A stretch of DNA of 64,000 nt from Flexilinea flocculi. Its GTDB lineage: Bacteria > Chloroflexota > Anaerolineae > Anaerolineales > Anaerolineaceae. Every line of letters starts with the position of its first letter. Position 1 is the first letter of the stretch. A program made the position numbers and the translations under genes. The notes below the pieces were generated by a model, which saw only the letters and a program-made list of their open reading frames with translations, made no database searches and was not told where the DNA came from. Positions 1-64,000 of this stretch are shown one piece after another. Where the stretch lies: positions 983,101-1,047,100 of the forward strand of contig NZ_DF968181.1 of NCBI RefSeq assembly GCF_001192795.1. Reading direction: 5' to 3'.

Positions 1-213
1 TAAATTTTTCTCAATACTGCATGTATCGATATTTTTTTGAGAAATCTGTCCACCGTAATTTTGGTTAGCCATTACTAAAAAATTCCCTTTCGATAGATCC
101 CTGCAATTATCGATGGCAACTGCATTGCGATCCGTCATCAAATGCATCGCGCGTGGTTTGAAAAAGACAATAATACTGTCCTCAGGGGTGTTTTCCCGAA
201 TAAAGTTGAACAT
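1..213 (-). pseudogene. 3' part of a GT39-like membrane glycosyltransferase, 5' end missing
   Basis: The minus strand is open from 213 to the window edge and encodes a stretch including IRENTPEDSIIVFFKPR. This resembles the periplasmic C-terminal tail of Chloroflexota dolichyl-phosphate-mannose-type (GT39) membrane glycosyltransferases. A TGA lies just upstream in the same frame (about 220-222), so the several hundred residues of membrane domain that should precede this tail are absent. The only ATG at the edge of the open frame (213) has no ribosome site. A better-placed ATG behind GGAGG further upstream opens a different frame that soon stops. I infer a truncated relic. A short intact gene continuing to the left cannot be excluded because the 3' end is outside the window. 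Confidence 0.45.
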
Positions 214-496
214 CGATGTGAATCATAATTATTGTTCACCATAGGCTTTTCCTCCGGAGCTTATGTAACAATTGTTTTTGAATCACCGAATCCACTTCAG
301 AAGTATTTAATTTGATTCACATCTTCTTTGCTGAGGCAAAAAGGAGGAAAAATTGTTTCAGTGTATAATACAAATTATTCATATCGATTATCATGAATGA
401 TACTTTCTCATTGTGATGGGCTGCGAATTTATTAAATAGGGAAACCGTAAGATTGAACTATTTTCATTTTCTATTGACGAAAACAGAATTTGACGG
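214..496. other. Intergenic region without a recognisable gene
   Basis: No convincing coding frame was found. A TATAAT at 364-369 could be the -10 box of a promoter for the membrane protein that begins at 509, but no good -35 hexamer stands 16-18 bases upstream of it. Confidence 0.3.
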
Positions 497-508
497 ATGG
501 AGGCTCAA

Positions 509-1930
509 ATGAAAGAAAAGATCAAAAAGCTTGTTGTAACGAATCCCTTCTTGTCGGGAATCGTTGTCGGGATTATCTTCATCCTCCTCGTCATAGGCGT
601 ACAAAAATTGCTTTCCGGAGGATCCGCTGGTAGTTTTGACGAAGTCGAACAGATTATTCGCGAGGATTATCTTCGGCTGGCAATTCGAGACAATATCAAT
701 GATCCGGATGCTGCACGTGCGAACTGGCGATTTAATCAACTTGGAAAGGATGGAAGTTACCTTCTGGAACTTTTAAAGAAAGATCCGCTGACGGATCCGA
801 TGGCTTTGTTGAACTTTTCATCGATTGTAACGATTTCATCCGCCAAATCGATGGAGACAGTTTCTGAAACTGTCTCCTCGCCCACCGCGATACCGAAAAA
901 TGAGTCCGAAAAAAAGTCCGGTGGAATTCCCATCATCGGAATGATATTTTTTATACTTTTTGGACTAATTGTCCTTTGTCTGATTTTTTTATACAGCATT
1001 TCTGAAAATGGGAAAAAACTCTGGACAAAAATTCTTAATTTCCGGACGAAATATGATAAAGAACCGACATCCTGGGCAATCCGTGAAGATTCAAATTTTG
1101 ATATTGGCTCGATTATCAATCGATTCCCAGAAGAAACCGATTTATCATCCGAAGAAAATGAGATTTCCGATTTTCTTGATGAAACCGATTCAATGATTAC
1201 CGCTGAGTTCTCCAATCATCGTTTTAAAGAAATTACTGATGATGATGAAGAAACTGAAACAGACGTTCCTGAGAATGTGGTCTCGAATAAAGAACTGAAT
1301 ATCGAAGATCCTGAAACCAATGATGCTGAGATGGATGAAACGGATGAGATGGATGAAACAGAATCCGAAAATCAATCGGATGATGATGATTTGGCTGAGA
1401 TAAACGATGACAATGAGGAAGAAATGGAGGCTTCGGACACTATCCCGATTCCTGATCATCCAGAAACAGACATTTCAACACCGGAGAAAAATTTAAATGA
1501 ATCGCCGTTACTGATTCATTATCAGACTGTTTATAAACTTGGCGATGACCTTTTTGATGAAACCTTCTCGTTGGATGAACAAGATGATCGCTTCTTAGGA
1601 GAATGCGGGATCGGTATTGCGGAAACAATCAATAATACCGAGCCAAAAGCTGTGACTGCTTTTGAAATGTGGCTTTTTGATCGAGAAGATATTCACACTC
1701 CAACCCATTTTCTGCTCAGTGATTTTGCATATTCCAACGATGAAATTGTCTCGCGACTGAAGAATAAAGGCGGATTTGATAAGATTTCAGAGGGGAAAGA
1801 ATACCTCTTGGAATCTCAATCTCTGCAAATGACCGTTAAGATCAATGCAGTTGAATACGGTACGGAAAGCGCTGAGAAAAACAGTTATTTTACGAAAGTA
1901 TTGTTTGATGTTTGTGTAATAAAGAAATAA
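509..1930 (+). CDS. Bitopic or two-span membrane protein with long acidic linker, function unknown
   Basis: A 473-residue protein that I do not recognise. A hydrophobic segment near residues 15-35 follows a basic N terminus, and a second one lies near 142-163. Between them is a short soluble part. Residues about 210-330 are very rich in Asp and Glu with repeated DE/TD/MDET runs, a low-complexity acidic linker. The last 120 residues look like a compact folded domain. I chose the ATG at 509 because GGAGG at 501-505 sits five bases upstream; the ATG at 497 overlaps that ribosome site. The gene converges with greA across a shared hairpin terminator. Its arrangement resembles membrane-anchored cytoplasmic domain proteins conserved in Anaerolineae, but no function can be inferred. 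Confidence 0.75.
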   Translation: MKEKIKKLVVTNPFLSGIVVGIIFILLVIGVQKLLSGGSAGSFDEVEQIIREDYLRLAIRDNINDPDAARANWRFNQLGKDGSYLLELLKKDPLTDPMALLNFSSIVTISSAKSMETVSETVSSPTAIPKNESEKKSGGIPIIGMIFFILFGLIVLCLIFLYSISENGKKLWTKILNFRTKYDKEPTSWAIREDSNFDIGSIINRFPEETDLSSEENEISDFLDETDSMITAEFSNHRFKEITDDDEETETDVPENVVSNKELNIEDPETNDAEMDETDEMDETESENQSDDDDLAEINDDNEEEMEASDTIPIPDHPETDISTPEKNLNESPLLIHYQTVYKLGDDLFDETFSLDEQDDRFLGECGIGIAETINNTEPKAVTAFEMWLFDREDIHTPTHFLLSDFAYSNDEIVSRLKNKGGFDKISEGKEYLLESQSLQMTVKINAVEYGTESAEKNSYFTKVLFDVCVIKK

Positions 1931-2020
1931 AAAAAATTCCCGCTGTAATTCGTGCGATTCATTCTGAGCAACATTTTGAAAATATCGAATGTCATGCCGT
2001 TATACAGCGGGAATTTTTTT
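1930..2020. terminator. Bidirectional terminator with 18-bp stem and very large loop
   Basis: 1930-1947 and 2003-2020 are perfect reverse complements (core TTCCCGCTGTA), flanked by A-runs on the left and T-runs on the right, so either strand yields a stem followed by U residues. It separates the converging membrane-protein gene and greA. The loop is 55 bases, much longer than usual for an intrinsic terminator. Confidence 0.75.
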
Positions 2021-2025
2021 GCTTG

Positions 2026-2493
2026 TTATCGGATGCTGATAATCTTGAACTTGATTTGTCCGTTGGGTGTGTCTGCCGTTACGCAATCACCTTCGTGTTT
2101 TAAATACAGCGCAGAACCTATCGGGGATCGAAAGGAGATTTTTCCGTCAAACGGATCTGCTTCCTCCGAACCAACAATCATGTATTCCTCCGGTTCATAG
2201 GAACCTTCCTGGATGGTTACTATCGATCCGATATTGACGACGCCATGTTCGCGTTCCAGATTATCGATGATCTTCACATTGGCCAGCATGTTTTCAATTT
2301 CCAGAATTCTGCCTTCGACAAATGCCTGATCTTCTTTTGCCGAAGAATAATCCGCATTTTCAGATAAATCACCCTGTTCAATCGCCGTTCGCAGGCGTTT
2401 GGCAAGTTCTTCACGTTTTGGACCTTTTAAGTATGCTAATTCTTCTTTTAATTTCTCCGCACCTTCCGCGGTTAAATAGGTTGTATCTGACAT
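2026..2493 (-). CDS. greA: Transcription elongation factor GreA
   Basis: A 155-residue protein of standard GreA length. GreA inserts a coiled coil into the secondary channel of RNA polymerase and stimulates cleavage of backtracked transcripts. The N-terminal coiled coil runs to about residue 75. The acidic tip appears as DLSENADYSSAKEDQ, carrying the conserved Asp and Glu residues at about 42-45. The C-terminal FKBP-like domain includes SFRSPIGSALYLKHEGD, close to the family signature SPIGRALLGK. It lies 18 bases downstream of dgt on the same strand and is probably co-transcribed with it. The 3' side ends in the large hairpin terminator. Confidence 0.95.
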   Translation of the reverse strand: MSDTTYLTAEGAEKLKEELAYLKGPKREELAKRLRTAIEQGDLSENADYSSAKEDQAFVEGRILEIENMLANVKIIDNLEREHGVVNIGSIVTIQEGSYEPEEYMIVGSEEADPFDGKISFRSPIGSALYLKHEGDCVTADTPNGQIKFKIISIR

Positions 2494-2511
2494 TTTTCTG
2501 TTCTGTCTCCT

Positions 2512-3666
2512 TTATGGTAAGAGTGAGGGTTCAAAAAGTTTGTTGTATTGATCAATCGCATAACGGTCTGTCATTCCTGCGATATAATCACAAATCGCAG
2601 CTTCCCGACCTCTCTCCTCAATGTTTTTTTGTATATGGTTCGGCAGCAAACTCGGTTCTTTAAGAAATGCTTCAAACAAACGGGATATGATCATTTCAGC
2701 TTTCAGACTCATTCGAACTACACGATAATGACGATATAGTTTGTGAAATAAGAAATCCTTTAATTCCCGGTTTTGAGACAACCATAAGCTGCTGTTTACA
2801 ACGACATTGTATGGCAAACGCTGCAGGTCATCTACAGATTGTATTTTACTCGAAGAAATTTTTTCCTGAGCAGTATAAAATGCATCTGTGACTTCAAGAT
2901 TTGTCAGTTGTCTGATAAACCGGTGCCTGTCCAGATCAGATAATTGCGGACCGACCCAATGTAAGTCGTCTGCAATCAATTTCCAGATTAACAAATCCTG
3001 GCACATATCTGCTGTCAGCATGCCTGACCGTAAACCATCGTCAAGATCATGCGAACCGTAAGCAATTTCATCGGAGACATTTGCAATTTGGGCTTCAAGG
3101 TGTCCTCTTAGATCTGGACTGAATTCCTGCACATCCACGATGTCATATTCGGTTTCGTGTTTTGCAATTCCTTCCAATGTTTCGTAGCAAAGATTTAATC
3201 CATCAAAATCCGGATAACGTTTTTCAAGCAATGTCACGATTCGCATGGTGTGTCGGTTGTGATTGAATGAACCATGATCTGACATAATCTTTGCCAGAGT
3301 CGATTCACCGGCATGGCCAAACGGTGGATGCCCCATGTCATGGGCAAGACAAATTGCCTCCACGAGATCTTCATTTCCTCCGAGAGCTCGGGCGAGTGTT
3401 CTGCCGATCTGAACGACTTCCAATGTATGAGTCAGCCGCGTACGATAATAATCACCCTCATCATTGATAAAAACTTGTGTCTTATACTCAAGCCTTCGAA
3501 ACGCGGTAGTATGAATAATCCTGTCTTTATCACGCTGGAAACAGGATCGATAATCATGGTCAGCTTCAGGAAAACGACGTCCTTTGCTGTTGGAAGAATG
3601 GATCCCATAAGGAGCAATCCCAATTTCTTCTTTGCGGTAGGTGTTCATTGCTGAGGCGTAATTCAT
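2512..3666 (-). CDS. dgt: Deoxyguanosinetriphosphate triphosphohydrolase-like HD-domain protein
   Basis: A 384-residue HD-superfamily hydrolase. Enzymes of this family remove tripolyphosphate from dGTP or other dNTPs and help control nucleotide pools. The metal-binding residues are visible: His80 in RTRLTHTLEV, His109-Asp110 in AHDMGHPPFGHAGE, and a further Asp in the SDEIAYGSHDLDDG segment. The N-terminal RDRIIHTTAFRRLEYKTQVF-like stretch is typical of dGTPase-like proteins. The start at 3666 has AAAGGA seven bases upstream. It is first in a two-gene unit with greA. Substrate specificity (dGTP or general dNTP) cannot be read from the sequence. Confidence 0.9.
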   Translation of the reverse strand: MNYASAMNTYRKEEIGIAPYGIHSSNSKGRRFPEADHDYRSCFQRDKDRIIHTTAFRRLEYKTQVFINDEGDYYRTRLTHTLEVVQIGRTLARALGGNEDLVEAICLAHDMGHPPFGHAGESTLAKIMSDHGSFNHNRHTMRIVTLLEKRYPDFDGLNLCYETLEGIAKHETEYDIVDVQEFSPDLRGHLEAQIANVSDEIAYGSHDLDDGLRSGMLTADMCQDLLIWKLIADDLHWVGPQLSDLDRHRFIRQLTNLEVTDAFYTAQEKISSSKIQSVDDLQRLPYNVVVNSSLWLSQNRELKDFLFHKLYRHYRVVRMSLKAEMIISRLFEAFLKEPSLLPNHIQKNIEERGREAAICDYIAGMTDRYAIDQYNKLFEPSLLP

Positions 3667-3751
3667 AATTTCATCCTTTGTGCTCCCGAATAAACAGGAA
3701 TAAATGGAAATTCAATGAAAAATGAATTTCCAGATTAATAATGCAATAAGC

Positions 3752-3850
3752 CAGCGATTCGAAATAGGAGAGGAGTTTTTGGCTATTATTGTGATTTTAC
3801 ACAATGCGCAAAATCACAATAATAAAATTTTTCTCTTTTCCCGAAAATCA
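3752..3850. repeat. Palindromic intergenic element, copy 1
   Basis: A perfect 15-bp inverted repeat, 3784-3798 with 810-824 in the 3,000s (TATTATTGTGATTTT and its complement), encloses an 11-base loop, ACACAATGCGC. On the left, 3752-3770 carries the outer arm reading GCGATTCGAAATA, the reverse complement of TATTTCGAATCGC. On the right an A/T-rich stretch with TTTTTCTCTTTTC follows. It sits between the 3' end of the isopentenyl phosphate kinase gene and the start of dgt; 3667-3920 has no gene. Confidence 0.7.
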
Positions 3851-3920
3851 ACTCTAAATTTTGGATGGAAGACAATAAATGGATGAATTCGATTTCATAG
3901 TTCTATCAACAAAAAAAAAT

Positions 3921-4730
3921 TCATTCTTCTTTATTTGAATATAACAGGGTTCCGGGTATTTGATCAAGTAGCGCATTTCTTAAGTTCAGAGGTTTTTCAC
4001 CTGAAAAAATTAACGCCGAACGAATGATATCATTTTGAATTAGATTGGCCATTAAATGAACTTTCTCAGCCATTCCTCCGGTTACATCCGTAAAAAGCGA
4101 ACCTTTTAAAAATTCTTTTTTTTGATCAGGATAATTAGAAATTTCCAATTTGGAAATCAATTTTGTCCGATCAGGAAAATCCTCCCACAAACCCTCTTCC
4201 CATCCAGCCAATAAGACTCTGCCGGATTGTTTTATTTTCGCTGCCAGGAAAACGAAAAGATCTTCTGTCGACAGGATAGTTCCTCCGCGAATGATATCGA
4301 AAACAGTATCACCGTATACTACGGGAATCATGCCGTTTTTTAATGCGGCAATAATCGGAAAAATATCCCATTTTTCAGCAATGCCATTTTTCGCTTCAAC
4401 AGCGCTGAGCGGAGATATAGGAATACAGGGAAGACCGCATTCAAAAAAAATATCCATTACGATCTGATTCAAAGATTGCGCTTCATGATGGACTTCTGCG
4501 AACCCAAGCCATTCATCTTGAGAAAAAACGCCATCTCTTGTCTTGAATTTATGCGCCGGAATATGACCGAAAGATCCGGATCCGTGTCCGAGAATAATTT
4601 GAAGGTCAGGCCGTTCTTCCATTGCTTCGCGAATTTCCATTCCCAGACGTCTGATAGTAGCTTGTCTTGCATGACGGGCTTTATCTTTCTCAGTAATCAA
4701 CGATCCGCCAAGTTTCAGAAAAGTAATCAC
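3921..4730 (-). CDS. Isopentenyl phosphate kinase
   Basis: Phosphorylates isopentenyl phosphate to isopentenyl diphosphate with ATP, the last step of the alternative mevalonate pathway. It is an amino-acid-kinase fold protein of 269 residues from a GTG start at 4730. That start overlaps the mevalonate kinase stop by four bases and places the family's N-terminal KLGGS motif at residues 6-10. GHGSGSFGH at 48-56 matches the family's glycine-rich motif ending in the catalytic His, and PVVYGDTVFD is the usual central motif. The longer open frame upstream overlaps mevalonate kinase and is not needed. IPK is best known from archaea but is documented in some Chloroflexi. Coupling to mevalonate kinase strongly supports the assignment. 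Confidence 0.88.
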   Translation of the reverse strand: MITFLKLGGSLITEKDKARHARQATIRRLGMEIREAMEERPDLQIILGHGSGSFGHIPAHKFKTRDGVFSQDEWLGFAEVHHEAQSLNQIVMDIFFECGLPCIPISPLSAVEAKNGIAEKWDIFPIIAALKNGMIPVVYGDTVFDIIRGGTILSTEDLFVFLAAKIKQSGRVLLAGWEEGLWEDFPDRTKLISKLEISNYPDQKKEFLKGSLFTDVTGGMAEKVHLMANLIQNDIIRSALIFSGEKPLNLRNALLDQIPGTLLYSNKEE

Positions 4731-5641
4731 AATATGATTTTTGCTCCTATTTGTTTCAATGATTCTTTGATTCTGGCCATGTCGGATGGGTTTTCTGCCA
4801 GAGCGATAAAATTTCCGCCTCGGCCTGCGCCGGTCAATTTCGCTCCAAGAGCGCCGTTTTTTCTTGCAGTCTCTACTGCTAAATCCAATTCGTAACAAGA
4901 CACATCGATCTTTTTTAGTAATTCATGATTCTCATTCATTAACAGACCAATTTCGGATATATTGCCCTTCTCAATAGCCGGACGCGCTTTTTTTGCGATT
5001 TGTCCAATTTCTTTAAGATATCGTTGATTTTTTAAATAATTCGTTTTGACATCTTGCACTACTACCGAAGTAACACTCTGAATGCCGGTATCCGCTACGA
5101 TTAAGTTCAGTTTTGTGCCTAATTGAAGAATTTCGAACCCCATTTCTTTTTGAAAATAGACAGGTTTACCAAAACTGATGGTCGTATTATCCAAACCGGA
5201 TGGAGAACCATGATAGTATTTCTCAATCTCAAATGCAATTGCCGAAACTTCTGCATCATCGAAATCGCACTGGTATTCATCGAAAAATGCACGGATAACA
5301 GCGACAGAGCAGGCTGCACCGGATCCCAGACCGGATGCGATCGGTATGGTTGTTTCGATTTGAAGGGTTTTAGTGGGAAGTTCAGTTAAATGCAGCATGT
5401 CCTTCAATAAAATGATTAATTTTTTCAGTGGAAGGTTGACTGAAATTTCTGAGAAATCCGCATCCAAACCGATTAATGGAGAGCTGATATGGAATTCCTG
5501 CTTACGGTTAAGATTTTGGAGCTGGTGGAACGATGCAGTCGTTGTAATACCCCATAAAGGAATGGCAATTCCGGGTTCACCGTAAACAACAGCATGTTCT
5601 CCAAAAAGGATCGTTTTTGCAGGTGCGATACCTTTACCCAT
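4727..5641 (-). CDS. Mevalonate kinase
   Basis: A GHMP-family kinase of 304 residues that phosphorylates (R)-mevalonate at position 5. The N terminus APAKTILFGEHAVVYGEPG (residues 6-24) is diagnostic of mevalonate kinases. The ATP-binding loop PIASGLGSGAA spans residues 100-110, and the C-terminal GHMP motif KLTGAGRGG is near residue 270. It starts 16 bases after the UbiA gene stop and overlaps the IPK gene by four bases, so the three are one transcription unit. Isoprenoid units made here would feed polyprenyl carriers, the likely substrate of the neighbouring UbiA enzyme. No phosphomevalonate decarboxylase gene is in the window, so the rest of the pathway must be encoded elsewhere. Confidence 0.93.
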   Translation of the reverse strand: MGKGIAPAKTILFGEHAVVYGEPGIAIPLWGITTTASFHQLQNLNRKQEFHISSPLIGLDADFSEISVNLPLKKLIILLKDMLHLTELPTKTLQIETTIPIASGLGSGAACSVAVIRAFFDEYQCDFDDAEVSAIAFEIEKYYHGSPSGLDNTTISFGKPVYFQKEMGFEILQLGTKLNLIVADTGIQSVTSVVVQDVKTNYLKNQRYLKEIGQIAKKARPAIEKGNISEIGLLMNENHELLKKIDVSCYELDLAVETARKNGALGAKLTGAGRGGNFIALAENPSDMARIKESLKQIGAKIIL

Positions 5642-5657
5642 TTTTGATTATTTCCTT

Positions 5658-6527
5658 TTATAAGTACATTGCATAAATTACCGTCAGACCGTAAAGGAAA
5701 ATGGTTACTTGAAGCGGGCGATCAGAAAATAACACTTCCTCCGGCGCTCCTCCAGTGTGTTTAATTTGAATCAGATAATGATATCGAAATATGCCGTAGA
5801 TTACAAAAGGAATGGTTATCATCATTTGATAGTTTTCCGGGAGCGTTGGACCGGAAAAGGTATAAAGCGTATATCCGATAATGGTCACGCTGGAAACAAT
5901 CGTAATTAGTTGATCCAGAAGCGGCAAACTGTATCCATCTAAAACGGGTCGCGTCAGGTTTTCATGATCGGCGAGCATTGCCAGTTCAGCGCGGCGTTTT
6001 CCAAATCCAAGGTATAACGCCAGCATAAATGTAATGATATAAATCCATGGGGAAAAAATTTTTACAATGACGAGAGATGCCCCCGCAGCAACGCGTAAAA
6101 TGAAGAGAAGTCCGATGGTCATGACATCGATAATTGGAAGATGTTTGACAGCACGCGTATAGATGACATTAATCAGGATAATCGCACATAATATCAGGAA
6201 AAATTCCCTGTCCAAGATCCAGGCGCAAATCAGTGAGAATAAAATCAGCGCCGCTGCATAACCCCAGGCTTTTCGGATGGGAATTTCACCGGCAGCAATG
6301 GGACGAAATTTCTTTCGAGGATGAGCGCGATCTGATTCCACATCGTTAATATCGTTGAAAACATAAATTCCGCTGGAAATGATGCACAACAACAATAATC
6401 CTGCGAATGTTTTAAGAAGTGCGGGAAAATTGGTCAGCTGACCATCAAAAACCAGCGGCGCCAATATAAAACCATTTTTCGGCCATTGACGGATTCTGAG
6501 AGCTCGAATGTAAGGATTTTTTCTCAT
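5658..6527 (-). CDS. UbiA-family prenyltransferase, decaprenyl-phosphate phosphoribosyltransferase-like
   Basis: An integral membrane protein of 289 residues with about eight or nine hydrophobic spans. The first Asp-rich motif is NDINDVESDRAHPRKK (residues 58-73), and a second conserved region is YTRAVKHLPIIDVMTIG (about 124-140). The N-terminal RIRQWPKN and the DRAHPRKKFRPIAAG wording are typical of the branch that transfers phosphoribose to polyprenyl phosphate (DPPR synthase, as in mycobacterial arabinan synthesis) rather than ubiquinone or heme branches. It heads the operon with mevalonate kinase and IPK. The exact acceptor and donor are inferred from subfamily resemblance. Confidence 0.85.
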   Translation of the reverse strand: MRKNPYIRALRIRQWPKNGFILAPLVFDGQLTNFPALLKTFAGLLLLCIISSGIYVFNDINDVESDRAHPRKKFRPIAAGEIPIRKAWGYAAALILFSLICAWILDREFFLILCAIILINVIYTRAVKHLPIIDVMTIGLLFILRVAAGASLVIVKIFSPWIYIITFMLALYLGFGKRRAELAMLADHENLTRPVLDGYSLPLLDQLITIVSSVTIIGYTLYTFSGPTLPENYQMMITIPFVIYGIFRYHYLIQIKHTGGAPEEVLFSDRPLQVTIFLYGLTVIYAMYL

Positions 6528-6535
6528 AATTCTAT

Positions 6536-6566
6536 ATTATAATCTTTGGTGTTTAAATCTTATCAA
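6536..6566 (-). promoter_or_regulatory. Candidate promoter giving a leaderless mRNA for the isoprenoid operon
   Basis: On the minus strand a TATAAT (6541-6536) lies only eight bases before the ATG at 6527. TTGATA (6566-6561) stands 19 bases further upstream. Transcription from this -10 box would begin at or within a couple of bases of the start codon, and no Shine-Dalgarno sequence is visible. Confidence 0.55.
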
Positions 6567-6572
6567 ACAACA

Positions 6573-6700
6573 CGAATTCGAATTATGAGAAAGCTAACTT
6601 GATGTCTCGCGGATTTTTTTGAAGCGTAATAATAACGGAACAACACGTTTTCTCTTTTTTCTCAAAAGGCTTTTCCAAATTTCGAATTACTGATGGAAAT
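6573..6700. repeat. Degenerate copy of the palindromic intergenic element
   Basis: The outer arms are recognisable: CGAATTCGAATTATGAG on the left and CAAATTTCGAATTACTGATG at 6678-6697 on the right. Half-stem wording (AACAACACG, then TTTTCTCTTTTTTCTC) is present at about 6641-6664. No intact inner hairpin remains. It lies between the divergent UbiA and tlyA genes. Confidence 0.45.
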
Positions 6701-6705
6701 ATTGC

Positions 6706-7482
6706 ATGATTAAAAAAAGATTGGATATCCTGTTACAGGAAAAAGGACTTGTCGAAAGCCGATCACTCGCTCAGAAAATGATCATGGCAGGGCAAGTGCG
6801 GGTCAACGGAAATATGGTGATCAAACCCTCTTCCACATTCAGTGATGAGGATGTCTTTACAATTGATCATGGCCCTCAATTTGTATCTCGGGGCGGAGAA
6901 AAATTACTGGGGGCAATAGAAGCGTTTGGCTTGACCGATCTGAGCGGATTGGTTTGTGCAGATGTGGGCGCTTCAACTGGCGGATTTACCGATTGTCTTT
7001 TGCAGCATGGCGCGGAAAAAGTATATGCGATTGATGTCGGTTATGGCGTATTGCATTGGAAAATGCGGAATCATCCGAAGGTTATTTCAATGGAAAAGAC
7101 GAATGCAAGAGATGTCAACTTACTACCGGATCCAATCGATTTGGTTGTTGTCGATGCGTCCTTTATTTCTTTGAAAATTTTACTGCCTGTCATTCGAAAA
7201 TGGTATCAGGAAAAGACAGGATCGCTGATCACATTAATCAAACCGCAATTCGAGGCTGGGAAGGAAGAAGCTGCAAAGGGCGCAGGAGTTATCCGGGATA
7301 CTCAGGTGCATCAGAAAGTGCTGGCAGAAGTGTTATCCGCTGCAAATGACTTGAACTATGAAACAAAGGGTCTGATCAAATCACCGCTGATTGGCCCAAA
7401 GGGAAACGTAGAATTTCTGGCATGGTTTCAATATCCGGGCAAAGCCATGGATGTTGATTCATGGGTTCGGCAAGTAATATGA
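6706..7482 (+). CDS. tlyA: TlyA-family rRNA (cytidine-2'-O)-methyltransferase
   Basis: A 258-residue protein with an N-terminal S4 RNA-binding domain (RLDILLQEKGLVESRSLAQKM, residues 4-60) and a C-terminal FtsJ/RrmJ-like SAM methyltransferase. The SAM motif ADVGASTGGFTDCLLQHGA is near residues 84-102. VVVDASFISL and LIKPQFEAGKEE supply the expected Asp and Lys of the K-D-K-E set. TlyA methylates ribose 2'-O of cytidines in 16S and 23S rRNA in mycobacteria; family members have also been described as haemolysins. Length and domain order match the family. It is monocistronic here and divergent from the UbiA operon. Confidence 0.92.
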   Translation: MIKKRLDILLQEKGLVESRSLAQKMIMAGQVRVNGNMVIKPSSTFSDEDVFTIDHGPQFVSRGGEKLLGAIEAFGLTDLSGLVCADVGASTGGFTDCLLQHGAEKVYAIDVGYGVLHWKMRNHPKVISMEKTNARDVNLLPDPIDLVVVDASFISLKILLPVIRKWYQEKTGSLITLIKPQFEAGKEEAAKGAGVIRDTQVHQKVLAEVLSAANDLNYETKGLIKSPLIGPKGNVEFLAWFQYPGKAMDVDSWVRQVI

Positions 7483-7625
7483 TCTTGCTGTGATGAAACT
7501 GATGTACTTTCTTTATTCAATTGACTAGTCTATGGTTCATTTTTAAGGGAAAAACAAAAATAATTGATAATCGTGTATGGACGTCAATAAAAATTTTTGT
7601 TGAATATGAAGTGGAAGGTACCATA

Positions 7626-8312
7626 ATGATTACATTACCATTTGTTGGAGCAGGTGAGTTTTTTGAATTGATTGAGTATGCAAAAATTTCAGAAATGTGT
7701 ACTAGACCTTACTGTACCACTTGTGGTAATATGCCTTTTCGCAACCTTTGTGGGCAAATCATTGGATTGGATACAATGATACAAATTATTGACGCAGTTA
7801 ATGAGAATGAGTTGGCCAAACATCCAATTTTTGAATGGTATGATCCATTAATAATCATCACAGAAGGGGTATTTCCATTTCAAATTCCACGTGATAATCC
7901 TCTAATGGAGGCATATGAAAAACAAAAGAAGCACCGAGATGAAAAGCGCAGAGAAAATCTGCTAATTGAAGAAGAGCGAAAAGCAAAATCGCAGATTTTG
8001 CGTGAACAACGCGTTCTTGAAAAACAAAAAAAACTTGAATACAGAATTCTGGTTAGAGAAGAACGGGCTCGAAAAATTGCTGAGTTTGAAAAATTAGATT
8101 TACTTGGAAAATTATGCGCCATTATTAATGATGAGAAACATCAGCCAGATTATTATCCTATAAATTTTTCTGCTTTCAGCGATTTTGAACTCGCCTTACT
8201 TCCTTTGAACACATTAGAAAAAATATCAGAAAAATTTTCTGGATTTAAAAAAAGAGAATGGCAACACTTTAAAGAGCGAGTAATTGAAGCAATTCATAAA
8301 AATTATGAATAG
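7626..8312 (+). CDS. Hypothetical protein with Cys motif and charged coiled coil
   Basis: Not recognised. I chose the ATG at 7626 because GGAAGG stands seven bases upstream; the open frame extends upstream but without a ribosome site. The 228-residue product has CTRPYCTTCG at about residues 21-30 and a further Cys at about 36, a possible zinc-binding cluster. Residues about 95-165 are almost only Glu, Lys, Arg and Gln and should form a long coiled coil. A short C-terminal globular part ends in KKREWQHFKERV. Flanking DNA is AT-rich, which may hint at acquisition. Confidence 0.65.
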   Translation: MITLPFVGAGEFFELIEYAKISEMCTRPYCTTCGNMPFRNLCGQIIGLDTMIQIIDAVNENELAKHPIFEWYDPLIIITEGVFPFQIPRDNPLMEAYEKQKKHRDEKRRENLLIEEERKAKSQILREQRVLEKQKKLEYRILVREERARKIAEFEKLDLLGKLCAIINDEKHQPDYYPINFSAFSDFELALLPLNTLEKISEKFSGFKKREWQHFKERVIEAIHKNYE

Positions 8313-8627
<315 letters not shown>

Positions 8628-8924
8628 TTATTCTTTAGGATCGATTCGGTTGAGAATTGTGGTATAGCCTTTTGCTCCATACAAAAGGCATTTGTTAACG
8701 CGGGCGATTGTCGCGGTTGAGGCGCCTGTTTCTTCTGCAATCGCGTTAAACGTCATCCCATTACGCAGCATTTTTGCCACTTCAAGACGCTGTGCCATTT
8801 CGCTGACTTCTTTAATCGTGCAGAGATCCTCAAAGAAGCGGTAACATTCTTCGACGGATTGCAGCGCGAGAACGGCTTGAAACAATTCATCGGTTTCCGG
8901 ATTTTGTATTTTGCTTTCGTACAT
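8628..8924 (-). CDS. YerC/YecD-type TrpR-family transcriptional regulator
   Basis: A small (98-residue) DNA-binding protein of the Trp-repressor superfamily. The helix-turn-helix is visible as GMTFNAIAEETGASTATIARVNKCL (about residues 55-80), matching the YerC/YecD family pattern of a GAS(T/S)ATI recognition helix. I place the start at 8924 because GGAGG stands five bases upstream of it; an ATG at 8936 overlaps that ribosome site. It follows glnQ by 24 bases on the same strand and is probably the last gene of the amino-acid transporter operon. It may therefore control that operon in response to an amino acid, although its ligand is unknown. Confidence 0.88.
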   Translation of the reverse strand: MYESKIQNPETDELFQAVLALQSVEECYRFFEDLCTIKEVSEMAQRLEVAKMLRNGMTFNAIAEETGASTATIARVNKCLLYGAKGYTTILNRIDPKE

Positions 8925-8948
8925 GCGGACCTCCATTCTTTACTAATT

Positions 8949-9713
8949 TTACCGCTGAAGCCGGTTTAAAAAGGCTTTTGTTCGATCATTTTGCGGATCG
9001 CTGATTAAGGATTCGGCGTTTCCCTCCTCTACAATGACTCCGCCGGCGATAAAAATAATTCTGTCGGCGACATTCCTGGCAAACTCAATTTCATGCGTAA
9101 CGATCACCATGGTCATGTGTTCTGCTGCCAGACTGCGGATCACACGCAGTATTTCACCGGTTAATTCCGGATCCAAGGCAGAGGTCGGTTCGTCGAAAAA
9201 TAAAATATCCGGTTTCATCGCCAGGGCTCGTGCAATCGAGACACGCTGCTGTTGTCCACCCGAAAGCTGAAATGGGTACGCATCCGCTTTATCACTTAGC
9301 CCCATCTTCTCCAGTAATACCAGCCCTTCTTGTATTACTTCATCTTTTTTTCTTTTTTGTATAGAAATCGGCGCATCCGTAATGTTTTTTAAAACGGAAT
9401 AGTGAGGAAAAAGATTAAAATTTTGAAATACCAATCCGAATTTGCTCTTAATTTGTCTCAGTTTTTCAGGACTTGCATAGACAGTCTTCCCCGCTTCGTT
9501 ATTCCAGGCAGCTTTTTCTCCTGAATAATACAATTCACCGCTGTCCATTTTTTCCAGTAAGGTGGCACATCGCAGCAACGTCGATTTTCCGGACCCTGAT
9601 GGTCCGATGATGGCTGCTACTTCTCCTTTAGCGACTGATATGGAAATATCCTGCAAGACGTCCAGATTATTTTCAAAACTTTTTTTTGCATTTTTAATAC
9701 TGAAGATTTCCAT
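8949..9713 (-). CDS. Polar amino-acid ABC transporter, ATP-binding subunit
   Basis: A 254-residue ABC ATPase of the GlnQ/HisP type that powers uptake by the permease encoded just upstream. Walker A is GPSGSGKST (about residue 37), the signature is LSGGQQQR, Walker B is ILFFDEPTSALDPE, and the switch His is in IVTHEIEFA. I prefer the ATG at 9713 to that at 9719 because AGGAG then lies eight bases upstream instead of two. It is third in the order binding protein, permease, ATPase, regulator on the minus strand. Confidence 0.92.
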   Translation of the reverse strand: MEIFSIKNAKKSFENNLDVLQDISISVAKGEVAAIIGPSGSGKSTLLRCATLLEKMDSGELYYSGEKAAWNNEAGKTVYASPEKLRQIKSKFGLVFQNFNLFPHYSVLKNITDAPISIQKRKKDEVIQEGLVLLEKMGLSDKADAYPFQLSGGQQQRVSIARALAMKPDILFFDEPTSALDPELTGEILRVIRSLAAEHMTMVIVTHEIEFARNVADRIIFIAGGVIVEEGNAESLISDPQNDRTKAFLNRLQR

Positions 9714-9725
9714 TTCCATCGCTCC

Positions 9726-10376
9726 TTAGCGGTAATAATCAAGTTTTTTCTCAATAGATTCCATTACAACAGCTACCACAAAATTAAACACGTAGTAAAA
9801 AATACCGGCTGCCACATACGATACCATAGTTTTTTCTGATGATGCGATGGCTTTTGCTACTGTAAACATTTCCGTAACCGCGATTGAAAAAGCCAGGGAT
9901 GTATCTTTAATTAACGTGATGACTTCATTGGTTATTGCCGGAATAATTCGTTTAATGACTTGCGGAAGGATGATTTTCATGAAAGTCTGTGATTCAGAAT
10001 AACCCAGGACACGTGCTGCTTCATATTGTCCAAGCGGCATAGATTCGATTCCCCCGCGATAGATTTCTGCAAAATAAGCGGCATAGTTAATGGAGAATGC
10101 GAGGATGACTGCCCAAAATCGATAACCAGAGGAGATGGAGATTCCAAATAAATAATAAGGGCCAAAATAAACGACTAATAATTGGAGCATTAAGGGAGTT
10201 CCGCGCATAATCGAGATATAAATCCTTGTGAAATTTTTCAGAATGATGTTTTTTGACATTCTGGCCAGAGCTACGATCAAACCTAACGGGAGCGAAAATA
10301 ATAACGTCAGTGTAAAAATAAGAACCGAAGTTATCATTCCCTCGCCCAATTTGCTCAACATCACAGAAATACTCAT
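9726..10376 (-). CDS. Polar amino-acid ABC transporter, permease subunit
   Basis: A 216-residue HisM/GlnP-type permease with about five membrane segments. The cytoplasmic EAA loop is visible as EAARVLGYSESQTFMKIILPQVIK, which docks with the ATPase. The N-terminal LSKLGEGMITSVLIFTLTLLFS is typical of the amino-acid permease family. The start at 10376 is supported by GGGAGAGAAGG just upstream; an in-frame upstream extension runs into the intergenic hairpin and lacks a ribosome site. A single permease gene suggests a homodimer in the membrane. Confidence 0.9.
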   Translation of the reverse strand: MSISVMLSKLGEGMITSVLIFTLTLLFSLPLGLIVALARMSKNIILKNFTRIYISIMRGTPLMLQLLVVYFGPYYLFGISISSGYRFWAVILAFSINYAAYFAEIYRGGIESMPLGQYEAARVLGYSESQTFMKIILPQVIKRIIPAITNEVITLIKDTSLAFSIAVTEMFTVAKAIASSEKTMVSYVAAGIFYYVFNFVVAVVMESIEKKLDYYR

Positions 10377-10420
10377 AACCTTCTCTCCCTTTTTTTTGAA
10401 ATACTGATCCCTATTCAAGG

Positions 10421-10460
10421 ATAAAGCGCTGAGAAATTTACATTTCACCCCAGCGCTTTT
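10421..10460 (-). promoter_or_regulatory. Intercistronic hairpin between binding-protein and permease genes
   Basis: AAAGCGCTG (10423-10431) pairs with CAGCGCTTT (10451-10459) around a 19-base loop. On the minus strand it is not followed by a strong U-run, so partial termination or mRNA 3'-end protection is more likely than complete termination. Such hairpins often allow higher expression of the solute-binding protein than of the membrane subunits. Confidence 0.55.
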
Positions 10461-10569
10461 GTCCGCCATTCTTCTATTATATGATTCGTAGTGATTGAGT
10501 GTCAGCGTTTATTGTTATTTAGTCTTTATTGGCACTCAGTTTCACTGTTATTCATGTTTGTTTTATGAA

Positions 10570-11370
10570 TTATTTTGTATCCTTGCAGACACTCAATACA
10601 CAGGAATCGTATTGGAACCATTTTTCTGAAATCTCAGCAAATTTTCCGGATTCAACAAGATCTTCCAGTGCACTTTGAACTTTATCGCGCAATTCTGTGT
10701 TACCCAGTTTGAATCCGACTCCGTATTGTTCTGCCTGGAGCATTTCGTCAAGAATCCGGTATTGGTCTTCTTTACCCTGGATTTGGAAATTCGCTACATC
10801 AAGGTCCATTGCGATGGCGTCAACAGCGCCGGCTTCGAGATCCATGAATGCAGTGTTATACTGTGCAACAACCAAAAGATCTTTGAATTCAGCCACTAAA
10901 TCTTTATAGTCATCGGATTCCAATGCTTCCAGAGCGGAGGAATCTGTCTGAACTGCAACGATTTTTCCTGCAAGATCTTCTAATTTTTCGATATCCGAAT
11001 CAGCTTTTACCAGGATAACCTGCCCTGCATCTTTATAAGCTTCCGTCCATTCATATTTATCTTCACGGCCGTTAATTGTGAAACCATTCCAAATACAATC
11101 AATAGTACCAGAATCAAGCTCCATGTCCTTCGAGTCCCATGCAATCGGCTGATAAACGACTTCCAGTCCCATGAGCTCGGCAGCTGCTGCAGCCATTTCA
11201 AGATCATAACCGGTAAATTCGCCATCTTCACCGACAAAACCGTAAGGGGGGAAGTCTTGATCAAAACCCACAACGAAAGTTGTCTTTCCGTCAGCAAAAA
11301 CGGATGTAAAGCTGAAAAGGACGACAGCCGCTAAAAGCAGTGCAAATAAGGCAAAAGAATTTTTTTTCAT
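10570..11370 (-). CDS. Polar amino-acid ABC transporter, substrate-binding protein
   Basis: A 266-residue family-3 solute-binding protein (SBP_bac_3) that captures an amino acid outside the membrane. A classical signal peptide, MKKNSFALFALLLAAVVLFS and on to FADG, is cleaved near residue 26. No lipobox Cys is present, which is unusual for a cell with a single membrane. The mature part begins VVGFDQDFPPYGFVGEDGEFTGYDLEMA, the usual family opening, and an Arg-Glu-Asp segment follows in NGREDKYEW. The start at 11370 has GAGGAG seven bases upstream. It heads the operon behind a recognisable promoter. Substrate identity cannot be read from the sequence. Confidence 0.92.
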   Translation of the reverse strand: MKKNSFALFALLLAAVVLFSFTSVFADGKTTFVVGFDQDFPPYGFVGEDGEFTGYDLEMAAAAAELMGLEVVYQPIAWDSKDMELDSGTIDCIWNGFTINGREDKYEWTEAYKDAGQVILVKADSDIEKLEDLAGKIVAVQTDSSALEALESDDYKDLVAEFKDLLVVAQYNTAFMDLEAGAVDAIAMDLDVANFQIQGKEDQYRILDEMLQAEQYGVGFKLGNTELRDKVQSALEDLVESGKFAEISEKWFQYDSCVLSVCKDTK

Positions 11371-11423
11371 CGTAATGCTCCTCAAAAATCGTATCAAAGG
11401 TTGAATTTTTCATCCATGACAAC

Positions 11424-11452
11424 ATGTTATCACTTTACTGTGATAAAGTCAA
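11424..11452 (-). promoter_or_regulatory. Promoter with operator-like palindrome for the amino-acid transporter operon
   Basis: On the minus strand TTGACT (11452-11447), a 17-base spacer and TAACAT (11429-11424) form a good sigma-70-type promoter. Its spacer is filled by an inverted repeat, TTATCAC-N6-GTGATAA (11427-11446), well placed for a repressor. The TrpR-like regulator encoded at the end of the operon is a candidate binder. Confidence 0.6.
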
Positions 11453-11524
11453 TACGGAAAATTACAGGAAATGACAATAAATTATTTGAAAAGTCATTTT
11501 ATATTTTGAATAGCTGTCAGAAAT

Positions 11525-11656
11525 TGCAGTTATTCGAAATTTGGACATTCTTTATACAATAAAGGGAAAAAGCTTGTTGTTGTGTCGTGTTTACGCAGCG
11601 CGCAAACACGACACAACAACAAGGAATTCTTTCCATATTTGAAATTGCTGAATTTC
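11525..11656. repeat. Palindromic intergenic element, copy 2
   Basis: A perfect 20-bp inverted repeat (11573-11592 with 11604-11623, arm CTTGTTGTTGTGTCGTGTTT) encloses the 11-base loop ACGCAGCGCGC. The outer arms are GCAGTTATTCGAAATTT at about 11526-11542 and CATATTTGAAATTGCTGAA at about 11634-11652. The rest of 11398-11705 holds the transporter promoter on one side and the lepA promoter on the other, with no gene. Confidence 0.8.
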
Positions 11657-11684
11657 TTACGAAAAATCGAGATATGAGAATTGA

Positions 11685-11693
11685 TGATATACT
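11685..11693 (+). promoter_or_regulatory. Extended -10 promoter element of lepA, probably leaderless
   Basis: TGATATACT matches an extended -10 box (TGnTATAAT-like). The hexamer at 11688-11693 ends only 12 bases before the lepA ATG. No Shine-Dalgarno sequence precedes the ATG, so transcription would start a few bases from the start codon. Confidence 0.45.
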
Positions 11694-11705
11694 TATTTTC
11701 CGATT

Positions 11706-13505
11706 ATGAAAGAAAATATACGTAACTTTTGTATTATCGCTCACGTTGATCATGGCAAGTCGACACTTGCAGATCGATTGCTGCAGATAACTGGTACCAT
11801 TTCCGATCGCGATATGGTTAATCAAGTTTTAGACAGTATGGATTTGGAACGGGAAAAAGGCGTGACGATCAAATCCTCCGCTGTCCGAATGAATTACCAG
11901 GCAGCCGATGGTAATACTTATGAGCTGAATCTAATTGACACTCCGGGACATGTTGACTTCAATTACGAGGTCAGCCGTGCATTAGCTGCTTGTGAAGGCG
12001 CTTTACTGGTTGTGGATGCAACACAGGGAATTGAAGCCCAGACACTTGCCAATTTGTATCTTGCTTTAGAATCTGATCTTGTCATTATTCCAGTAATCAA
12101 CAAGATTGATCTGCCTTCTGCGATCCCTGATGAAGTCGCTGAAGAATTAAATAACCTGCTTGGTATTCCTGCAGATGAAATACCCAGAATTTCTGCCAAA
12201 GAAGGAATCAATATTGATCAGGTTCTGGAAAAAGTAGTGAAATTAGTGCCGCCGCCGACAGGCGATGACTCTATGCCGACCAGAGCTCTGATTTTCGACT
12301 CCATTTATGATTCTTACAAAGGTGTTATCGCTTATATCCGCGTTCGTGATGGAATCATTTCTCAAAATACGAATTTACGCTTGATGGCCACCAATACGGA
12401 TTTAAAACCGGTTGAAATCGGAATTTTTTCTCCGGAGATGAAACCGGTTCAGCGATTATCTGCCGGTGAAGTCGGATATATTGCCACAGGATTGAAAACT
12501 GTCAGAGAATGCAGGGTTGGAGATACGATTACAACCGCTGAAAAATCAGCTCCTGAAATGCTTCCAGGGTATAAGAAAGCAAAACCGATGGTATTTGCCG
12601 GAATCTATCCGGTTGAAGGGGAAGATTATGATGATCTGCGGGATGCTCTGGAAAAACTTCAATTGAATGATGCTTCTTTAGATTATCAGCCTGAAACATC
12701 ACAAGCATTGAATTTTGGCTTCCGTTGCGGTTTTCTTGGACTGTTTCATATGGAAATCATTCAGGAGCGTTTGGAAAGAGAATACAATCTGGATATTGTG
12801 GTTACAGCTCCATCGGTGGAATACCAGGTTCTTCTGAATAATGGATCAAAAATTTTCATTGATTCTCCGGTGCAATTGCCTGACGAGGGGTTGATAAATG
12901 AAATCTACGAGCCATGGATGCACCTTCAGATTTTTTCTCCGACGGAGTATTACGGCACGATTATGGAGTTGATCCGAAAACGAAGAGGAATTTTCATTGG
13001 GCAGGATTATCCTGCGCCGGATCGAGTACAATTGAATTTTGAGATTCCGCTGGCAGAAATTATTGTTAACTTCTTCGATGAATTGAAATCCCGGACGAAG
13101 GGATATGCTTCGATGGATTACCAGATAGCGGATTATCGACCTGGCAATCTGGTGAAAGTTGAAGTTCTGGTTGGCGGAGAAGCGGTGGATGCGCTTGCAA
13201 CGATTGTTCATAAAGAAGACGCGTACCACAAAGGCCAATTGCTTGTGACGAAACTGAAGGCGCTGATCCCAAGACAATTATTTGAAGTTCCAATTCAAGC
13301 CAGCGCGTCCGGCAGAGTCATTTCACGTGCCAATGTAAAAGCCTTGCGGAAAGATGTTCTCTCCAAATGTTACGGTGGCGATATTACTCGCAAAAAGAAA
13401 TTGCTCGAAAAGCAAAAACGCGGAAAAAAACGGATGAAGATGGTTGGTAATGTTGAAATTCCGCAGGAAGCCTTTATGGCAATTCTACAATTGGATGATG
13501 AGTAG
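11706..13505 (+). CDS. lepA: Elongation factor 4 (LepA)
   Basis: A 599-residue translational GTPase, the usual LepA length. It binds the ribosome and can back-translocate stalled complexes. The GTPase motifs are AHVDHGKST (residues 12-20), DTPGHVDF and NKIDLP. The C-terminal LepA-specific domain is visible, including [20 protein letters not shown] and [14 protein letters not shown]. BipA and EF-G are excluded by the absence of domain IV and by this C terminus. It is the first gene of a long plus-strand series of envelope glycan genes; the next gene begins within five bases of its stop. Confidence 0.97.
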
Positions 13506-13509
13506 GATT

Positions 13510-14547
13510 ATGAAAAAAACTGGATCTTTCGCTATTGATTCCACTTCGCAAAAAGGCAGTATGATCAAAAAGAGTTTACCGGGAATTCTTGTCAGTCTGA
13601 TCATCATCGGAGTTTTACTTTATTTTGTTGATTTTGACGAATTATTGACTTCGTTTCGTAATGTCTCTGCGATTCTCCTTGTTGAAATATTCCTCTTGCA
13701 AAGCATTGCTTTTGTTTTTCGCAGTCTGGCTTGGCGTGTGATTTTAGATGGTGAACCCTCTCTTGCACAAGGTTTTTGGACGATTACGGAAGGGTATCTT
13801 TTAAATCTCCTGCCGTTGCGGCTCGGAGAACTTGGAAGAGCTGTCATTATGGGCGGAATTGTTCGTAGAAGTCCTTTTTATGTTTTTTCAACGGTTCTGT
13901 TAGAACGATTGTTTGATGTCATCATCACATTGATTATGCTGATTTCAACCGTCCCTTTATTGTCTGGCAGTTCGTTTTCTGTTTCGACATATTACATTCT
14001 TTTTGCTGTGATTCTGATTGGCTTAGTCGTTGTTTTTCTGATCACCAGAAACCAGGCAAGTTTTTTGAAACTTTTATCCAGAATCTTGAAACCGGATTCA
14101 AAAATTGGTTTATTTGTGCTGCCGAAAATCCAATCCTTATTAGGTGGAATGGAAATTCTTTCGAATCCACGCAAATTCTATAAATGGCTTTTCTGGATTT
14201 TCATGACCTGGTGTTGCTGGTGGCTCACATTAATCATTGGAATGCGGTTTTTCTTTCCTCAACTCCCGATTTGGGCAAGCTTTTTCACGCAAAGCATCGG
14301 AGCATTGGGAGGTGCGATTCCATCTGCACCAGCCGGCTTAGGTGTCGTTGAAGGCGCTTATGTATTTGCACTCAGTCTGTTTAATATCAATCAATCACGC
14401 GCTCTTGCTTTCGGATTACTCATGCATGCAATTGGTATTTTGACTCCGATGATTTGGGGAATCATCGGTTTCAGTATCCAGGGGCAGAAATTTTCCGAAG
14501 TGTTCAAAGGCTTACAAAACACAGATTTATCAGAAAAAGGCAATTAA
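13510..14547 (+). CDS. Lysylphosphatidylglycerol synthase TM-region (UPF0104/AglD-like) membrane protein
   Basis: A polytopic membrane protein of about 345 residues with seven or more hydrophobic spans. Family hallmarks are FRSLAWRVIL near residue 70, NLLPLRLGELGRAVIM near 105, and GALGGAIPSAPAGLGVVEGAYVFAL near 265. These match the flippase-like region found in MprF and in AglD/UPF0104 proteins; there is no soluble synthetase domain. A lipid or polyprenyl-linked substrate translocation role fits the surrounding glycosyltransferases. The start is uncertain: 13495, 13510 and 13561 are all possible, and none has a strong ribosome site, so translation may be coupled to lepA. Confidence 0.82.
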   Translation: MKKTGSFAIDSTSQKGSMIKKSLPGILVSLIIIGVLLYFVDFDELLTSFRNVSAILLVEIFLLQSIAFVFRSLAWRVILDGEPSLAQGFWTITEGYLLNLLPLRLGELGRAVIMGGIVRRSPFYVFSTVLLERLFDVIITLIMLISTVPLLSGSSFSVSTYYILFAVILIGLVVVFLITRNQASFLKLLSRILKPDSKIGLFVLPKIQSLLGGMEILSNPRKFYKWLFWIFMTWCCWWLTLIIGMRFFFPQLPIWASFFTQSIGALGGAIPSAPAGLGVVEGAYVFALSLFNINQSRALAFGLLMHAIGILTPMIWGIIGFSIQGQKFSEVFKGLQNTDLSEKGN

Positions 14548-14549
14548 AA

Positions 14550-15578
14550 ATGACGCAGACCTATTTCATAACCGGAGGAGCCGGTTTTATTGGTTCAAAT
14601 TTCGTTGCGCATTTGTTGGAAAAAAATCAGAATGTTGTTATTTTCGACAACCTGTCACGTAATGGTTCCAAAATGAATCTTTCCTGGCTGCGCGAACAAT
14701 ATGGTCAGGATGCATTCCGACTCATCGAAGGAGATGTCCGTGATTCAGATGCGCTGGATAAAGCAATGGAAAAAATGGATGTTGTTGCACATTTTGCTGG
14801 ACAAGTTGCAGTTACAACCTCGGTAATGAATCCCAAAGAGGATTTTGAAGTGAATGCTTTGGGCACACTAAATGTTCTGGAAGCAGTTCGGAAATCTAAA
14901 AATCACCCCATCGTTTTGTATACTTCGACCAATAAAGTTTATGGCGGAATGGAAAATGTCAGAGTCATCGAACGTGAAAATGATTATGCCTATCTGGATT
15001 TTCCGCAAGGTATATCAGAAAATCAGCTTCTCGATTTCCACTCTCCATATGGTTGTTCCAAAGGAACAGGAGACCAATATGTTCGGGATTACCATCGAAT
15101 CTATGGTATTCCGACAATAGTCTTTCGACAAAGTGCAATCTATGGCCCGCATCAATTTGGAATAGAAGATCAGGGATGGGTATCCTGGTTTATTATAGCG
15201 GTTCTGACTGGCAAGCCAATAACGATTTATGGCAATGGGAAACAAGTACGAGATCTTCTGTATATTGAAGATCTGGTTCGCGCTTATTCCGCAGCGATTG
15301 ATCATCCGGAGGTTTCCGCAGGGAAAATTTATAATATCGGCGGCGGACCGGAGAATTGCATATCAATCTGGAAAGATTTCGGTCCCATTTTGGAATCGTT
15401 GTGCGGACATCCGATTGAAGTCGCTTATGGCGATTGGCGTCCAGGCGATCAGGCAATTTATATTTCGGATATTCGGAAGATCAAGCAGGAATTAGGCTGG
15501 ACTCCGACAATTTCTGCTAAAGAGGGAATTACACGATTATATTCGTGGGCTTCAGCGAATCGGAATCTTTTCGGATGA
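14550..15578 (+). CDS. NAD-dependent sugar-nucleotide epimerase (CDP-paratose 2-epimerase-like SDR)
   Basis: A 342-residue extended short-chain dehydrogenase acting on a nucleotide sugar. The Rossmann motif TGGAGFIGSN is at residues 8-17. The catalytic Ser-Tyr-Lys set is in STNKVYGG and HSPYGCSKGTGDQYV. The wording LDFHSPYGCSKG, and IYGPHQFGIEDQGWVSWFI after it, closely follows CDP-paratose 2-epimerase (tyvelose epimerase) relatives. The start lies two bases after the previous stop, with AAAAGG upstream. The stop overlaps the following glycosyltransferase start by four bases, so the product is probably used with it in one glycan pathway. The precise sugar is not determined. Confidence 0.87.
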   Translation: MTQTYFITGGAGFIGSNFVAHLLEKNQNVVIFDNLSRNGSKMNLSWLREQYGQDAFRLIEGDVRDSDALDKAMEKMDVVAHFAGQVAVTTSVMNPKEDFEVNALGTLNVLEAVRKSKNHPIVLYTSTNKVYGGMENVRVIERENDYAYLDFPQGISENQLLDFHSPYGCSKGTGDQYVRDYHRIYGIPTIVFRQSAIYGPHQFGIEDQGWVSWFIIAVLTGKPITIYGNGKQVRDLLYIEDLVRAYSAAIDHPEVSAGKIYNIGGGPENCISIWKDFGPILESLCGHPIEVAYGDWRPGDQAIYISDIRKIKQELGWTPTISAKEGITRLYSWASANRNLFG

Positions 15579-16732
15579 AAATTCTTGTTGCATTAACATA
15601 CTACACACCGTATGTCAGCGGATTAACCATCTACGCAGATCGGATTGCCAGAGCATGGGTAAAGGAGGGGCATGAAGTTGTTGTTCTGACTTCTCAACAT
15701 ACTCCCGATTTGCCGAAGGAAGAAGTTATTGAAGGCGTACGTGTAATTCGTTCACCGATATTATTCCGTATCAGTAAAGGTTCCATCATGCCCGTTTTTT
15801 GGATGAAAGCAATTCATCTTGTAAAATGGGCTGATGTGGTCAATCTTCATTTACCACAGTTCGATGCAGCATGGGTTGCATGGCTTGGTAAAATCACAAA
15901 AACATTCACAATTCTGACTTATCATTGTGATCTGGTAATGCCGGGCGGTTTTGTGAATCGCATAGCGAATAAAGCAATTTTATGGATGAATGACCTCGCT
16001 GGTCGATTCAGTGACAGAATTATTGCATATACGGAAGATTATGCAAAACACTCTTTTTTCTTGCCAAAATTCGCTGAAAAGATATCGATTATTCAGCCTC
16101 CTGTTGAATTACCGGAAATTGATCCGTCTGAAATCGCAGAATTTCTGAATAGGGTAAATTCTGAAGGCAAGCATCCCATTATCGGTATGGCATGTCGTTT
16201 TGCTGCGGATAAAGGTGTCGAAATATTGCTTGAAGCTTTACCAGAAATTATTCGGATTTATCCAAATTGCTGTGTTTTCTTTGCCGGACCTTATGAAGAT
16301 GTTCTGGGGGAAAAAGCGTATTATCTGCGTCTGAAACCGATTTTACAGAATTATATCGATTCCGGTCATTGGAAATTTCTTGGCAGTCTTTCCCCCTGGG
16401 AAATGACAAAGTTTTATCAAATAATCGACCTTCTCACGATGCCCAGTTTGAACCGGACGGATGCGTTTGGTCTGGTGCAAATTGAAGCGATGATGAATGG
16501 AAAACCTGTGGTTGCCTCGAATTTACCTGGAATCCGAATTCCTGTACAACGCCATGGTATGGGTGAAATTGTTCCGATCGGTGACAGTCAAAAATTGGCT
16601 GATGCCATCATTCACCAGATCGGCCTTCATCAGGCATATCAAGAAAAAACTGCTGCAATTAGAACATTTTATGCTCCTTCATTCATTGCCGCAGAATATG
16701 ATCGAATCTTTAAAGCCCATGGAATCAAATAA
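15575..16732 (+). CDS. GT4-family glycosyltransferase
   Basis: A 385-residue GT-B enzyme of the GT4 group. The N-terminal Rossmann half begins MKILVALTYYTPYVSGLTIYADRIA, with the acceptor-side Gly-rich loop. The C-terminal donor-binding half carries GMACRFAADKGVEILLEAL and the ex-E-x7-E motif, here with Asp in first place: DAFGLVQIE, then AMMNGKPVVAS. The start ATG overlaps the epimerase stop (ATGA). The stop overlaps the next methyltransferase by 14 bases. It probably adds a sugar to a membrane-linked or cell-surface glycan on the cytoplasmic side. Confidence 0.9.
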   Translation: MKILVALTYYTPYVSGLTIYADRIARAWVKEGHEVVVLTSQHTPDLPKEEVIEGVRVIRSPILFRISKGSIMPVFWMKAIHLVKWADVVNLHLPQFDAAWVAWLGKITKTFTILTYHCDLVMPGGFVNRIANKAILWMNDLAGRFSDRIIAYTEDYAKHSFFLPKFAEKISIIQPPVELPEIDPSEIAEFLNRVNSEGKHPIIGMACRFAADKGVEILLEALPEIIRIYPNCCVFFAGPYEDVLGEKAYYLRLKPILQNYIDSGHWKFLGSLSPWEMTKFYQIIDLLTMPSLNRTDAFGLVQIEAMMNGKPVVASNLPGIRIPVQRHGMGEIVPIGDSQKLADAIIHQIGLHQAYQEKTAAIRTFYAPSFIAAEYDRIFKAHGIK

Positions 16733-17549
16733 AAAACAAAAAAATTCACCAACAAAAACGAAACGAAAAGATTTTCTCCGGATTCAAATTCGGGAGCTGC
16801 CCTATTTTCGCGGATTACTACGCGCTGTGGAAGCCAAGTTTTATCAAGACATCCCCATTGAACGACCTGTATTGGACCTGGGTTGCGGTGATGGACATTT
16901 TGCCAGTCGAACCTTCGATTTCCCGATCGATGCCGGAATCGATCCATGGGTTGGGCCTTTGAAAGAAGCCTCACAATCCGGTGCCTATCTGCAGACTTTT
17001 CGCTGTATCGGCAGTGAAATGCCCTTTTCAGATGGCTCTTTTCAGACTGTCATCAGTAATTCTGTTTTGGAACATATACCCGATGTCGATGCGGTGATTA
17101 TTGAAGCAGGCAGAGTGCTGCGCCCTGGCGGTACCTTTTTGTTTTGTGTTCCCAATCATCAGTTCCTTGGTAACCTTTCTGTTTCCGCTTTTTTTGACAA
17201 AATTCATCTGCATTTTGCTGCAGACTGGTATCGACGTTTTTTTAATACGATTTCACGCCATCATCATTGTGACAGCCCCCAGATTTGGCAGGAGAGACTG
17301 GAGAAAGCAAATTTTGAGATTGAAAGATACTGGCATTATTTTTCTCCAGGCGCCTTCCACACACTGGAGTGGGGGCATTATTTTGGATTGCCATCCTTGA
17401 TTTGTCATTTTCTGACCAGAAAGTGGATATGGTTCCCATATCATTGGAATTTGTGGCTGGTGGAAAAAATTTGCCGCAAGTATTATGATGAAGATGCCAA
17501 TCAGGAATTTGGATCTTATACGTTTTATATTTCCCGTAAAAAAGGCTGA
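16719..17549 (+). CDS. Class I SAM-dependent methyltransferase
   Basis: A 276-residue protein. Motif I is VLDLGCGDGHFA (about residues 46-57), followed by the acidic AGIDPW strand. The post-I segment FSDGSFQTVISNSVLEHIPDVDAVI and AGRVLRPGGTFLFCVPNHQ match the Methyltransf_11 family. A basic N-terminal tail (KKQKNSPTKTKRK) precedes the domain. I chose the ATG at 16719, overlapping the glycosyltransferase stop by 14 bases; longer frames upstream only duplicate that gene's codons. In this context it probably methylates a sugar or glycan intermediate, but the substrate is unknown. Confidence 0.85.
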   Translation: MESNKKQKNSPTKTKRKDFLRIQIRELPYFRGLLRAVEAKFYQDIPIERPVLDLGCGDGHFASRTFDFPIDAGIDPWVGPLKEASQSGAYLQTFRCIGSEMPFSDGSFQTVISNSVLEHIPDVDAVIIEAGRVLRPGGTFLFCVPNHQFLGNLSVSAFFDKIHLHFAADWYRRFFNTISRHHHCDSPQIWQERLEKANFEIERYWHYFSPGAFHTLEWGHYFGLPSLICHFLTRKWIWFPYHWNLWLVEKICRKYYDEDANQEFGSYTFYISRKKG

Positions 17550-17554
17550 TATCA

Positions 17555-19771
17555 ATGGATGAGATAACCGTTTTGGATTATTTTCGATTTAAATTAAATC
17601 CGAAGAATTGGAATCGGGAGATTCTCCCCGAAGACACTGAACTGGATGAACTGCAGACAGAAACGACCTCGTTCGCGGAACAAAATACTCCAAAATCTTC
17701 TTTTGTTGAAGTTCTTTTTCAACGAATACAAATGTTAAGAACAGAAGAGCAGCTTACATTCAGCGCCTCTTCTGCGATCATGCTGGTTTTGGCTTTTACG
17801 TCAGCATTACTGGCTCAATTATCGATGGAACCGCATGTTGTTATCGGGACACGAAATCCTCTGCCCGCCATTCTCTTGTATGGATTGTCAGTAATTCTCC
17901 TTGGATTGAATTTTTTCCACCATCGGCATCAGCCTTCGTCAAACATTCAGAATGAATCGAATGAAAATTCATTGATAGAAGTGGACAAGAACTCCGAACC
18001 CGTTCAGAGATTCTTTCGACTGGAATGGTTCGCCGCTTCGGCCATTTCAGCTTCCATTGCATTTCTCTTGTTTGGCGGCAACCGTTTCACAATTTTCAAC
18101 CTCTTTTTTTGGATTGTATCGATCGTACTGGGTATTATTTCATTTCTGCCAGGAGTATCCCTTTCCCGCTTTTTTAGAAGACTATGGCTGCGATTGAAGG
18201 ATTTTCAAGCATTGAAAATTCGATTCTCTCCCTGGCAGATACTGGTTTTTTGTGTCTTTTGTATCTGCGTTTATTTCCGTTTTTCTCAAATCAACGAAAT
18301 TCCAGGCGATATGTTCAGCGACCATGCCGAAAAACTTTATGATGTCATGGATGTACTGGATGGAAAGACATCCATTTTTTTTGTGCGTAACACCGGCCGT
18401 GAAGCATTCCAATTTTATTGGACAGCATTAATCATTAAATTATTCGGAACCGGAATTAGTTTCTTAAGTTTAAAAATTGGGACTGTATTGGCAGGATTGT
18501 TCGCACTACCGTATATTTATTTACTCGGGAAACTTTTTGGAAATCGTTGGGTCGGTTTATTCGCCATGTTATTTTGCGGAGTGGCATATTGGCCGAATGT
18601 GATCAGCCGAGTCGCTTTGCGATTCGCATTTTATCCGATGTTTACCGCGCCTGCTTTGTACCATCTGTTTAAAGGATTGATGCAAAAATCGCGGAAAGAT
18701 TTCATCCTGTGTGGAATCTTTTTAGGTATTGGACTGCAAGGGTATAGCGCTATGCGGATTGTTCCGATTGTCATTGCCATCATTTTTATGATGAGCCTTT
18801 TCCCAACTTCCAACGGCAACCGGAAAGATATGGCGATCAGTTTCGGAATTATGGTGTTTTTCACAATTCTTTCAGGACTTCCGCTTCTTCGTGTATTTCT
18901 GGACATGCCGGAATCGGTTTTCTATCGTGTCATGACACGTATTGGAGAAACTGAAACTTCGTTGACAAAGCCGGCCATCTTAATTTTCCTGATTAACTTC
19001 TGGAAAGCTGCGGTAATGCCTTTTTGGAATAATGGCGGCATATGGGTTCATTCCGTACTCTTCCGACCTGCTTTAGACGTATTTAGTGCTCCCCTTTTCT
19101 TTCTGGGATCGATCCTTGTATTTTTCCGATATCTTAAAAATAAACGATGGCAGGATTTGAGTATGCTGTTGTGTGTTCCTTTTCTGATGCTCCCATCCAG
19201 TCTGTCCATTGCTTTTCCGGATGAAAACCCTTGTCTGAACCGTACTGGTGCGGCTGTTATCCCGATTTTTATCATCTCTTCCTTCGGATTTTGTTATCTG
19301 GTTGAGTCGATCATCGAAAAAATTAGACGTCCTGGAATATCCATTTTGCTTCCGATTCTTTTTGTCGTCGGGATTACCACAGGCATTTGTATCAGTAATT
19401 ACCATCTTGTTTTTCAGGATTATCGTGTAAATTATGACCGGAATGCGCTGAATACCCGCCAGATTGGTTCGGTTATCAAAGGTTTCGCGGATTCTGTTGG
19501 TGATTATGAAAGCGCCTTTGTAATACCGTATCCGTATTGGGTTGATACACGATTGGTGGGAATTAATGCCGGAGTTCCCAGAAAGGATTACGCACTGGCA
19601 CGCGATATGATTTCCTCTGTCGGAAATGCTGCACATCCGCTGTTGTTTATCTATAAGGAAGATGATCTGGATACCGCAAAATCTCTCAATCAGCTTTATC
19701 CTGATGGAAAAGCAATTTTACAGGAAAGTATTTATCCAGGGAAAAGTTTTTACAGCTTCCTGGTGCCATAA
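17555..19771 (+). CDS. GT39-like polytopic membrane glycosyltransferase
   Basis: A 738-residue membrane protein. After a soluble N-terminal stretch of about 70 residues come two hydrophobic hairpins (about 70-200). A GT-C type core of roughly ten spans follows from about 230 to 620. In the first outer loop GDMFSDHAEKLYD (about residue 250) supplies the acidic residues expected for GT39/PMT-type enzymes, and GREAFQFYWTALIIKLFG matches the family's 'P-(L/H)..Y' loop region. The last 100 residues form an outer soluble domain. Such enzymes move sugars from polyprenyl-phosphate donors to acceptors on the outer face of the membrane. It starts six bases after the methyltransferase. Confidence 0.83.
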   Translation: MDEITVLDYFRFKLNPKNWNREILPEDTELDELQTETTSFAEQNTPKSSFVEVLFQRIQMLRTEEQLTFSASSAIMLVLAFTSALLAQLSMEPHVVIGTRNPLPAILLYGLSVILLGLNFFHHRHQPSSNIQNESNENSLIEVDKNSEPVQRFFRLEWFAASAISASIAFLLFGGNRFTIFNLFFWIVSIVLGIISFLPGVSLSRFFRRLWLRLKDFQALKIRFSPWQILVFCVFCICVYFRFSQINEIPGDMFSDHAEKLYDVMDVLDGKTSIFFVRNTGREAFQFYWTALIIKLFGTGISFLSLKIGTVLAGLFALPYIYLLGKLFGNRWVGLFAMLFCGVAYWPNVISRVALRFAFYPMFTAPALYHLFKGLMQKSRKDFILCGIFLGIGLQGYSAMRIVPIVIAIIFMMSLFPTSNGNRKDMAISFGIMVFFTILSGLPLLRVFLDMPESVFYRVMTRIGETETSLTKPAILIFLINFWKAAVMPFWNNGGIWVHSVLFRPALDVFSAPLFFLGSILVFFRYLKNKRWQDLSMLLCVPFLMLPSSLSIAFPDENPCLNRTGAAVIPIFIISSFGFCYLVESIIEKIRRPGISILLPILFVVGITTGICISNYHLVFQDYRVNYDRNALNTRQIGSVIKGFADSVGDYESAFVIPYPYWVDTRLVGINAGVPRKDYALARDMISSVGNAAHPLLFIYKEDDLDTAKSLNQLYPDGKAILQESIYPGKSFYSFLVP

Positions 19772-19859
19772 AAAAACTGTTTAAAAGGACCGAAATAGGG
19801 AAAAATTCGAATTATTCAAAAACCTTTTTCGATCAGAGAGAATATTTCGGATCGTTGTT

Positions 19860-20005
19860 CTTTCGCTTTCTGTAAAAGAAATCATAAATATGGGAAGAAT
19901 TCTATGTTGTTGTGATGGCTTTATATTCTGCGCAAAAACATCACAGTAACAAGTTTTTCTCCTTTTATTCAAATAACAAGTCAATATTTCGCATCGCTAT
20001 TTCTG
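19860..20005. repeat. Palindromic intergenic element, copy 3
   Basis: ATGTTGTTGTGATG (19904-19917) pairs with CATCACAGTAACAA (19939-19952) with two or three mismatches. Inside it TTT-ATATTCTGCGC-AAA repeats the 11-base loop ending in GCGC. The right outer arm is CAATATTTCGCATCGC at about 19982-19997. It lies in the 254-base gap between two membrane glycosyltransferase genes and ends just before the start of the next gene. Confidence 0.65.
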
Positions 20006-20025
20006 CAATGAAAAAAAGGACTTCC

Positions 20026-23000
20026 ATGAAATATCTGCAAAAATTCTATTGGATCCTTCCGGTGATCATTGCAATCTGTTTTCGTTTTTCGGGATTTGAC
20101 TGGGATGATTTCCGCTTATTAAATCCAGACGAACGATTTTTAACCCAGGTAACCGAAGCCGGATCGCTACCGAATTCTTTTGATGAATGGATTAATCCGG
20201 CATCATCCAGATTGAATCCGGCGAATTACGGATTCCATTTTTTTGTTTACGGTACACTGCCATTATTTATAAACAAAGCTGCGGCTTCGCTGCTCGGGGT
20301 TCAGAATAATTCTCAGATTGTCGTTCAAATCGGACGTTTTCTGAGTGCTTTATTTGACATTCTAACGGTTTGTTGCATCGGAATTACCAGTCATATCCTT
20401 TGGAAAAATAAAAAATCAGTCCTCCTTTCCATGGGAGGATATGCGATATTAACGGCTGCTATCCAGCAATCCCATTTCTATACATTTGATACAACAGTTG
20501 TCTTCCTGATCTCGATATCAACCTTATCTGTCCTTTTGATGTCGATTGAAAAACGTCCCCCGGTTTTTATCTTTCAATCCGTTCTGACTGGCTTCTTGAT
20601 GGGATGCGCTGCTGCCAGTAAAATCAGCGCGGTCATTTTCCTGCTTTTCCCGTTTCTCCTGTTTGTCGCGCTTTTCATCCAATTCCCATGGACAAAGAAG
20701 CTGAACCGATTTGTCGTTTTGTTCGGATTTATTTGTTTTTTGATTTCGTTTGCGCTTACTTTCCGTGTTTTTCAACCCTATGCATTTCAAGTACCAAATT
20801 TGCTGAATTTTACAATGAATGCGAACTGGCTAGCCAGTATGAAAGAACTTAGCCTGCAGAGCAGCGGTTCTGTTGCTTTTCCGCCTGCCTGGCAATGGGC
20901 AGACCGGCCTTTTGATTATGCGCTAAGGAATCTTTTCTTCTATGGATCAGGAATTGCATTATCTTTGATTCTGATATCCGGATTGTTTTTTTCCTTCTCA
21001 TTCATCAAAAAATCAGGTGTTGGACGACGGGATAAAGCGGAGGAGTTGCTCAAAGAAAGTTTTCCTTTTTGCAATATGTCCCGATCCATTTCACCAGAAC
21101 ATCCATCACAAAAGAATGAAGACAGAGTGGATGATTTGCCGTCCCGGACGATGTTTCTTATTATTGCGATGCTCTGTGTATTTGTTTTCTGTATCTGGCA
21201 GTTGACGCAATTTTCCAAGATGATGCGGTATTTTCTGCCAATTTTTCCCCTTTTGTTTCTAATCTCCGGAGCCATTTTCAGTATTTCGTTGAAACCTGAA
21301 AAAGTTGACAGAATTAAACAAGTTCTCATTGTGATTCTCTTCCTCGCTGCAGTATGTTGGAGCATAGCTTTTTCATCGATCTACCGTTCAAAACATACAC
21401 GTTTGCAAGCCAGCGAATGGATTTATCAGAATATTCCTTCGGCGCTGCAGGCGATCGTCAAAACAGAGAACGGATCTGTTTCGCAATCAGTCGGAGTTCC
21501 CACTTTTCAAAAAGTGAAATCCGACTCGAAACCAATTCTGTTGCCATTTGAGGCAAAATATGGGGCAGATATTCAAATGGTATCATTCCAATCCATAAGG
21601 AAATTATCCGGCAATCACTGTTCATTGGAAGTTGCGCTATGTGCGGATGCGGATTGCAATGACGTGATTGATTCTGTCGGTCCTTTGGATGAATCTTATC
21701 TTTCAAAGGATGCCAGTAAATCCGATGTGACTTTCTATTTTCCTAAACCCGCGGTGATCAATTCGCACAATAAATTTGCTTTTCTGCAATTATCAGCTTC
21801 TGGTACCGATTGTTCTTTTCGCATCAGCAGTCAGTATGATCTTTATCAGATTCAAGAACAGAAATCGTCTTATCTTTTTTATAACGGATTATCCAGCCAG
21901 ATTCGGGAAGGCGAACCGCTTGAAGCATATTTCAAATCGGCTGCAGATGGATATTTAGATAAACTGGTGCTGAGCGGTTTTCGAGTGATAACCGGTATCC
22001 CTTCTCCATCGCACCTGGTTGTGGAAGCGACGAATTATGATCGCGGCGATACTTCTGTTTCATCTATCCAAATGAAACCATTGCCGCATCCTTTGACCGG
22101 TTCCGAAATGATTGTCGCATTTTCACAATCTCCGGTTTTTATGCAGCAGGGTGATACGATTGGAATCACGATATCCACTACAGATACTGATTCCGTTGTT
22201 GCATTGTCTGCTCCGTCGATTGCCTCGGAATCCAGTTGGGATGATGTACTTCCGCTGTCAGAAACCGGACGTCTTCCTTATGATGTGACATCCGGATATT
22301 ATGGGAACAGTATCGACCTGGATTTGTTTGCCGATGAGAACATTTTGCAGCGAGAGAAACTTCTCGCAAAAATCGAAGCGGCGGATTATTGGGTGATCAG
22401 TTCCAATCGGATTTATGGTGCTGCTGCCAGGATTCGGGAAAAATTCCCACTGCTGGAAGCTCTTTATCGTCAGCTTGTCAATTGTCCGGAATCAGAGACT
22501 GTTACGGAATGTTTCGCTAAATTGTCAGCTGATGATCTGCAATCGGGAAGCTTTTTTAAGATTGCAGCCATATTTGAATCAGAACCTGAGTTTTTTGGTA
22601 CGATATTCAACACCCAATCAGCCGAGGAAGCTTTTACCGTTTATGATCATCCGAAGGTGATCATTCTTCAAAAAGCGGAATCGTTTGACATATCAGTGTT
22701 CAAAGAAAAATTGAATGCGGTGAATTTGTCTCAGATATCTAACAAAAATCCGGTAGAATACAGAAATATGCAAAAATCACTATCTCTTTTATTAACTGCA
22801 GAGCAAGCTGCAATCCAGCAATCCGGGGGAACATGGTCTGAATTATTCCATCGGTCAGCCTGGATCAATGAAAATCAGCTTTTTGGCGTCATCGTTTGGC
22901 TGCTAATCCTCATATCTGTCGGGTGGATATTTTACCCGATGACTCGGATTATATTTGGTCCCCTGCGTGACAAAGGATTCGGTGTTTCAAAGTTTTTTGG

Positions 23001-25278
23001 AATTTTATGTATCGGCTATATCGTCTGGATCTGCGGATTTATGGGAATTCCATATACAAGGCAGTTGATCATCATGGTTATTGGCGCCTTTATGCTGCTT
23101 AATCTGATCCTATTTAAGGCTGACCGAGTAAAGATTTCTCAGGAAATCCGTAATAACTTTCCAATTCTGCTCCGTTCAGAACTGATCTTTTTATCTTTTT
23201 TTATATTCTTTTTATTAATTCGACTTGGAAATCCCGATCTCTGGCATCCGGCAAAAGGCGGAGAAAAACCGATGGATTTTTCATATTTCAATGCTGTTTT
23301 AAAAAGCACGATCTTCCCGCCATACGACCCCTGGTTTGCCGGTGGATATTTGAATTATTACTACTATGGTTTTTTCCTTTCCGGGTTACTGGTTAAACTG
23401 ATCGGCATGATTCCAAGTATTGCCTATAACCTGATTCTGCCGACCTGGTACGGCTTCCTGGCAATTGGAGCGTATTCAGCCGGAACAGCAATTTATGCGA
23501 TGCTGAAACCTGACGCTGTCGATGAAAAATCTGAAAAATGGGCAAATTTCAGCGGGATTCTGACAATTTTTATGCTTCAGGTAATCGGAAACTTAGGCAC
23601 TATCAAAATACTTCTAACCGAAACGACGGAATTAGGAGCTGCCGGAGCGGCAGGATCCAGATTTCAAAACATCCTATGGTTTTCTTCTGGAATCATAAAA
23701 TTGCTTCAAGGACAGCATTTCCAGATGTATCGGGGAGACTGGTATTGGCTTCCCAGCAGAGCAATTCCAGGAGAACCGATCACTGAATTTCCCTTTTTTA
23801 CCTTTTTATACGGGGATCCGCACGCCCATCTTTTTGCGCTGCCTATTACTGTATTGGCACTGGTTTGGCTGCTGGCAGTCATTCGCCATACTCGGAGCCA
23901 GAAAAAGATGCGTATAGGCGTATCCTTCTTTGTCATTTTATCCGGTGGTTTAATCATCGGATCTCTGATCCCTTCCAATACATGGGATATGCCTACCTAT
24001 CTGCTGATTGCTTGTATTGTGCTGACAAGTTTGGGATTAAATACTCCGATTTTCGGTTTAGTGAAGGGAAATTCAGATCAACATCAGCAAAAGGGGAAAA
24101 TACTTTCCTTGTTTCTCGTTCCAGTATTGCTCTGTGCCTCTGTGTTCTTGTTGTTTTTGCCATATCTAAAAACGAATTTTCGTGATTCAGCCATTGATAT
24201 TTGGCAGGGGAATCGAACACCGCTTTGGTCTTATTGGATGCATTGGGGCTTTTTCTTGTTTGCATTGATCAGTTATTACACCATCGAAACCATCCATTGG
24301 ATGGCCGCTGTAAAACTTTCTGTTTTCAGAGGATTTCTTCGTGCAAAAAAGAGTCTGCTGGCGGTTACTACGCTTCTGCTTGTCTTTGTGATGATTTTTT
24401 TCAGTATCAAAAAAGTGACAGTTGCCTGGACTGCTCTACCAATGATGTGCTGGTCAGCGCTCCTGTTGTTCCGCAAGGGCAATTCACCGGGGAAACGGTT
24501 TTTGCTGTTTTTAACAGGGACTGGTATTTTCATAACACTTTTTGTGGAAATGACTTGTCTACGCGGAGATCTGGGGCGTATGAATATGGTTTTCAAACTG
24601 TATTTACAAGCCTGGGTGTTGTTATCGATAGCCGCTGCAGGGGCGCTGACTGTCTGTCTTGAGCATTTTATTTCAAACGAAGGTCGTTCCCGAATTAAGC
24701 GTATCTGGAGAGGCTTCCTGATCTTTTTTGTGATCGGTACACTTTCATTTACGGTTACCGCATCTATTGATAAGATCACCGACCGTATGTCTTCCATTGC
24801 TCCCCATTCACTGGATGGTATGGATTTTATGAAGACCTCCGAGTATTACCAGGATGGATTTCTAATGGATCTTTCTCAGGATTATCTTGCAATCCAGTGG
24901 ATTCAGGATCATGTTAAAGGGTCACCGGTAATTGTTGAAGCAAATGCGACCGAATATAAATGGGGTAATCGATACACGATTTACACCGGATTACCAGGTG
25001 TGGTTGGATGGAATTACCATCAGCGTCAGCAGCGCGGTGCCAGCTCTGATCAGGTTTGGGAACGAGTAAATGCGATTGAAGCTTTTTATAATACAATCAA
25101 TATTGACGAAGCCAAAGCATTCCTGAAAAAGTATAACGTCAGCTATATCGTCGTCGGGCAGATGGAAGAGGGAATGTATGCTTATGAAGGGCTTTATAAA
25201 TTTGAGCGGATGGATGGAATTTTGTGGGATGAAGTTTATCAAAATGGCGATACGATCCTGTATCAGGTAAGAAGATAA
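20026..25278 (+). CDS. Giant fusion of a GT39-like glycosyltransferase and a DUF2298 (YYY) membrane domain
   Basis: About 1750 residues. The start at 20026 has AAAGGA five bases upstream; the open frame extends back into the palindromic element and is rejected. The N-terminal half begins with a membrane span, then GFDWDDFRLLNPDERFLTQV, an acidic GT-C motif, a run of spans to about residue 470, and a large outer domain to about 970. The C-terminal half (from about 1045) is a DUF2298 protein, marked by GEKPMDFSYFNAVLKSTIFP, WFAGGYLNYYYYGF and GDPHAHLFALP. DUF2298 proteins are restricted mainly to Chloroflexota and archaea, and a polyprenyl-linked sugar transferase role is only inferred. The next gene begins four bases after the stop. 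Confidence 0.85.
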   Translation: MKYLQKFYWILPVIIAICFRFSGFDWDDFRLLNPDERFLTQVTEAGSLPNSFDEWINPASSRLNPANYGFHFFVYGTLPLFINKAAASLLGVQNNSQIVVQIGRFLSALFDILTVCCIGITSHILWKNKKSVLLSMGGYAILTAAIQQSHFYTFDTTVVFLISISTLSVLLMSIEKRPPVFIFQSVLTGFLMGCAAASKISAVIFLLFPFLLFVALFIQFPWTKKLNRFVVLFGFICFLISFALTFRVFQPYAFQVPNLLNFTMNANWLASMKELSLQSSGSVAFPPAWQWADRPFDYALRNLFFYGSGIALSLILISGLFFSFSFIKKSGVGRRDKAEELLKESFPFCNMSRSISPEHPSQKNEDRVDDLPSRTMFLIIAMLCVFVFCIWQLTQFSKMMRYFLPIFPLLFLISGAIFSISLKPEKVDRIKQVLIVILFLAAVCWSIAFSSIYRSKHTRLQASEWIYQNIPSALQAIVKTENGSVSQSVGVPTFQKVKSDSKPILLPFEAKYGADIQMVSFQSIRKLSGNHCSLEVALCADADCNDVIDSVGPLDESYLSKDASKSDVTFYFPKPAVINSHNKFAFLQLSASGTDCSFRISSQYDLYQIQEQKSSYLFYNGLSSQIREGEPLEAYFKSAADGYLDKLVLSGFRVITGIPSPSHLVVEATNYDRGDTSVSSIQMKPLPHPLTGSEMIVAFSQSPVFMQQGDTIGITISTTDTDSVVALSAPSIASESSWDDVLPLSETGRLPYDVTSGYYGNSIDLDLFADENILQREKLLAKIEAADYWVISSNRIYGAAARIREKFPLLEALYRQLVNCPESETVTECFAKLSADDLQSGSFFKIAAIFESEPEFFGTIFNTQSAEEAFTVYDHPKVIILQKAESFDISVFKEKLNAVNLSQISNKNPVEYRNMQKSLSLLLTAEQAAIQQSGGTWSELFHRSAWINENQLFGVIVWLLILISVGWIFYPMTRIIFGPLRDKGFGVSKFFGILCIGYIVWICGFMGIPYTRQLIIMVIGAFMLLNLILFKADRVKISQEIRNNFPILLRSELIFLSFFIFFLLIRLGNPDLWHPAKGGEKPMDFSYFNAVLKSTIFPPYDPWFAGGYLNYYYYGFFLSGLLVKLIGMIPSIAYNLILPTWYGFLAIGAYSAGTAIYAMLKPDAVDEKSEKWANFSGILTIFMLQVIGNLGTIKILLTETTELGAAGAAGSRFQNILWFSSGIIKLLQGQHFQMYRGDWYWLPSRAIPGEPITEFPFFTFLYGDPHAHLFALPITVLALVWLLAVIRHTRSQKKMRIGVSFFVILSGGLIIGSLIPSNTWDMPTYLLIACIVLTSLGLNTPIFGLVKGNSDQHQQKGKILSLFLVPVLLCASVFLLFLPYLKTNFRDSAIDIWQGNRTPLWSYWMHWGFFLFALISYYTIETIHWMAAVKLSVFRGFLRAKKSLLAVTTLLLVFVMIFFSIKKVTVAWTALPMMCWSALLLFRKGNSPGKRFLLFLTGTGIFITLFVEMTCLRGDLGRMNMVFKLYLQAWVLLSIAAAGALTVCLEHFISNEGRSRIKRIWRGFLIFFVIGTLSFTVTASIDKITDRMSSIAPHSLDGMDFMKTSEYYQDGFLMDLSQDYLAIQWIQDHVKGSPVIVEANATEYKWGNRYTIYTGLPGVVGWNYHQRQQRGASSDQVWERVNAIEAFYNTINIDEAKAFLKKYNVSYIVVGQMEEGMYAYEGLYKFERMDGILWDEVYQNGDTILYQVRR

Positions 25279-25282
25279 AAAA

Positions 25283-27889
25283 ATGGCGTATAACTGGATA
25301 TTTGAAATACTAAAATGGCTGATTGTTTTATTATATGTGAGTTTTCTGGGATATCCTGTTTGTTTTCGATTTTTGCGTTTTTTGCCAAGCAGAGGTTTCA
25401 GCTTTTCCTTACCGGTAGGTTTCATCATTATCGGTTATCTTTATTGGATTCTATGCAGCCTGGGTTTGATCAGCAATGATTCCGGAGGGATTATTACCGT
25501 TCTGGTTTTCGGGACGGCTTTCTCAGCATATTATTGGAAGAAGTATTTGCAGGAAATTCGATCCTGGAATCGATTGAACTGGCATTTCTCTTTGGGAAAC
25601 GGATCGCTTTTCCTGATTTCTTTCGCTCTGATCGTTTTGTTTCGTCTGGCTGATCCCAATATCTCTGGCACTGAGAAACCGATGGAGATGACCTTTATCA
25701 ATGGAATTCTGCGCTCTGAGAGTTTTCCTCCGCACGATTCCTGGCTTTCCGGATATGGAATTTCCTATTATTATTTTGGTTATATTTTGACAGCTCTTCT
25801 TATTAAACTGTCCGGTGTTGCAGCTGAATCAGGATTTAACTTAATGCTGGCAACGGTTTATGCAATGGCTGCGATCGGCGCTCTTTGCGTTGTGAATGAT
25901 CTCCTTGAATTTCGGCATTCAGGACTCACTGAAAAAGTTAAAATCAGGTTTGGATCTTTTTTTTCTCCACTATTTGTACTGGTTGCCGGGAATCTGGAGG
26001 GTTTTTTTGAAATGCTTTATGCAAAAGGGCTGTTTTGGAATCCTGACGGTACATCCGGTTTTTGGAATTGGATCAACTTAAAAGAATTAACCACTCCACC
26101 TGCATCACTGTCCTCCTGGAATCCTACTTTTCGGCCTGGAATCTGGTGGTGGAGGGCATCACGCGTCTTATCGGATCTTGGGTTGGATGGGAGTACCAAA
26201 GAGATTATCGATGAGTTCCCATTTTTCTCTTTTTTCCTGGGAGATCTTCATCCGCATGTTTTGGGTATCCCCTTTGTAATTTTGGCTGTGGCAATTGCGC
26301 TCAACGTTTATCTTCAGTTGCTGCAGCAAAAGGCCGATGATCCTTTCTGGGGTATTCAATTTGCAGAAATTCACTCTTTGAAGCTGAAATTCTTCCCATT
26401 TCGTTTTTTACACAATGCAGATTTCTGGATCCTTTCGCTCTGTCTTGGCGCTCTCATTTTTATGAATACTTGGGATTTCCCATTCTATTTTTTCCTGTTT
26501 CTTATTGCAGTTTTTTGGGCATATTTTCGATATAATGGCTGGAATCGGAAAACCATCCAGGTATTTTTGGGCACTGCGGTTTTTTCCGGGATAGCGTGTG
26601 TTTTTCTGTACGGAATTTTCCTGATTGGGCTCTCCTCCCAGGCAGGCGGAGTGATTCCAAGCGGAGTGTTTTCGACTCGAACTATCCATTTATTGATTAT
26701 GTTTGGGAGTTTTTTCCTGATCCTTTTTGCCTGGCTGTTTTATGCAGTCCGCAGACAGGATTGGAAAAGTATTTTCAAAAGTTTTCAATTTGCTGTGATC
26801 GGTTTCCTTTGCCTGTTCCTCCTGGAATCTCTGATATTCGGTATTTTGGTTCTGTTGAAAAATATTGGTCAGATTTGGCAAGGATCTTCAAATTCATCAC
26901 TCTCAGCTATCGGCAGCGCTATGGTATTAACCGGTTCCTCTTATGCTGCTGTGCAGGGTTTTACTGGGGTTGAATCACCGATGATACAGTTCTTCATCCG
27001 AAGAATGCAGACGCTGCCCTCCATGATCATTTTATTTGGCGCTGTTGGATGTATGCTGGCTGTACTCTTCGGGCTGCGAAAAAAAATCAAAGAAACGGAA
27101 CAAGCGTTTGATATTAACCAAAACTTGCATCCTGGCGGTGTCAATCCCATGGACGCATTTGGTTGTTTGGTGTTATTGATCGCTTTTGGACTCATTATTC
27201 TGCCTGAATTTATTTATTTGCGGGATTTTTTTGGCACCCGTATGAATACCATTTTCAAATTCTATTATCAGGTTTGGATATTATTAGGGATCGCCGCAGC
27301 TTATTTTCTGGCTCGACTTCATCAAATTGTGACGAACGGAGTAAAACGACTCATTTTCATTCCAATTATGGTCCTGGTATTATGCTCACTCGTCTATCCT
27401 TTTTGGGGTATTCTGACCAGGTTGGAAACCCTTCAGCAAAAAGCAATCTCCGAAGGAGGTTTGCAGCATCTGACATTGAATGGAGCTGAATTTTTAGAAC
27501 GCAGCAGACCCAATGACTGGGCTGGAATTACATGGCTGCAAAAGGCAGAATTTGGCGTTGTCGTCGAAAAAGTTGGCGCCAGTTATACATCCGATAATTC
27601 CGTCAGTACATTTTCGGGGCTTCCGGCAATTCTTGGACCGACCAATCATGAATCACAATGGAGAGGCGGATATATTGAAATTGGGAATCGTGAAGATGAA
27701 GTCCGTCAGATTTATGAATCTCGCAGTTGGGAAAACACGAAATTACTGCTCGAAAAATATGATGTCAGCTATATATTCATCGGATCCGCTGAGCGCAGCG
27801 CTTACGAAATTCAAGAAAAAAAATTTATGAATCATCTGAATCTGGTTTTTGAATCAGGTGATTGCAGAATTTATCGAGTATCTAATTAA
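25283..27889 (+). CDS. DUF2298 (YYY-motif) polytopic membrane protein
   Basis: An 868-residue protein with about twelve or more hydrophobic spans and an outer C-terminal domain. It repeats the signature of the fused domain upstream: GTEKPMEMTFINGILRSESFP, then GISYYYFGYILTALL near residue 162 and FFLGDLHPHVLGIPF near 315. The C-terminal domain, including VVEKVGASYTSDNSVSTFSGLP and KYDVSYIFIGSAE, is parallel to the end of the preceding protein. The two genes therefore look like a duplication, with one copy fused to a GT39 unit. It is predicted to be a membrane glycosyltransferase-like protein; there is no experimentally known activity that I can name. Confidence 0.87.
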   Translation: MAYNWIFEILKWLIVLLYVSFLGYPVCFRFLRFLPSRGFSFSLPVGFIIIGYLYWILCSLGLISNDSGGIITVLVFGTAFSAYYWKKYLQEIRSWNRLNWHFSLGNGSLFLISFALIVLFRLADPNISGTEKPMEMTFINGILRSESFPPHDSWLSGYGISYYYFGYILTALLIKLSGVAAESGFNLMLATVYAMAAIGALCVVNDLLEFRHSGLTEKVKIRFGSFFSPLFVLVAGNLEGFFEMLYAKGLFWNPDGTSGFWNWINLKELTTPPASLSSWNPTFRPGIWWWRASRVLSDLGLDGSTKEIIDEFPFFSFFLGDLHPHVLGIPFVILAVAIALNVYLQLLQQKADDPFWGIQFAEIHSLKLKFFPFRFLHNADFWILSLCLGALIFMNTWDFPFYFFLFLIAVFWAYFRYNGWNRKTIQVFLGTAVFSGIACVFLYGIFLIGLSSQAGGVIPSGVFSTRTIHLLIMFGSFFLILFAWLFYAVRRQDWKSIFKSFQFAVIGFLCLFLLESLIFGILVLLKNIGQIWQGSSNSSLSAIGSAMVLTGSSYAAVQGFTGVESPMIQFFIRRMQTLPSMIILFGAVGCMLAVLFGLRKKIKETEQAFDINQNLHPGGVNPMDAFGCLVLLIAFGLIILPEFIYLRDFFGTRMNTIFKFYYQVWILLGIAAAYFLARLHQIVTNGVKRLIFIPIMVLVLCSLVYPFWGILTRLETLQQKAISEGGLQHLTLNGAEFLERSRPNDWAGITWLQKAEFGVVVEKVGASYTSDNSVSTFSGLPAILGPTNHESQWRGGYIEIGNREDEVRQIYESRSWENTKLLLEKYDVSYIFIGSAERSAYEIQEKKFMNHLNLVFESGDCRIYRVSN

Positions 27890-27910
27890 GAATCATCTGA
27901 AAGCAAAACA

Positions 27911-29680
27911 ATGAATACAATCGATCAAAAAAGATATCTTCTCATTCTCACGTTTCTCCTCATGGCAGCATTCTTTTTCCGATTCATCGGGCTTGGATCA
28001 GCGCCATTGTCGGAATCTGAAGCACGACTGGCGATGCAATCTTGGTCTGCAATGAAAGGATTACCTGATTATCAAATTCGACAACCGTTATATGTTTTCA
28101 TAACATCGGTATGTTTTTCATTTTTTGATGCGAACGAATTTACTGCGCGTGTATTTCCGGCAATCATGGGATTGCTTTTAGTCTGTCTTCCAATTCTGTT
28201 TCATCATCAAATCGGATTACCGAAAACAAGCCTGCTGGTTTTTTTGCTGGCAATTGATCCGGTTGGAATCGCCTGGTCAAAGACAGCAGACTCGTTAATT
28301 CCAGTCATTTGTCTATTCCTTTTTTCGATCACTGCATTTTATCGAAAGCGCACAATCCCTGGCATCATACTGCTGGCGCTGGCGATGACGGGCGGAGAAC
28401 GATTTTGGCCGCCTGCCGCAGCCATTTTGATATCTTTTTTATTCTTTCAATTATTATCCCGAAGAAAATCGATTTTCGATAATTTGACAGAAATCTTTTC
28501 TGTAAAAAATCTGATACTTCTGACAATCTGTTTCATCCTGTTCAGCATCGGATTCTTCCGATTTCCATACGGACTGCATACAATCGGACAAGGTCTCCTG
28601 GCTGGTTTTGCTGTAAACAAAACAGGAGATCCGAAAGCAGTCAGATTTCTTCCAATCTTGATTGGCTATCTCTATTATTTTGGATTCATGTTGCTTCTCA
28701 TCCTATTGAAATTTGTCCAATCGATACGATCAAAACAGATATCAGAAGTATTTCTGGCAGCAGCTTTTGTGACTTTCGCGCTATTAATGGGGCTTTTTCA
28801 ACAGGGAATCCTCGTGCTTGCCTGGATCAGTATTCCTCTCATTTATTTTTGCTCAGGCATCTTCGTTCAATTATCGAATGAGATTCGAATTGAGAAGAGT
28901 GTGTATTCATATTTAGCGATTGCAACTTTGCCTTGTCTGTATTGCTTCCTTGTTTTTCGAATCACTGAGTTATTACAGATGGGCGATCTATCGCTGCCTC
29001 TTTCATTCCGATGGAATCAGCAACTGATTACCCTTTCATTAACTCGATTTCAGGGTTATTTATTCATTATTGTGATTTGTCTCATAATTTTTGGAGTTTT
29101 TTTCCCTTATCTTCTGAATTATTTCAGCCCTAATAAAATCTGGTCCAGTTTCGGCTTGGGAATTCTGCTTATCTGGTTATTCAGTCTGACGGTGAATTCC
29201 TGGTCAGCTGCAGGTTTCCGGTATAATCAAGAAGATCTTTCTTCAGGTAAAAATCACAATCGGCATGAATTGGCATTGGGTGCGCAAATACATCAAATGA
29301 ATTCGATGATTCTGGATCAGATCCAAGAAATCGGTTTGAAACAAAGTGGATTTAAAGAAAGCGCTAAAGGTCTGATTCTGAATTTAGATGAACCGATGAT
29401 GGACTGGGAATTGCGGAAAAATACTGCTGTACAAGAGACTGGCATGCTTAATCACCAGACAGAATTGCCTTCTTATGTTATAACAACCGATATCGATACC
29501 AATGATATTACAAAGGATTTAATCGGAACGCCTTTTGTATGGAAAGTGCAGGATGAATGGAATTCGTTTACATTGACGGATTGGTTAAAATGGATGTTGT
29601 ATCGTCAAGTGAAAGAAAACCATTTTATGCTGACTTTCTGGCAGGAACCTCGCTGGATTACAGAGATTGTAGAAGAATAG
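27911..29680 (+). CDS. GT39-like membrane protein (Agl23/TIGR03663-like)
   Basis: A 589-residue protein with about eleven hydrophobic spans and a short outer C-terminal domain from about residue 450. The N terminus has FFFRFIGLGSAPLSESEARLAMQSW, then QPLYVFITSVCFSFFDANEFTARVFPAIMG. This matches the arrangement of the GT39-related family found beside DUF2298 genes in Chloroflexota and haloarchaea (flippase-associated Agl23-like). The usual DE of the first loop appears as SESEAR. Translation probably follows from the upstream DUF2298 gene 21 bases away. The sugar or lipid handled is unknown. Confidence 0.75.
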   Translation: MNTIDQKRYLLILTFLLMAAFFFRFIGLGSAPLSESEARLAMQSWSAMKGLPDYQIRQPLYVFITSVCFSFFDANEFTARVFPAIMGLLLVCLPILFHHQIGLPKTSLLVFLLAIDPVGIAWSKTADSLIPVICLFLFSITAFYRKRTIPGIILLALAMTGGERFWPPAAAILISFLFFQLLSRRKSIFDNLTEIFSVKNLILLTICFILFSIGFFRFPYGLHTIGQGLLAGFAVNKTGDPKAVRFLPILIGYLYYFGFMLLLILLKFVQSIRSKQISEVFLAAAFVTFALLMGLFQQGILVLAWISIPLIYFCSGIFVQLSNEIRIEKSVYSYLAIATLPCLYCFLVFRITELLQMGDLSLPLSFRWNQQLITLSLTRFQGYLFIIVICLIIFGVFFPYLLNYFSPNKIWSSFGLGILLIWLFSLTVNSWSAAGFRYNQEDLSSGKNHNRHELALGAQIHQMNSMILDQIQEIGLKQSGFKESAKGLILNLDEPMMDWELRKNTAVQETGMLNHQTELPSYVITTDIDTNDITKDLIGTPFVWKVQDEWNSFTLTDWLKWMLYRQVKENHFMLTFWQEPRWITEIVEE

Positions 29681-29694
29681 AAAGGATGGATTTT

Positions 29695-30372
29695 ATGAGA
29701 AAACCGCAGCAAATTGCAATTGATGGACCTGCCGCTTCAGGAAAGACTTCTGTTGGAAAACTTTTGGCAAAAAAATTAGATTATCTTTTTTTTGATACTG
29801 GCGTCATGTATCGATTAGCTACCTATGTCGCACTCCAAAAACTGGGAAGTGTCGAGGATGAAGACCAAGTTACACGAATCACAAAAGAAATGGACATTGC
29901 GCTTCGGGTTAATCCGGAGAATGATGAAACAGAGGTCCTTTTATGCGGAGAACCGGTCAATGAGTCGATTCGTTCCTCTCAGGTTGACAAAAATGTGTCA
30001 ATCGTTGCATCCTATCCCGGTGTCAGACAAACACTGACGGAACAGCAGCGGAAAATCGGTTTACTGGGAAATGTTGTCATGGTTGGCAGAGATATCGGAA
30101 CGGTAGTGATGCCGGACGCAGCGTTAAAAATCTATTTATTAGCGTCACCTGAAAAACGGGCAGAGCGGCGATATCAGGAAAACCTCAGAAAAGGAATTCC
30201 ATCCGATTTCCATGAAATTTTGATGGATATAATGAAACGGGATGAGATCGATTCGACACGTGTGCTTGCTCCGCTCAAAGCTGCCGAAGATGCAATTTTA
30301 ATTGACACTGATTATATCAATCAGGAGCAAGTTGTTGAAAGAATCCTATCAATAATTGAACAACCGGAATAG
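29695..30372 (+). CDS. cmk: Cytidylate kinase
   Basis: A 225-residue (d)CMP kinase. It phosphorylates CMP and dCMP to the diphosphates with ATP. The P-loop is IDGPAASGKTSVGK (about residues 9-22); FFDTGVMYRLAT forms the CMP-binding part; MVGRDIGTVVMPDAALKIYL and SPEKRAERRYQE are typical Cmk segments, and RDEIDSTRVLAPLKAAEDA is the C-terminal signature. The ATG at 29695 has AAAGGA nine bases upstream, while the ATG at 29686 would leave no spacing. It is placed 14 bases after the membrane protein gene. Confidence 0.95.
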   Translation: MRKPQQIAIDGPAASGKTSVGKLLAKKLDYLFFDTGVMYRLATYVALQKLGSVEDEDQVTRITKEMDIALRVNPENDETEVLLCGEPVNESIRSSQVDKNVSIVASYPGVRQTLTEQQRKIGLLGNVVMVGRDIGTVVMPDAALKIYLLASPEKRAERRYQENLRKGIPSDFHEILMDIMKRDEIDSTRVLAPLKAAEDAILIDTDYINQEQVVERILSIIEQPE

Positions 30373-30400
30373 AATTTAATCCATACTATGGGAAAAAATC

Positions 30401-31789
30401 GTGGAAAAAGAAACGGATAAGAAGTTAAAGGCTGTTTTAGATACAACACAATTTCTCAACCCGATCTCTATGCGTTTAATTTTGAACGAAATGACGGGTC
30501 AGATCAATAAAGAAGAGATCAAGACCTGGTTTATCGGAAAGAATAACGAGGCTTTTTTAGAGACTGATTATCAGTTTTATCGGATTATGAAAAGTCAATC
30601 CACGATCGTAATTCCCTCTGTGGAACAATCCCGTTTGTTATCCAACCTTGCAGTGGAAAAATCGGCTGCAATATTTGCTCCTATTCGATCTGAGTTCGGG
30701 TATTGCGGTTGTTTTTGGGCTTGTTTTGAAGAGAAGGATTTTAATGAACGAACACAGATTTTGTTTGGCAATTTCCAAGACTGGATAACCGAAATCATCA
30801 CCAATGATCTGAGGGATAATTTTGGGATTCAGATTATTGCCAGCCGATATTCTGATTTTTTGGAACAATTAAACACTCCCGCACTTATCGTGATTCAACC
30901 TGACAAGATCAGCATTTCCAATCCTCTCTTTGAAGCGATGCATTTTAAGGAAAAAGTAATCCAGATGATCCGTTCAGGATTGTCGACGGATTCCGGCTTT
31001 GATGATCTCTTTGATTTGTATCACTGTGAATTACGGGAAATTAAGTTCCCTGGTGGAAAAACTGGAAAACTCTTTCTATTTCATCCAAAGGAAGATACCA
31101 CTTCGCAAATTGTATTTAATACGAATGAACTTGAATATATTGAGATGCTGATTCAGAAAGTCAACGGGACTTTGGATTTACTCAATACTGCAGGTGAATT
31201 GAATCTTGTTCAAACGAATTATCGGGGAATGGCAGAAATGGAACTGAGAAGGCTTTCAACCGTTGTACGATATAAGAAAAAACATTTCAGTCATTTTCGG
31301 AATTCTCAAGAAGGGATCTTTGAAACGATTCTGATTGGAGATATCGTCAAAGAAGTGATTTATGACTTAAAACCTATTGCAAAAAAGAAAAAGCTGGATA
31401 TACTTTTTGAAATTGATAAAATTGAAGGCAGCCGATCACAGAAAGGCAAGATTATTGGGGATGCCTGGCTGCTTACAATGGCTGTTTATAATCTGGTCGA
31501 TAACGCAATCCGTTATTCAAAATCCGAAAGCAAACCGATTAAAGTCGATTTAAAGTATCAGATCGATTCCTGGGTACTGAGCGTTCAGGATGATGGTATA
31601 GGAATTTCGCCTCTGGATATGCAAAAAATATCCGAGGAGCCGATTTCTTTTATGGAGGGATCTGAATCGACCATTATTAATGGAATTCAATTTGTAAAGT
31701 ATGTTGCCAGGCTGCATAAAGGAAAATTGGAGATTGAAAGTAAATTAGGAAAGGGCTCTACTTTTACATTCGAGGCTCCTTATTACTAA
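30401..31789 (+). CDS. Sensor histidine kinase-like protein, soluble
   Basis: A 462-residue protein with no membrane segment. The last 150 residues form a GHKL ATPase domain with the N box in YNLVDNAIRYSKSESKP, G1 in VQDDGIGIS and G2 near LGKGSTFTFEAPYY. The first 250 residues look like GAF or PAS sensing folds (EKSAAIFAPIRSEFGYCGCFW). No standard H-box (H-E/D-x-x-T/N-P) is visible before the ATPase domain; the His residues in KKKHFSHFRN are the only nearby candidates. It may be a divergent kinase or one without autophosphorylation. A GTG start at 30401 has GGGA seven bases upstream. No receiver protein is adjacent; diguanylate cyclases follow downstream. Confidence 0.75.
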   Translation: MEKETDKKLKAVLDTTQFLNPISMRLILNEMTGQINKEEIKTWFIGKNNEAFLETDYQFYRIMKSQSTIVIPSVEQSRLLSNLAVEKSAAIFAPIRSEFGYCGCFWACFEEKDFNERTQILFGNFQDWITEIITNDLRDNFGIQIIASRYSDFLEQLNTPALIVIQPDKISISNPLFEAMHFKEKVIQMIRSGLSTDSGFDDLFDLYHCELREIKFPGGKTGKLFLFHPKEDTTSQIVFNTNELEYIEMLIQKVNGTLDLLNTAGELNLVQTNYRGMAEMELRRLSTVVRYKKKHFSHFRNSQEGIFETILIGDIVKEVIYDLKPIAKKKKLDILFEIDKIEGSRSQKGKIIGDAWLLTMAVYNLVDNAIRYSKSESKPIKVDLKYQIDSWVLSVQDDGIGISPLDMQKISEEPISFMEGSESTIINGIQFVKYVARLHKGKLEIESKLGKGSTFTFEAPYY

Positions 31790-31802
31790 ATTAATCGACC
31801 AG

Positions 31803-31832
31803 TTGCTGAATCCATTTATTAATCCATATAAA
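31803..31832 (+). promoter_or_regulatory. Candidate promoter of the first diguanylate cyclase gene
   Basis: TTGCTG (31803-31808), an 18-base spacer and TATAAA (31827-31832) lie in the 130-base gap before the gene starting at 31920. Confidence 0.4.
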
Positions 31833-31919
31833 AAAGGGATATCATAGTATCTTCCCGTCAAATAACTGATTTTCTACACTGACTGATACGTTATTCTTAA
31901 GAAAGAGAGGAATAAAGTT

Positions 31920-33494
31920 ATGATCCGTTTGATAGTGATATCCATTTTGTTTCTCTCGACAATTATTCTTGTTTCCTTGGCAATCATTACTATTTCGAAG
32001 CGAAAAATCGTCGGGAAATCGGCGATTTATTTAGCTTGCTGTCTGGCAGCTATATCGCTCTATTGTTTTGGTTATGGGCTGGAATTATCCAGCAACTCCC
32101 AGGAAGAAGTGATTTTTTGGGTTCGGTTTGAACATATCGGAATTCAATTCCTCGCTCCATTCTGGTTTATTTTCGTTTTATACCAGACAGCTCATACTAA
32201 ATGGATTAATATCTACAGCAAGACGGTTCTGTTTGGAATAGCCTTTTTTTTCTATTTTTGCAGTCAGACACTGGGCAGGCTTAACTGGATGCACAAGAAT
32301 CCAAGAATTAATTGGGTTCATGGTATGCCAATTTTTGATTACGACGCTACTCCAATTATGACGATGGCAGTCGTTTATATGAGTCTGCTTGTAATAACAT
32401 GTTTTCTGTTATTAACGATGCTCATGATTCATTCTGCACCGGCGTTAAAATCCCGGACGCTGATCTTGTGGATCGGCTCATTTATCCCTTGGATTTCTGA
32501 ACTTATTTATTTTTTTGGCTTTTCGCTTTATGATCTTGACATTGCACCAATAGCATTCACCATTAGCGGTATTATTGCTTCAATTGGAATTCTCAAATAC
32601 AATATTCTGACAGTTGTTCCTTTAGCAAGAAGCCTGATTTTTGATGGAATGAGGGATGCAGCCCTTGTTCTTAACCTGAATGGCGAAATAATCGATTTTA
32701 ATTATCGCCTGACGAAAATATTCCCGTTTGTCAACCATCATGCTGTCGGAAAACTTGCTTCAGATGTGTTTGCCTCTCATCCGGAAATTCAGTCGCTGCT
32801 GGAAAGTAATAAAATTTCGAAAATCGAGATATCAGTAAATCAGAATGGAATCATTCATTTCTATCAGGTAAATCAGTCTGAGCTAAATGATCGCAGCGGA
32901 AATAAAGTTGGCTACGTAGTCACATTTTATTTCTATACAGAAATTAAGAAACTCGTAAATAAATTAGAGGAATTCGCTACACATGATCAATTAACCGGTG
33001 TCAATAACCGCCGTCGATTTATTGAATTAGCTGAGACTGAGATTAAGCGTTCGATTCGCTACTGTCGATTTTTTGCAGTGGTTCTTTTCGATCTTGATCA
33101 TTTTAAACAAATTAATGATCGATTTGGACACCTCGCCGGGGATGTCGTTTTGAAGGCCGTAGCACGTACTTGTCAGGAGGGACTTCGTAGCTCGGATGTG
33201 TTTGGAAGATTTGGGGGCGAAGAATTCGTTTTCCTGCTTCCTGAAACAAATTTAGATGATGGACAGTTTTTTGCAGAGCGGATGCGATCTGCCATTCAGA
33301 ACCTCTCTTTGCTGGAATTTGGAATTGATACTAACATTACTGCCAGTTTTGGCGTTACCAGTTATGAGAGCCAGGATTCTATCGAATTGGAAGAAATGCT
33401 GCGTGCGGCAGATCAGGCATTGTATCAGGCGAAATTCACAGGCCGTAATCGCGTATGTTCTTGTCCTGTCGAGAAGAGTAATTTGCAACACTGA
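31920..33494 (+). CDS. Diguanylate cyclase with 7TM sensor and PAS domains, paralogue 1
   Basis: A 524-residue protein that should make cyclic di-GMP from two GTP. Residues 1-230 hold seven hydrophobic spans of the histidine-kinase N-terminal 7TM type, with SSNSQEEVIFWVRFEHIGIQF between spans. A PAS-like domain (about 240-345, VLNLNGEIIDFNYRL) is linked by a short helix to GGDEF. The active-site motif is GGEEF at about residue 432, an allowed GGDEF variant. Five residues upstream an RSSD gives the inhibitory I-site, so product feedback is expected. Asp and Phe of FDLDHFKQIND are present, so the enzyme appears active. GAGAGGA precedes the start by eight bases. It is closely similar to the next two genes. 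Confidence 0.92.
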   Translation: MIRLIVISILFLSTIILVSLAIITISKRKIVGKSAIYLACCLAAISLYCFGYGLELSSNSQEEVIFWVRFEHIGIQFLAPFWFIFVLYQTAHTKWINIYSKTVLFGIAFFFYFCSQTLGRLNWMHKNPRINWVHGMPIFDYDATPIMTMAVVYMSLLVITCFLLLTMLMIHSAPALKSRTLILWIGSFIPWISELIYFFGFSLYDLDIAPIAFTISGIIASIGILKYNILTVVPLARSLIFDGMRDAALVLNLNGEIIDFNYRLTKIFPFVNHHAVGKLASDVFASHPEIQSLLESNKISKIEISVNQNGIIHFYQVNQSELNDRSGNKVGYVVTFYFYTEIKKLVNKLEEFATHDQLTGVNNRRRFIELAETEIKRSIRYCRFFAVVLFDLDHFKQINDRFGHLAGDVVLKAVARTCQEGLRSSDVFGRFGGEEFVFLLPETNLDDGQFFAERMRSAIQNLSLLEFGIDTNITASFGVTSYESQDSIELEEMLRAADQALYQAKFTGRNRVCSCPVEKSNLQH

Positions 33495-33539
33495 ATGATT
33501 ACAATTTCGCATTTCCTTATTTCAAAACACAAATTACCA

Positions 33540-33655
33540 GCATGCGGAATTCAAGGAGGATTTAATTGTTCCTATGATGTTTGCAAATTGTGCAACATCA
33601 TAGGAACAATTAATTTCCAATTTTTATTTAAAAGGTAAATCTTTATTTCGAATAA
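33540..33655. repeat. Palindromic intergenic element, copy 4
   Basis: A perfect 20-bp inverted repeat (33562-33581 with 33594-33613, arm TTAATTGTTCCTATGATGTT) surrounds TGCAAATTGTGC, again about 11 bases between TTT and AA. The right outer arm TTATTTCGAATAACTGAC is at about 33643-33660. It lies in the 450-base gap between the first and second cyclase genes; that gap has no gene but holds two elements of this family. Confidence 0.8.
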
Positions 33656-33754
33656 CTGACATTAATCAGTAACCGTGTTATTGTGTTATGATTATGCTAA
33701 GATTTCCAGATATAAGCAAACAAAATTTTTTATAATGCCAGGTTCGTTTTGGCT

Positions 33755-33895
33755 GGCATTTCACGAATAATACGTAGAAATTTGGTAAAACATTATTAAG
33801 AAGAGAGAAAGATTGTAGAAATTTCGCTTTTGTATAAAGTAAAAAACGAAATTTCTACAAATAGTCCTCCCCGTAATTCAAAAAATTGGCATTAC
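33755..33895. repeat. Palindromic intergenic element, copy 5
   Basis: TTGTAGAAATTTCG (33813-33826) pairs perfectly with CGAAATTTCTACAA (33847-33860). The interior reads C-TTT-TGTATAAAGTA-AAA, giving the same 11-base spacing between TTT and AAA. Outer arms are less clear (CATTTCACGAATAATACG on the left). It is the second copy in one gap, directly upstream of the second cyclase gene. Confidence 0.65.
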
Positions 33896-33944
33896 ATAAC
33901 CAAAAAAGACAGATAGAAAAGTTGTATCCGGCTAAGAGTGAATT

Positions 33945-35537
33945 ATGCATACAACGCGATTTATAGTGATAATTTGTCTATGGATTTTTTCTTTAACCAT
34001 GGTCTGGCTATCGATTATTTCATTTAACAAATGGAAAATTTCAGGTAATTCTGCTATATATCTTTCTTTATGTATGTCATCGGTTTCAATTTACACACTG
34101 GGTTACGCGATGGAATTATCCAGTAATACGTTGGAAGGAATCATGTTTTGGGTGCGTTTTGAACATATCGGAATCCAGATGATAGCTCCGTTCCTGTTCT
34201 TATTTACATTACACCATACTTATAATGAAAAATTGATCCCTAAGAAACGGTTTCTGATTTTTATAATCCCAGTCATGAATATCATTTTTGCGATGACTTT
34301 GGGAAAACAGAATATTTTACATGCGAATCCCTATTTCGTCTGGGTTGGACAATTCCCAATTTTTCATTATCATCAAACGATCTGGATGAAATTGGCATTA
34401 GTCTATCTGTATTTGTTATTGATTGGCAGCGCATTCCTGATCATCCGGATGATGTTTGGATCAACACCGGTTTTACGACGACAATCGATCGTTTTTATGA
34501 TTGCTATATTAATTCCATTCATATCAGGGCTCGTTTATAATTCGGGCAATTCCCCATATAATCTGGATTTGACACCTTTTTCTTTTTCAATCAGTTCTTT
34601 GCTGATGTCCTATGGTTTTCTGAAATTGAATATTTTGACGATTGTGCCAATGGCGCGCAACTTAATTTTTGAGGGGATGCGAGATGGCGTACTTGTATTA
34701 AATGGGGATGGAACGATTATTGATTTGAATTCTCAGATAATTGAGATATTTCCAACACTGAAAAAGAAGACGATTATCGGAAAATCTGCAATCAGTACGT
34801 TTGAAGATAATCCCCAAATGAAATTAATCCTTGGGAATATAAATCAGGACAATACAGAAATTTCTGTTGTTCGAGAAAAGGAAACTGAGTATTATCAAGT
34901 CAGAAAAAGTATCTTAAAAAACTCGAAAGATGAGTCAGTTGGCGTAATTATTAAATTCACAATCTATACTGAAGTAAAAAATTTGCATAAAGCATTAGAA
35001 GAACTTGCTGACACCGATGAATTAACCGGAATCTGCAACCGCAGTTCTTTTTTACAAAATGCCGAAAAGGAAATATTACGAATAAAACGATACGGCGGTA
35101 ATTTTTCGCTGATTATTTTCGATCTGGATCATTTTAAAAAGATAAACGACCAGTTTGGACATGTTAACGGAGATATCGTTTTAAGAAGAGTCGTAAACGA
35201 ATGTCAGAAAACTTTACGGAAAAACGACTTTTTTGGCCGATTCGGCGGTGAAGAATTTATTTTCCTGCTGCCAGAAACCAATCTTAAAAACGGATATTTT
35301 ATGGCTGAGAGAATACGAAAGGCAATCGAAAAAATTAATTTTTGCGAAATTCAAACAGGATTACATGTTACGGCAAGTTTTGGAGTTGTCAGTAATGAAA
35401 ACCAGATTTCGGAAAATTTGGAAGACATATTACGATCGGCAGATCTGGCATTATATCAAGCAAAAGAAGCTGGACGCAATTGTACCCGAATTTTTCAAGA
35501 AATGAATGGCATAGCAGCAATTCGAAATTTGGATTAA
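33945..35537 (+). CDS. Diguanylate cyclase with 7TM sensor and PAS domains, paralogue 2
   Basis: A 530-residue paralogue of the preceding cyclase with the same order: seven spans (1-230), a PAS-like segment (VLNGDGTIIDLNSQI, about 245-350) and a GGDEF domain. GGEEF is at about residue 432 and RKND forms the I-site five residues before it. FDLDHFKKINDQFGHVNGD contains the metal and substrate residues. The sensor part shows SSNTLEGIMFWVRFEHIGIQM, almost identical to its neighbours, whereas the PAS part differs more. That suggests the three proteins respond to different inputs. It has its own upstream region with two palindromic elements, so it may be transcribed separately. Confidence 0.92.
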   Translation: MHTTRFIVIICLWIFSLTMVWLSIISFNKWKISGNSAIYLSLCMSSVSIYTLGYAMELSSNTLEGIMFWVRFEHIGIQMIAPFLFLFTLHHTYNEKLIPKKRFLIFIIPVMNIIFAMTLGKQNILHANPYFVWVGQFPIFHYHQTIWMKLALVYLYLLLIGSAFLIIRMMFGSTPVLRRQSIVFMIAILIPFISGLVYNSGNSPYNLDLTPFSFSISSLLMSYGFLKLNILTIVPMARNLIFEGMRDGVLVLNGDGTIIDLNSQIIEIFPTLKKKTIIGKSAISTFEDNPQMKLILGNINQDNTEISVVREKETEYYQVRKSILKNSKDESVGVIIKFTIYTEVKNLHKALEELADTDELTGICNRSSFLQNAEKEILRIKRYGGNFSLIIFDLDHFKKINDQFGHVNGDIVLRRVVNECQKTLRKNDFFGRFGGEEFIFLLPETNLKNGYFMAERIRKAIEKINFCEIQTGLHVTASFGVVSNENQISENLEDILRSADLALYQAKEAGRNCTRIFQEMNGIAAIRNLD

Positions 35538-35668
35538 CCTTTTGAATGCGGAATGATTATTTATAAGCCATCAAGTTTCAGGTTAGGCGTAAAAAAGATG
35601 GATTATAAAAAAAATCGACCGATATTTCAAATTATTGTAGAATTGGTTCAGAAAGGCATTTTTTTATA

Positions 35669-37234
35669 ATGCGGCTCTTTGTGATATTTATTCTTATCAT
35701 ATCGTCAATAATTCTGGCTTTTTTTGCGGCGATTACGCATTCTCGCAGAAAAGTCAGCGGAAATTCTGCAAATTTTCTATCAGGTTGCCTGTTGGCGTTG
35801 ACTATTTACAGCCTTGGATATGCATTGGAATTATCCAGCAATTCATTACCTCAGATGATGTTTTGGGTTCGATTTGAGCACATCGGAATTCAATTGGCAG
35901 CTCCATTCTGGTTTCTTTTCTCTCTTCATCAAACTGGAAATGGAAAATGGATCACAAAAAGAAGAATTGCTCTTTTATATATCATTCCAGTTCTGTCAAT
36001 TATTGCGGCACAAACCTTGGGCAGCTTGAATCTTCTGCATAAGAATCCGAGGTTTTCCTGGATAGGTCCATTCCCCATATTTTTCTATGACTTAACAATA
36101 TTCATGATTCTTTCGATTGCTTATCTCAGTTTACTCTTGCTCTTCAGTTCTTTATTATTTACAAAGTTGATTGTAAATACATCAGCAGAACTGCGGCGGC
36201 AGTCTATGCTGATTTGGGCAAGTTCCTTTATCCCATGGATCAGTGGCTTGATGTATGTCTTCAAATTATCCCCGATGCATCTGGATTTAACCCCTTTTGG
36301 ATGCATCGCCACTGCACTGATTGTTTCTATCGGATTGTTCAAAAAGAACATGCTGACGCTGGTTCCATTAGCACGTGATGTGATTTTTGACGGAATGCGG
36401 GATGGAGTACTCGTCCTGAACAAACTGGGAATGATCATCGATTTTAACCGTCAACTTAGAAAAATTTTTCCTAATCTGAATAATCAATCGATTGGAAAAA
36501 TGGCTTTGGATGAGTTTTCTCAACAGACAATGATGCAGGAGATAATAAAAAATTCAGCAAAGAATCAGAATGAGATCACAGTCCTTGAGAGCGAAAATTC
36601 TGAATTTTATCGAGTTAAAAAAACCAATCTGAATGATCAAAATCATCATTCAGTCGGAGAAATTATTACTTTTTATCATTATACAGAAGAGAAAAAGCTA
36701 TTAGACAAGCTGCAAATCTTAGCCTCCCATGATAACCTGACTGGCGTTTTCAATCGCCATCATTTTTTCTGGCTTGTGGAGCAGGAGATAGCCCGCTATG
36801 AGCGTTATGGCGGAAACTTCTCGTTGATGATCTTTGATCTGGATTCGTTTAAGGAAGTAAACGATGTATACGGTCACCTGGCAGGGGATATTGTCCTGAA
36901 AAAGGTTGCATCAACCTGTCTCGAAGAACTCCGAAAAATCGATTCAGTCGGTCGGTTCGGCGGAGAAGAATTTGTAATATTAATGCCTGAGACAGATCTG
37001 GAGAAAGGGAAGCAGCTTGCAGAACGTCTTCGGAGGCTTCTCGAAAACTTAACCTATGTGGGATTACCGGATGATGTTCGGGTAACAGCAAGTTTCGGAT
37101 TAGTCAGTAGTAACAATCAGGAGGCGATTTCGCTTGAAAAATTACTTCGTGAAGCAGATTCTGCACTGTATCGGGCGAAGAAAACAGGCAAAAACCGGAT
37201 TTGTGTTTTTGAACAGGCCGATGCGAATCGATGA
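35669..37234 (+). CDS. Diguanylate cyclase with 7TM sensor and PAS domains, paralogue 3
   Basis: A 521-residue third copy. Seven spans (1-228) include SSNSLPQMMFWVRFEHIGIQL; a PAS-like domain (VLNKLGMIIDFNRQL, about 240-345) is followed by GGDEF with GGEEF at about residue 430 and RKID as the I-site. Two changes stand out: the metal-loop segment reads FDLDSFKEVNDVYGHLAGD, with Ser in place of His, and the linker contains YHYTEEKKLLDKLQ, a likely coiled coil for dimerisation. AAAGG stands twelve bases before the ATG. It follows paralogue 2 by 131 bases and is probably an independent duplicate rather than part of an operon with rpoC. Confidence 0.92.
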   Translation: MRLFVIFILIISSIILAFFAAITHSRRKVSGNSANFLSGCLLALTIYSLGYALELSSNSLPQMMFWVRFEHIGIQLAAPFWFLFSLHQTGNGKWITKRRIALLYIIPVLSIIAAQTLGSLNLLHKNPRFSWIGPFPIFFYDLTIFMILSIAYLSLLLLFSSLLFTKLIVNTSAELRRQSMLIWASSFIPWISGLMYVFKLSPMHLDLTPFGCIATALIVSIGLFKKNMLTLVPLARDVIFDGMRDGVLVLNKLGMIIDFNRQLRKIFPNLNNQSIGKMALDEFSQQTMMQEIIKNSAKNQNEITVLESENSEFYRVKKTNLNDQNHHSVGEIITFYHYTEEKKLLDKLQILASHDNLTGVFNRHHFFWLVEQEIARYERYGGNFSLMIFDLDSFKEVNDVYGHLAGDIVLKKVASTCLEELRKIDSVGRFGGEEFVILMPETDLEKGKQLAERLRRLLENLTYVGLPDDVRVTASFGLVSSNNQEAISLEKLLREADSALYRAKKTGKNRICVFEQADANR

Positions 37235-37385
37235 TTTCTAAATCGGAATACTGATATTTTGCATTTTACTGAAGAAATTTGATATGATTAGATTGTTCGT
37301 TTCTTCCCACACGGTAAGAGATTCCTTATTCTGTTAATATCTGTAATTTTTTTTCTAAGATGAAAAATCGACCATAGTTCTATGT

Positions 37386-37471
37386 TATAATGATTGTTTG
37401 GCTCGATTGCTTTTTGGGTCAAAAAAGTATGAAACTTATGTTTTGCGCATGGGATCAAATCCTTTATGCGC
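37386..37471 (+). promoter_or_regulatory. rpoC upstream region: -10 box and leader hairpin
   Basis: TATAAT at 37386-37391 is the best -10 box before rpoC, with no convincing -35. A hairpin follows in the leader: GCGCAT (37445-37450) pairs with ATGCGC (37466-37471), with a nested GGAT/ATCC. There is no U-run after it, so it is not a terminator. It could serve in leader control or mRNA stability. The rest of 37235-37521 shows no gene. Confidence 0.4.
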
Positions 37472-37521
37472 TTGAATGCATCGATTGAGTGTAACAGCAT
37501 AAAGAATCGGGAGGAATTTTC

Positions 37522-40500
37522 GTGGAAACCAAAGGTTTAGTTGCATTAGGTATCAGTTTGGCTTCACCGGAGACAATCAGAAGTTGGTCTCATGGTGAGG
37601 TATTAAAACCCGAAACGATAAACTATCGCCGTTTACGACCTGAAAAAGACGGATTGTTTTGTGAAGCAATTTTCGGTCCGACACGCGACTGGCAATGCTA
37701 TTGTGGAAAATATAAAAATCCCCGTTATAAGGGAATTATTTGTGATAAATGCGGCGTTGAAGTAACTCGCTCGGCAGTACGCCGTGAACGATTAGGTCAT
37801 ATTGAATTGGCCACCCCGATTGCGCACATTTGGTATACCCGCCGGATTCCATCTTACCTTGGACTTCTTCTGGATATTTCCAGAAGAAATCTGGATCGCG
37901 TTCTTTACTTTGCGCAGTATATTGTGACATATGTCGATGAGGATGCCCGTCAGAAGGCATTAAGCCGCCTTGAAGATGAAATTTCTGGAACCGAAAAAGA
38001 ATTTGCGCAAGAAATCAACCAGAAAATTTTAGCCGTTAAAGCCGGCAGAGACAAAAAGATTGCTCAAATTCAGGAGCAGCGGAATGCGCTGATGGAAAAT
38101 GCCGAGGAGCAGATCACACAGAAGTTAGATCCTGTCATGAAAGAAGGACAACGGCTGGAAGCAGATCTGCAAGAGAAAATTGGTCAGACTCTGAAGGCAG
38201 ATGTCTATTTCAATTCGGCGAATATTAAGATTGCCGCTGCAGGAGAGTCTGTCGGAAATCAGCATATTTCTAAAATCCAGAAAGCAGTTAAAGAGAAACT
38301 GGAAACGATTGAAAGTGATTTTAAAGGCCAGCTCCAACGTGATATTGAACGGCTGGATATGGATAAACAGCAGGTGAGAGCTGAAGCGGAAGAGCAAATG
38401 GAAGCGCTTCGCAACCAGCTTGCTGATCAATCCACTGAATCACAGAGCCAGAATTCGAAACTTCGAGATGAACTGCAGGATCTCCAGCCTTTCACCTTTC
38501 TGAGTGAATCCTCCTACCGTGAATTGAAGTCACGCTGGGGACAGGTATTTCGCGCCGATATGGGTGCGGAAGCTTTTTATGATATCTTAAAACGACTCGA
38601 TCTGGATCAATTATCTTCCGATTTATGGAATGAAGTTAAAACGACCAAGAGCAAACAGAAACGGAAAAAAGCGACTTCCCGTTTGAAAGTGGTGGAATCT
38701 TTCCGTGCTTCCAAGAATCATCCGGAATGGATGATCCTGACAGTGCTGCCCGTTATTCCTCCGGATTTGCGGCCTATGGTGCAATTGGATGGGGGACGTT
38801 TTGCCACATCCGATCTGAATGACCTGTACCGGCGTGTGATCAACCGTAACAACCGTCTGAAGAGGCTTTTAGAATTGGGTGCCCCGGATGTGATTGTTCG
38901 TAATGAAAAACGTATGCTGCAGGAAGCGGTTGATTCACTGATCGACAATTCTCAGCGTGGTAAAGCGCTTTCACGCCGCGGACGCCGCGAATTGAAATCA
39001 TTAAGCGATATGCTGAAAGGCAAGAAAGGTCGTTTCCGCAGAAATCTTCTGGGTAAACGTGTTGACTACTCTGGTCGTTCGGTGATCGTTGTTGGCGCAA
39101 AATTAAAGTTATATCAATGTGGTCTGCCGAAAACAATGGCGCTGGAGCTTTTCCATCCGTTCCTCGTTTCACGACTGGTAGAAAAAGGCTATGCTACCAA
39201 CGTCAAAGGAGCCAATCGGATTATTGAACGCAATCGTCCGGAAGTGTGGGAAGTGCTTGCAGATGTGATTGGCGAACGTCCGGTTTTATTGAACCGTGCT
39301 CCAACCTTGCACCGTCTTGGAATTCAGGCTTTTGAACCGGTACTGATTGAAGGAAATGCAATTCAACTTCATCCATTGGTTTGTACAGCTTTCAACGCGG
39401 ATTTTGACGGCGACCAGATGGCTGTACATGTTCCGCTATCTGAAAAAGCAGTGGAAGAAGCAAGAACTTTAATGCTCGCATCCAAGAATCTTCTCAAACC
39501 GGCAGATGGTGAACCGATTATCAGTCCTTCCAAAGATATGGTGTTGGGTGTGTTCTACTTGACTATGGATATGGATGGCGACCATAAGGGCGACGGAAGA
39601 GCATTTTATTCCATCGACGAGGTTCAGTATTCCTATGATATGGGTCTGGTTGATCTGCATGCAAAGATAAAATTCCAGGTTGAAACATATTATGACACTG
39701 ACGGAAAACGATTGCCGCAGCCTGAAATGCGATTGGTAGACACTACCGTAGGCCGCGTAATCTTCAATAATATTCTTCCTCCAGAGATGCGCTTTAAGAA
39801 TGTCATCCTGGATAAGGGAGCGATCAAAGACTTAATATCTGAAGTCTATCAAGTCTGTGACCAGGAAGTCACAACTGAAGTTGCCGATTCCATCAAGGAT
39901 ATCGGATTTGAATTTTCCATGCGATCCGGTGCAACAATTGCCGTTTCGGATATCACGATCCCGGAAACAAAGAACACCATGCTGGCGGATGCTGATAACG
40001 AAGTAGATCAAATTAACCGACAGTGGCGGCGTGGTCTATTAACCGAACAGGAACGTAATGACCGTACAATCGATGTCTGGCAGGATACTACGGCAAAAAT
40101 TGCAAAAGAAGTTCGCAACAATATGGATCCACAGGGAAATATGGCAGTGATGGCAAATTCCGGCGCGACCAAAGGTGGTTTCGGCCCGATTGCACAGCTT
40201 GCCGGTATGCGCGGTTTGATGGCAGACCCATCTGGCCGTATTATCCGGCTGCCGATTAAATCGAACTTCCGTGAAGGTCTCGATGCGTTGGAATACTTCA
40301 TTTCGACACATGGAGCCCGTAAAGGTCTGGCTGATACGGCGCTGCGAACAGCTGATGCCGGTTATCTGACCCGTCGTCTGGTTGATGTGGCACAAGATTT
40401 GATTATCAACGATGAAGATTGCGGCACTGAAGACGGTATTTGGATTCGCCGTGCGGATGACGTAGCCAAACAGGCGTATTCAGAACGTGTATTCGGACGT

Positions 40501-41748
40501 TTGACCGCAGAGCGTGTTGTCGATCCTGTCACGGGCGAGATTATTGCTGAGAAGGGTGCTATTGTTGATCATGCCCTTGCCAAGAAAATCAATGCTTCCA
40601 ATGTTCAGGAATTAAAAGTTCGCTCTCCAATGACCTGTGAATTGAAACATGGAATCTGTGCCAAATGCTATGGTCTGGATTTAGGTCGCGGCAAGATGGT
40701 TGAACTCGGACAGGCAGTCGGCACTGTTGCGGCACAATCCATCGGTGAACCGGGAACGCAGCTGACATTGCGTACCTTCCATTCTGGTGGTGTTGCACAA
40801 GGTGGCGACATTACCACTGGTCTGCCCCGTGTTGAAGAGCTCTTTGAAGCCCGCCGCACACCCAAGGGTGAAGCAGTCATTACACAGCTTGAAGGAACAG
40901 CGAAAATCATCCAGTCTGACAAGTATTCCGATTTGCGGACAATCCGTGTTGACCACAGTGAATTGGTTTCGGATGTTTATGAAATTCCTGAAGGCTGGAC
41001 CAGGAAAGTTACCGACGAACAGTCGGTAAATCTGGGCGATGTGCTTGCAGAAAATGGCGAGACTACCATTACGGCTGCTCATACAGGACAAATCAGAATT
41101 GAAGAAAACAAAATAATCGTTACCTATGAAAAGCAGGAAAGCGAAGAATATGATATCCCGACGACAGCACGCCTGATCATTAAAGATAACCAACATGTGA
41201 CCGTTGGTCAGCCATTAACCGAAGGATCTCTCAATCCGCATACTGTGCTGAAACTGAACGGACGTGATGCATGCCAGATGTACATTCTGACCGAGATTCA
41301 ACGGGTTTATCGAGCTCAAGGACAGAATATCAACGACAAGCATTTTGAAGTCATCATTCGAAAACTTCTCGGCAAAGTTCAGGTAACACGATCCGGCGAT
41401 TCCCCGTATCTGCCGATGGATATCGTAGACCGGCTGCGTTTCCGTGAGATGAATCAAAAGTTGGAAGCAGAAGGTAAGACTCCGGCCAAAGCTGTTGAAG
41501 TTTTACTGGGTGTTACTAAAGCTTCATTGAGCACCGATTCCTGGCTTTCCGCTTCATCTTTCCAGCATACTATCAAAGTGCTGGCAAGCGCTGCCATTGC
41601 AGGAACGAAAGACCCGCTGTTTGGGCTCAAAGAAAACGTCATTATCGGCAAATTGATTCCGGCTGGAACGGGTTTTATCCCAGGACGTTTTGCTTTTGAA
41701 GACGAAATTGATCAGAGCACGATTATTTCGAATCTGCCGTCCGAATAA
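37522..41748 (+). CDS. rpoC: DNA-directed RNA polymerase beta' subunit
   Basis: A 1408-residue beta' subunit. The first zinc site is Cys59, Cys61, Cys74 and Cys77 (CYCG, CDKCG). The catalytic [12 protein letters not shown], with three Asp residues binding Mg2+, is at about 624-635. The second zinc site includes [13 protein letters not shown] near 1050. Between about residues 130 and 330 the protein carries a Lys/Glu/Gln-rich coiled-coil insertion before the conserved beta' clamp region ([16 protein letters not shown]). A GTG start follows GGGAGGA by six bases. Unusually, rpoB is not upstream; a diguanylate cyclase gene is, and rpoC has its own leader and terminator. Confidence 0.98.
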
Positions 41749-41766
41749 ATAAAATATTTTGGAGAT

Positions 41767-41800
41767 AAAAAATCGCACATTTCATTGTGCGATTTTTTTT
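41767..41800 (+). terminator. Intrinsic terminator of rpoC
   Basis: ATCGCACA (41772-41779) pairs with TGTGCGAT (41786-41793) around a six-base loop, preceded by an A-run and followed by eight T. It stands about 20 bases after the rpoC stop. Confidence 0.9.
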
Positions 41801-41819
41801 AATAAGACATTATCAAAAA

Positions 41820-42032
41820 AACTTATATTTCGACTCACTGCTATACCTATTTATGAGAAAAGGTAGAAATTCAGCTGCTCTTCTCACAACGACAGATTGC
41901 CATTAAAGCCTCATATGAATGACATTTGTCATTGTTATTACACCGTAAGGGCATGGCAATCTCCCTACCCCATTAAGAGAACATTGTCATATAAAACGAG
42001 ATTGCCTCGTCGGGCTGGCACCCTCCTCGCCC
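41820..42032. repeat. REP/MITE-like repeat cluster between rpoC and deoB
   Basis: AGATTGCCA (41894-41902) pairs with TGGCAATCT (41954-41962); in between is AATGACA-TT-TGTCATT. A second unit reads ACGAGATTGCCTCGT, then CGGGCTGGCACCCTCCTCGC. Reverse-complemented, the wording resembles the dispersed 'GAGGCAATCTC ... GCCATGC' short repeats found in many bacterial genomes. A remnant of the TATTTCGAATCACTG outer arm appears at about 41826-41843. No gene is visible in 41749-42032. Confidence 0.5.
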
Positions 42033-43196
42033 TTACTTTGGCAATAAGGCAATTCCGGCTTTCAGCGGTCCGACATTGAAAACTTTCGCAACCGTCTGAC
42101 CAATGTCCGCAAAAGTCGAGCGCGTCCCGTAATTTGTGCCTGGTGTAACATCTTTTCCATACATGAGCAACGGAACATACTCTCGGGTATGATCGGTTCC
42201 TTTATGCGTCGGATCACAACCATGATCAGCCGTGATGAGCAGCAAATCAGACGGTTTCAGTTTGGGGAGAAACGTACCCAGCCAGTGATCAAACTCAGAC
42301 AATCCCGCTGCATAGGCTGCTGCATCTCGCCGGTGACCATATTTCATATCAAAATCTACCAGATTGACGAAAATCAAGCCATTTTCAAATTTTTCCATAC
42401 ATGCTTCTGTCTGCTGCATCCCGTCCAAATTGGATTGGGTATGCACGGCAAATGTAATGCCCTGTCCGGCAAAGATATCCTCAATTTTTCCAACAGCTGC
42501 GACAGAATGACCGGCAGCTTTCAGCAAATCCAGTACTGTTGTATCCGGCTTTAGTGAAAAATCACGTCGGTTAGCAGTCCGTACATACGTACCGGAAGTT
42601 CCGACAAAGGGACGTGCAATAACGCGGGCGACGCCATTTTCACCTGTCAGCATATCTCTGGCAATCTGGCACATGTGATAGAGTTCCATTAGCGGGATGA
42701 CTGTTTCATGCGCAGCAATTTGAAAGACACTATCTGCGGATGTGTAAATGATTGGTTTCCCGGTAGCGACATGCTCATCTCCCAATTCTGCAATGATCGC
42801 TGTTCCGGATGCAGGTTTGTTTCCGAGCGTCCCACGTCCGATGCGGGCTTCAAATTCCTGTATAATCTCTGGACCAAATCCATTGGGATATGTCGGCAGC
42901 GGTTTTGTCGTCTGAATTCCGGCCATTTCCCAATGTCCGATTGTAGTATCCTTTCCAGCGGAAAACTCCGCCATTCTGGCAAAAGCTCCGCTTGGATTTG
43001 CAACCGGTTGATAACCGACCATTCCATCAATGTTTCCTAAACCGATCGATTCCATAACCGGTAATGAAAATCCGGGGATAGCCTGCGCAATGTGTCCGAG
43101 CGTGTTCGGTTCTTCGTCGCCAAACGCATGTGAATCTGGCATGGGTCCCATACCGACACTGTCCAATACAATCCAAATAACGCGATTTGTGATCAC
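42033..43196 (-). CDS. deoB: Phosphopentomutase
   Basis: A 387-residue alkaline-phosphatase-superfamily mutase that interconverts ribose or deoxyribose 1-phosphate and 5-phosphate in nucleoside salvage. The N terminus [31 protein letters not shown] is diagnostic, holding the metal Asp and the phospho-acceptor Thr in the PNTLGHI segment. [26 protein letters not shown] and [24 protein letters not shown] carry the other metal ligands. The GTG at 43196 gives the family's normal length and has GAAGG ten bases upstream; the longer open frame upstream runs through a palindromic element. It is monocistronic and divergent from the topoisomerase gene. Confidence 0.95.
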
Positions 43197-43254
43197 AGAA
43201 TTTTTCCCTTCTTTGATAAATCTTCCTCTCTCTATTTGAAAGGTTGCTCTACAC

Positions 43255-43395
43255 TTCGAAATTCTGATAATTCGAAACAATAACAAACCATATAAATCAA
43301 TCGAGAAAGCAGGTGACGTGTTGGTTTTGCGATTTACCCAGTACCAACACATCAACAAATGATCCTCTCCATATTTCGAATCGCTGTCGCTGTGT
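43255..43395. repeat. Palindromic intergenic element, copy 6 (inverted orientation)
   Basis: AGGTGACGTGTTGGT (43311-43325) pairs with ACCAACACATCAACA (43343-43357) with three mismatches. Read on the minus strand the interior ends ATCGC-AAA, like the TGCGC-AAA of the other copies, so this copy is inverted. Outer arms are TCTGATAATTCGAAAC at about 43263-43278 and CATATTTCGAATCGCTG at about 43371-43387. It forms the left part of the 507-base gap between deoB and the gyrA-type gene, which has no gene. Confidence 0.65.
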
Positions 43396-43464
43396 TCTGC
43401 AAAGCAGCAGAAAAGTTGATTATGATTATAATCATCGATTCTTTTTTTTGCAGTTTGATCACAA

Positions 43465-43600
43465 CGGGTGCAATAAATCGAAATATTGACTTACTTTTCG
43501 AATCTAACGAGAAAAACTTGTTGTTTTGATTTATTACACTGCACACAAAAACTATACAAAAACAAAAATCATTTTCCTGTTTGAAATTACTGAGATGACA
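43465..43600. repeat. Palindromic intergenic element, degenerate copy 7
   Basis: CTTGTTGTTTTGATTT (about 43517-43532) is an imperfect partner of the AAAAACTATACAAAAACAA stretch (43547-43565) around ATTACACTGCACAC. The outer arms are GCAATAAATCGAAATATTGAC at about 43471 and CTGTTTGAAATTACTGAG at about 43578-43595. It lies just upstream of the topoisomerase promoter. Confidence 0.5.
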
Positions 43601-43611
43601 TTGGATGAATA

Positions 43612-43638
43612 TTGCTGGCGAAAAAATAATGCTATAAT
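43612..43638 (+). promoter_or_regulatory. Promoter of the topoisomerase A-subunit gene
   Basis: TATAAT at 43633-43638 is preceded by TGC, an extended -10 form. TTGCTG at 43612-43617 is a possible -35 at a short 15-base spacing. The ATG follows at 43704 behind GGAGGA. Confidence 0.55.
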
Positions 43639-43703
43639 CCTCATTTCGGAATTATGGAAAGACGGACTGATTCCAACGGACATAAAAATCGGAGGAAATC
43701 TAA

Positions 43704-46307
43704 ATGAATAAACAAGAGACAAAACCAATCGACATCGAACACGAAATGCAGCAATCCTATTTGGATTATGCTATGAGTGTGATCATTTCTCGCGCAATAC
43801 CGGACGCACGCGATGGATTAAAACCGGTACAGCGCAGAATTCTCTACGCCATGTACGATATGGGAATCCGTCCAGATTCTGATTATAAGAAATCAGCCAG
43901 AATTGTTGGTGAGGTTTTGGGAAAATATCATCCACACGGCGATACGGCTGTCTATGATGCCATGGCGAGGCTGGCACAGGATTTTACCATTCGTTATCCG
44001 CTGGTTGATGGTCAGGGGAATTTCGGCAGTGTTGATGGTGATTCTCCTGCTGCGATGCGTTATACCGAGGCGAAACTTGATAAATTTTCGATGGAGATGC
44101 TGGAGCATATCGATCAGAATACAGTTGATTTTTCCCGCAACTTTGATGACACACTGAGCGAACCGGTTGTGCTGCCGTCAATTATCCCCAATCTGCTGGT
44201 TAATGGCGCCAGCGGTATAGCTGTGGGTATGGCGACCAATATTCCCCCGCATAATCTTGGCGAAGTGATTGACGCAATCATCTACATTCTCCATCAATGG
44301 GATGAATACAGCGAAATTGGCGTGGATGATTTGATGAAATTTGTCAAAGGGCCGGATTTTCCAACAGGTGGCATTATTGTTTTGGAGGACGCGCGCAATG
44401 AGCTCGTTTCTGCTTATGCCACCGGACGTGGAAGGCTGATGGTTCGTGGGCGGGTACATCTGGAAGATATGGGCAAAGGACGCTCCCGTCTCATCATTAC
44501 GGAAATACCGTATCAGGTCAATAAAAGCGGACTGATTGAACGGATAGCTCAATTGGTACGGGATAATGTCATTGAGGGAATATCGGATCTGCGGGATGAA
44601 TCCGACCGTCAGGGTATGCGAATTGTCATCGAAATTGCGAAAACCGGAGAACCTGAGAAAATTCTGCGCAAATTATACAAACATACTCCGCTTCAGACGA
44701 CGTTTGGAATTATTTTACTGGCGCTGGTGGATAACAGTCCGCGTGTTTTAAATCTGAAGCAAGCATTAAAAGTTTTTATTGATCATCAATTAGAAGTAAT
44801 CCGTCGAAAAGTAACTTTCGAGCTTGAAAAAGCGGAGCGTCGTGCACATATTTTGGCAGGACTGTTGATTGCCATTCAGCATTTGGATGAAATTATTAGC
44901 ATCATTCGCAATGCCGATGACGAAAAACAGGCACGATCGGAAATCATACAGAAATTTCAACTGGATGAAGAACAGGCACAGGCGATTTTGGATATGCCGT
45001 TGAAACGTCTGACACATTTAGAGAATTCAAAACTGCAAGAAGAATATACTGAACTGGAAAAGTCGATTACCGAAATGAAGGATTTACTGGCTTCTCCGGA
45101 GCGTATGCGAGAGATGTTAGAAAAAGAGCTTCTGGATGTCAGGAAAAAATTTTCGGATCCACGCCGTACACAAATCGCAGTGTTGGGTGAAGGCATATCT
45201 TCAAAAGAGCTACTGACTGCTAACACGCTGGTGGAAGCAGATGAAGTCTTTGTGGGATTGACGCCAGATGGAAAGATTGGACGCTGCGAGGCTGCAAAAG
45301 CTGCTGAGAAAGATTTTGCCATTCCGCCCTGGATAGTTCGCAGCGATACACAAAAAACGGTGTATATTGTCTCCGATACAGGCAAAGCTTTTGGTATTTA
45401 CGTTGAGACGCTGCCTAAGGTGGATGCTTTTGCAGACGGCATCGATTTCGGATCGATCTCAGGCTGGAGCAGCGAAGAAAAAATCAGCGCCATCTTCACG
45501 CTTTCGGCAAATGAAAAAAACGGGGATGAATCAGCTGTTATCACCATAACAGAAAATGCAATCCTGAAGAAAACATCTACTGCGGAGCTACCGTTTGCTT
45601 CGACGCAATCTTTTACACTATGCAAGGTTAATCCGGGAGATCGTCTGCTGACGGTTCTTGTCAGTGAAGAAAATTCCAGTAATATAATGCTGGTCAGCCG
45701 GAAAGGTATGGCGATTCGTTTTGATCAGACGGACCTGCGCCCGATGGGACTGATCGCCACCGGAGTCAACGGGATGAAACTGAAGGAAGATGATCGACTT
45801 GCTGCAGCGCTCCTGGTCACTGAAACGGATTATTGCTGTTTTGTATCCAGCAGCTGGGGATTGGGGAAAATTGCGGTCAATGAATTTCCGAAACAAGGAC
45901 GCTACGGACAGGGAGTCATTGCGATACGGATGGCGGATGATGATTCCATCGCTGGAGCGGTTAAACTGGAATCCGGAAAAACATTGCTTTTGCTCCATTA
46001 TGGAAAGGGAAAGACTCGTCCGATCCGCCTGACAACGGTAAAACAGATCAAGCGTGCCAGACAACTCGAATCAACCATCAAGATGGTCAATCAGAATGTG
46101 ATGGGACTCTCATTAGTGTTACTTGAAAAGGCAGAGAAAGGAACAGAACCTGACGAGGAGCCAGAAACGGCTACCAAAGTGAAGAAGCATAAAGATAATG
46201 ATCTTGAGGATGCTGTGGTTCCACCGGCTCCTTCAAATACAGACCGGGAGGATGCGAATTCGATCGGTGGCCAGTCTTCCGATCCGGAGCAATATTCACT
46301 CTTCTGA
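43704..46307 (+). CDS. gyrA: DNA gyrase / topoisomerase IV subunit A
   Basis: An 867-residue type IIA topoisomerase A subunit. The catalytic Tyr is in [11 protein letters not shown] at about residue 122, and the quinolone-pocket segment [10 protein letters not shown] has Thr in the Ser83 position and Asp in the Asp87 position. The tower and coiled coil with the RLTHLE motif follow. The C-terminal beta-pinwheel begins near residue 500. The gyrase-specific GyrA box, normally Q(R/K)RGG(R/K)G, appears only as QGRYGQG at about residue 729. Supercoiling activity, or assignment to ParC, is therefore less certain. The tail is acidic and low in complexity, after [20 protein letters not shown]. No gyrB or parE lies next to it. 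Confidence 0.93.
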
Positions 46308-46343
46308 GTAATCTCTTGATGATGAAGCTGGCGGCTCAGATCG

Positions 46344-46375
46344 CTCGGCACAATGTCATAAAGAAATATGCCGAG
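46344..46375. repeat. Imperfect hairpin after the topoisomerase gene
   Basis: CTCGGCA (46344-46350) pairs with TGCCGAG (46369-46375) around an 18-base loop; adding flanking bases gives 10 of 11 pairs. No T-run follows. It stands just before the tRNA promoter and may act as a weak terminator. Confidence 0.35.
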
Positions 46376-46378
46376 AGA

Positions 46379-46407
46379 TTGACATTTTCGTCATTCGGGT
46401 ATATGAT
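46379..46407 (+). promoter_or_regulatory. Strong sigma-70-type promoter of tRNA-fMet
   Basis: TTGACA (46379-46384) is the perfect -35 consensus; a 17-base spacer leads to TATGAT (46402-46407). Transcription should begin about 6-7 bases before the tRNA 5' end. Confidence 0.85.
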
Positions 46408-46419
46408 TATGGAAGTTGA

Positions 46420-46491
46420 TGCGGGGTAGAGCAGTGGCAGCTCGTCGGGCTCATAACCCGGAGGTCATACGTTCGAATCGTGTCCCCGCTA
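46420..46491 (+). tRNA. Initiator tRNA-fMet (anticodon CAT)
   Basis: A full cloverleaf can be folded: acceptor arm TGCGGGG with CCCCGCT, D arm GAGC/GCTC, anticodon arm TCGGG-CTCATAA-CCCGG, variable AGGTC, T arm ATACG-TTCGAAT-CGTGT, discriminator A. The three consecutive G-C pairs in the anticodon stem and the mismatched 1-72 pair (T-T here; C-A in E. coli) are the marks of bacterial initiator tRNA. CCA is not encoded; CTG follows. A near-consensus promoter precedes it and a terminator follows. The recombinase gene directly downstream suggests the 3' end may be an integration target. Confidence 0.93.
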
Positions 46492-46498
46492 CTGAGAG

Positions 46499-46528
46499 AG
46501 AACCAGAGTCCGTCGGGCTCTGGTTTTT
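46499..46528 (+). terminator. Intrinsic terminator of tRNA-fMet
   Basis: AACCAGAG (46501-46508) pairs with CTCTGGTT (46518-46525) around a nine-base loop, followed by a run of T. It begins ten bases after the tRNA end. Confidence 0.85.
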
Positions 46529-46581
46529 CGTTAGCCTGGCGCACAGCGGTAGACATTTTTCCAAAAATGGAGGAATTTCTT

Positions 46582-47595
46582 ATGAACCGCAGTTCGCCGG
46601 GTACGTCAAAATCCAAAGTTTCACTTTCCTTAGCCAAAGCCATCGACGGCTTCCTAAAATTTAAAACAGCAGAGGGATTAAGCCAACGCACAATTACCTC
46701 CTATGAGTTCACTCTTGGTCATTGGTTGAAATACATCGGAGATCGAGAGGTATCGGATATTCAATCTTCCGACCTGACCGGCTACTTGGCCTGGTTGAGA
46801 ACCGAATATAAACCGAGACGGTGGAACGGAAGCTCCGAGCCGCTGTCCGCCAAATCGATCCGAAATGTGTGGGTAACGTTTCGATCCTTTTTCGGATGGC
46901 TGCAAATTGAATTTAAGTTCCCCAATCCTGCAAAAGAAATCACAGCACCCAAGTTTCAAAAACATCCTGTTGAAACATTTTCCAAAGAAGACGTTGAAAA
47001 AATCCTGAAGGCGTGTGTCTATTCCCGCGAATCGCAGACTGAGGAAAGGAAGAAGTTTGTAATGCGCCGGCCGAGTTCCAACCGCGACCAGGCGATTGTA
47101 TTGATGTTGCTGGACACTGGATTGCGAGCAACTGAGTTGTGTTCTTTGATCATCAACGATGTGGATCTCAAGACCGGAAAGGTCACCATTCGTCACGGAG
47201 TGGCAGGTGGAGCAAAAGGCGGTAAAGGACGCACGGTGTACCTGGGTAAGGTTGCGCGAAAAGCGGTTTGGCGTTATCTTGCCAGCCGAGAAGATGGGGA
47301 CGATCCCGACGCCCCCCTCTTCATCAGCCATGCGGATCGAGCTTTCAACAAGGACAGCTTGCGTGTCTTGATCAACCGGTTGGGAGACCGGGCAGAAATC
47401 AAGAAAGCATATCCGCATAAATTCAGGCATACCTTCGCCATCACCTATCTTCGCTCTGGAGGAGATGTTTTTACCCTCCAATCGCTTCTGGGTCATGGAT
47501 CGCTTGATATGGTACGCCATTATGCCCAGATAGCCGAAGTAGATGTGGAACAAGCGCATCGTAAAGCCAGTCCAGCCGATAACATGCGTCTGTAA
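46582..47595 (+). CDS. Tyrosine recombinase / integrase (XerC/D-like)
   Basis: A 337-residue site-specific recombinase. The N-terminal SAM-like core-binding domain (about 15-120, LAKAIDGFLKFKTAEGLSQRT) precedes the catalytic domain. Active-site residues are visible: Arg in LLDTGLRATELCSL, Lys in the GGAKGGKGRTVYL region, His-x-x-Arg in PHKFRHTFAITYL, His in LLGHGSLDMVRHYAQ, and the nucleophilic Tyr in that last motif. GGAGG stands eight bases before the chosen ATG; the longer frame runs back into the tRNA and is rejected. It lies directly downstream of tRNA-fMet and points away from it, a common layout for integrative elements. It ends 11 bases from the next, convergent recombinase. Confidence 0.92.
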   Translation: MNRSSPGTSKSKVSLSLAKAIDGFLKFKTAEGLSQRTITSYEFTLGHWLKYIGDREVSDIQSSDLTGYLAWLRTEYKPRRWNGSSEPLSAKSIRNVWVTFRSFFGWLQIEFKFPNPAKEITAPKFQKHPVETFSKEDVEKILKACVYSRESQTEERKKFVMRRPSSNRDQAIVLMLLDTGLRATELCSLIINDVDLKTGKVTIRHGVAGGAKGGKGRTVYLGKVARKAVWRYLASREDGDDPDAPLFISHADRAFNKDSLRVLINRLGDRAEIKKAYPHKFRHTFAITYLRSGGDVFTLQSLLGHGSLDMVRHYAQIAEVDVEQAHRKASPADNMRL

Positions 47596-47606
47596 CCAAG
47601 AAATCT

Positions 47607-48701
47607 TCATTGAGCCAATTTTCCTGCGATAAACATCAATGCCTTTTTCTGGCTTTCTCTATCAAGATTATTAAGGAAGACCTCAAGCTCATCACCCGGC
47701 GTGGACGTCGCCTTCCCTGACAGCCCGGCAATACGCTCTTGAACATCAGAAGAAAGCATAGGAGCGTAAGTGCTGTCAGTGATCTCGATACTCTCGTGCA
47801 TCAGGTTCATGGAAACCGCTTTGTAATCCGCCATAGTCTGGGCATGAAGTAACCCGTAGACGGCGTGTCCATGCCGGAATTTGTGTGGTGATTTGAAATC
47901 AAGGTTTGCTATGGAAAACAACAACTCCAGGCGTTTTTGAAGCGCCTGAGAACGTGTCTTTCCAGGTTCATCCTGGGAAAGAAACTGATCTCCCCAGGAA
48001 TGCGCGATCGGTGCATACCAGTGACTTGAACCTGGAAGTGACTTTCGAACAATAGCATCCCACTGGCGGACTGGCGCAAGAATATCCGGAATGTTCAATA
48101 GGAAAGTAGTCGCCTTCTTTCCATTCTTGGTATGAACGCCCAGTTCTGGCCATTGGCGAAGTCTGAGATTATCAAGATCAACAGCTTCTATTGGTAATGT
48201 AGTAAAAGCGCTGGCACGCATGCCTGAAAGGAAGAGCATGGCAGCAGCTGCCTTGTCGCGTAATAAGGCCAGGTTATTTTCGGGTACAGGGGTATTGATT
48301 AATTTTTGTACCTCATCCAGAGAAACAAAAACATTCTCCGAAGATAACTGCGGTTGGCGAGGTCGGCGCAAAGTATCAATCCACGAAATAGGAAGATTGT
48401 TCATTTCACGAGGATATGTAACCTTCGCCCAACGGAAAAAGCGTTTACTTGAGTCAATGATCTTCTTTTGGGATGCGCTGGCCAGGGTTCCTTTTCCCTC
48501 CTTACCTGGTAATGAAGCCAGATAGGACGGTAGGGTCGGGCGAATCGTCTGCGCCTGGCGGAAATTCTGATCGTCCGCCCAAAGCAGTAGATGACGCAAA
48601 TAGAATCGATAGCGTTCAACGGAGGCTTGGTTCAACTGCAGAACTTCCTCGAGGTACTTGAGATGTTCTTTGACTTTAAGATAGTTCTGGCGTTCGATCA
48701 C
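47607..48701 (-). CDS. Second tyrosine recombinase-family protein
   Basis: A 364-residue phage-integrase-type protein. The core-binding domain includes NQASVERYRFYLRHLLLWADDQ. The catalytic half has Arg in LSGMRASAFTTLPIEAVDL, His-x-x-Arg in SPHKFRHGHAVYGL, His in LMHESIEITDSTYAPM and the final Tyr there. The loop is longer than in XerC and the family is divergent from the neighbouring recombinase. A GTG at 48701 with GGAG six bases upstream is the likely start; an upstream GTG at 48740 is possible. Its first codons overlap the HTH gene upstream, so the two are co-transcribed and the HTH protein may guide or control the recombinase. Confidence 0.85.
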   Translation of the reverse strand: MIERQNYLKVKEHLKYLEEVLQLNQASVERYRFYLRHLLLWADDQNFRQAQTIRPTLPSYLASLPGKEGKGTLASASQKKIIDSSKRFFRWAKVTYPREMNNLPISWIDTLRRPRQPQLSSENVFVSLDEVQKLINTPVPENNLALLRDKAAAAMLFLSGMRASAFTTLPIEAVDLDNLRLRQWPELGVHTKNGKKATTFLLNIPDILAPVRQWDAIVRKSLPGSSHWYAPIAHSWGDQFLSQDEPGKTRSQALQKRLELLFSIANLDFKSPHKFRHGHAVYGLLHAQTMADYKAVSMNLMHESIEITDSTYAPMLSSDVQERIAGLSGKATSTPGDELEVFLNNLDRESQKKALMFIAGKLAQ

Positions 48702-49092
48702 GATGGGCTCCACGATTAATAACGGCTCCACAGTTTGCACATGTGCCCTTGATTAGGACAAGGTTTCCCTTGATTGGTTGAATCTGAGGAGAAAGTAATT
48801 TGGATGCCTGGTTACAACGCAAACAATAGGCTTCATCTTCGGTTAGCTTTTTAGCTGCTTTTGGCTTGCGTTGGTTGTTGACCCATCTGGCAAACTCTTC
48901 CCCGTTGATCCAGATCCTGTTACGGTTGTCTCTTTGGTGGGGAACATCTATCTGCAACCAATCCCGCAATGTGCTTTCAGCAATATCCAGTTCCTCGCAA
49001 ATTTCACGCGGGGTATACAACATCGGCAATAACCCTGGTGCTTTGATGATGACATTATGCGGTAATTTTGTCCGGTGAATTCTTACTTCCAT
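48676..49092 (-). CDS. HTH (MerR/excisionase-like) and zinc-ribbon DNA-binding protein
   Basis: A 138-residue protein. Residues about 25-75 form a winged HTH resembling helix-turn-helix excisionase domains: TPREICEELDIAESTLRDWLQ, then NRIWINGEEFARWVNNQR. The C-terminal half carries CLRC and CANC spaced like a zinc ribbon (about residues 91-94 and 120-123). AGGAG stands nine bases before the ATG. It overlaps the second recombinase gene. A recombination directionality factor or a local regulator is plausible; neither is proven. Confidence 0.78.
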   Translation of the reverse strand: MEVRIHRTKLPHNVIIKAPGLLPMLYTPREICEELDIAESTLRDWLQIDVPHQRDNRNRIWINGEEFARWVNNQRKPKAAKKLTEDEAYCLRCNQASKLLSPQIQPIKGNLVLIKGTCANCGAVINRGAHRDRTPELS

Positions 49093-49126
49093 CCAACGAT
49101 ACTCCTAAAAAATAGTGTTTTGTACT

Positions 49127-49621
49127 TTATCCATGCACCAGCAGATCATCCGACCCAAAATCGTTGACGGGATTTCCAAAGGATTGTTTGATCCGAAGGA
49201 TATCTTCTGGGATTACGCCGGCATCCTGATTTTCGCCTAAGCCCATGCGAATTTTTCCGATTGAGTCAGTCAATTGGTTGGCCAGTTTATTAGCGCGTTT
49301 GGCTTCGCGTCGAACGGTGTTCCAATCGCCAGTTGATTTTGGTGACGGTATCTCAGTCACATCGCTTGCCATCTGTGCAAACTCATCTTCATTTGTCATT
49401 ACCCTGTTTGCCATGCAGCGAGCTTCAAATCGTCTCAAACTGCTGTGAATCTCGTCTACTTGATCTTCAATATCAAGGGTTTCCAATTGTTCAAGCGGTA
49501 AATCCGAAAGCTGAGATACATACCCGAATAAGCGGGTTAAGTCATCTTGAATAGTTTCAAGCTGCGAGACAAGCCTGGTATTCTGCATTTTGACTGAATT
49601 TGTCAGTAAGCATGTGTTCAT
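49127..49621 (-). CDS. Hypothetical protein of the recombinase module
   Basis: A 164-residue soluble, mostly helical protein that I do not recognise. The N-terminal half (VSQLETIQDDLTRLFGYVSQL and on) and the middle (VRREAKRANKLANQLTDSI) look like coiled-coil helices. GGAAAGGA stands six bases before the ATG at 49621. It is 34 bases upstream of the HTH/zinc-ribbon gene on the same strand and is probably first in this three-gene unit, whose promoter should lie in the region around 49630-49730. Confidence 0.65.
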   Translation of the reverse strand: MNTCLLTNSVKMQNTRLVSQLETIQDDLTRLFGYVSQLSDLPLEQLETLDIEDQVDEIHSSLRRFEARCMANRVMTNEDEFAQMASDVTEIPSPKSTGDWNTVRREAKRANKLANQLTDSIGKIRMGLGENQDAGVIPEDILRIKQSFGNPVNDFGSDDLLVHG

Positions 49622-49685
49622 TAGCAATCCTTTCCAAAAGAGTTACGAGTAGGATAACACCCAGGCTGGGCTACCTCAATCTATT

Positions 49686-49725
49686 AATTTCGATAGGGTT
49701 AAGCACCCTGATACCTATCGAAATT
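49686..49725. promoter_or_regulatory. Perfect 12-bp inverted repeat, operator-like
   Basis: AATTTCGATAGG (49686-49697) and CCTATCGAAATT (49714-49725) are perfect complements separated by 16 bases. The element lies between two divergent transcription units, where a regulator of either could bind. No T-run follows closely on either strand. Confidence 0.6.
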
Positions 49726-49751
49726 GATATATAGATTTTTCCTTCTTCTAC

Positions 49752-49798
49752 TTGCACAATAAGATAATCTCGCCTATAATTTTACTGAACAAATGTTC
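49752..49798 (+). promoter_or_regulatory. Promoter with SOS-box-like palindrome
   Basis: TTGCAC (49752-49757), a 17-base spacer and TATAAT (49775-49780) form a near-consensus promoter. GAACAAATGTTC at 49787-49798 overlaps the expected start point. Its GAAC-N4-GTTC core matches the LexA box of Gram-positive-type SOS systems. The leader to the LuxR-type gene is about 190 bases; the rest of the 49628-49976 gap holds the short reading frame at 49928. Confidence 0.6.
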
Positions 49799-49927
49799 TA
49801 AAATAAGCCCTCAAATTTTCTACTGTTACCTCACTTGCGCATACGACTCTAGAATGACCAACTCCCACCTATACAATCAACTACAAGGTCCTCTCTGGAT
49901 AGATGCATGCTTGTTCAGGGGGGATTT

Positions 49928-50002
49928 ATGCGTTATGAGCCATTATTTCAGGTCAACTTAGGGGAGGATTTCTTCGATGCCATCCATCGTAGTTTTCAAT
50001 GA
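49928..50002 (+). CDS. Possible 24-residue upstream peptide overlapping the LuxR-type gene
   Basis: An ATG behind GGGGGGATTT opens a 24-codon frame (MRYEPLFQVNLGEDFF and on to HRSFQ) that ends 26 bases inside the LuxR-type gene in another frame. The strong ribosome site suggests it is translated. It might couple or limit translation of the regulator. It is too short to judge from composition. Confidence 0.35.
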   Translation: MRYEPLFQVNLGEDFFDAIHRSFQ

Positions 50003-50420
50003 CGAAGGGTCTGTTCTTTACCAAAATGTGTTCGACGATGTTCAGGATTTGGTAAAGATCATCCGGGATGGCAGAAATATATCTGATGGCACTTTGGAGG
50101 ATTGCCCACAAGTGCGGGTTAATGGCTTGATCGTTCTCACGGGGCAGCCACCTAAACCGAAAAGAGAAGCGCCGGCCTTATCAGAGCGGCAGATCAGCGT
50201 CTTACAACTACTTGCAAGAGCATATACGCCAGAACAAATAGCGCTAAAACTAGGGTTAACCGAAGCGACCATTCGATTACATATCAGTGCTTTGAAAAAG
50301 AAATTTGGAACAGATAGCCGTGACCAGATGATGGCGATGGCGGGTCAATTAGGATTGTGCGATACTTTTGAAACAAGCCCGGTCCATGATCAACAGGAGG
50401 AACAGGTACGGTCAAGATGA
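49977..50420 (+). CDS. LuxR-type HTH transcriptional regulator
   Basis: A 147-residue protein. The C-terminal LuxR/GerE HTH runs from about 68 to 127: LSERQISVLQLLARAYTPEQIALKLGLTEATIRLHISALKKKF, with the usual Glu/Arg and the recognition helix ATIRLHI. The N-terminal 60 residues (VVFNDEGSVLYQNVFDDVQDL) are not a standard receiver domain and lack the phospho-acceptor pattern. GGGGAGG lies nine bases before the ATG. It is the first plus-strand gene after the recombinase module and may be SOS-controlled, given the upstream box. Its targets are unknown; genes of this island are the obvious candidates. Confidence 0.85.
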   Translation: MPSIVVFNDEGSVLYQNVFDDVQDLVKIIRDGRNISDGTLEDCPQVRVNGLIVLTGQPPKPKREAPALSERQISVLQLLARAYTPEQIALKLGLTEATIRLHISALKKKFGTDSRDQMMAMAGQLGLCDTFETSPVHDQQEEQVRSR

Positions 50421-50444
50421 TCTGATGAAATGAAGGGGGATTCG

Positions 50445-50473
50445 TTGTCAGATTGAAGAAAATATTATATGAT
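50445..50473 (+). promoter_or_regulatory. Promoter of the small HTH gene
   Basis: TTGTCA (50445-50450), a 17-base spacer and TATGAT (50468-50473) form a good sigma-70-type promoter. The start codon of the next gene follows at 50530. Confidence 0.6.
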
Positions 50474-50529
50474 TAGAGGCGAACATATTTTTCATATTCC
50501 ACATCGTAATCCTTGAAAAGTAAAACTAC

Positions 50530-50946
50530 ATGTCCAACTTTCCGGCCTGGTTTAACAGAGCGTACAAACGATGGAGCCGATCCCAGGCGGGTGAGGAAGA
50601 TTTCATAGCATTTTGTGATCTATTAGGCTATCCACCTTCCAAGGTATTAGGCTGGTTACACGGCGAGTTTTTACCTGAAGGTTCAGAAATTCTGAGTATT
50701 GCAGGGACACTCGGAACAGAGGTTTATTCAACCCTTGGCCTTCCTGCAGTGGATCCTGAATTAATGAAGATTTATCATGCCTTCTCTCATTTGCATGGTG
50801 AGTTTCGAAGTCGTCTGGCTCAGGCACTTTGGGAAGCAGAAAATGAAATAAAAGAGAAGGGTATCTCAGCTGGTTCGCCGGATGCAGGGGGAATACTCAG
50901 TGCTTCATTTACCAAATGGGGTATTGCGCCAAACCCAAAGCAATAA
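50530..50946 (+). CDS. Small XRE-like helix-turn-helix protein
   Basis: A 138-residue protein. Residues about 25-75 (EDFIAFCDLLGYPPSKVLGWLHGEFLPEGSEILSIAGTLG) follow the pattern of phage-repressor-type HTH domains, with the final W-x-x-G and 'iA..lG' phrases. A helical C-terminal part follows (FRSRLAQALWEAENEIKEKG). No clear ribosome site precedes the ATG. It has its own promoter and is separated from the BREX operon by the operator region, so it may be an element-borne regulator of that operon. I cannot name its ligand or target. Confidence 0.7.
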   Translation: MSNFPAWFNRAYKRWSRSQAGEEDFIAFCDLLGYPPSKVLGWLHGEFLPEGSEILSIAGTLGTEVYSTLGLPAVDPELMKIYHAFSHLHGEFRSRLAQALWEAENEIKEKGISAGSPDAGGILSASFTKWGIAPNPKQ

Positions 50947-50970
50947 TCCTGATTTTCATAGCTTATTTGA

Positions 50971-51017
50971 TTAACAACTATCAATAATGAGTATATAATT
51001 TCTTTATACTCATTATT
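50971..51017 (+). promoter_or_regulatory. BREX operon promoter overlapped by a perfect 13-bp inverted repeat
   Basis: TTAACA (50971-50976), a 17-base spacer and TATAAT (50994-50999) form a strong promoter. AATAATGAGTATA (50983-50995) is perfectly complementary to TATACTCATTATT (51005-51017) with nine bases between. The repeat covers the -10 box and the start point, the usual position of a repressor operator. The first gene starts at 51038. Confidence 0.7.
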
Positions 51018-51037
51018 TTGATTTAAAAGAAGGTACT

Positions 51038-51262
51038 ATGGACGATTTTCCACAAGTACTAACGATTGAAGAAGCATCAAAATACCTTCGCATACCTCTA
51101 TCCACACTTTATAAACTTGCGCAGGATGGAAAAATACCATGCCAAAAAGTTGGAAGGCATTGGCGATTTAGAAAAGAAAGGATAGATAACTGGTTGGATG
51201 ATACGATAGCCAAATCAAAAAAACAAACTCCGATTAACAACGAGGAGCAACATGGATGTTGA
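51038..51262 (+). CDS. Excisionase-family helix-turn-helix DNA-binding protein
   Basis: A 74-residue protein made almost entirely of the 'DNA-binding domain, excisionase family' HTH: VLTIEEASKYLRIPLSTLYKLAQDGKIPCQKVGRHWRFRKERIDNWL. The Ser-Thr-Leu-Tyr recognition helix and the Gly-Arg-x-Trp-Arg wing are typical. AGAAGG precedes the ATG. It is the first gene of the BREX operon and overlaps the next gene by 11 bases. I infer an autoregulator that binds the palindrome over the promoter. Known BREX regulators (BrxR) are larger WYL-domain proteins, so this would be a different solution. An excision role with the recombinases is the alternative. Confidence 0.85.
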   Translation: MDDFPQVLTIEEASKYLRIPLSTLYKLAQDGKIPCQKVGRHWRFRKERIDNWLDDTIAKSKKQTPINNEEQHGC

Positions 51263-51761
51263 ATTAGTCGAAAGACTCGCAAAGTTAAGATTAATCATTG
51301 GGTATCTTGGGGAACGGGAACAGTTTGGTTGGTGGCAGAGTTCGTTTTTTACACAAGGAAGTAATGCTTTCCTTTCTCCGCTTTTTAGCAGAACGCAAGT
51401 CTTAGCTCAATGTAATGGCGTAACGCATGCCGCAGCTTTAGTGCATGACGAGCGTATTGGCATAGGTCATGTTTATCATCTATTTCGACTACCAGAAGAG
51501 ATTGAGCAAGGAATCCACCGATCGCTCCATGAGCCGGCTTTATTCCAATCAGTTCAAAAGAATATTACCAAATCAGAAATAGCTTTGGATTTCTTGCGCA
51601 AGTTAACTGGACCCCAATTACCAACTGAGGTCGGTCCAATCCGAGTTGGAAACATCGTGGCATTGCGCGATACAAATTCTTGGCAGAAAGTAGCCGGCGC
51701 ATACTTGTATGGTTTTGAACAAGATACCATGATCTGCCCCTATTTTTCAGATCCCTTATGA
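51252..51761 (+). CDS. brxE: BREX protein BrxE-like
   Basis: A 169-residue soluble protein. The opening LRLIIGYLGEREQFGWWQSSFF, the central VTHAAALVHDERIGIGHVYHLFRLPEEIEQG and the length agree with the BrxE family as I recall it. BrxE is a small protein of unknown biochemical role found in type 6 BREX loci. GAGGAG stands four bases before the ATG, and the stop overlaps the brxA start (ATGA). The position between the HTH gene and brxA matches that of brxE in type 6 loci. The identification is from memory of the family pattern; a profile search is needed to be certain. Confidence 0.65.
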   Translation: MDVELVERLAKLRLIIGYLGEREQFGWWQSSFFTQGSNAFLSPLFSRTQVLAQCNGVTHAAALVHDERIGIGHVYHLFRLPEEIEQGIHRSLHEPALFQSVQKNITKSEIALDFLRKLTGPQLPTEVGPIRVGNIVALRDTNSWQKVAGAYLYGFEQDTMICPYFSDPL

Positions 51762-52543
51762 CAACTACTTCCTACTCTTCAATGCTTAATGCCGGTATAG
51801 GTATGATAGATGCGACTCGCACAATGCTCAATTTGTGGCAGCCTGGGATGAGCGGTGTTGATCTTTATAAAGCTGCGCTAGAATCGGGATTGTTCCCCAA
51901 TATTACTGCGCGACGCCTACAGAACTTCATCAAGGAATGTTTCGGCCCCCGATATTTGGTGAATAAAGGCGGCCCATCGAAAATACTTAAAACAATTGAA
52001 TCTACTTTCTCAAGCCGAGAATTTAATCAATTACTGTTTATATACACTTGCCGTGAAAGTCGAATTCTTAATGATTTTGTTCGGGATGTATATTGGGGTG
52101 CATATAGTTCAGGTAGAGAAACAATTTCAAACGAAGATGCTCTTCTTTTTGTAATTCGAGCCAATCAAGATGGAAAAACTGTTAAACCATGGTCAGAAAT
52201 TACGCTGTCAAAAGTAGCTGGATACTTAACGGCTTCATGTGCTGATTTTGGTTTGCTCGAAAATGGACAAAGAAGTATCCGGAAAATACTACCATTTCGA
52301 ATTGAATCGAGATTGGGTATTCTGCTGGCCTATGATCTTCATTTTTCCGGTCATGGTGACAATAGCGTACTTAGCCATTCGGATTGGGGATTATTTGGTT
52401 TGGATCGAAGTGATGTATTGAATGAATTGAAACAGCTAGCCTTAAAAGGTTGGTTTATTATTCAATCCGCTGGAGATGTGACTCGAATAGGCTGGCAATA
52501 CCAGAGTATGGAGGAAGTAATCGATGCCCTCAATAAGAGATAA
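51758..52543 (+). CDS. brxA: BREX protein BrxA (DUF1819)
   Basis: A 261-residue protein of the DUF1819 family. The family's opening is recognisable: YSSMLNAGIGMIDATRTMLNLWQPGMS, followed by FPNITARRLQNFIKECFGPRYL. The rest is helical, with SWDDVL-like text absent and a C-terminal winged segment (LNELKQLALKGWFIIQSAGDVTRIGWQY). BrxA is known structurally as a small DNA-binding helical protein in type 1 BREX. It overlaps brxE by four bases and brxB by 20, so translation is coupled. Its exact part in host DNA methylation or phage exclusion is unresolved in the field. Confidence 0.88.
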   Translation: MTTTSYSSMLNAGIGMIDATRTMLNLWQPGMSGVDLYKAALESGLFPNITARRLQNFIKECFGPRYLVNKGGPSKILKTIESTFSSREFNQLLFIYTCRESRILNDFVRDVYWGAYSSGRETISNEDALLFVIRANQDGKTVKPWSEITLSKVAGYLTASCADFGLLENGQRSIRKILPFRIESRLGILLAYDLHFSGHGDNSVLSHSDWGLFGLDRSDVLNELKQLALKGWFIIQSAGDVTRIGWQYQSMEEVIDALNKR

Positions 52544-53096
52544 CTTCGACGAATTGATGGAACGTGTTCGATCTGGTCGAGAATTAGGACACGCCAGTTT
52601 TGAACCAATCTATTATTTAATTTTCCATCCCAAGGAAATTCTGGATGTGAAGAGGAGCCTGCCAGCCTGGATCGCAAAACTGCGCAATGATGGTTGGGAC
52701 GTTGAGCAGTTTTCTATCGCCCAGGAAATTCGTTCCATATTAGACAGTGCTCCGATGATGAAAATCTGGTTGACCGCGGATAAAAAATCGCCTCTCCAGT
52801 GGGATAAAGCCAATCAATCTTTGGCCAATGCCATTACAAATGGCTCGTTAAAAAGTCGATTAGAGAATAAGCTGGAACAGGTGAAAGGTAAAAAGAGCAC
52901 GATTATTCTTGTCACAGATCTCGAAGCACTTCATCCTTATACTCGCATTGGTGCAATCGAGAGTCAATTGTACGGAAAATTCTATGTGCCTACCGTGTTC
53001 TTTTACCCAGGTGAACGTACCGGAAAGACGCGATTGAAATTCCTGGGTTTTTATCCAGAAGATGGCAATTATCGCTCCGTTCATATCGGCGGCTAA
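52524..53096 (+). CDS. brxB: BREX protein BrxB (DUF1788)
   Basis: A 190-residue DUF1788 protein. Family features are IYYLIFHPKEILDVKRSLPAWIAKLRNDGWDV (about residues 28-60), TIILVTDLEALHPYTRIGAIES (about 118-140) and VPTVFFYPGERTGKTRLKFLGF (about 148-170), ending in Tyr-Arg-Ser. GGAGGAAG is placed six bases before the ATG. It overlaps brxA by 20 bases. BrxB is needed for methylation and defence in studied type 1 systems, but its biochemical function is not known. Confidence 0.92.
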   Translation: MPSIRDNFDELMERVRSGRELGHASFEPIYYLIFHPKEILDVKRSLPAWIAKLRNDGWDVEQFSIAQEIRSILDSAPMMKIWLTADKKSPLQWDKANQSLANAITNGSLKSRLENKLEQVKGKKSTIILVTDLEALHPYTRIGAIESQLYGKFYVPTVFFYPGERTGKTRLKFLGFYPEDGNYRSVHIGG

Positions 53097-53108
53097 AAAG
53101 GAGTGTCA

Positions 53109-56100
53109 GTGGCTATGCAGATCAAAACATTATTTGACCCATCAAAAGACATCTATCGCAACATCGAAAAGGTGATCACATATAACGCTTCGCAAGAAGT
53201 TCGTCTAAAAGCGGAAATCACCGAATACATTGTTACTGAAAGCATTGAAGATCAGTTCGAACGGTTGCTGACCAAAATGCAACAGGCGATGGATAGTGGC
53301 GGCGAGAATGAGGTAGGTGTATGGGTTTCTGGCTTCTACGGTTCTGGTAAGTCGTCCTTCACGAAATATCTTGGCTTAGCATTAGACCAGAGCGTGCAAA
53401 TTGAAGGGACGCGGTTCTTGAAATATTTACAAGACCGTATGAACAAACCCCAGACGAGAGCGTTGTTATCTACGGTGGCTAATCGCTTTCCGGCAGCGGT
53501 TGTTCTTCTCGATCTGGCAAGTGAAATGCTGGCCGGCGCAACGATGGAGGAAGTCTCAACTGTTCTTTATTATAAAGTTCTGCAGTGGGCTGGCTATTCG
53601 CGAAATCTAAAGGTAGCAGCATTTGAAAGACGGTTGAAAAAAGACAACCGTTATGAGGAGTTCACAAGCCGGATTCAAAACGACCTCGGTGTTTCCTGGA
53701 AAGAAGTTCAAAACGATCCTTTAGTGATTGACAGCTTAATCCCAGAAATTGCACACGATCTTTATCCCCAGTTATTCAAAACGGCCAGTGCCTTTAATAC
53801 CGAAACCACCGATTTCGTCCGTTTTGAAAATGAACGTGTCAAAGAAATGATTGATATTGTTCATGAGGCAACGGGAAAAGAATACATTGTTTTTATCATT
53901 GATGAAGTAGGTCAATATGTCAGCTCACGTCCAAACCTGATCTTGAATCTGGATGGGTTGGCAAAGAACCTGAAGAATATCGGCAACGGTAAAGTGTGGA
54001 TCCTCGGAACTGCACAGCAAACCCTTACCGAAGATGATCCACGCGCATCTTTAAACTCACCCGAATTGTATAAACTCAAGGATCGTTTTCCAATCCAGAT
54101 CGACCTTGAATCCAGCGATATCCGCGAAATTTGTTACCGCCGTTTATTGGGAAAATCACCGGATGGGGAAAAGACCCTTGGCGCAATCTTCGAAAAGCAT
54201 GGTCAGGAGTTACGATTTAATACCAAACTCGAAGATGCCAAATATTACGACGCAGACTTCGATAAGGTTACATTCACTAATCTCTATCCTTTTTTACCGG
54301 CCCATTTTGACATCTTGCTGCACCTTTTAGGCGCTCTGGCTAAATCTACAGGCGGAATTGGACTTCGTTCAGCTATTAAAGTGATCCAGGATATCCTGAT
54401 CGAAGGCCCGGATGGTCAACCACCTGTAGCGAATCAACCGACCGGTTGGTTGGCCACAACGGTTACATTATATGATGCGCTTGAAAAAGACATACGCCGC
54501 GCTGCCCCATCCATTCATAAAGCGGTTGCAAAGGCTCTCATTCGCTTCCCTGATTCGGCAATTCATCAGGAAATCGCCAAAACAGTAGCGATTCTTCAAA
54601 TATTGGGGAACATGCCAGTTACAGTCCAAAATATTGCGGGTCTTACTCATCCTACGGTTGATGCAGCATCGCGCCATGATGCAGTCGAATCGGCTGTCAA
54701 GGATCTCATCTCTGATGGATTTGTTCCTTTTGGTGAAAAAGATGGGAATCTGTGCTTTTTCAGCGAAAAGATTAATGATATCGATCAGGAACGGGCGCAA
54801 ATTCCCTTACGTTCGATTGAAACCCGGCGGATTCAAAATGAGGGGTTGCGAGAGGTGTTCAGCCCACTTCCCTCTGTCCGGCTGCACAACACTCTCTCCG
54901 TAACCTCCGGGTTGAAATCATCTACCGGGTCTATCCTGACGAATCTTGCCGGCGAGAAGGAAACGATTCAAACCGTGGTGGAATTAGTCGCTCCTGAGGA
55001 TTATGAGGGAGCCCGTACCCGCCTGGTTGAGGAATCTCGTCAGCGTAGTTCGCAATACACGATCTATTTATTGGGAAGAACGGTCAGCGAGATCAACGAT
55101 CTGGTATCCGAAATTTACAGAAGCCGTGAAATTGTTCAACGATATCGTAATGACCCAGATCAGGAAGTTAAGGAATATTGTTCAGCCCAGACCGACCGCG
55201 CAAATGTTTTATCCGGAGACTTGGAGCATTTGTTGAAAAACTGCTTAAGCCAGGGATCCTTTATCTTCCGCGGTCAGGTAACGGCAGCAGACAGCCTGGA
55301 TCATGACCTGGTTGAAGCGGCGAAAAAGCATTTAAGCACAGTGGCCGAACAAGTCTTTGATCGCTACAATGAGGCGCCCGTCAGAGCAGATACGAATATT
55401 GCCGAAAAATTCCTGAAAGCCGGCAATTTAAAAGCAATCGACTCCAACATCGATCCGCTCTCTCTCGTCCAGGTGGTGGGTGGAACGCCTCGCATCAATA
55501 CCAATCATAAAGCTCTGATCAGCATTCGAGACTTCATCGACCGCAATGGCTCAGTGGATGGGAAACGTCTGACCGATTATTTTACCGATGCGCCTTTTGG
55601 CTGGTCTCCAGATACCTTACGCTACCTGGTGGCAGCATTACTGGTCAACGGAGAAATCAAGCTTAAAATCTCCGGGCGGGAAATTAAAGTCAATGGTCAA
55701 CAGGCAATCGAAGGCCTGCGCACCAATAATTCATTCAAAACAGTGGGGATTTCACTTCGCGATGGACAGCTTCCACTCGAGGTGCTTGCACGCGCGGCAC
55801 AACGCCTGACCGATCTGACCGGTGAACCTACCATACCGCTGGAACAGGAAATCAGTAAATCAGCAGCGAAGCACTTTCCACAATTACAGTTGAAATACGG
55901 TCCCTTGGATTCAAAGTTGGAGAACCTGGGGCTGCCAGGTGTGGAGCGCATTCGTGAGCTCAATAAAGATCTGGCGGAGATTTTGGAAACCGATGCCTCA
56001 GATGTCCCGCAGCGATTGGGAAGCGAAGAATCCTCACTCTTTACGAGCCTCAAATGGGCAGCAGATGTAACCCTGGCGCTCAAAAACGGGCTAGAGGTGA

Positions 56101-56735
56101 CAATCCGCGACCTGCGTGAGCATTGGAAGGAGATCAAAGCATTACCGGATTCAGGAATACCAGGTCAGCTCAAAAACGACGTTGAGGAATCGCTTGGCCA
56201 AATTGGTGAACGTCTGGGTCAGGAAAATTTCTACCAGCACAGCGCCGACCTAAGCTCTACACTTACCTCAATCAAGAATCATTTACGTGACGCGATTGTT
56301 CAGATGGTGGATGCGCAAAAAAGTACGATTAAGGTGGCTAAGCAAGATCTACCAGGGTTGTTTGAATGGAACGAATTGACGCACGAAGAACAATCTCAGA
56401 TACTGGCGCAGTTAGAAGCTTTGGCTGTTGAAGTGGATAAGAATTTGGCAGGATTGAAACAACTCCTTGGTCAGGAATATACCATCCAATCACGGGTTAG
56501 CGGCGTACGCAATAAAATTGAGGAAGTCGGGCATGAACGACAATTGGCACGTTTGAAAGAAGAGAAGGAACAGGCTGCTCGTGAGGGACACAGTCGAATT
56601 ACCCGATCTTTGAATATTCCTACCAGGGTGACCAACAGCAGTCAATTGGATACCTTGATCCAACAGCTTCAGACTCTGAAGACCGAATTGGCACTCTACA
56701 ATGACATTGAAGTAACCATAGAACTGAAGGATTGA
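53109..56735 (+). CDS. brxC: BREX protein BrxC, large P-loop ATPase
   Basis: About 1208 residues, the normal BrxC size (DUF6079-like/PglY-related ATPase). Walker A is GFYGSGKSSF at about residues 75-84, and Walker B is YIVFIIDEVGQYV at about 259-271. LGTAQQTL, then FPIQIDLESSDIREICYRRLLGKS, follow as sensor elements. The C-terminal 250 residues contain coiled coil (LARLKEEKEQAAREG). AAGGAG at 53098-53103 favours the GTG at 53109; the ATG at 53115 is the alternative, and the GTG at 53103 overlaps the ribosome site. The gene follows brxB by 12 bases. BrxC is thought to couple ATP hydrolysis to assembly of the BREX complex on DNA. Confidence 0.93.
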   Translation: MAMQIKTLFDPSKDIYRNIEKVITYNASQEVRLKAEITEYIVTESIEDQFERLLTKMQQAMDSGGENEVGVWVSGFYGSGKSSFTKYLGLALDQSVQIEGTRFLKYLQDRMNKPQTRALLSTVANRFPAAVVLLDLASEMLAGATMEEVSTVLYYKVLQWAGYSRNLKVAAFERRLKKDNRYEEFTSRIQNDLGVSWKEVQNDPLVIDSLIPEIAHDLYPQLFKTASAFNTETTDFVRFENERVKEMIDIVHEATGKEYIVFIIDEVGQYVSSRPNLILNLDGLAKNLKNIGNGKVWILGTAQQTLTEDDPRASLNSPELYKLKDRFPIQIDLESSDIREICYRRLLGKSPDGEKTLGAIFEKHGQELRFNTKLEDAKYYDADFDKVTFTNLYPFLPAHFDILLHLLGALAKSTGGIGLRSAIKVIQDILIEGPDGQPPVANQPTGWLATTVTLYDALEKDIRRAAPSIHKAVAKALIRFPDSAIHQEIAKTVAILQILGNMPVTVQNIAGLTHPTVDAASRHDAVESAVKDLISDGFVPFGEKDGNLCFFSEKINDIDQERAQIPLRSIETRRIQNEGLREVFSPLPSVRLHNTLSVTSGLKSSTGSILTNLAGEKETIQTVVELVAPEDYEGARTRLVEESRQRSSQYTIYLLGRTVSEINDLVSEIYRSREIVQRYRNDPDQEVKEYCSAQTDRANVLSGDLEHLLKNCLSQGSFIFRGQVTAADSLDHDLVEAAKKHLSTVAEQVFDRYNEAPVRADTNIAEKFLKAGNLKAIDSNIDPLSLVQVVGGTPRINTNHKALISIRDFIDRNGSVDGKRLTDYFTDAPFGWSPDTLRYLVAALLVNGEIKLKISGREIKVNGQQAIEGLRTNNSFKTVGISLRDGQLPLEVLARAAQRLTDLTGEPTIPLEQEISKSAAKHFPQLQLKYGPLDSKLENLGLPGVERIRELNKDLAEILETDASDVPQRLGSEESSLFTSLKWAADVTLALKNGLEVTIRDLREHWKEIKALPDSGIPGQLKNDVEESLGQIGERLGQENFYQHSADLSSTLTSIKNHLRDAIVQMVDAQKSTIKVAKQDLPGLFEWNELTHEEQSQILAQLEALAVEVDKNLAGLKQLLGQEYTIQSRVSGVRNKIEEVGHERQLARLKEEKEQAAREGHSRITRSLNIPTRVTNSSQLDTLIQQLQTLKTELALYNDIEVTIELKD

Positions 56736-56741
56736 TCCATT

Positions 56742-59700
56742 ATGGCATTTGATCAAACCACCCGCAACCGTCTGGCCCGTTTCGTCAGCGATGCCCGCGC
56801 CCTCTTGACTGAAGAATTTACCCGCCAGCTACAGAATGAATATGGGCTTGATCCAGCCAGTGGAGAAGTTACTCCCACTGAAAGATTAACGGCATTGGAT
56901 GATCGCCAGCGTGAGACGGCACGGATAATCCGTGAAACCCTGGATTACTATCTGGCAGGAAATTCACAAGCAGATGCGAAAGCTTTCCATGATGTACTGG
57001 ATCGCATCGTGCGCGAACAGGCGTTTACAGTTCTCAACCGGTTGTGCGCTTTGCGCATGTCCGAAGCGCGTGGGCTGGTTTTAGAATCGATTGCCAAATG
57101 TTACCAGTCGAAAGGCTTTCTACTCTACGCTCGTCTGGCGGGCAGTGCACTGGGAGAAACCGGTGAATCCTACCGCATGTATCTCTTCAGTTTGATGGAT
57201 GAATTTGCTATGGAACTGCCGGTTCTGTTTGACCGTTTCAGCCCGCAGGGACGGCTCTTCCCCCGCGAGGCCGTGCTGTTAAAACTCCTGGAGTTGATTA
57301 ACGACGCGGAGATCGATTCGCTGTGGACCGAGGACGAGACCATCGGTTGGATTTACCAGTATTTCAACAGCAAAGAAGAACGCAAAGCCATGCGGGACGC
57401 TTCGTCAGCTCCGCGCAACAGTCGTGAGCTGGCAGTACGCAACCAGTTTTTCACCCCGCGTTATGTGGTGGAATTCCTCACCGATAACACTCTGGGGCGC
57501 ATCTGGTACGAGATGACCAAAGGCGAGACGGCGCTCAAAGATACCTGCCGCTACCTGGTGCGCCGTCCTACCGAAATATTCTTGAAAGAGGGAGAACAAG
57601 CACCAGAGCAGTCCAAAACCGATGAGAACCTCTCGCAGGAAGACCTGCTCCGTCAACCGGTATATATTCCTCCCCGCCCTCTGAAGGACCCGCGTGAGAT
57701 TAAGATGCTGGACCCAGCCTGCGGCTCGATGCACTTTGGTCTGTATGCCTTCGACCTCTTTGAGCAGATTTATGCAGAAGCCTGGAAGCTGGAAGAACGA
57801 CTGGGCGAAGACGCCCTGCAGCGATTGGCAGATCTGGATTCGCTGCATAAAACCTACCCGGATGAAGAAACTTACCTGAAGGATGTGCCGCGCTTGATCA
57901 TCGAGCGCAACATCCACGGAGTGGATATTGACCCGCGTGCGGTGCAGATTGCCGGGCTGAGCCTGTGGCTGCGTGCTCAGAAGAGCTGGCAAACCAAGGG
58001 GCTGCGCCTCAGCGAACGACCGCAAATTCGCAAATCCAACGTGGTGTGCGCCGAACCCATGCCCGGTGACCGGCAGATGTTGGATGAATTTTTGAGTACG
58101 CTGAGCGGAGATGGGTTGGAAACGTTGATGCGCAAAGCCTGGCATGTACCTACCGACCAGAAAGTGCGCGCCACACCGCAGATGGCAGATGCCCTGGCAA
58201 AACTGGTGCGCACTGTTTGGCAGGAAATGGAACTGGCCGGCGAAGCCGGCAGCCTGCTGAAAATTGAAGAAACACTGCGCGATGCGATTGCCACAGCTCG
58301 TAAGGAATCCGAGGAAAAATCACCGCTCTTCCGTGTTTTGGAATATGGGTTGAATGAACCCCCGAAAGAGAAGTATGTGCAGGTGGTAGCGGGTGAAGAC
58401 CAGGATTTCTTTGACCAGGCGGAAGGATTAGTGCTGGCTGCGCTTCGTGAATACAGTGAACAAGCGGTAAACGGCGATAGTTATAAGCGTCGTTTGTTTG
58501 CAGGGGATGCATCACAAGGATTTGTCTTTATAGACTTATGTAGAAAGCTCTATGACATAGTAGTAATGAATCCCCCATTTGGCGAGTTGTCTGAAATAGC
58601 TCAAGAATATTTAACAAATAAATATCCACTTACTTGCAATAATATTGCCACTATATTTGTTGAGAGAATGGCTAATAAACTAAATCCTATGGGTGGATTG
58701 GCTTTAATCATTGATAATTCAACCTCTATACGATCATCATATGAAGATTTTCGGAAGACTATTCTTTATAATTCCTTATGTTTATATACATATGCTTCTT
58801 TAGGGTGGGAAGTGCTTGATGCAAATGTTGAGGTATGTGCTTATTCTTGTTTTAGAACAGCTACTGAAAAAGGCAACTGTTTCTGTGTAGATGCGTCTAA
58901 AAAAGAAACTAAAGAAAATTTTCTTAAGGAAAACATATTATCCATTTCTCAAGGAAAGAAAAATCAGTTTGTTATTGTTAACCCAGAAGAATTTAAATTT
59001 CTTCCAAATGCAATCCCCAATTTTTCAATGCCTAGAGGAATAAGATCACTATTTGGAAAATTTCCGTCCGTTAACAATTTGGCTCACCTTAAGACAGGAA
59101 TGAGCAGTGGTGATAACGAAAGATTCTATAAAATGTTTTGGGAAAGACCTCAACGATTTGAAAATGACTGGAAATTTCTTTCAAATGGCGGAGAGTATTC
59201 TCCATACTATCGTGGTGATAGGGAGATAATTAATTGGCATCGAGATGGTATCGAAATTAAAGAACATAGAAAAGCGACTTTCAGAAATAGTCAATATTAT
59301 TCTCGGGTTGGTTTGAGTTATTCTAAACGCTGTGAATATTTGTCTGTTCAGCTCCTTCCATCTGGATTCGCTTTTACTGATGAGGGACAATGCATTTTCC
59401 CAGTCTCAGAAGAAAATAGATATGGCTTATTGGCTTTCTTTAACTCAAAGTTCGCTCGGGTTATCCTTAACGAATATTGCGGTCAGCATAAATCTAATGG
59501 ATATGTGCAACTTATCCCGTTTCCAAATATTAATCTAAGTATTTTAGGTAAGATCTCTAATAATATTGTCCAGATACTGTACTCTGAACTTATATGGACA
59601 ATACCTTCTATATATTCTCGTGGACCATTATTATTAAATCCGGCAATTTTTGAAACAAATTTATCGATCAATGAAATTCGTTCAAATTTGATAAGAAAAT

Positions 59701-60839
59701 GGGAATTATCAAAGGTAAAAATTGATGAATACGAAAATACATTAAATATGATGATTTATGAAAGTAGTGGATTAAACGAAAATGAAGTTAACTATATAAA
59801 TAATAAGGCAAAAAAGATCCCCGCAGCTCATTTTCAACTTTCAGAACAAAAGACTGATGGGTACTCATTGGTATCTGAATTTCTTGATTACATAATGGGT
59901 GTGTTTTTTGGTTATTGGAATATTTTAAGTATTAAAGAGCCAATAGAAGTACCTCTAGATACTGCGCCAATTTATCCACCAGGAACAGTGTATAAGGGAA
60001 AGCCATTGGCGTCTAATAATATTCCTGATTTCTACCCAGTAAATGTTAAATGGTCAGGAATTGCTGAAAGTCAAACTCCAATTGAAAAAGAGAGTTTACC
60101 AAATAAACTAGAGGAGATTCTCAGGATTATTTGGAAAGAAAAATTGGAAGGCATTGAATTGGAAATTTCCGAATCATTAAAGATTTCATCCATGGATGAG
60201 TACTTTGGAAATCCAGATTTGTTCTTCAAAGATCATTTAAAGCGTTATTCGAAAAGTCGTCGGGCTGCGCCCATCTACTGGCCGCTTTCCACTCCTTCGT
60301 GCTCTTACACTCTTTGGTTGTACTATCACCGGCTGAATGATCAGACTCTCTACACCTGCGTCAACGACTTTGTCGATCCCAAGCTCAAGCAGGTGTCCGA
60401 AGAAGCTGCCCGCCTGCGTCTGAAGAAAGGCCGCAGCGCTGCGGATGAAAAAGAGTTGGAGCGCCTGACGGACTTCGAGCGCGAATTGAAAGATTTCCGC
60501 GAAGAATTGCTGCGCGTGGCGAAGTTCTGGAAACCGAATCTCAACGATGGCGTCGAAATCACCGCTGCTCCGCTATGGAAGCTGTTCCAGCACAAACCCT
60601 GGCAGAAACGCTTAAAAGAAACCTGGCAGAAGTTGGAAGCCGGCGAATACGACTGGGCGCACCTGGCTTACTCCATCTGGCCGGAACGCGTGCGCGAAAA
60701 ATGCAAGAACGATAAATCACTGGCAATTGCGCACGATTTAGAAGAATTGTATGTAGAGCCGCCGGCATCCGCTAAAAAGAAAAAAGCCAAAAAACCAGCA
60801 GTTGATGAAGAGACAGAAGGTTGGTTCAATGACGATTAA
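56742..60839 (+). CDS. pglX: BREX DNA adenine methyltransferase PglX (BrxX)
   Basis: A 1365-residue methyltransferase that marks host DNA at a short non-palindromic site, adding a methyl group to N6 of adenine. The SAM motif is MLDPACGSMHFGLYAFDLF at about residues 322-340. Catalytic motif IV is YDIVVMNPPFGE at about 603-614, the NPPF form typical of N6-adenine enzymes. The N-terminal 230 residues are helical. Residues about 583-1170, from just before NPPF through the target-recognition region, are encoded by markedly AT-rich DNA, unlike both flanks. The C-terminal 190 residues are charged and end in a Lys-rich tail. The gene starts six bases after brxC and overlaps pglZ by 11 bases. The recognition sequence cannot be read from the protein. 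Confidence 0.95.
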   Translation: MAFDQTTRNRLARFVSDARALLTEEFTRQLQNEYGLDPASGEVTPTERLTALDDRQRETARIIRETLDYYLAGNSQADAKAFHDVLDRIVREQAFTVLNRLCALRMSEARGLVLESIAKCYQSKGFLLYARLAGSALGETGESYRMYLFSLMDEFAMELPVLFDRFSPQGRLFPREAVLLKLLELINDAEIDSLWTEDETIGWIYQYFNSKEERKAMRDASSAPRNSRELAVRNQFFTPRYVVEFLTDNTLGRIWYEMTKGETALKDTCRYLVRRPTEIFLKEGEQAPEQSKTDENLSQEDLLRQPVYIPPRPLKDPREIKMLDPACGSMHFGLYAFDLFEQIYAEAWKLEERLGEDALQRLADLDSLHKTYPDEETYLKDVPRLIIERNIHGVDIDPRAVQIAGLSLWLRAQKSWQTKGLRLSERPQIRKSNVVCAEPMPGDRQMLDEFLSTLSGDGLETLMRKAWHVPTDQKVRATPQMADALAKLVRTVWQEMELAGEAGSLLKIEETLRDAIATARKESEEKSPLFRVLEYGLNEPPKEKYVQVVAGEDQDFFDQAEGLVLAALREYSEQAVNGDSYKRRLFAGDASQGFVFIDLCRKLYDIVVMNPPFGELSEIAQEYLTNKYPLTCNNIATIFVERMANKLNPMGGLALIIDNSTSIRSSYEDFRKTILYNSLCLYTYASLGWEVLDANVEVCAYSCFRTATEKGNCFCVDASKKETKENFLKENILSISQGKKNQFVIVNPEEFKFLPNAIPNFSMPRGIRSLFGKFPSVNNLAHLKTGMSSGDNERFYKMFWERPQRFENDWKFLSNGGEYSPYYRGDREIINWHRDGIEIKEHRKATFRNSQYYSRVGLSYSKRCEYLSVQLLPSGFAFTDEGQCIFPVSEENRYGLLAFFNSKFARVILNEYCGQHKSNGYVQLIPFPNINLSILGKISNNIVQILYSELIWTIPSIYSRGPLLLNPAIFETNLSINEIRSNLIRKWELSKVKIDEYENTLNMMIYESSGLNENEVNYINNKAKKIPAAHFQLSEQKTDGYSLVSEFLDYIMGVFFGYWNILSIKEPIEVPLDTAPIYPPGTVYKGKPLASNNIPDFYPVNVKWSGIAESQTPIEKESLPNKLEEILRIIWKEKLEGIELEISESLKISSMDEYFGNPDLFFKDHLKRYSKSRRAAPIYWPLSTPSCSYTLWLYYHRLNDQTLYTCVNDFVDPKLKQVSEEAARLRLKKGRSAADEKELERLTDFERELKDFREELLRVAKFWKPNLNDGVEITAAPLWKLFQHKPWQKRLKETWQKLEAGEYDWAHLAYSIWPERVREKCKNDKSLAIAHDLEELYVEPPASAKKKKAKKPAVDEETEGWFNDD
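58490..60255 (+). other. AT-rich mosaic block inside pglX (target-recognition region)
   Basis: Base composition changes sharply. The 60-base row from 58561 has 20 G+C and that from 58741 has 15, whereas rows around 57901 are close to 60 percent G+C. Composition returns to the higher level near 60255. The reading frame is unbroken. The block covers motif IV and the region that recognises DNA in PglX proteins, as expected if specificity segments are swapped by recombination between conserved ends. Confidence 0.75.
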
Positions 60840-63348
60840 AAACTTCATCCAAAAAGAAATATTTTTGCCACGCCTCAAACAAAATGGGGTGTTGGTTGTG
60901 TATGACCCCGACCAGCGCTACCACGAGCTGTGTTTGGAGCTGAACGCTGAAAAACTGCGTGTCATCGATACATCCGAAAGCAGCATCACCAGCCGCTTTG
61001 CTGCACTGGAAGCACTCAATGAGTTTGGCCAGCCCAACCCATCCCTTGAGGGTATCCTGGTGTATGTTCCCGCCAAGTCGCCAATCACGGATGAGGAAAA
61101 ACAACGCGATCCGTTTGCCATTTACGGCGCTTGCGGCTCTGTCTTTCCAGAAGGAGATGGGGATGAATTCCTCAGTCTTTGCTTGAAAGCACGCGCGGAT
61201 TATGCTACGGAAATCCGCCGGATTTTTAAGGACAATCCTAATCCCGGTTTTGCGGTCATTGACGCCGTTGGCGGAGGAGCAGGCTGGCCGAACCTGCAGG
61301 CAATGCTGAAAGTCGAATCGGCTCGCGATATTTTATTTGTTTTGCTAACACCCTCCGAAGCGCAAAAAGAGACTCTCAAAACACAGGCCAGTTGGGTAAC
61401 TGAGGCCACAGCATTGTTCCAAAGCGCTTTGGGCCTGAACTTGAAAACCAAAATGAAAACCTGGAATGCGGTTGCAGATGAGCTGTGGCGATTCCTGCTT
61501 TTTAGCGAATTTGTTTTCGACCTGCCAAGTGACCTGCCGGTAGCTCTGACGACTGTTCCTTGTGCCCCTCAAGAAGCACTTCACCTGGTGGAAGATCTGT
61601 GCGACCGATTACGCAATGATCGGCGCACCCAGGCTTTTTACATTGAACGAGCTGAGGGAATTGAAAAAGACCTAAACCTGCCAGCAATTTGCGAGAAAAT
61701 TGATGATTTCGGTGTTCGGGACACCTTCCCATTTGAAGAGCGTGCTTGTTTCAACCAGGCAGTCGATGCGTTGAAACGAGATAATATCGACAGACTGCGC
61801 AGTGTTCTCAATCGCCACGAACAATCTGTCTGGGTCAGCCGGGGTGAAAACCAGGCACAGTGGGCTTTACTCCATTCGGCTGCTAGCTTGGCGCAGGCTT
61901 GCGAAGACTCCGACCGCCAGCTATCTGAGCACACCCGTACATTGGATACCTTGTTGGATTTTTACACCAACAATATCCGTGAAGTAGATCGCATCCAGCG
62001 TGAATTTGAACAGGCCGCTGGAGATCTCCTCGATTCAGGGGGTGCATCAATTGAGGTGATCAGTCAAACGCGTTCTACTTATCGAAAATTAATCGATAAG
62101 GTTCACGGGATTTTCGTACGCCATATCGAAAAATCCGGCTGGCCGATATCGGGACGCTTATCGAATGCAGATGTGTTTGATAAATTGGTAGCACCGAAAT
62201 TACTTGAAAGCGGTCGGCGCGTGGCTTATCTGTTGATCGATGCCATGCGTTATGAACTCGGTGTTGAGTTAGCAAAGCACTTGAACGAAGCTGGGCAAAT
62301 TGATGTTCAGATGGCTTGCGCTCAGATGCCTACAGTCACACCCGTTGGGATGGCGACACTGTTACCCGGGGCCGGTCAAAACCTAAAAATTATGAATAAG
62401 GATAATCAGTTGTTGGTCGTATTCGGTGACCAGCCATTAGCCACCGTCGCTCAACGCATGGATGTGCTGCGTAAAAAGTATGGGCAGCGTTTTGCAGAAA
62501 TGGAACTGGTCCGGTTTGTCCGCGATCATCCTAAGATCGAGAATACTGTTGAACTTCTGGTCATTCGTAGTAATGACATGGATAATGATTTTGAAGCCAA
62601 TCCAGAAGCGGCTCCAGGATTAATCAGTCGTACCTTCCAAAAAATCCGTTCAGCTATTTATAAATTGCGTGATTTGGGATTTCAGGATGTCATCATTGCC
62701 ACCGATCATGGCTTTTTCCTGAATACAGCCATTGAGCCAGGCGATGTGTGCGCTAAACCATCAGGGAAATGGATCAATGTCCACGAGCGAACACTGCTCG
62801 GTGATGGGGTAGGCGATACATCCAACCTGGTTCTACCCTCTGAAATGTTGGGGATTCGAGGGGAGTATAGCCAGGTAGCAATTCCACGAGCTTTGGTATC
62901 GTACCGGGCTGGGCAATGGTATTTCCACGGCGGGCTTTCGCTTCAAGAAGCGATTGTACCCGTCATCGCAGTAAAGATTCGCGCTGCAGAGATTGGAATT
63001 GGCAGCAAACTTTCGGTGATGTTGAATTACAAGCGAGGGTCCAAAAAGATCACCACCCGATTACCAGTCATCGAAGTTGAAGCTGGAGCTTCGGATCTCT
63101 TTGCCCAGGAAACAGAGTTGTTAATAGAAGCTTACGATGTAAAAGGGCATGTTGTTGGCGAAGCGAAACCTGGCGGCCCGGTTAACCCGGCGACCAGAAT
63201 CATAATGCTAAAACCAGGGGACACCATTCCAATTACACTAAAAATGGATATGGATTTTGAGGGAAAATTTGTAGTAAAAGCGCTCGACCCCATTACGCAA
63301 ACAGCCATGGGAAAACCACTTGAATTAGAAACGGACTATACGGTGTAA
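60829..63348 (+). CDS. pglZ: BREX protein PglZ (BrxZ), alkaline-phosphatase superfamily
   Basis: A protein of about 839 residues, the usual type 1 PglZ length. The PglZ domain is clear in the second half: RVAYLLIDAMRYELGVELAKHL at about 464-485, with the metal-binding Asp, then AQMPTVTPVGMATLLPGA; IIATDHGFFL at about 622-631 gives the second metal site. The N-terminal part is helical and contributes to complex assembly. I chose the ATG at 60829 (AGAAGG eight bases upstream) rather than the upstream Met codons at 60802. It overlaps pglX by 11 bases and ends two bases before brxL. PglZ is essential for BREX; nuclease activity has been reported for related proteins. Confidence 0.95.
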   Translation: MTIKNFIQKEIFLPRLKQNGVLVVYDPDQRYHELCLELNAEKLRVIDTSESSITSRFAALEALNEFGQPNPSLEGILVYVPAKSPITDEEKQRDPFAIYGACGSVFPEGDGDEFLSLCLKARADYATEIRRIFKDNPNPGFAVIDAVGGGAGWPNLQAMLKVESARDILFVLLTPSEAQKETLKTQASWVTEATALFQSALGLNLKTKMKTWNAVADELWRFLLFSEFVFDLPSDLPVALTTVPCAPQEALHLVEDLCDRLRNDRRTQAFYIERAEGIEKDLNLPAICEKIDDFGVRDTFPFEERACFNQAVDALKRDNIDRLRSVLNRHEQSVWVSRGENQAQWALLHSAASLAQACEDSDRQLSEHTRTLDTLLDFYTNNIREVDRIQREFEQAAGDLLDSGGASIEVISQTRSTYRKLIDKVHGIFVRHIEKSGWPISGRLSNADVFDKLVAPKLLESGRRVAYLLIDAMRYELGVELAKHLNEAGQIDVQMACAQMPTVTPVGMATLLPGAGQNLKIMNKDNQLLVVFGDQPLATVAQRMDVLRKKYGQRFAEMELVRFVRDHPKIENTVELLVIRSNDMDNDFEANPEAAPGLISRTFQKIRSAIYKLRDLGFQDVIIATDHGFFLNTAIEPGDVCAKPSGKWINVHERTLLGDGVGDTSNLVLPSEMLGIRGEYSQVAIPRALVSYRAGQWYFHGGLSLQEAIVPVIAVKIRAAEIGIGSKLSVMLNYKRGSKKITTRLPVIEVEAGASDLFAQETELLIEAYDVKGHVVGEAKPGGPVNPATRIIMLKPGDTIPITLKMDMDFEGKFVVKALDPITQTAMGKPLELETDYTV

Positions 63349-63350
63349 TT

Positions 63351-64000
63351 ATGGATACTTTAGACGAGAAACTGCTTGGAGTATTTGAAGGGAAAGTTGT
63401 CCGCAAAGACTTGTTACATCGTATTAAAAAGGGCACGAATGTCCCAACGTTTGTTTTGGAATTTCTATTGGCGCGGTATTGCGCCAGTGAAGATCCTAAA
63501 GAAATCCAGGAAGGATTGGAAGCTGTCCTGGCAACTCTTCAGGATAACTATGTGCGCGCCGACGAAGCGAACGCTGCACAATCGAAGGTAGCAACCAAGG
63601 GAAAACACCGCTTCATCGATAAAGTCCATGTCAACTACATTGAAAAAGAGAAGCGCCATTGGGCTGCCCTTGAAAACTTCAATTCCCAGCGGGTGGCTAT
63701 CAATGAAAAGTTTTATCGCGATAACGATCGTTTGTTAGAAGGTGGTATTTGGGCTGAAATCACCATCGGATACAACGAAATTGAAGATGATGATTACACG
63801 TTCTATGTTGAAGATCTGCGACCAATTCAATTGAGCCGGTTTGATTTCGATGGGTATGCAGCAGGTCGGAGTAAGTTTTCACGAGATGAATGGCTGGATA
63901 TTGTTTTGCGCTCTGTCGGATTAGAACCGACGAAGCTCTCTACACGATTGAAATTCCACTTTATGCTACGGTTAGCATGTTTGGTGGAACCTAACTACAA
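63351..64000 (+). CDS. brxL: BREX protein BrxL (Lon-like AAA+ protein), 3' part outside window
   Basis: The first 216 codons of an open frame that runs off the right edge. The N terminus, DEKLLGVFEGKVVRKDLLHRIK, then NVPTFVLEFLLARYCA, is the standard opening of type 1 BrxL. DLRPIQLSRFDFDGYAAGRSKFSRDEWLDIVLRSVG is the conserved stretch before the AAA+ domain. The P-loop should follow shortly after the cut at LRLACLVEPNY. BrxL has been shown to form DNA-binding hexamer/dodecamer rings and is needed for phage exclusion in some type 1 systems. It starts two bases after pglZ. Confidence 0.93.
   Translation, partial: MDTLDEKLLGVFEGKVVRKDLLHRIKKGTNVPTFVLEFLLARYCASEDPKEIQEGLEAVLATLQDNYVRADEANAAQSKVATKGKHRFIDKVHVNYIEKEKRHWAALENFNSQRVAINEKFYRDNDRLLEGGIWAEITIGYNEIEDDDYTFYVEDLRPIQLSRFDFDGYAAGRSKFSRDEWLDIVLRSVGLEPTKLSTRLKFHFMLRLACLVEPNY

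What the first reader, a model, noticed from the sequence alone, without database searches (positions are those of the whole stretch)
50971..51262. Local control module of the BREX operon: palindrome over the promoter plus an excisionase-like HTH gene
A perfect 13-bp inverted repeat covers the -10 box and start point, and the first gene encodes a 74-residue HTH protein. Known BREX control uses WYL-domain BrxR proteins; none is visible here. A tiny excisionase-like repressor would be a different mode and could link defence expression to element excision or mobility.
Basis: partly seen in the sequence, partly recalled or inferred. Interest (0 to 1): 0.58.

Follow-up and report, generated by a model that had tools for sequence, protein, structure and literature searches.

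The report
Small regulator gene heading BREX operon
A phage-defence operon on a mobile DNA island begins with a promoter inside a long palindrome and a tiny DNA-binding protein gene that probably acts as its local switch, a place that some sister operons give to an unrelated regulator; it is an unusual but not a wholly new arrangement.

Summary
In detail: a perfect 13-bp inverted repeat (50983-50995 / 51005-51017) lies over the predicted promoter, 20 bp before a 74-aa HTH_17 ("excisionase family") gene that overlaps brxE. 0 of 5000 shuffles match it. In 5 of 5 close relatives with this promoter the repeat is 12/13.

"Local control module" is supported. In 19 brxE-type BREX loci examined, the slot before brxE holds HTH_17 in 9 (four lineages), cut by a contig end in 1, apparently broken in 1, a WYL protein in 3, nothing recognised in 5. 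The 6 other loci found whose HTH is at least about 55% identical all head defence genes, including BREX-1, BREX-3 and, on a tandem neighbouring island, BREX-4.

"Excision link" is not supported: the operon sits on a tRNA-Met-integrated island, but the island's recombinase module has its own HTH gene.

Open: whether this HTH binds this palindrome. More distant HTH-led BREX operons lack it, the nearest solved folds (RdfS, BldC; weak matches) bind head-to-tail rather than on palindromes, and an XRE-like gene just upstream is a rival owner. New variant of a known kind: self-regulated defence operons.

The parts
50971..50999 (+). Predicted sigma-70-type promoter: TTAACA, 17 bp, TATAAT
   Evidence: consensus scan only
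50983..50995 (+). Arm 1 of the inverted repeat, in the -35/-10 spacer
51005..51017 (+). Arm 2 of the inverted repeat, at the expected start point
   Evidence: mismatch at 51015 in 5 of 5 relatives
51038..51262 (+). 74-aa HTH_17 protein gene, proposed local regulator
51252..51761 (+). brxE
   Evidence: BrxE_fam 160.5 bits, cut-off 40
51758..52543 (+). brxA
52524..53096 (+). brxB
53103..56735 (+). brxC
56742..60839 (+). pglX, BREX-1 type by its model
   Evidence: 726.5 bits, cut-off 500
60802..63348 (+). pglZ; passes none of the type-specific NCBIfam cut-offs
63351..64000 (+). brxL, first part; runs on beyond the window (whole gene L017:452-2530)
50530..50946 (+). 138-aa XRE-like protein gene directly upstream, rival owner of the palindrome
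   Evidence: HTH_3 only in a 31% identical homologue
46420..46492 (+). tRNA-Met and left attachment repeat of the island (repeat from 46450)
46480..47595 (+). int1, tyrosine recombinase
47607..48740 (-). int2, tyrosine recombinase
48676..49092 (-). HTH protein of the recombination module (HTH_17 25.1 bits, under cut-off 27), likelier directionality-factor candidate

Best explanation
The stretch is the self-regulating head of a BREX-1-like operon (HTH-brxE-brxA-brxB-brxC-pglX-pglZ-brxL) carried as cargo by a tRNA-Met-integrated island. The 74-aa winged HTH protein is made with BREX and most likely acts back on its own promoter, probably as a repressor that sits on the inverted repeat over the -35/-10 spacer and the start point and keeps RNA polymerase off. 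The arm centres are 22 bp apart, about two helical turns, so two bound units would lie on one face. Shown: the repeat, the promoter-like boxes, gene order and overlap, recurrence of HTH_17 in this slot, WYL proteins in the same slot of sibling operons, and close relatives of the HTH at the head of other defence operons. Inferred: that this protein binds this repeat, that the effect is repression, and that some unknown signal releases it.
For: Repeat and promoter geometry, not expected by chance in this stretch. The core repeat occurs once in the 3.5-Mb genome at up to 3 mismatches; in 121 genomes of the order every other site has 3 mismatches, at about the level of the reversed-pattern control. 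Slot census of 19 brxE-type loci: HTH_17 in 9 (four lineages), cut by the contig end in 1 (L023), apparently broken in 1 (L091), WYL in 3, none recognised in 5. The 6 other loci found whose HTH is at least about 55% identical to this one all head defence genes: BREX-1 (G104), BREX-3 brxF-brxC (G664), BREX-4 (own genome), type I REase (G402), D12 methylase (G737), DrmD-like helicase (L117). The HTHs before brxE in L095 and in the Thioflavicoccus plasmid pass the curated cut-off of the MADS regulator model MAD1 and L018 narrowly misses it (80.9, 81.7, 78.7 bits against 80). Precedents: BrxR and RptR are encoded first, repress their own defence promoter and bind repeats near or over the -10 (passages; discussion section).
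Against: No binding or expression data. The palindrome is found only in one close group: the best inverted repeats upstream of the HTH in L018, L095, L062, L021 and L067 score 6. HTHs in the same slot are not all alike: L018, L062 and L095 are 35, 39 and 27% identical to the window's over 46-60 aa. 5 of 19 loci have no recognised regulator in the slot. The nearest solved structures are RdfS and BldC by fold (E 0.03 or more, not significant) and Tn916 excisionase by sequence (E 0.026, not significant); BldC and RdfS assemble head-to-tail, and BldC lacks a dimerisation domain (passages and abstract); the 74-aa model has a single C-terminal helix. 5 of 5 relatives break the outer part of the repeat. 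An XRE-like gene lies directly upstream. The motif TWATGAG/CTCATWA occurs in 5 of 22 HTH promoters, but it was picked after looking.
Confidence: 0.55

Rival explanations
1. The palindrome belongs to another regulator, most likely the XRE-like protein encoded directly upstream (50530-50946) or another island or host factor; the HTH_17 protein acts elsewhere or binds other bases of the promoter.
For: The XRE-like gene ends 36 bp before the repeat, is on the same strand and is present in 5 of 5 close relatives that cover it. Its homologue in G216 has an HTH_3 domain (28 bits, cut-off 23), a class that as a rule binds palindromes (recalled). BldC/RdfS-type proteins assemble head-to-tail.
Against: The protein itself hits no Pfam family and its fold model is poor (mean pLDDT 54.9). 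It is absent upstream of other HTH-led BREX operons as far as seen; the G216 homologue is not beside BREX and has no such repeat. It was found in 2 of 386 class genomes, the own one included.
Confidence: 0.2
2. The HTH protein binds the promoter but activates, or both activates and represses by dose as C proteins of type II RM do.
For: The same position (first gene) is used by C proteins (recalled; described in the passages and discussion of PMC12255303). MerR-like relatives can activate (recalled).
Against: The repeat covers the start point and the promoter boxes are near consensus with 17-bp spacing, which suits a block better than help.
Confidence: 0.12
3. The HTH is the island's excisionase (directionality factor), perhaps with an added regulatory role, so that BREX expression and excision are linked.
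For: The operon is on an island integrated at tRNA-Met with two tyrosine recombinases. The nearest fold match is the ICE directionality factor RdfS (E 0.029, not significant), which also regulates transcription (passages); the nearest solved sequence is Tn916 excisionase (E 0.026).
Against: The recombination module has its own HTH gene, 57% conserved with int in the next island. No half-site of the repeat at up to 3 mismatches lies between 43646 and 50687, the stretch with the attachment site and int genes. Related HTHs precede BREX on a plasmid and other contigs where tblastn with int1 and int2 found nothing (a weak negative). 1 of 50,697 phage records matches at E 1e-5.
Confidence: 0.06
4. 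The palindrome is no operator: a chance or structural repeat, or an RNA hairpin in transcripts from further upstream.
For: Five other perfect repeats with arms of 13 or more lie in the 64 kb. As single-stranded DNA the stretch folds better than 199 of 200 shuffles. The repeat is not kept in distant HTH-led operons.
Against: 0 of 5000 shuffles of the stretch; no change in the 20 core-arm bases in 5 relatives, though 3-5 changes in 91 bp are too few for a test; with the predicted start only arm 2 would be transcribed.
Confidence: 0.07

Closest known systems
BrxR / CapW WYL-domain repressors of BREX and other defence islands (PMC9122589, PMC9122601; passages seen)
   Same: First gene of the operon; inverted repeat near the promoter's -10; WYL proteins occupy the same slot before brxE in L092, L094, L102
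   Different: No WYL domain, 74-aa winged HTH only; repeat arms 13 bp with 9-bp spacer against 11 bp with 5-bp spacer in pEFER
MAD1 of the MADS defence system (NCBIfam NF047737; MADS paper not seen)
   Same: HTH_17 protein named as part of a defence system; the BREX HTHs of L095 and L062 pass its cut-off, L018 nearly
   Different: The window's HTH scores 58.1 against 80; the operon is BREX
RptR, small repressor of type I RM islands (PMC12255303; abstract, passages, discussion)
   Same: Tiny sensor-less regulator, first ORF, palindromes over the -10
   Different: Four-helix, bZIP-like dimer on 6-bp TAGCTA sites; a different fold by the paper's description
BldC (PMC5859096, abstract) and RdfS (PMC11963761, passages)
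   Same: Same winged-HTH fold and size class; best fold matches, weak
   Different: Head-to-tail multimers, BldC on direct repeats; BldC is a developmental regulator, RdfS a directionality factor of an ICE

Membership tests
BREX type 1 operon | brxA, brxB, brxC, pglX, pglZ, brxL together | tested here: met
   PglX passes the BREX-1 cut-off (726.5 against 500). brxE is an addition, and PglZ passes no type-specific cut-off (best 184.4 against 400, type 6)
BREX type 6 | type-6 BrxE, PglX and PglZ over their cut-offs | tested here: not met
   BrxE_6 34.6 against 80, PglX_6 334.3 against 900, PglZ_6 184.4 against 400; helicase genes of type 6 not searched for
BrxR/CapW WYL regulators | WYL domain with winged HTH | tested here: not met
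   74-aa protein hits HTH_17 only
HTH_17 / 'excisionase family' DNA-binding domain | score over curated cut-off | tested here: met
   62.6 against 27; 62.8 against 28.8
MAD1 of MADS | NF047737 over its cut-off | tested here: not met
   58.1 against 80
Excisionase / directionality factor | belongs to the int module and steers excision | tested here: inconclusive
   Same island, but outside the int module, which has its own HTH; activity not testable
Autogenous operon repressor | binds its own promoter and lowers its expression | not testable with these tools
   Position and repeat are compatible
RptR | TAGCTA repeats and all-helical four-helix fold | tested here: not met
   Model has beta strands and a winged HTH; TAGCTA is not in 50947-51037 (sequence)

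The most novel reading that the evidence does not exclude
A BldC/MAD1-type mini winged-HTH family is a plug-in switch for defence operons in general: exchangeable with WYL regulators in one BREX slot, shared by BREX types 1, 3 and 4, type I RM and DrmD-like systems, and able to cross-control the two different BREX operons (BREX-1-like and BREX-4) that sit on tandem tRNA-Met islands in this genome.
Probability: 0.35. Interest if true: 0.6.

Novelty: new variant of a known kind. Interest (0 to 1): 0.45.

Why it matters
How BREX and other defence operons are kept quiet until needed is known for few systems; WYL repressors cover only part of them. A sensor-less 74-aa protein in the same slot poses a clear question: what releases it? 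If one small HTH family controls many unlike defence systems, including two BREX operons in one cell, that gives a handle for finding and switching defence operons and a way to test whether stacked islands are regulated together.

Tried and rejected
Excision link: considered seriously once the operon proved to lie on a tRNA-Met island with two ints, then set low because the recombination module has its own HTH gene.

Conservation of the palindrome as proof of function: the close loci are too alike. There are no changes in the 20 core-arm bases, but only 3-5 in the whole 91-bp stretch, too few to claim constraint.

Operator in more distant relatives: no comparable palindrome. Among less related HTH genes some do have strong ones of other sequence, for example L046 and L075. 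The TWATGAG motif is post hoc (5 of 22 promoters, one of them a second member of the window's group).

Upstream XRE-like gene as palindrome owner: its one other homologue found has no such repeat, its fold model was too poor to search, and a viral-contig scan with it gave no relative. Not excluded.

Slot census: my first count had 16 loci; re-checking added L019, L103 and L155, all without a recognised regulator. 'None recognised' rests on tblastn with the HTH and WYL queries and reading ORFs; for L155 on its annotation only. I left the odds as they were, since four lineages and the WYL exchange are untouched. L108 (a brxC fragment at a contig end, no brxE match) and other distant BREX loci without a brxE match (L020-L022, L029, L104-L107, L109, L111-L115; L110 and L116 not compared) were dropped before the count.

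Literature: ten searches. None listed a paper on an HTH_17 or excisionase-like BREX regulator; most subscription papers are not held. In the BREX landscape paper PMC12839542 I saw passages only: 'excisionase', 'MerR' and 'repressor' 0 times, BrxR once, in the reference list; its text mentions a small zinc-finger, HTH-like protein near the type-4 cysteine desulfurase.

Empty site in the same-genus genome G176: its gyrA-like region was fetched and scanned for tRNA and the attachment repeat without a find, and not compared further.

Full report
What is there. The intergenic stretch 50947-51037 holds a perfect inverted repeat, AATAATGAGTATA - 9 nt - TATACTCATTATT (50983-51017), and a promoter-like pair TTAACA-17-TATAAT at 50971-50999. 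Arm 1 fills part of the spacer and touches the -10 box; arm 2 begins about at the expected start. 0 of 5000 dinucleotide shuffles of the 91 bp give arms this long, although five other repeats with arms of 13 bp or more exist in the 64 kb. The ORF 51038-51262 (74 aa) is HTH_17 / TIGR01764 and overlaps brxE by 11 nt. The operon goes on with brxE, brxA, brxB, brxC, pglX, pglZ and brxL. The core pattern AATGAGTATA-N9-TATACTCATT occurs once in the 3.51-Mb genome at up to 3 mismatches. In 121 genomes of the order 10 have a match, all sites but the window's with 3 mismatches; the reversed control matches in 8.

Close relatives. The one genome-collection scan gave 7 loci: 6 near copies (best BrxC segment 90-100% identical), among them Levilinea saccharolytica KIBI-1 and Leptolinea sp. 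HRD-7, and 1 distant BREX. Five of the six cover the promoter. All five keep the inner ten pairs and the -10 box; four have TTAGCA for the -35 TTAACA; all five have C instead of A at 51015. Promoter and HTH gene are 96-99% identical to the window (from the counts), so this is a weak test of function.

The slot before brxE. I examined 19 brxE-type loci: the window, L018, L019, L023-L028, L060/L062, L061, L091-L095, L102, L103 and L155 (L096-L101 are stretches of six of these contigs). HTH_17 genes precede brxE in 9: the window, L024-L028, L018, L095 and the Thioflavicoccus mobilis plasmid, where the gene is not in the plasmid's gene table. These are four lineages, and the HTHs of L018, L062 and L095 are only 27-39% identical to the window's. 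L023 starts inside the HTH gene. In L091 HTH-like fragments are visible by eye in two frames. L092, L094 and L102 have a 304-307-aa WYL protein there instead; these are 76-96% identical to each other, so perhaps one event. In L019, L061, L093, L103 and L155 I recognised no regulator. HTH_17 and WYL proteins thus occupy one position in otherwise like operons, which is the strongest evidence that the HTH regulates BREX.

The same HTH family elsewhere. Besides the near copies, the sampled genome searches and a viral scan gave six loci whose HTH is at least about 55% identical to this one, and all six head defence genes: BREX-1 in G104, BREX-3 brxF-brxC in G664, BREX-4 in the own genome (brxC, pglZ, brxL, brxP and a DndA/SspA-like cysteine desulfurase, after a 1176-aa protein), a type I restriction gene in G402, a D12 methylase in G737, and a DrmD-like helicase in viral contig L117. 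Less similar homologues are mixed; many are fused to response-regulator domains (read from sequence) or precede unrelated genes. Of 14 plasmid contexts opened, 2 head type I RM, 4 SNF2-type helicases (3 with a methylase next), 1 a DUF499-SIR2 cluster, 3 the hsp20-clpK heat-resistance locus, and 4 are unclear. One of 50,697 phage records matches at E 1e-5. The HTHs before brxE in L095 and L062 pass the MAD1 cut-off; the window's does not.

Mobility context. A tRNA-Met gene (46420-46492) holds an exact repeat of more than 40 bp that recurs 77.3 kb and 107.3 kb further on. Each of the first two copies is followed by a tyrosine recombinase. int1 is 57% identical between them, int2 matches only in part (31% over 121 aa), and the HTH protein beside int2 is 57% identical over 87 aa. 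So two islands lie in tandem, one with the BREX-1-like operon, the next with BREX-4, each operon headed by a related HTH (about 55% identical). The first island carries ParA-, DnaA- and secretion-ATPase-like genes; transfer was not tested. The module's own HTH is the natural directionality-factor candidate (inference).

How it most likely works. The gene is read with the operon; its product would bind the repeat and block the promoter, giving low expression until released. Shown: anatomy, recurrence, slot exchange. Inferred: binding, sign, release. Two facts speak against the simplest form. The closest solved folds by Foldseek are RdfS and BldC (E 0.03 or more), and the nearest solved sequence is Tn916 excisionase (E 0.026), none significant; RdfS and BldC assemble head-to-tail, BldC on direct repeats (passages; abstract). 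And HTH-led BREX operons outside the close group show no comparable palindrome. The XRE-like gene just upstream is a real alternative owner.

Known or new. Promoter-proximal repressors encoded first in defence operons are known: BrxR (passages) and RptR (abstract, passages, discussion). An HTH protein is a named part of MADS (NCBIfam). The ten literature searches listed no description of an HTH_17 regulator of BREX. I rate this a new variant of a known kind. The exchange of HTH_17 and WYL in one slot, and two BREX operons with related HTHs on tandem islands, are worth following; the palindrome by itself is ordinary operator anatomy.

Noticed in passing
46420-46492 and G000:C3:1106860, G000:C3:1136808: Two islands integrated in tandem at tRNA-Met, carrying a BREX-1-like and a BREX-4 operon, each headed by a related HTH_17 gene.
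   Followed up: partly
51758-52543 (brxA) and about 58600-60200 (inside pglX): Mosaic divergence between otherwise similar operons: much of brxA falls to about 61-69% DNA identity in L023, L024, L025, L027 and L028, and an internal part of pglX does not align in five of six relatives (L023 ends before it), as for a swapped specificity region.
   Followed up: partly
L092:2427-3341, L094:1356-2270, L102:3169-4092: WYL-domain regulator genes in the slot that HTH_17 fills in the window; the best inverted repeats in the 200 bp upstream score only 5-6.
   Followed up: partly
33562-33613, 11573-11623, 3784-3824, 33813-33860, 41767-41798: Other perfect inverted repeats (arms 20, 20, 15, 14 and 13 bp) in the window, not examined.
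   Followed up: no
L146:13142-16672 (-): 1176-aa protein between the HTH gene and brxP of the BREX-4 operon, with RNA polymerase alpha-CTD and sigma-70 region 4 matches.
   Followed up: no
L063, L064, L065 (plasmids): The hsp20-clpK heat-resistance locus is headed by an HTH_17 gene of the same family; in L063 an 8-bp palindrome TCTTGCAA-4-TTGCAAGA precedes it.
   Followed up: no
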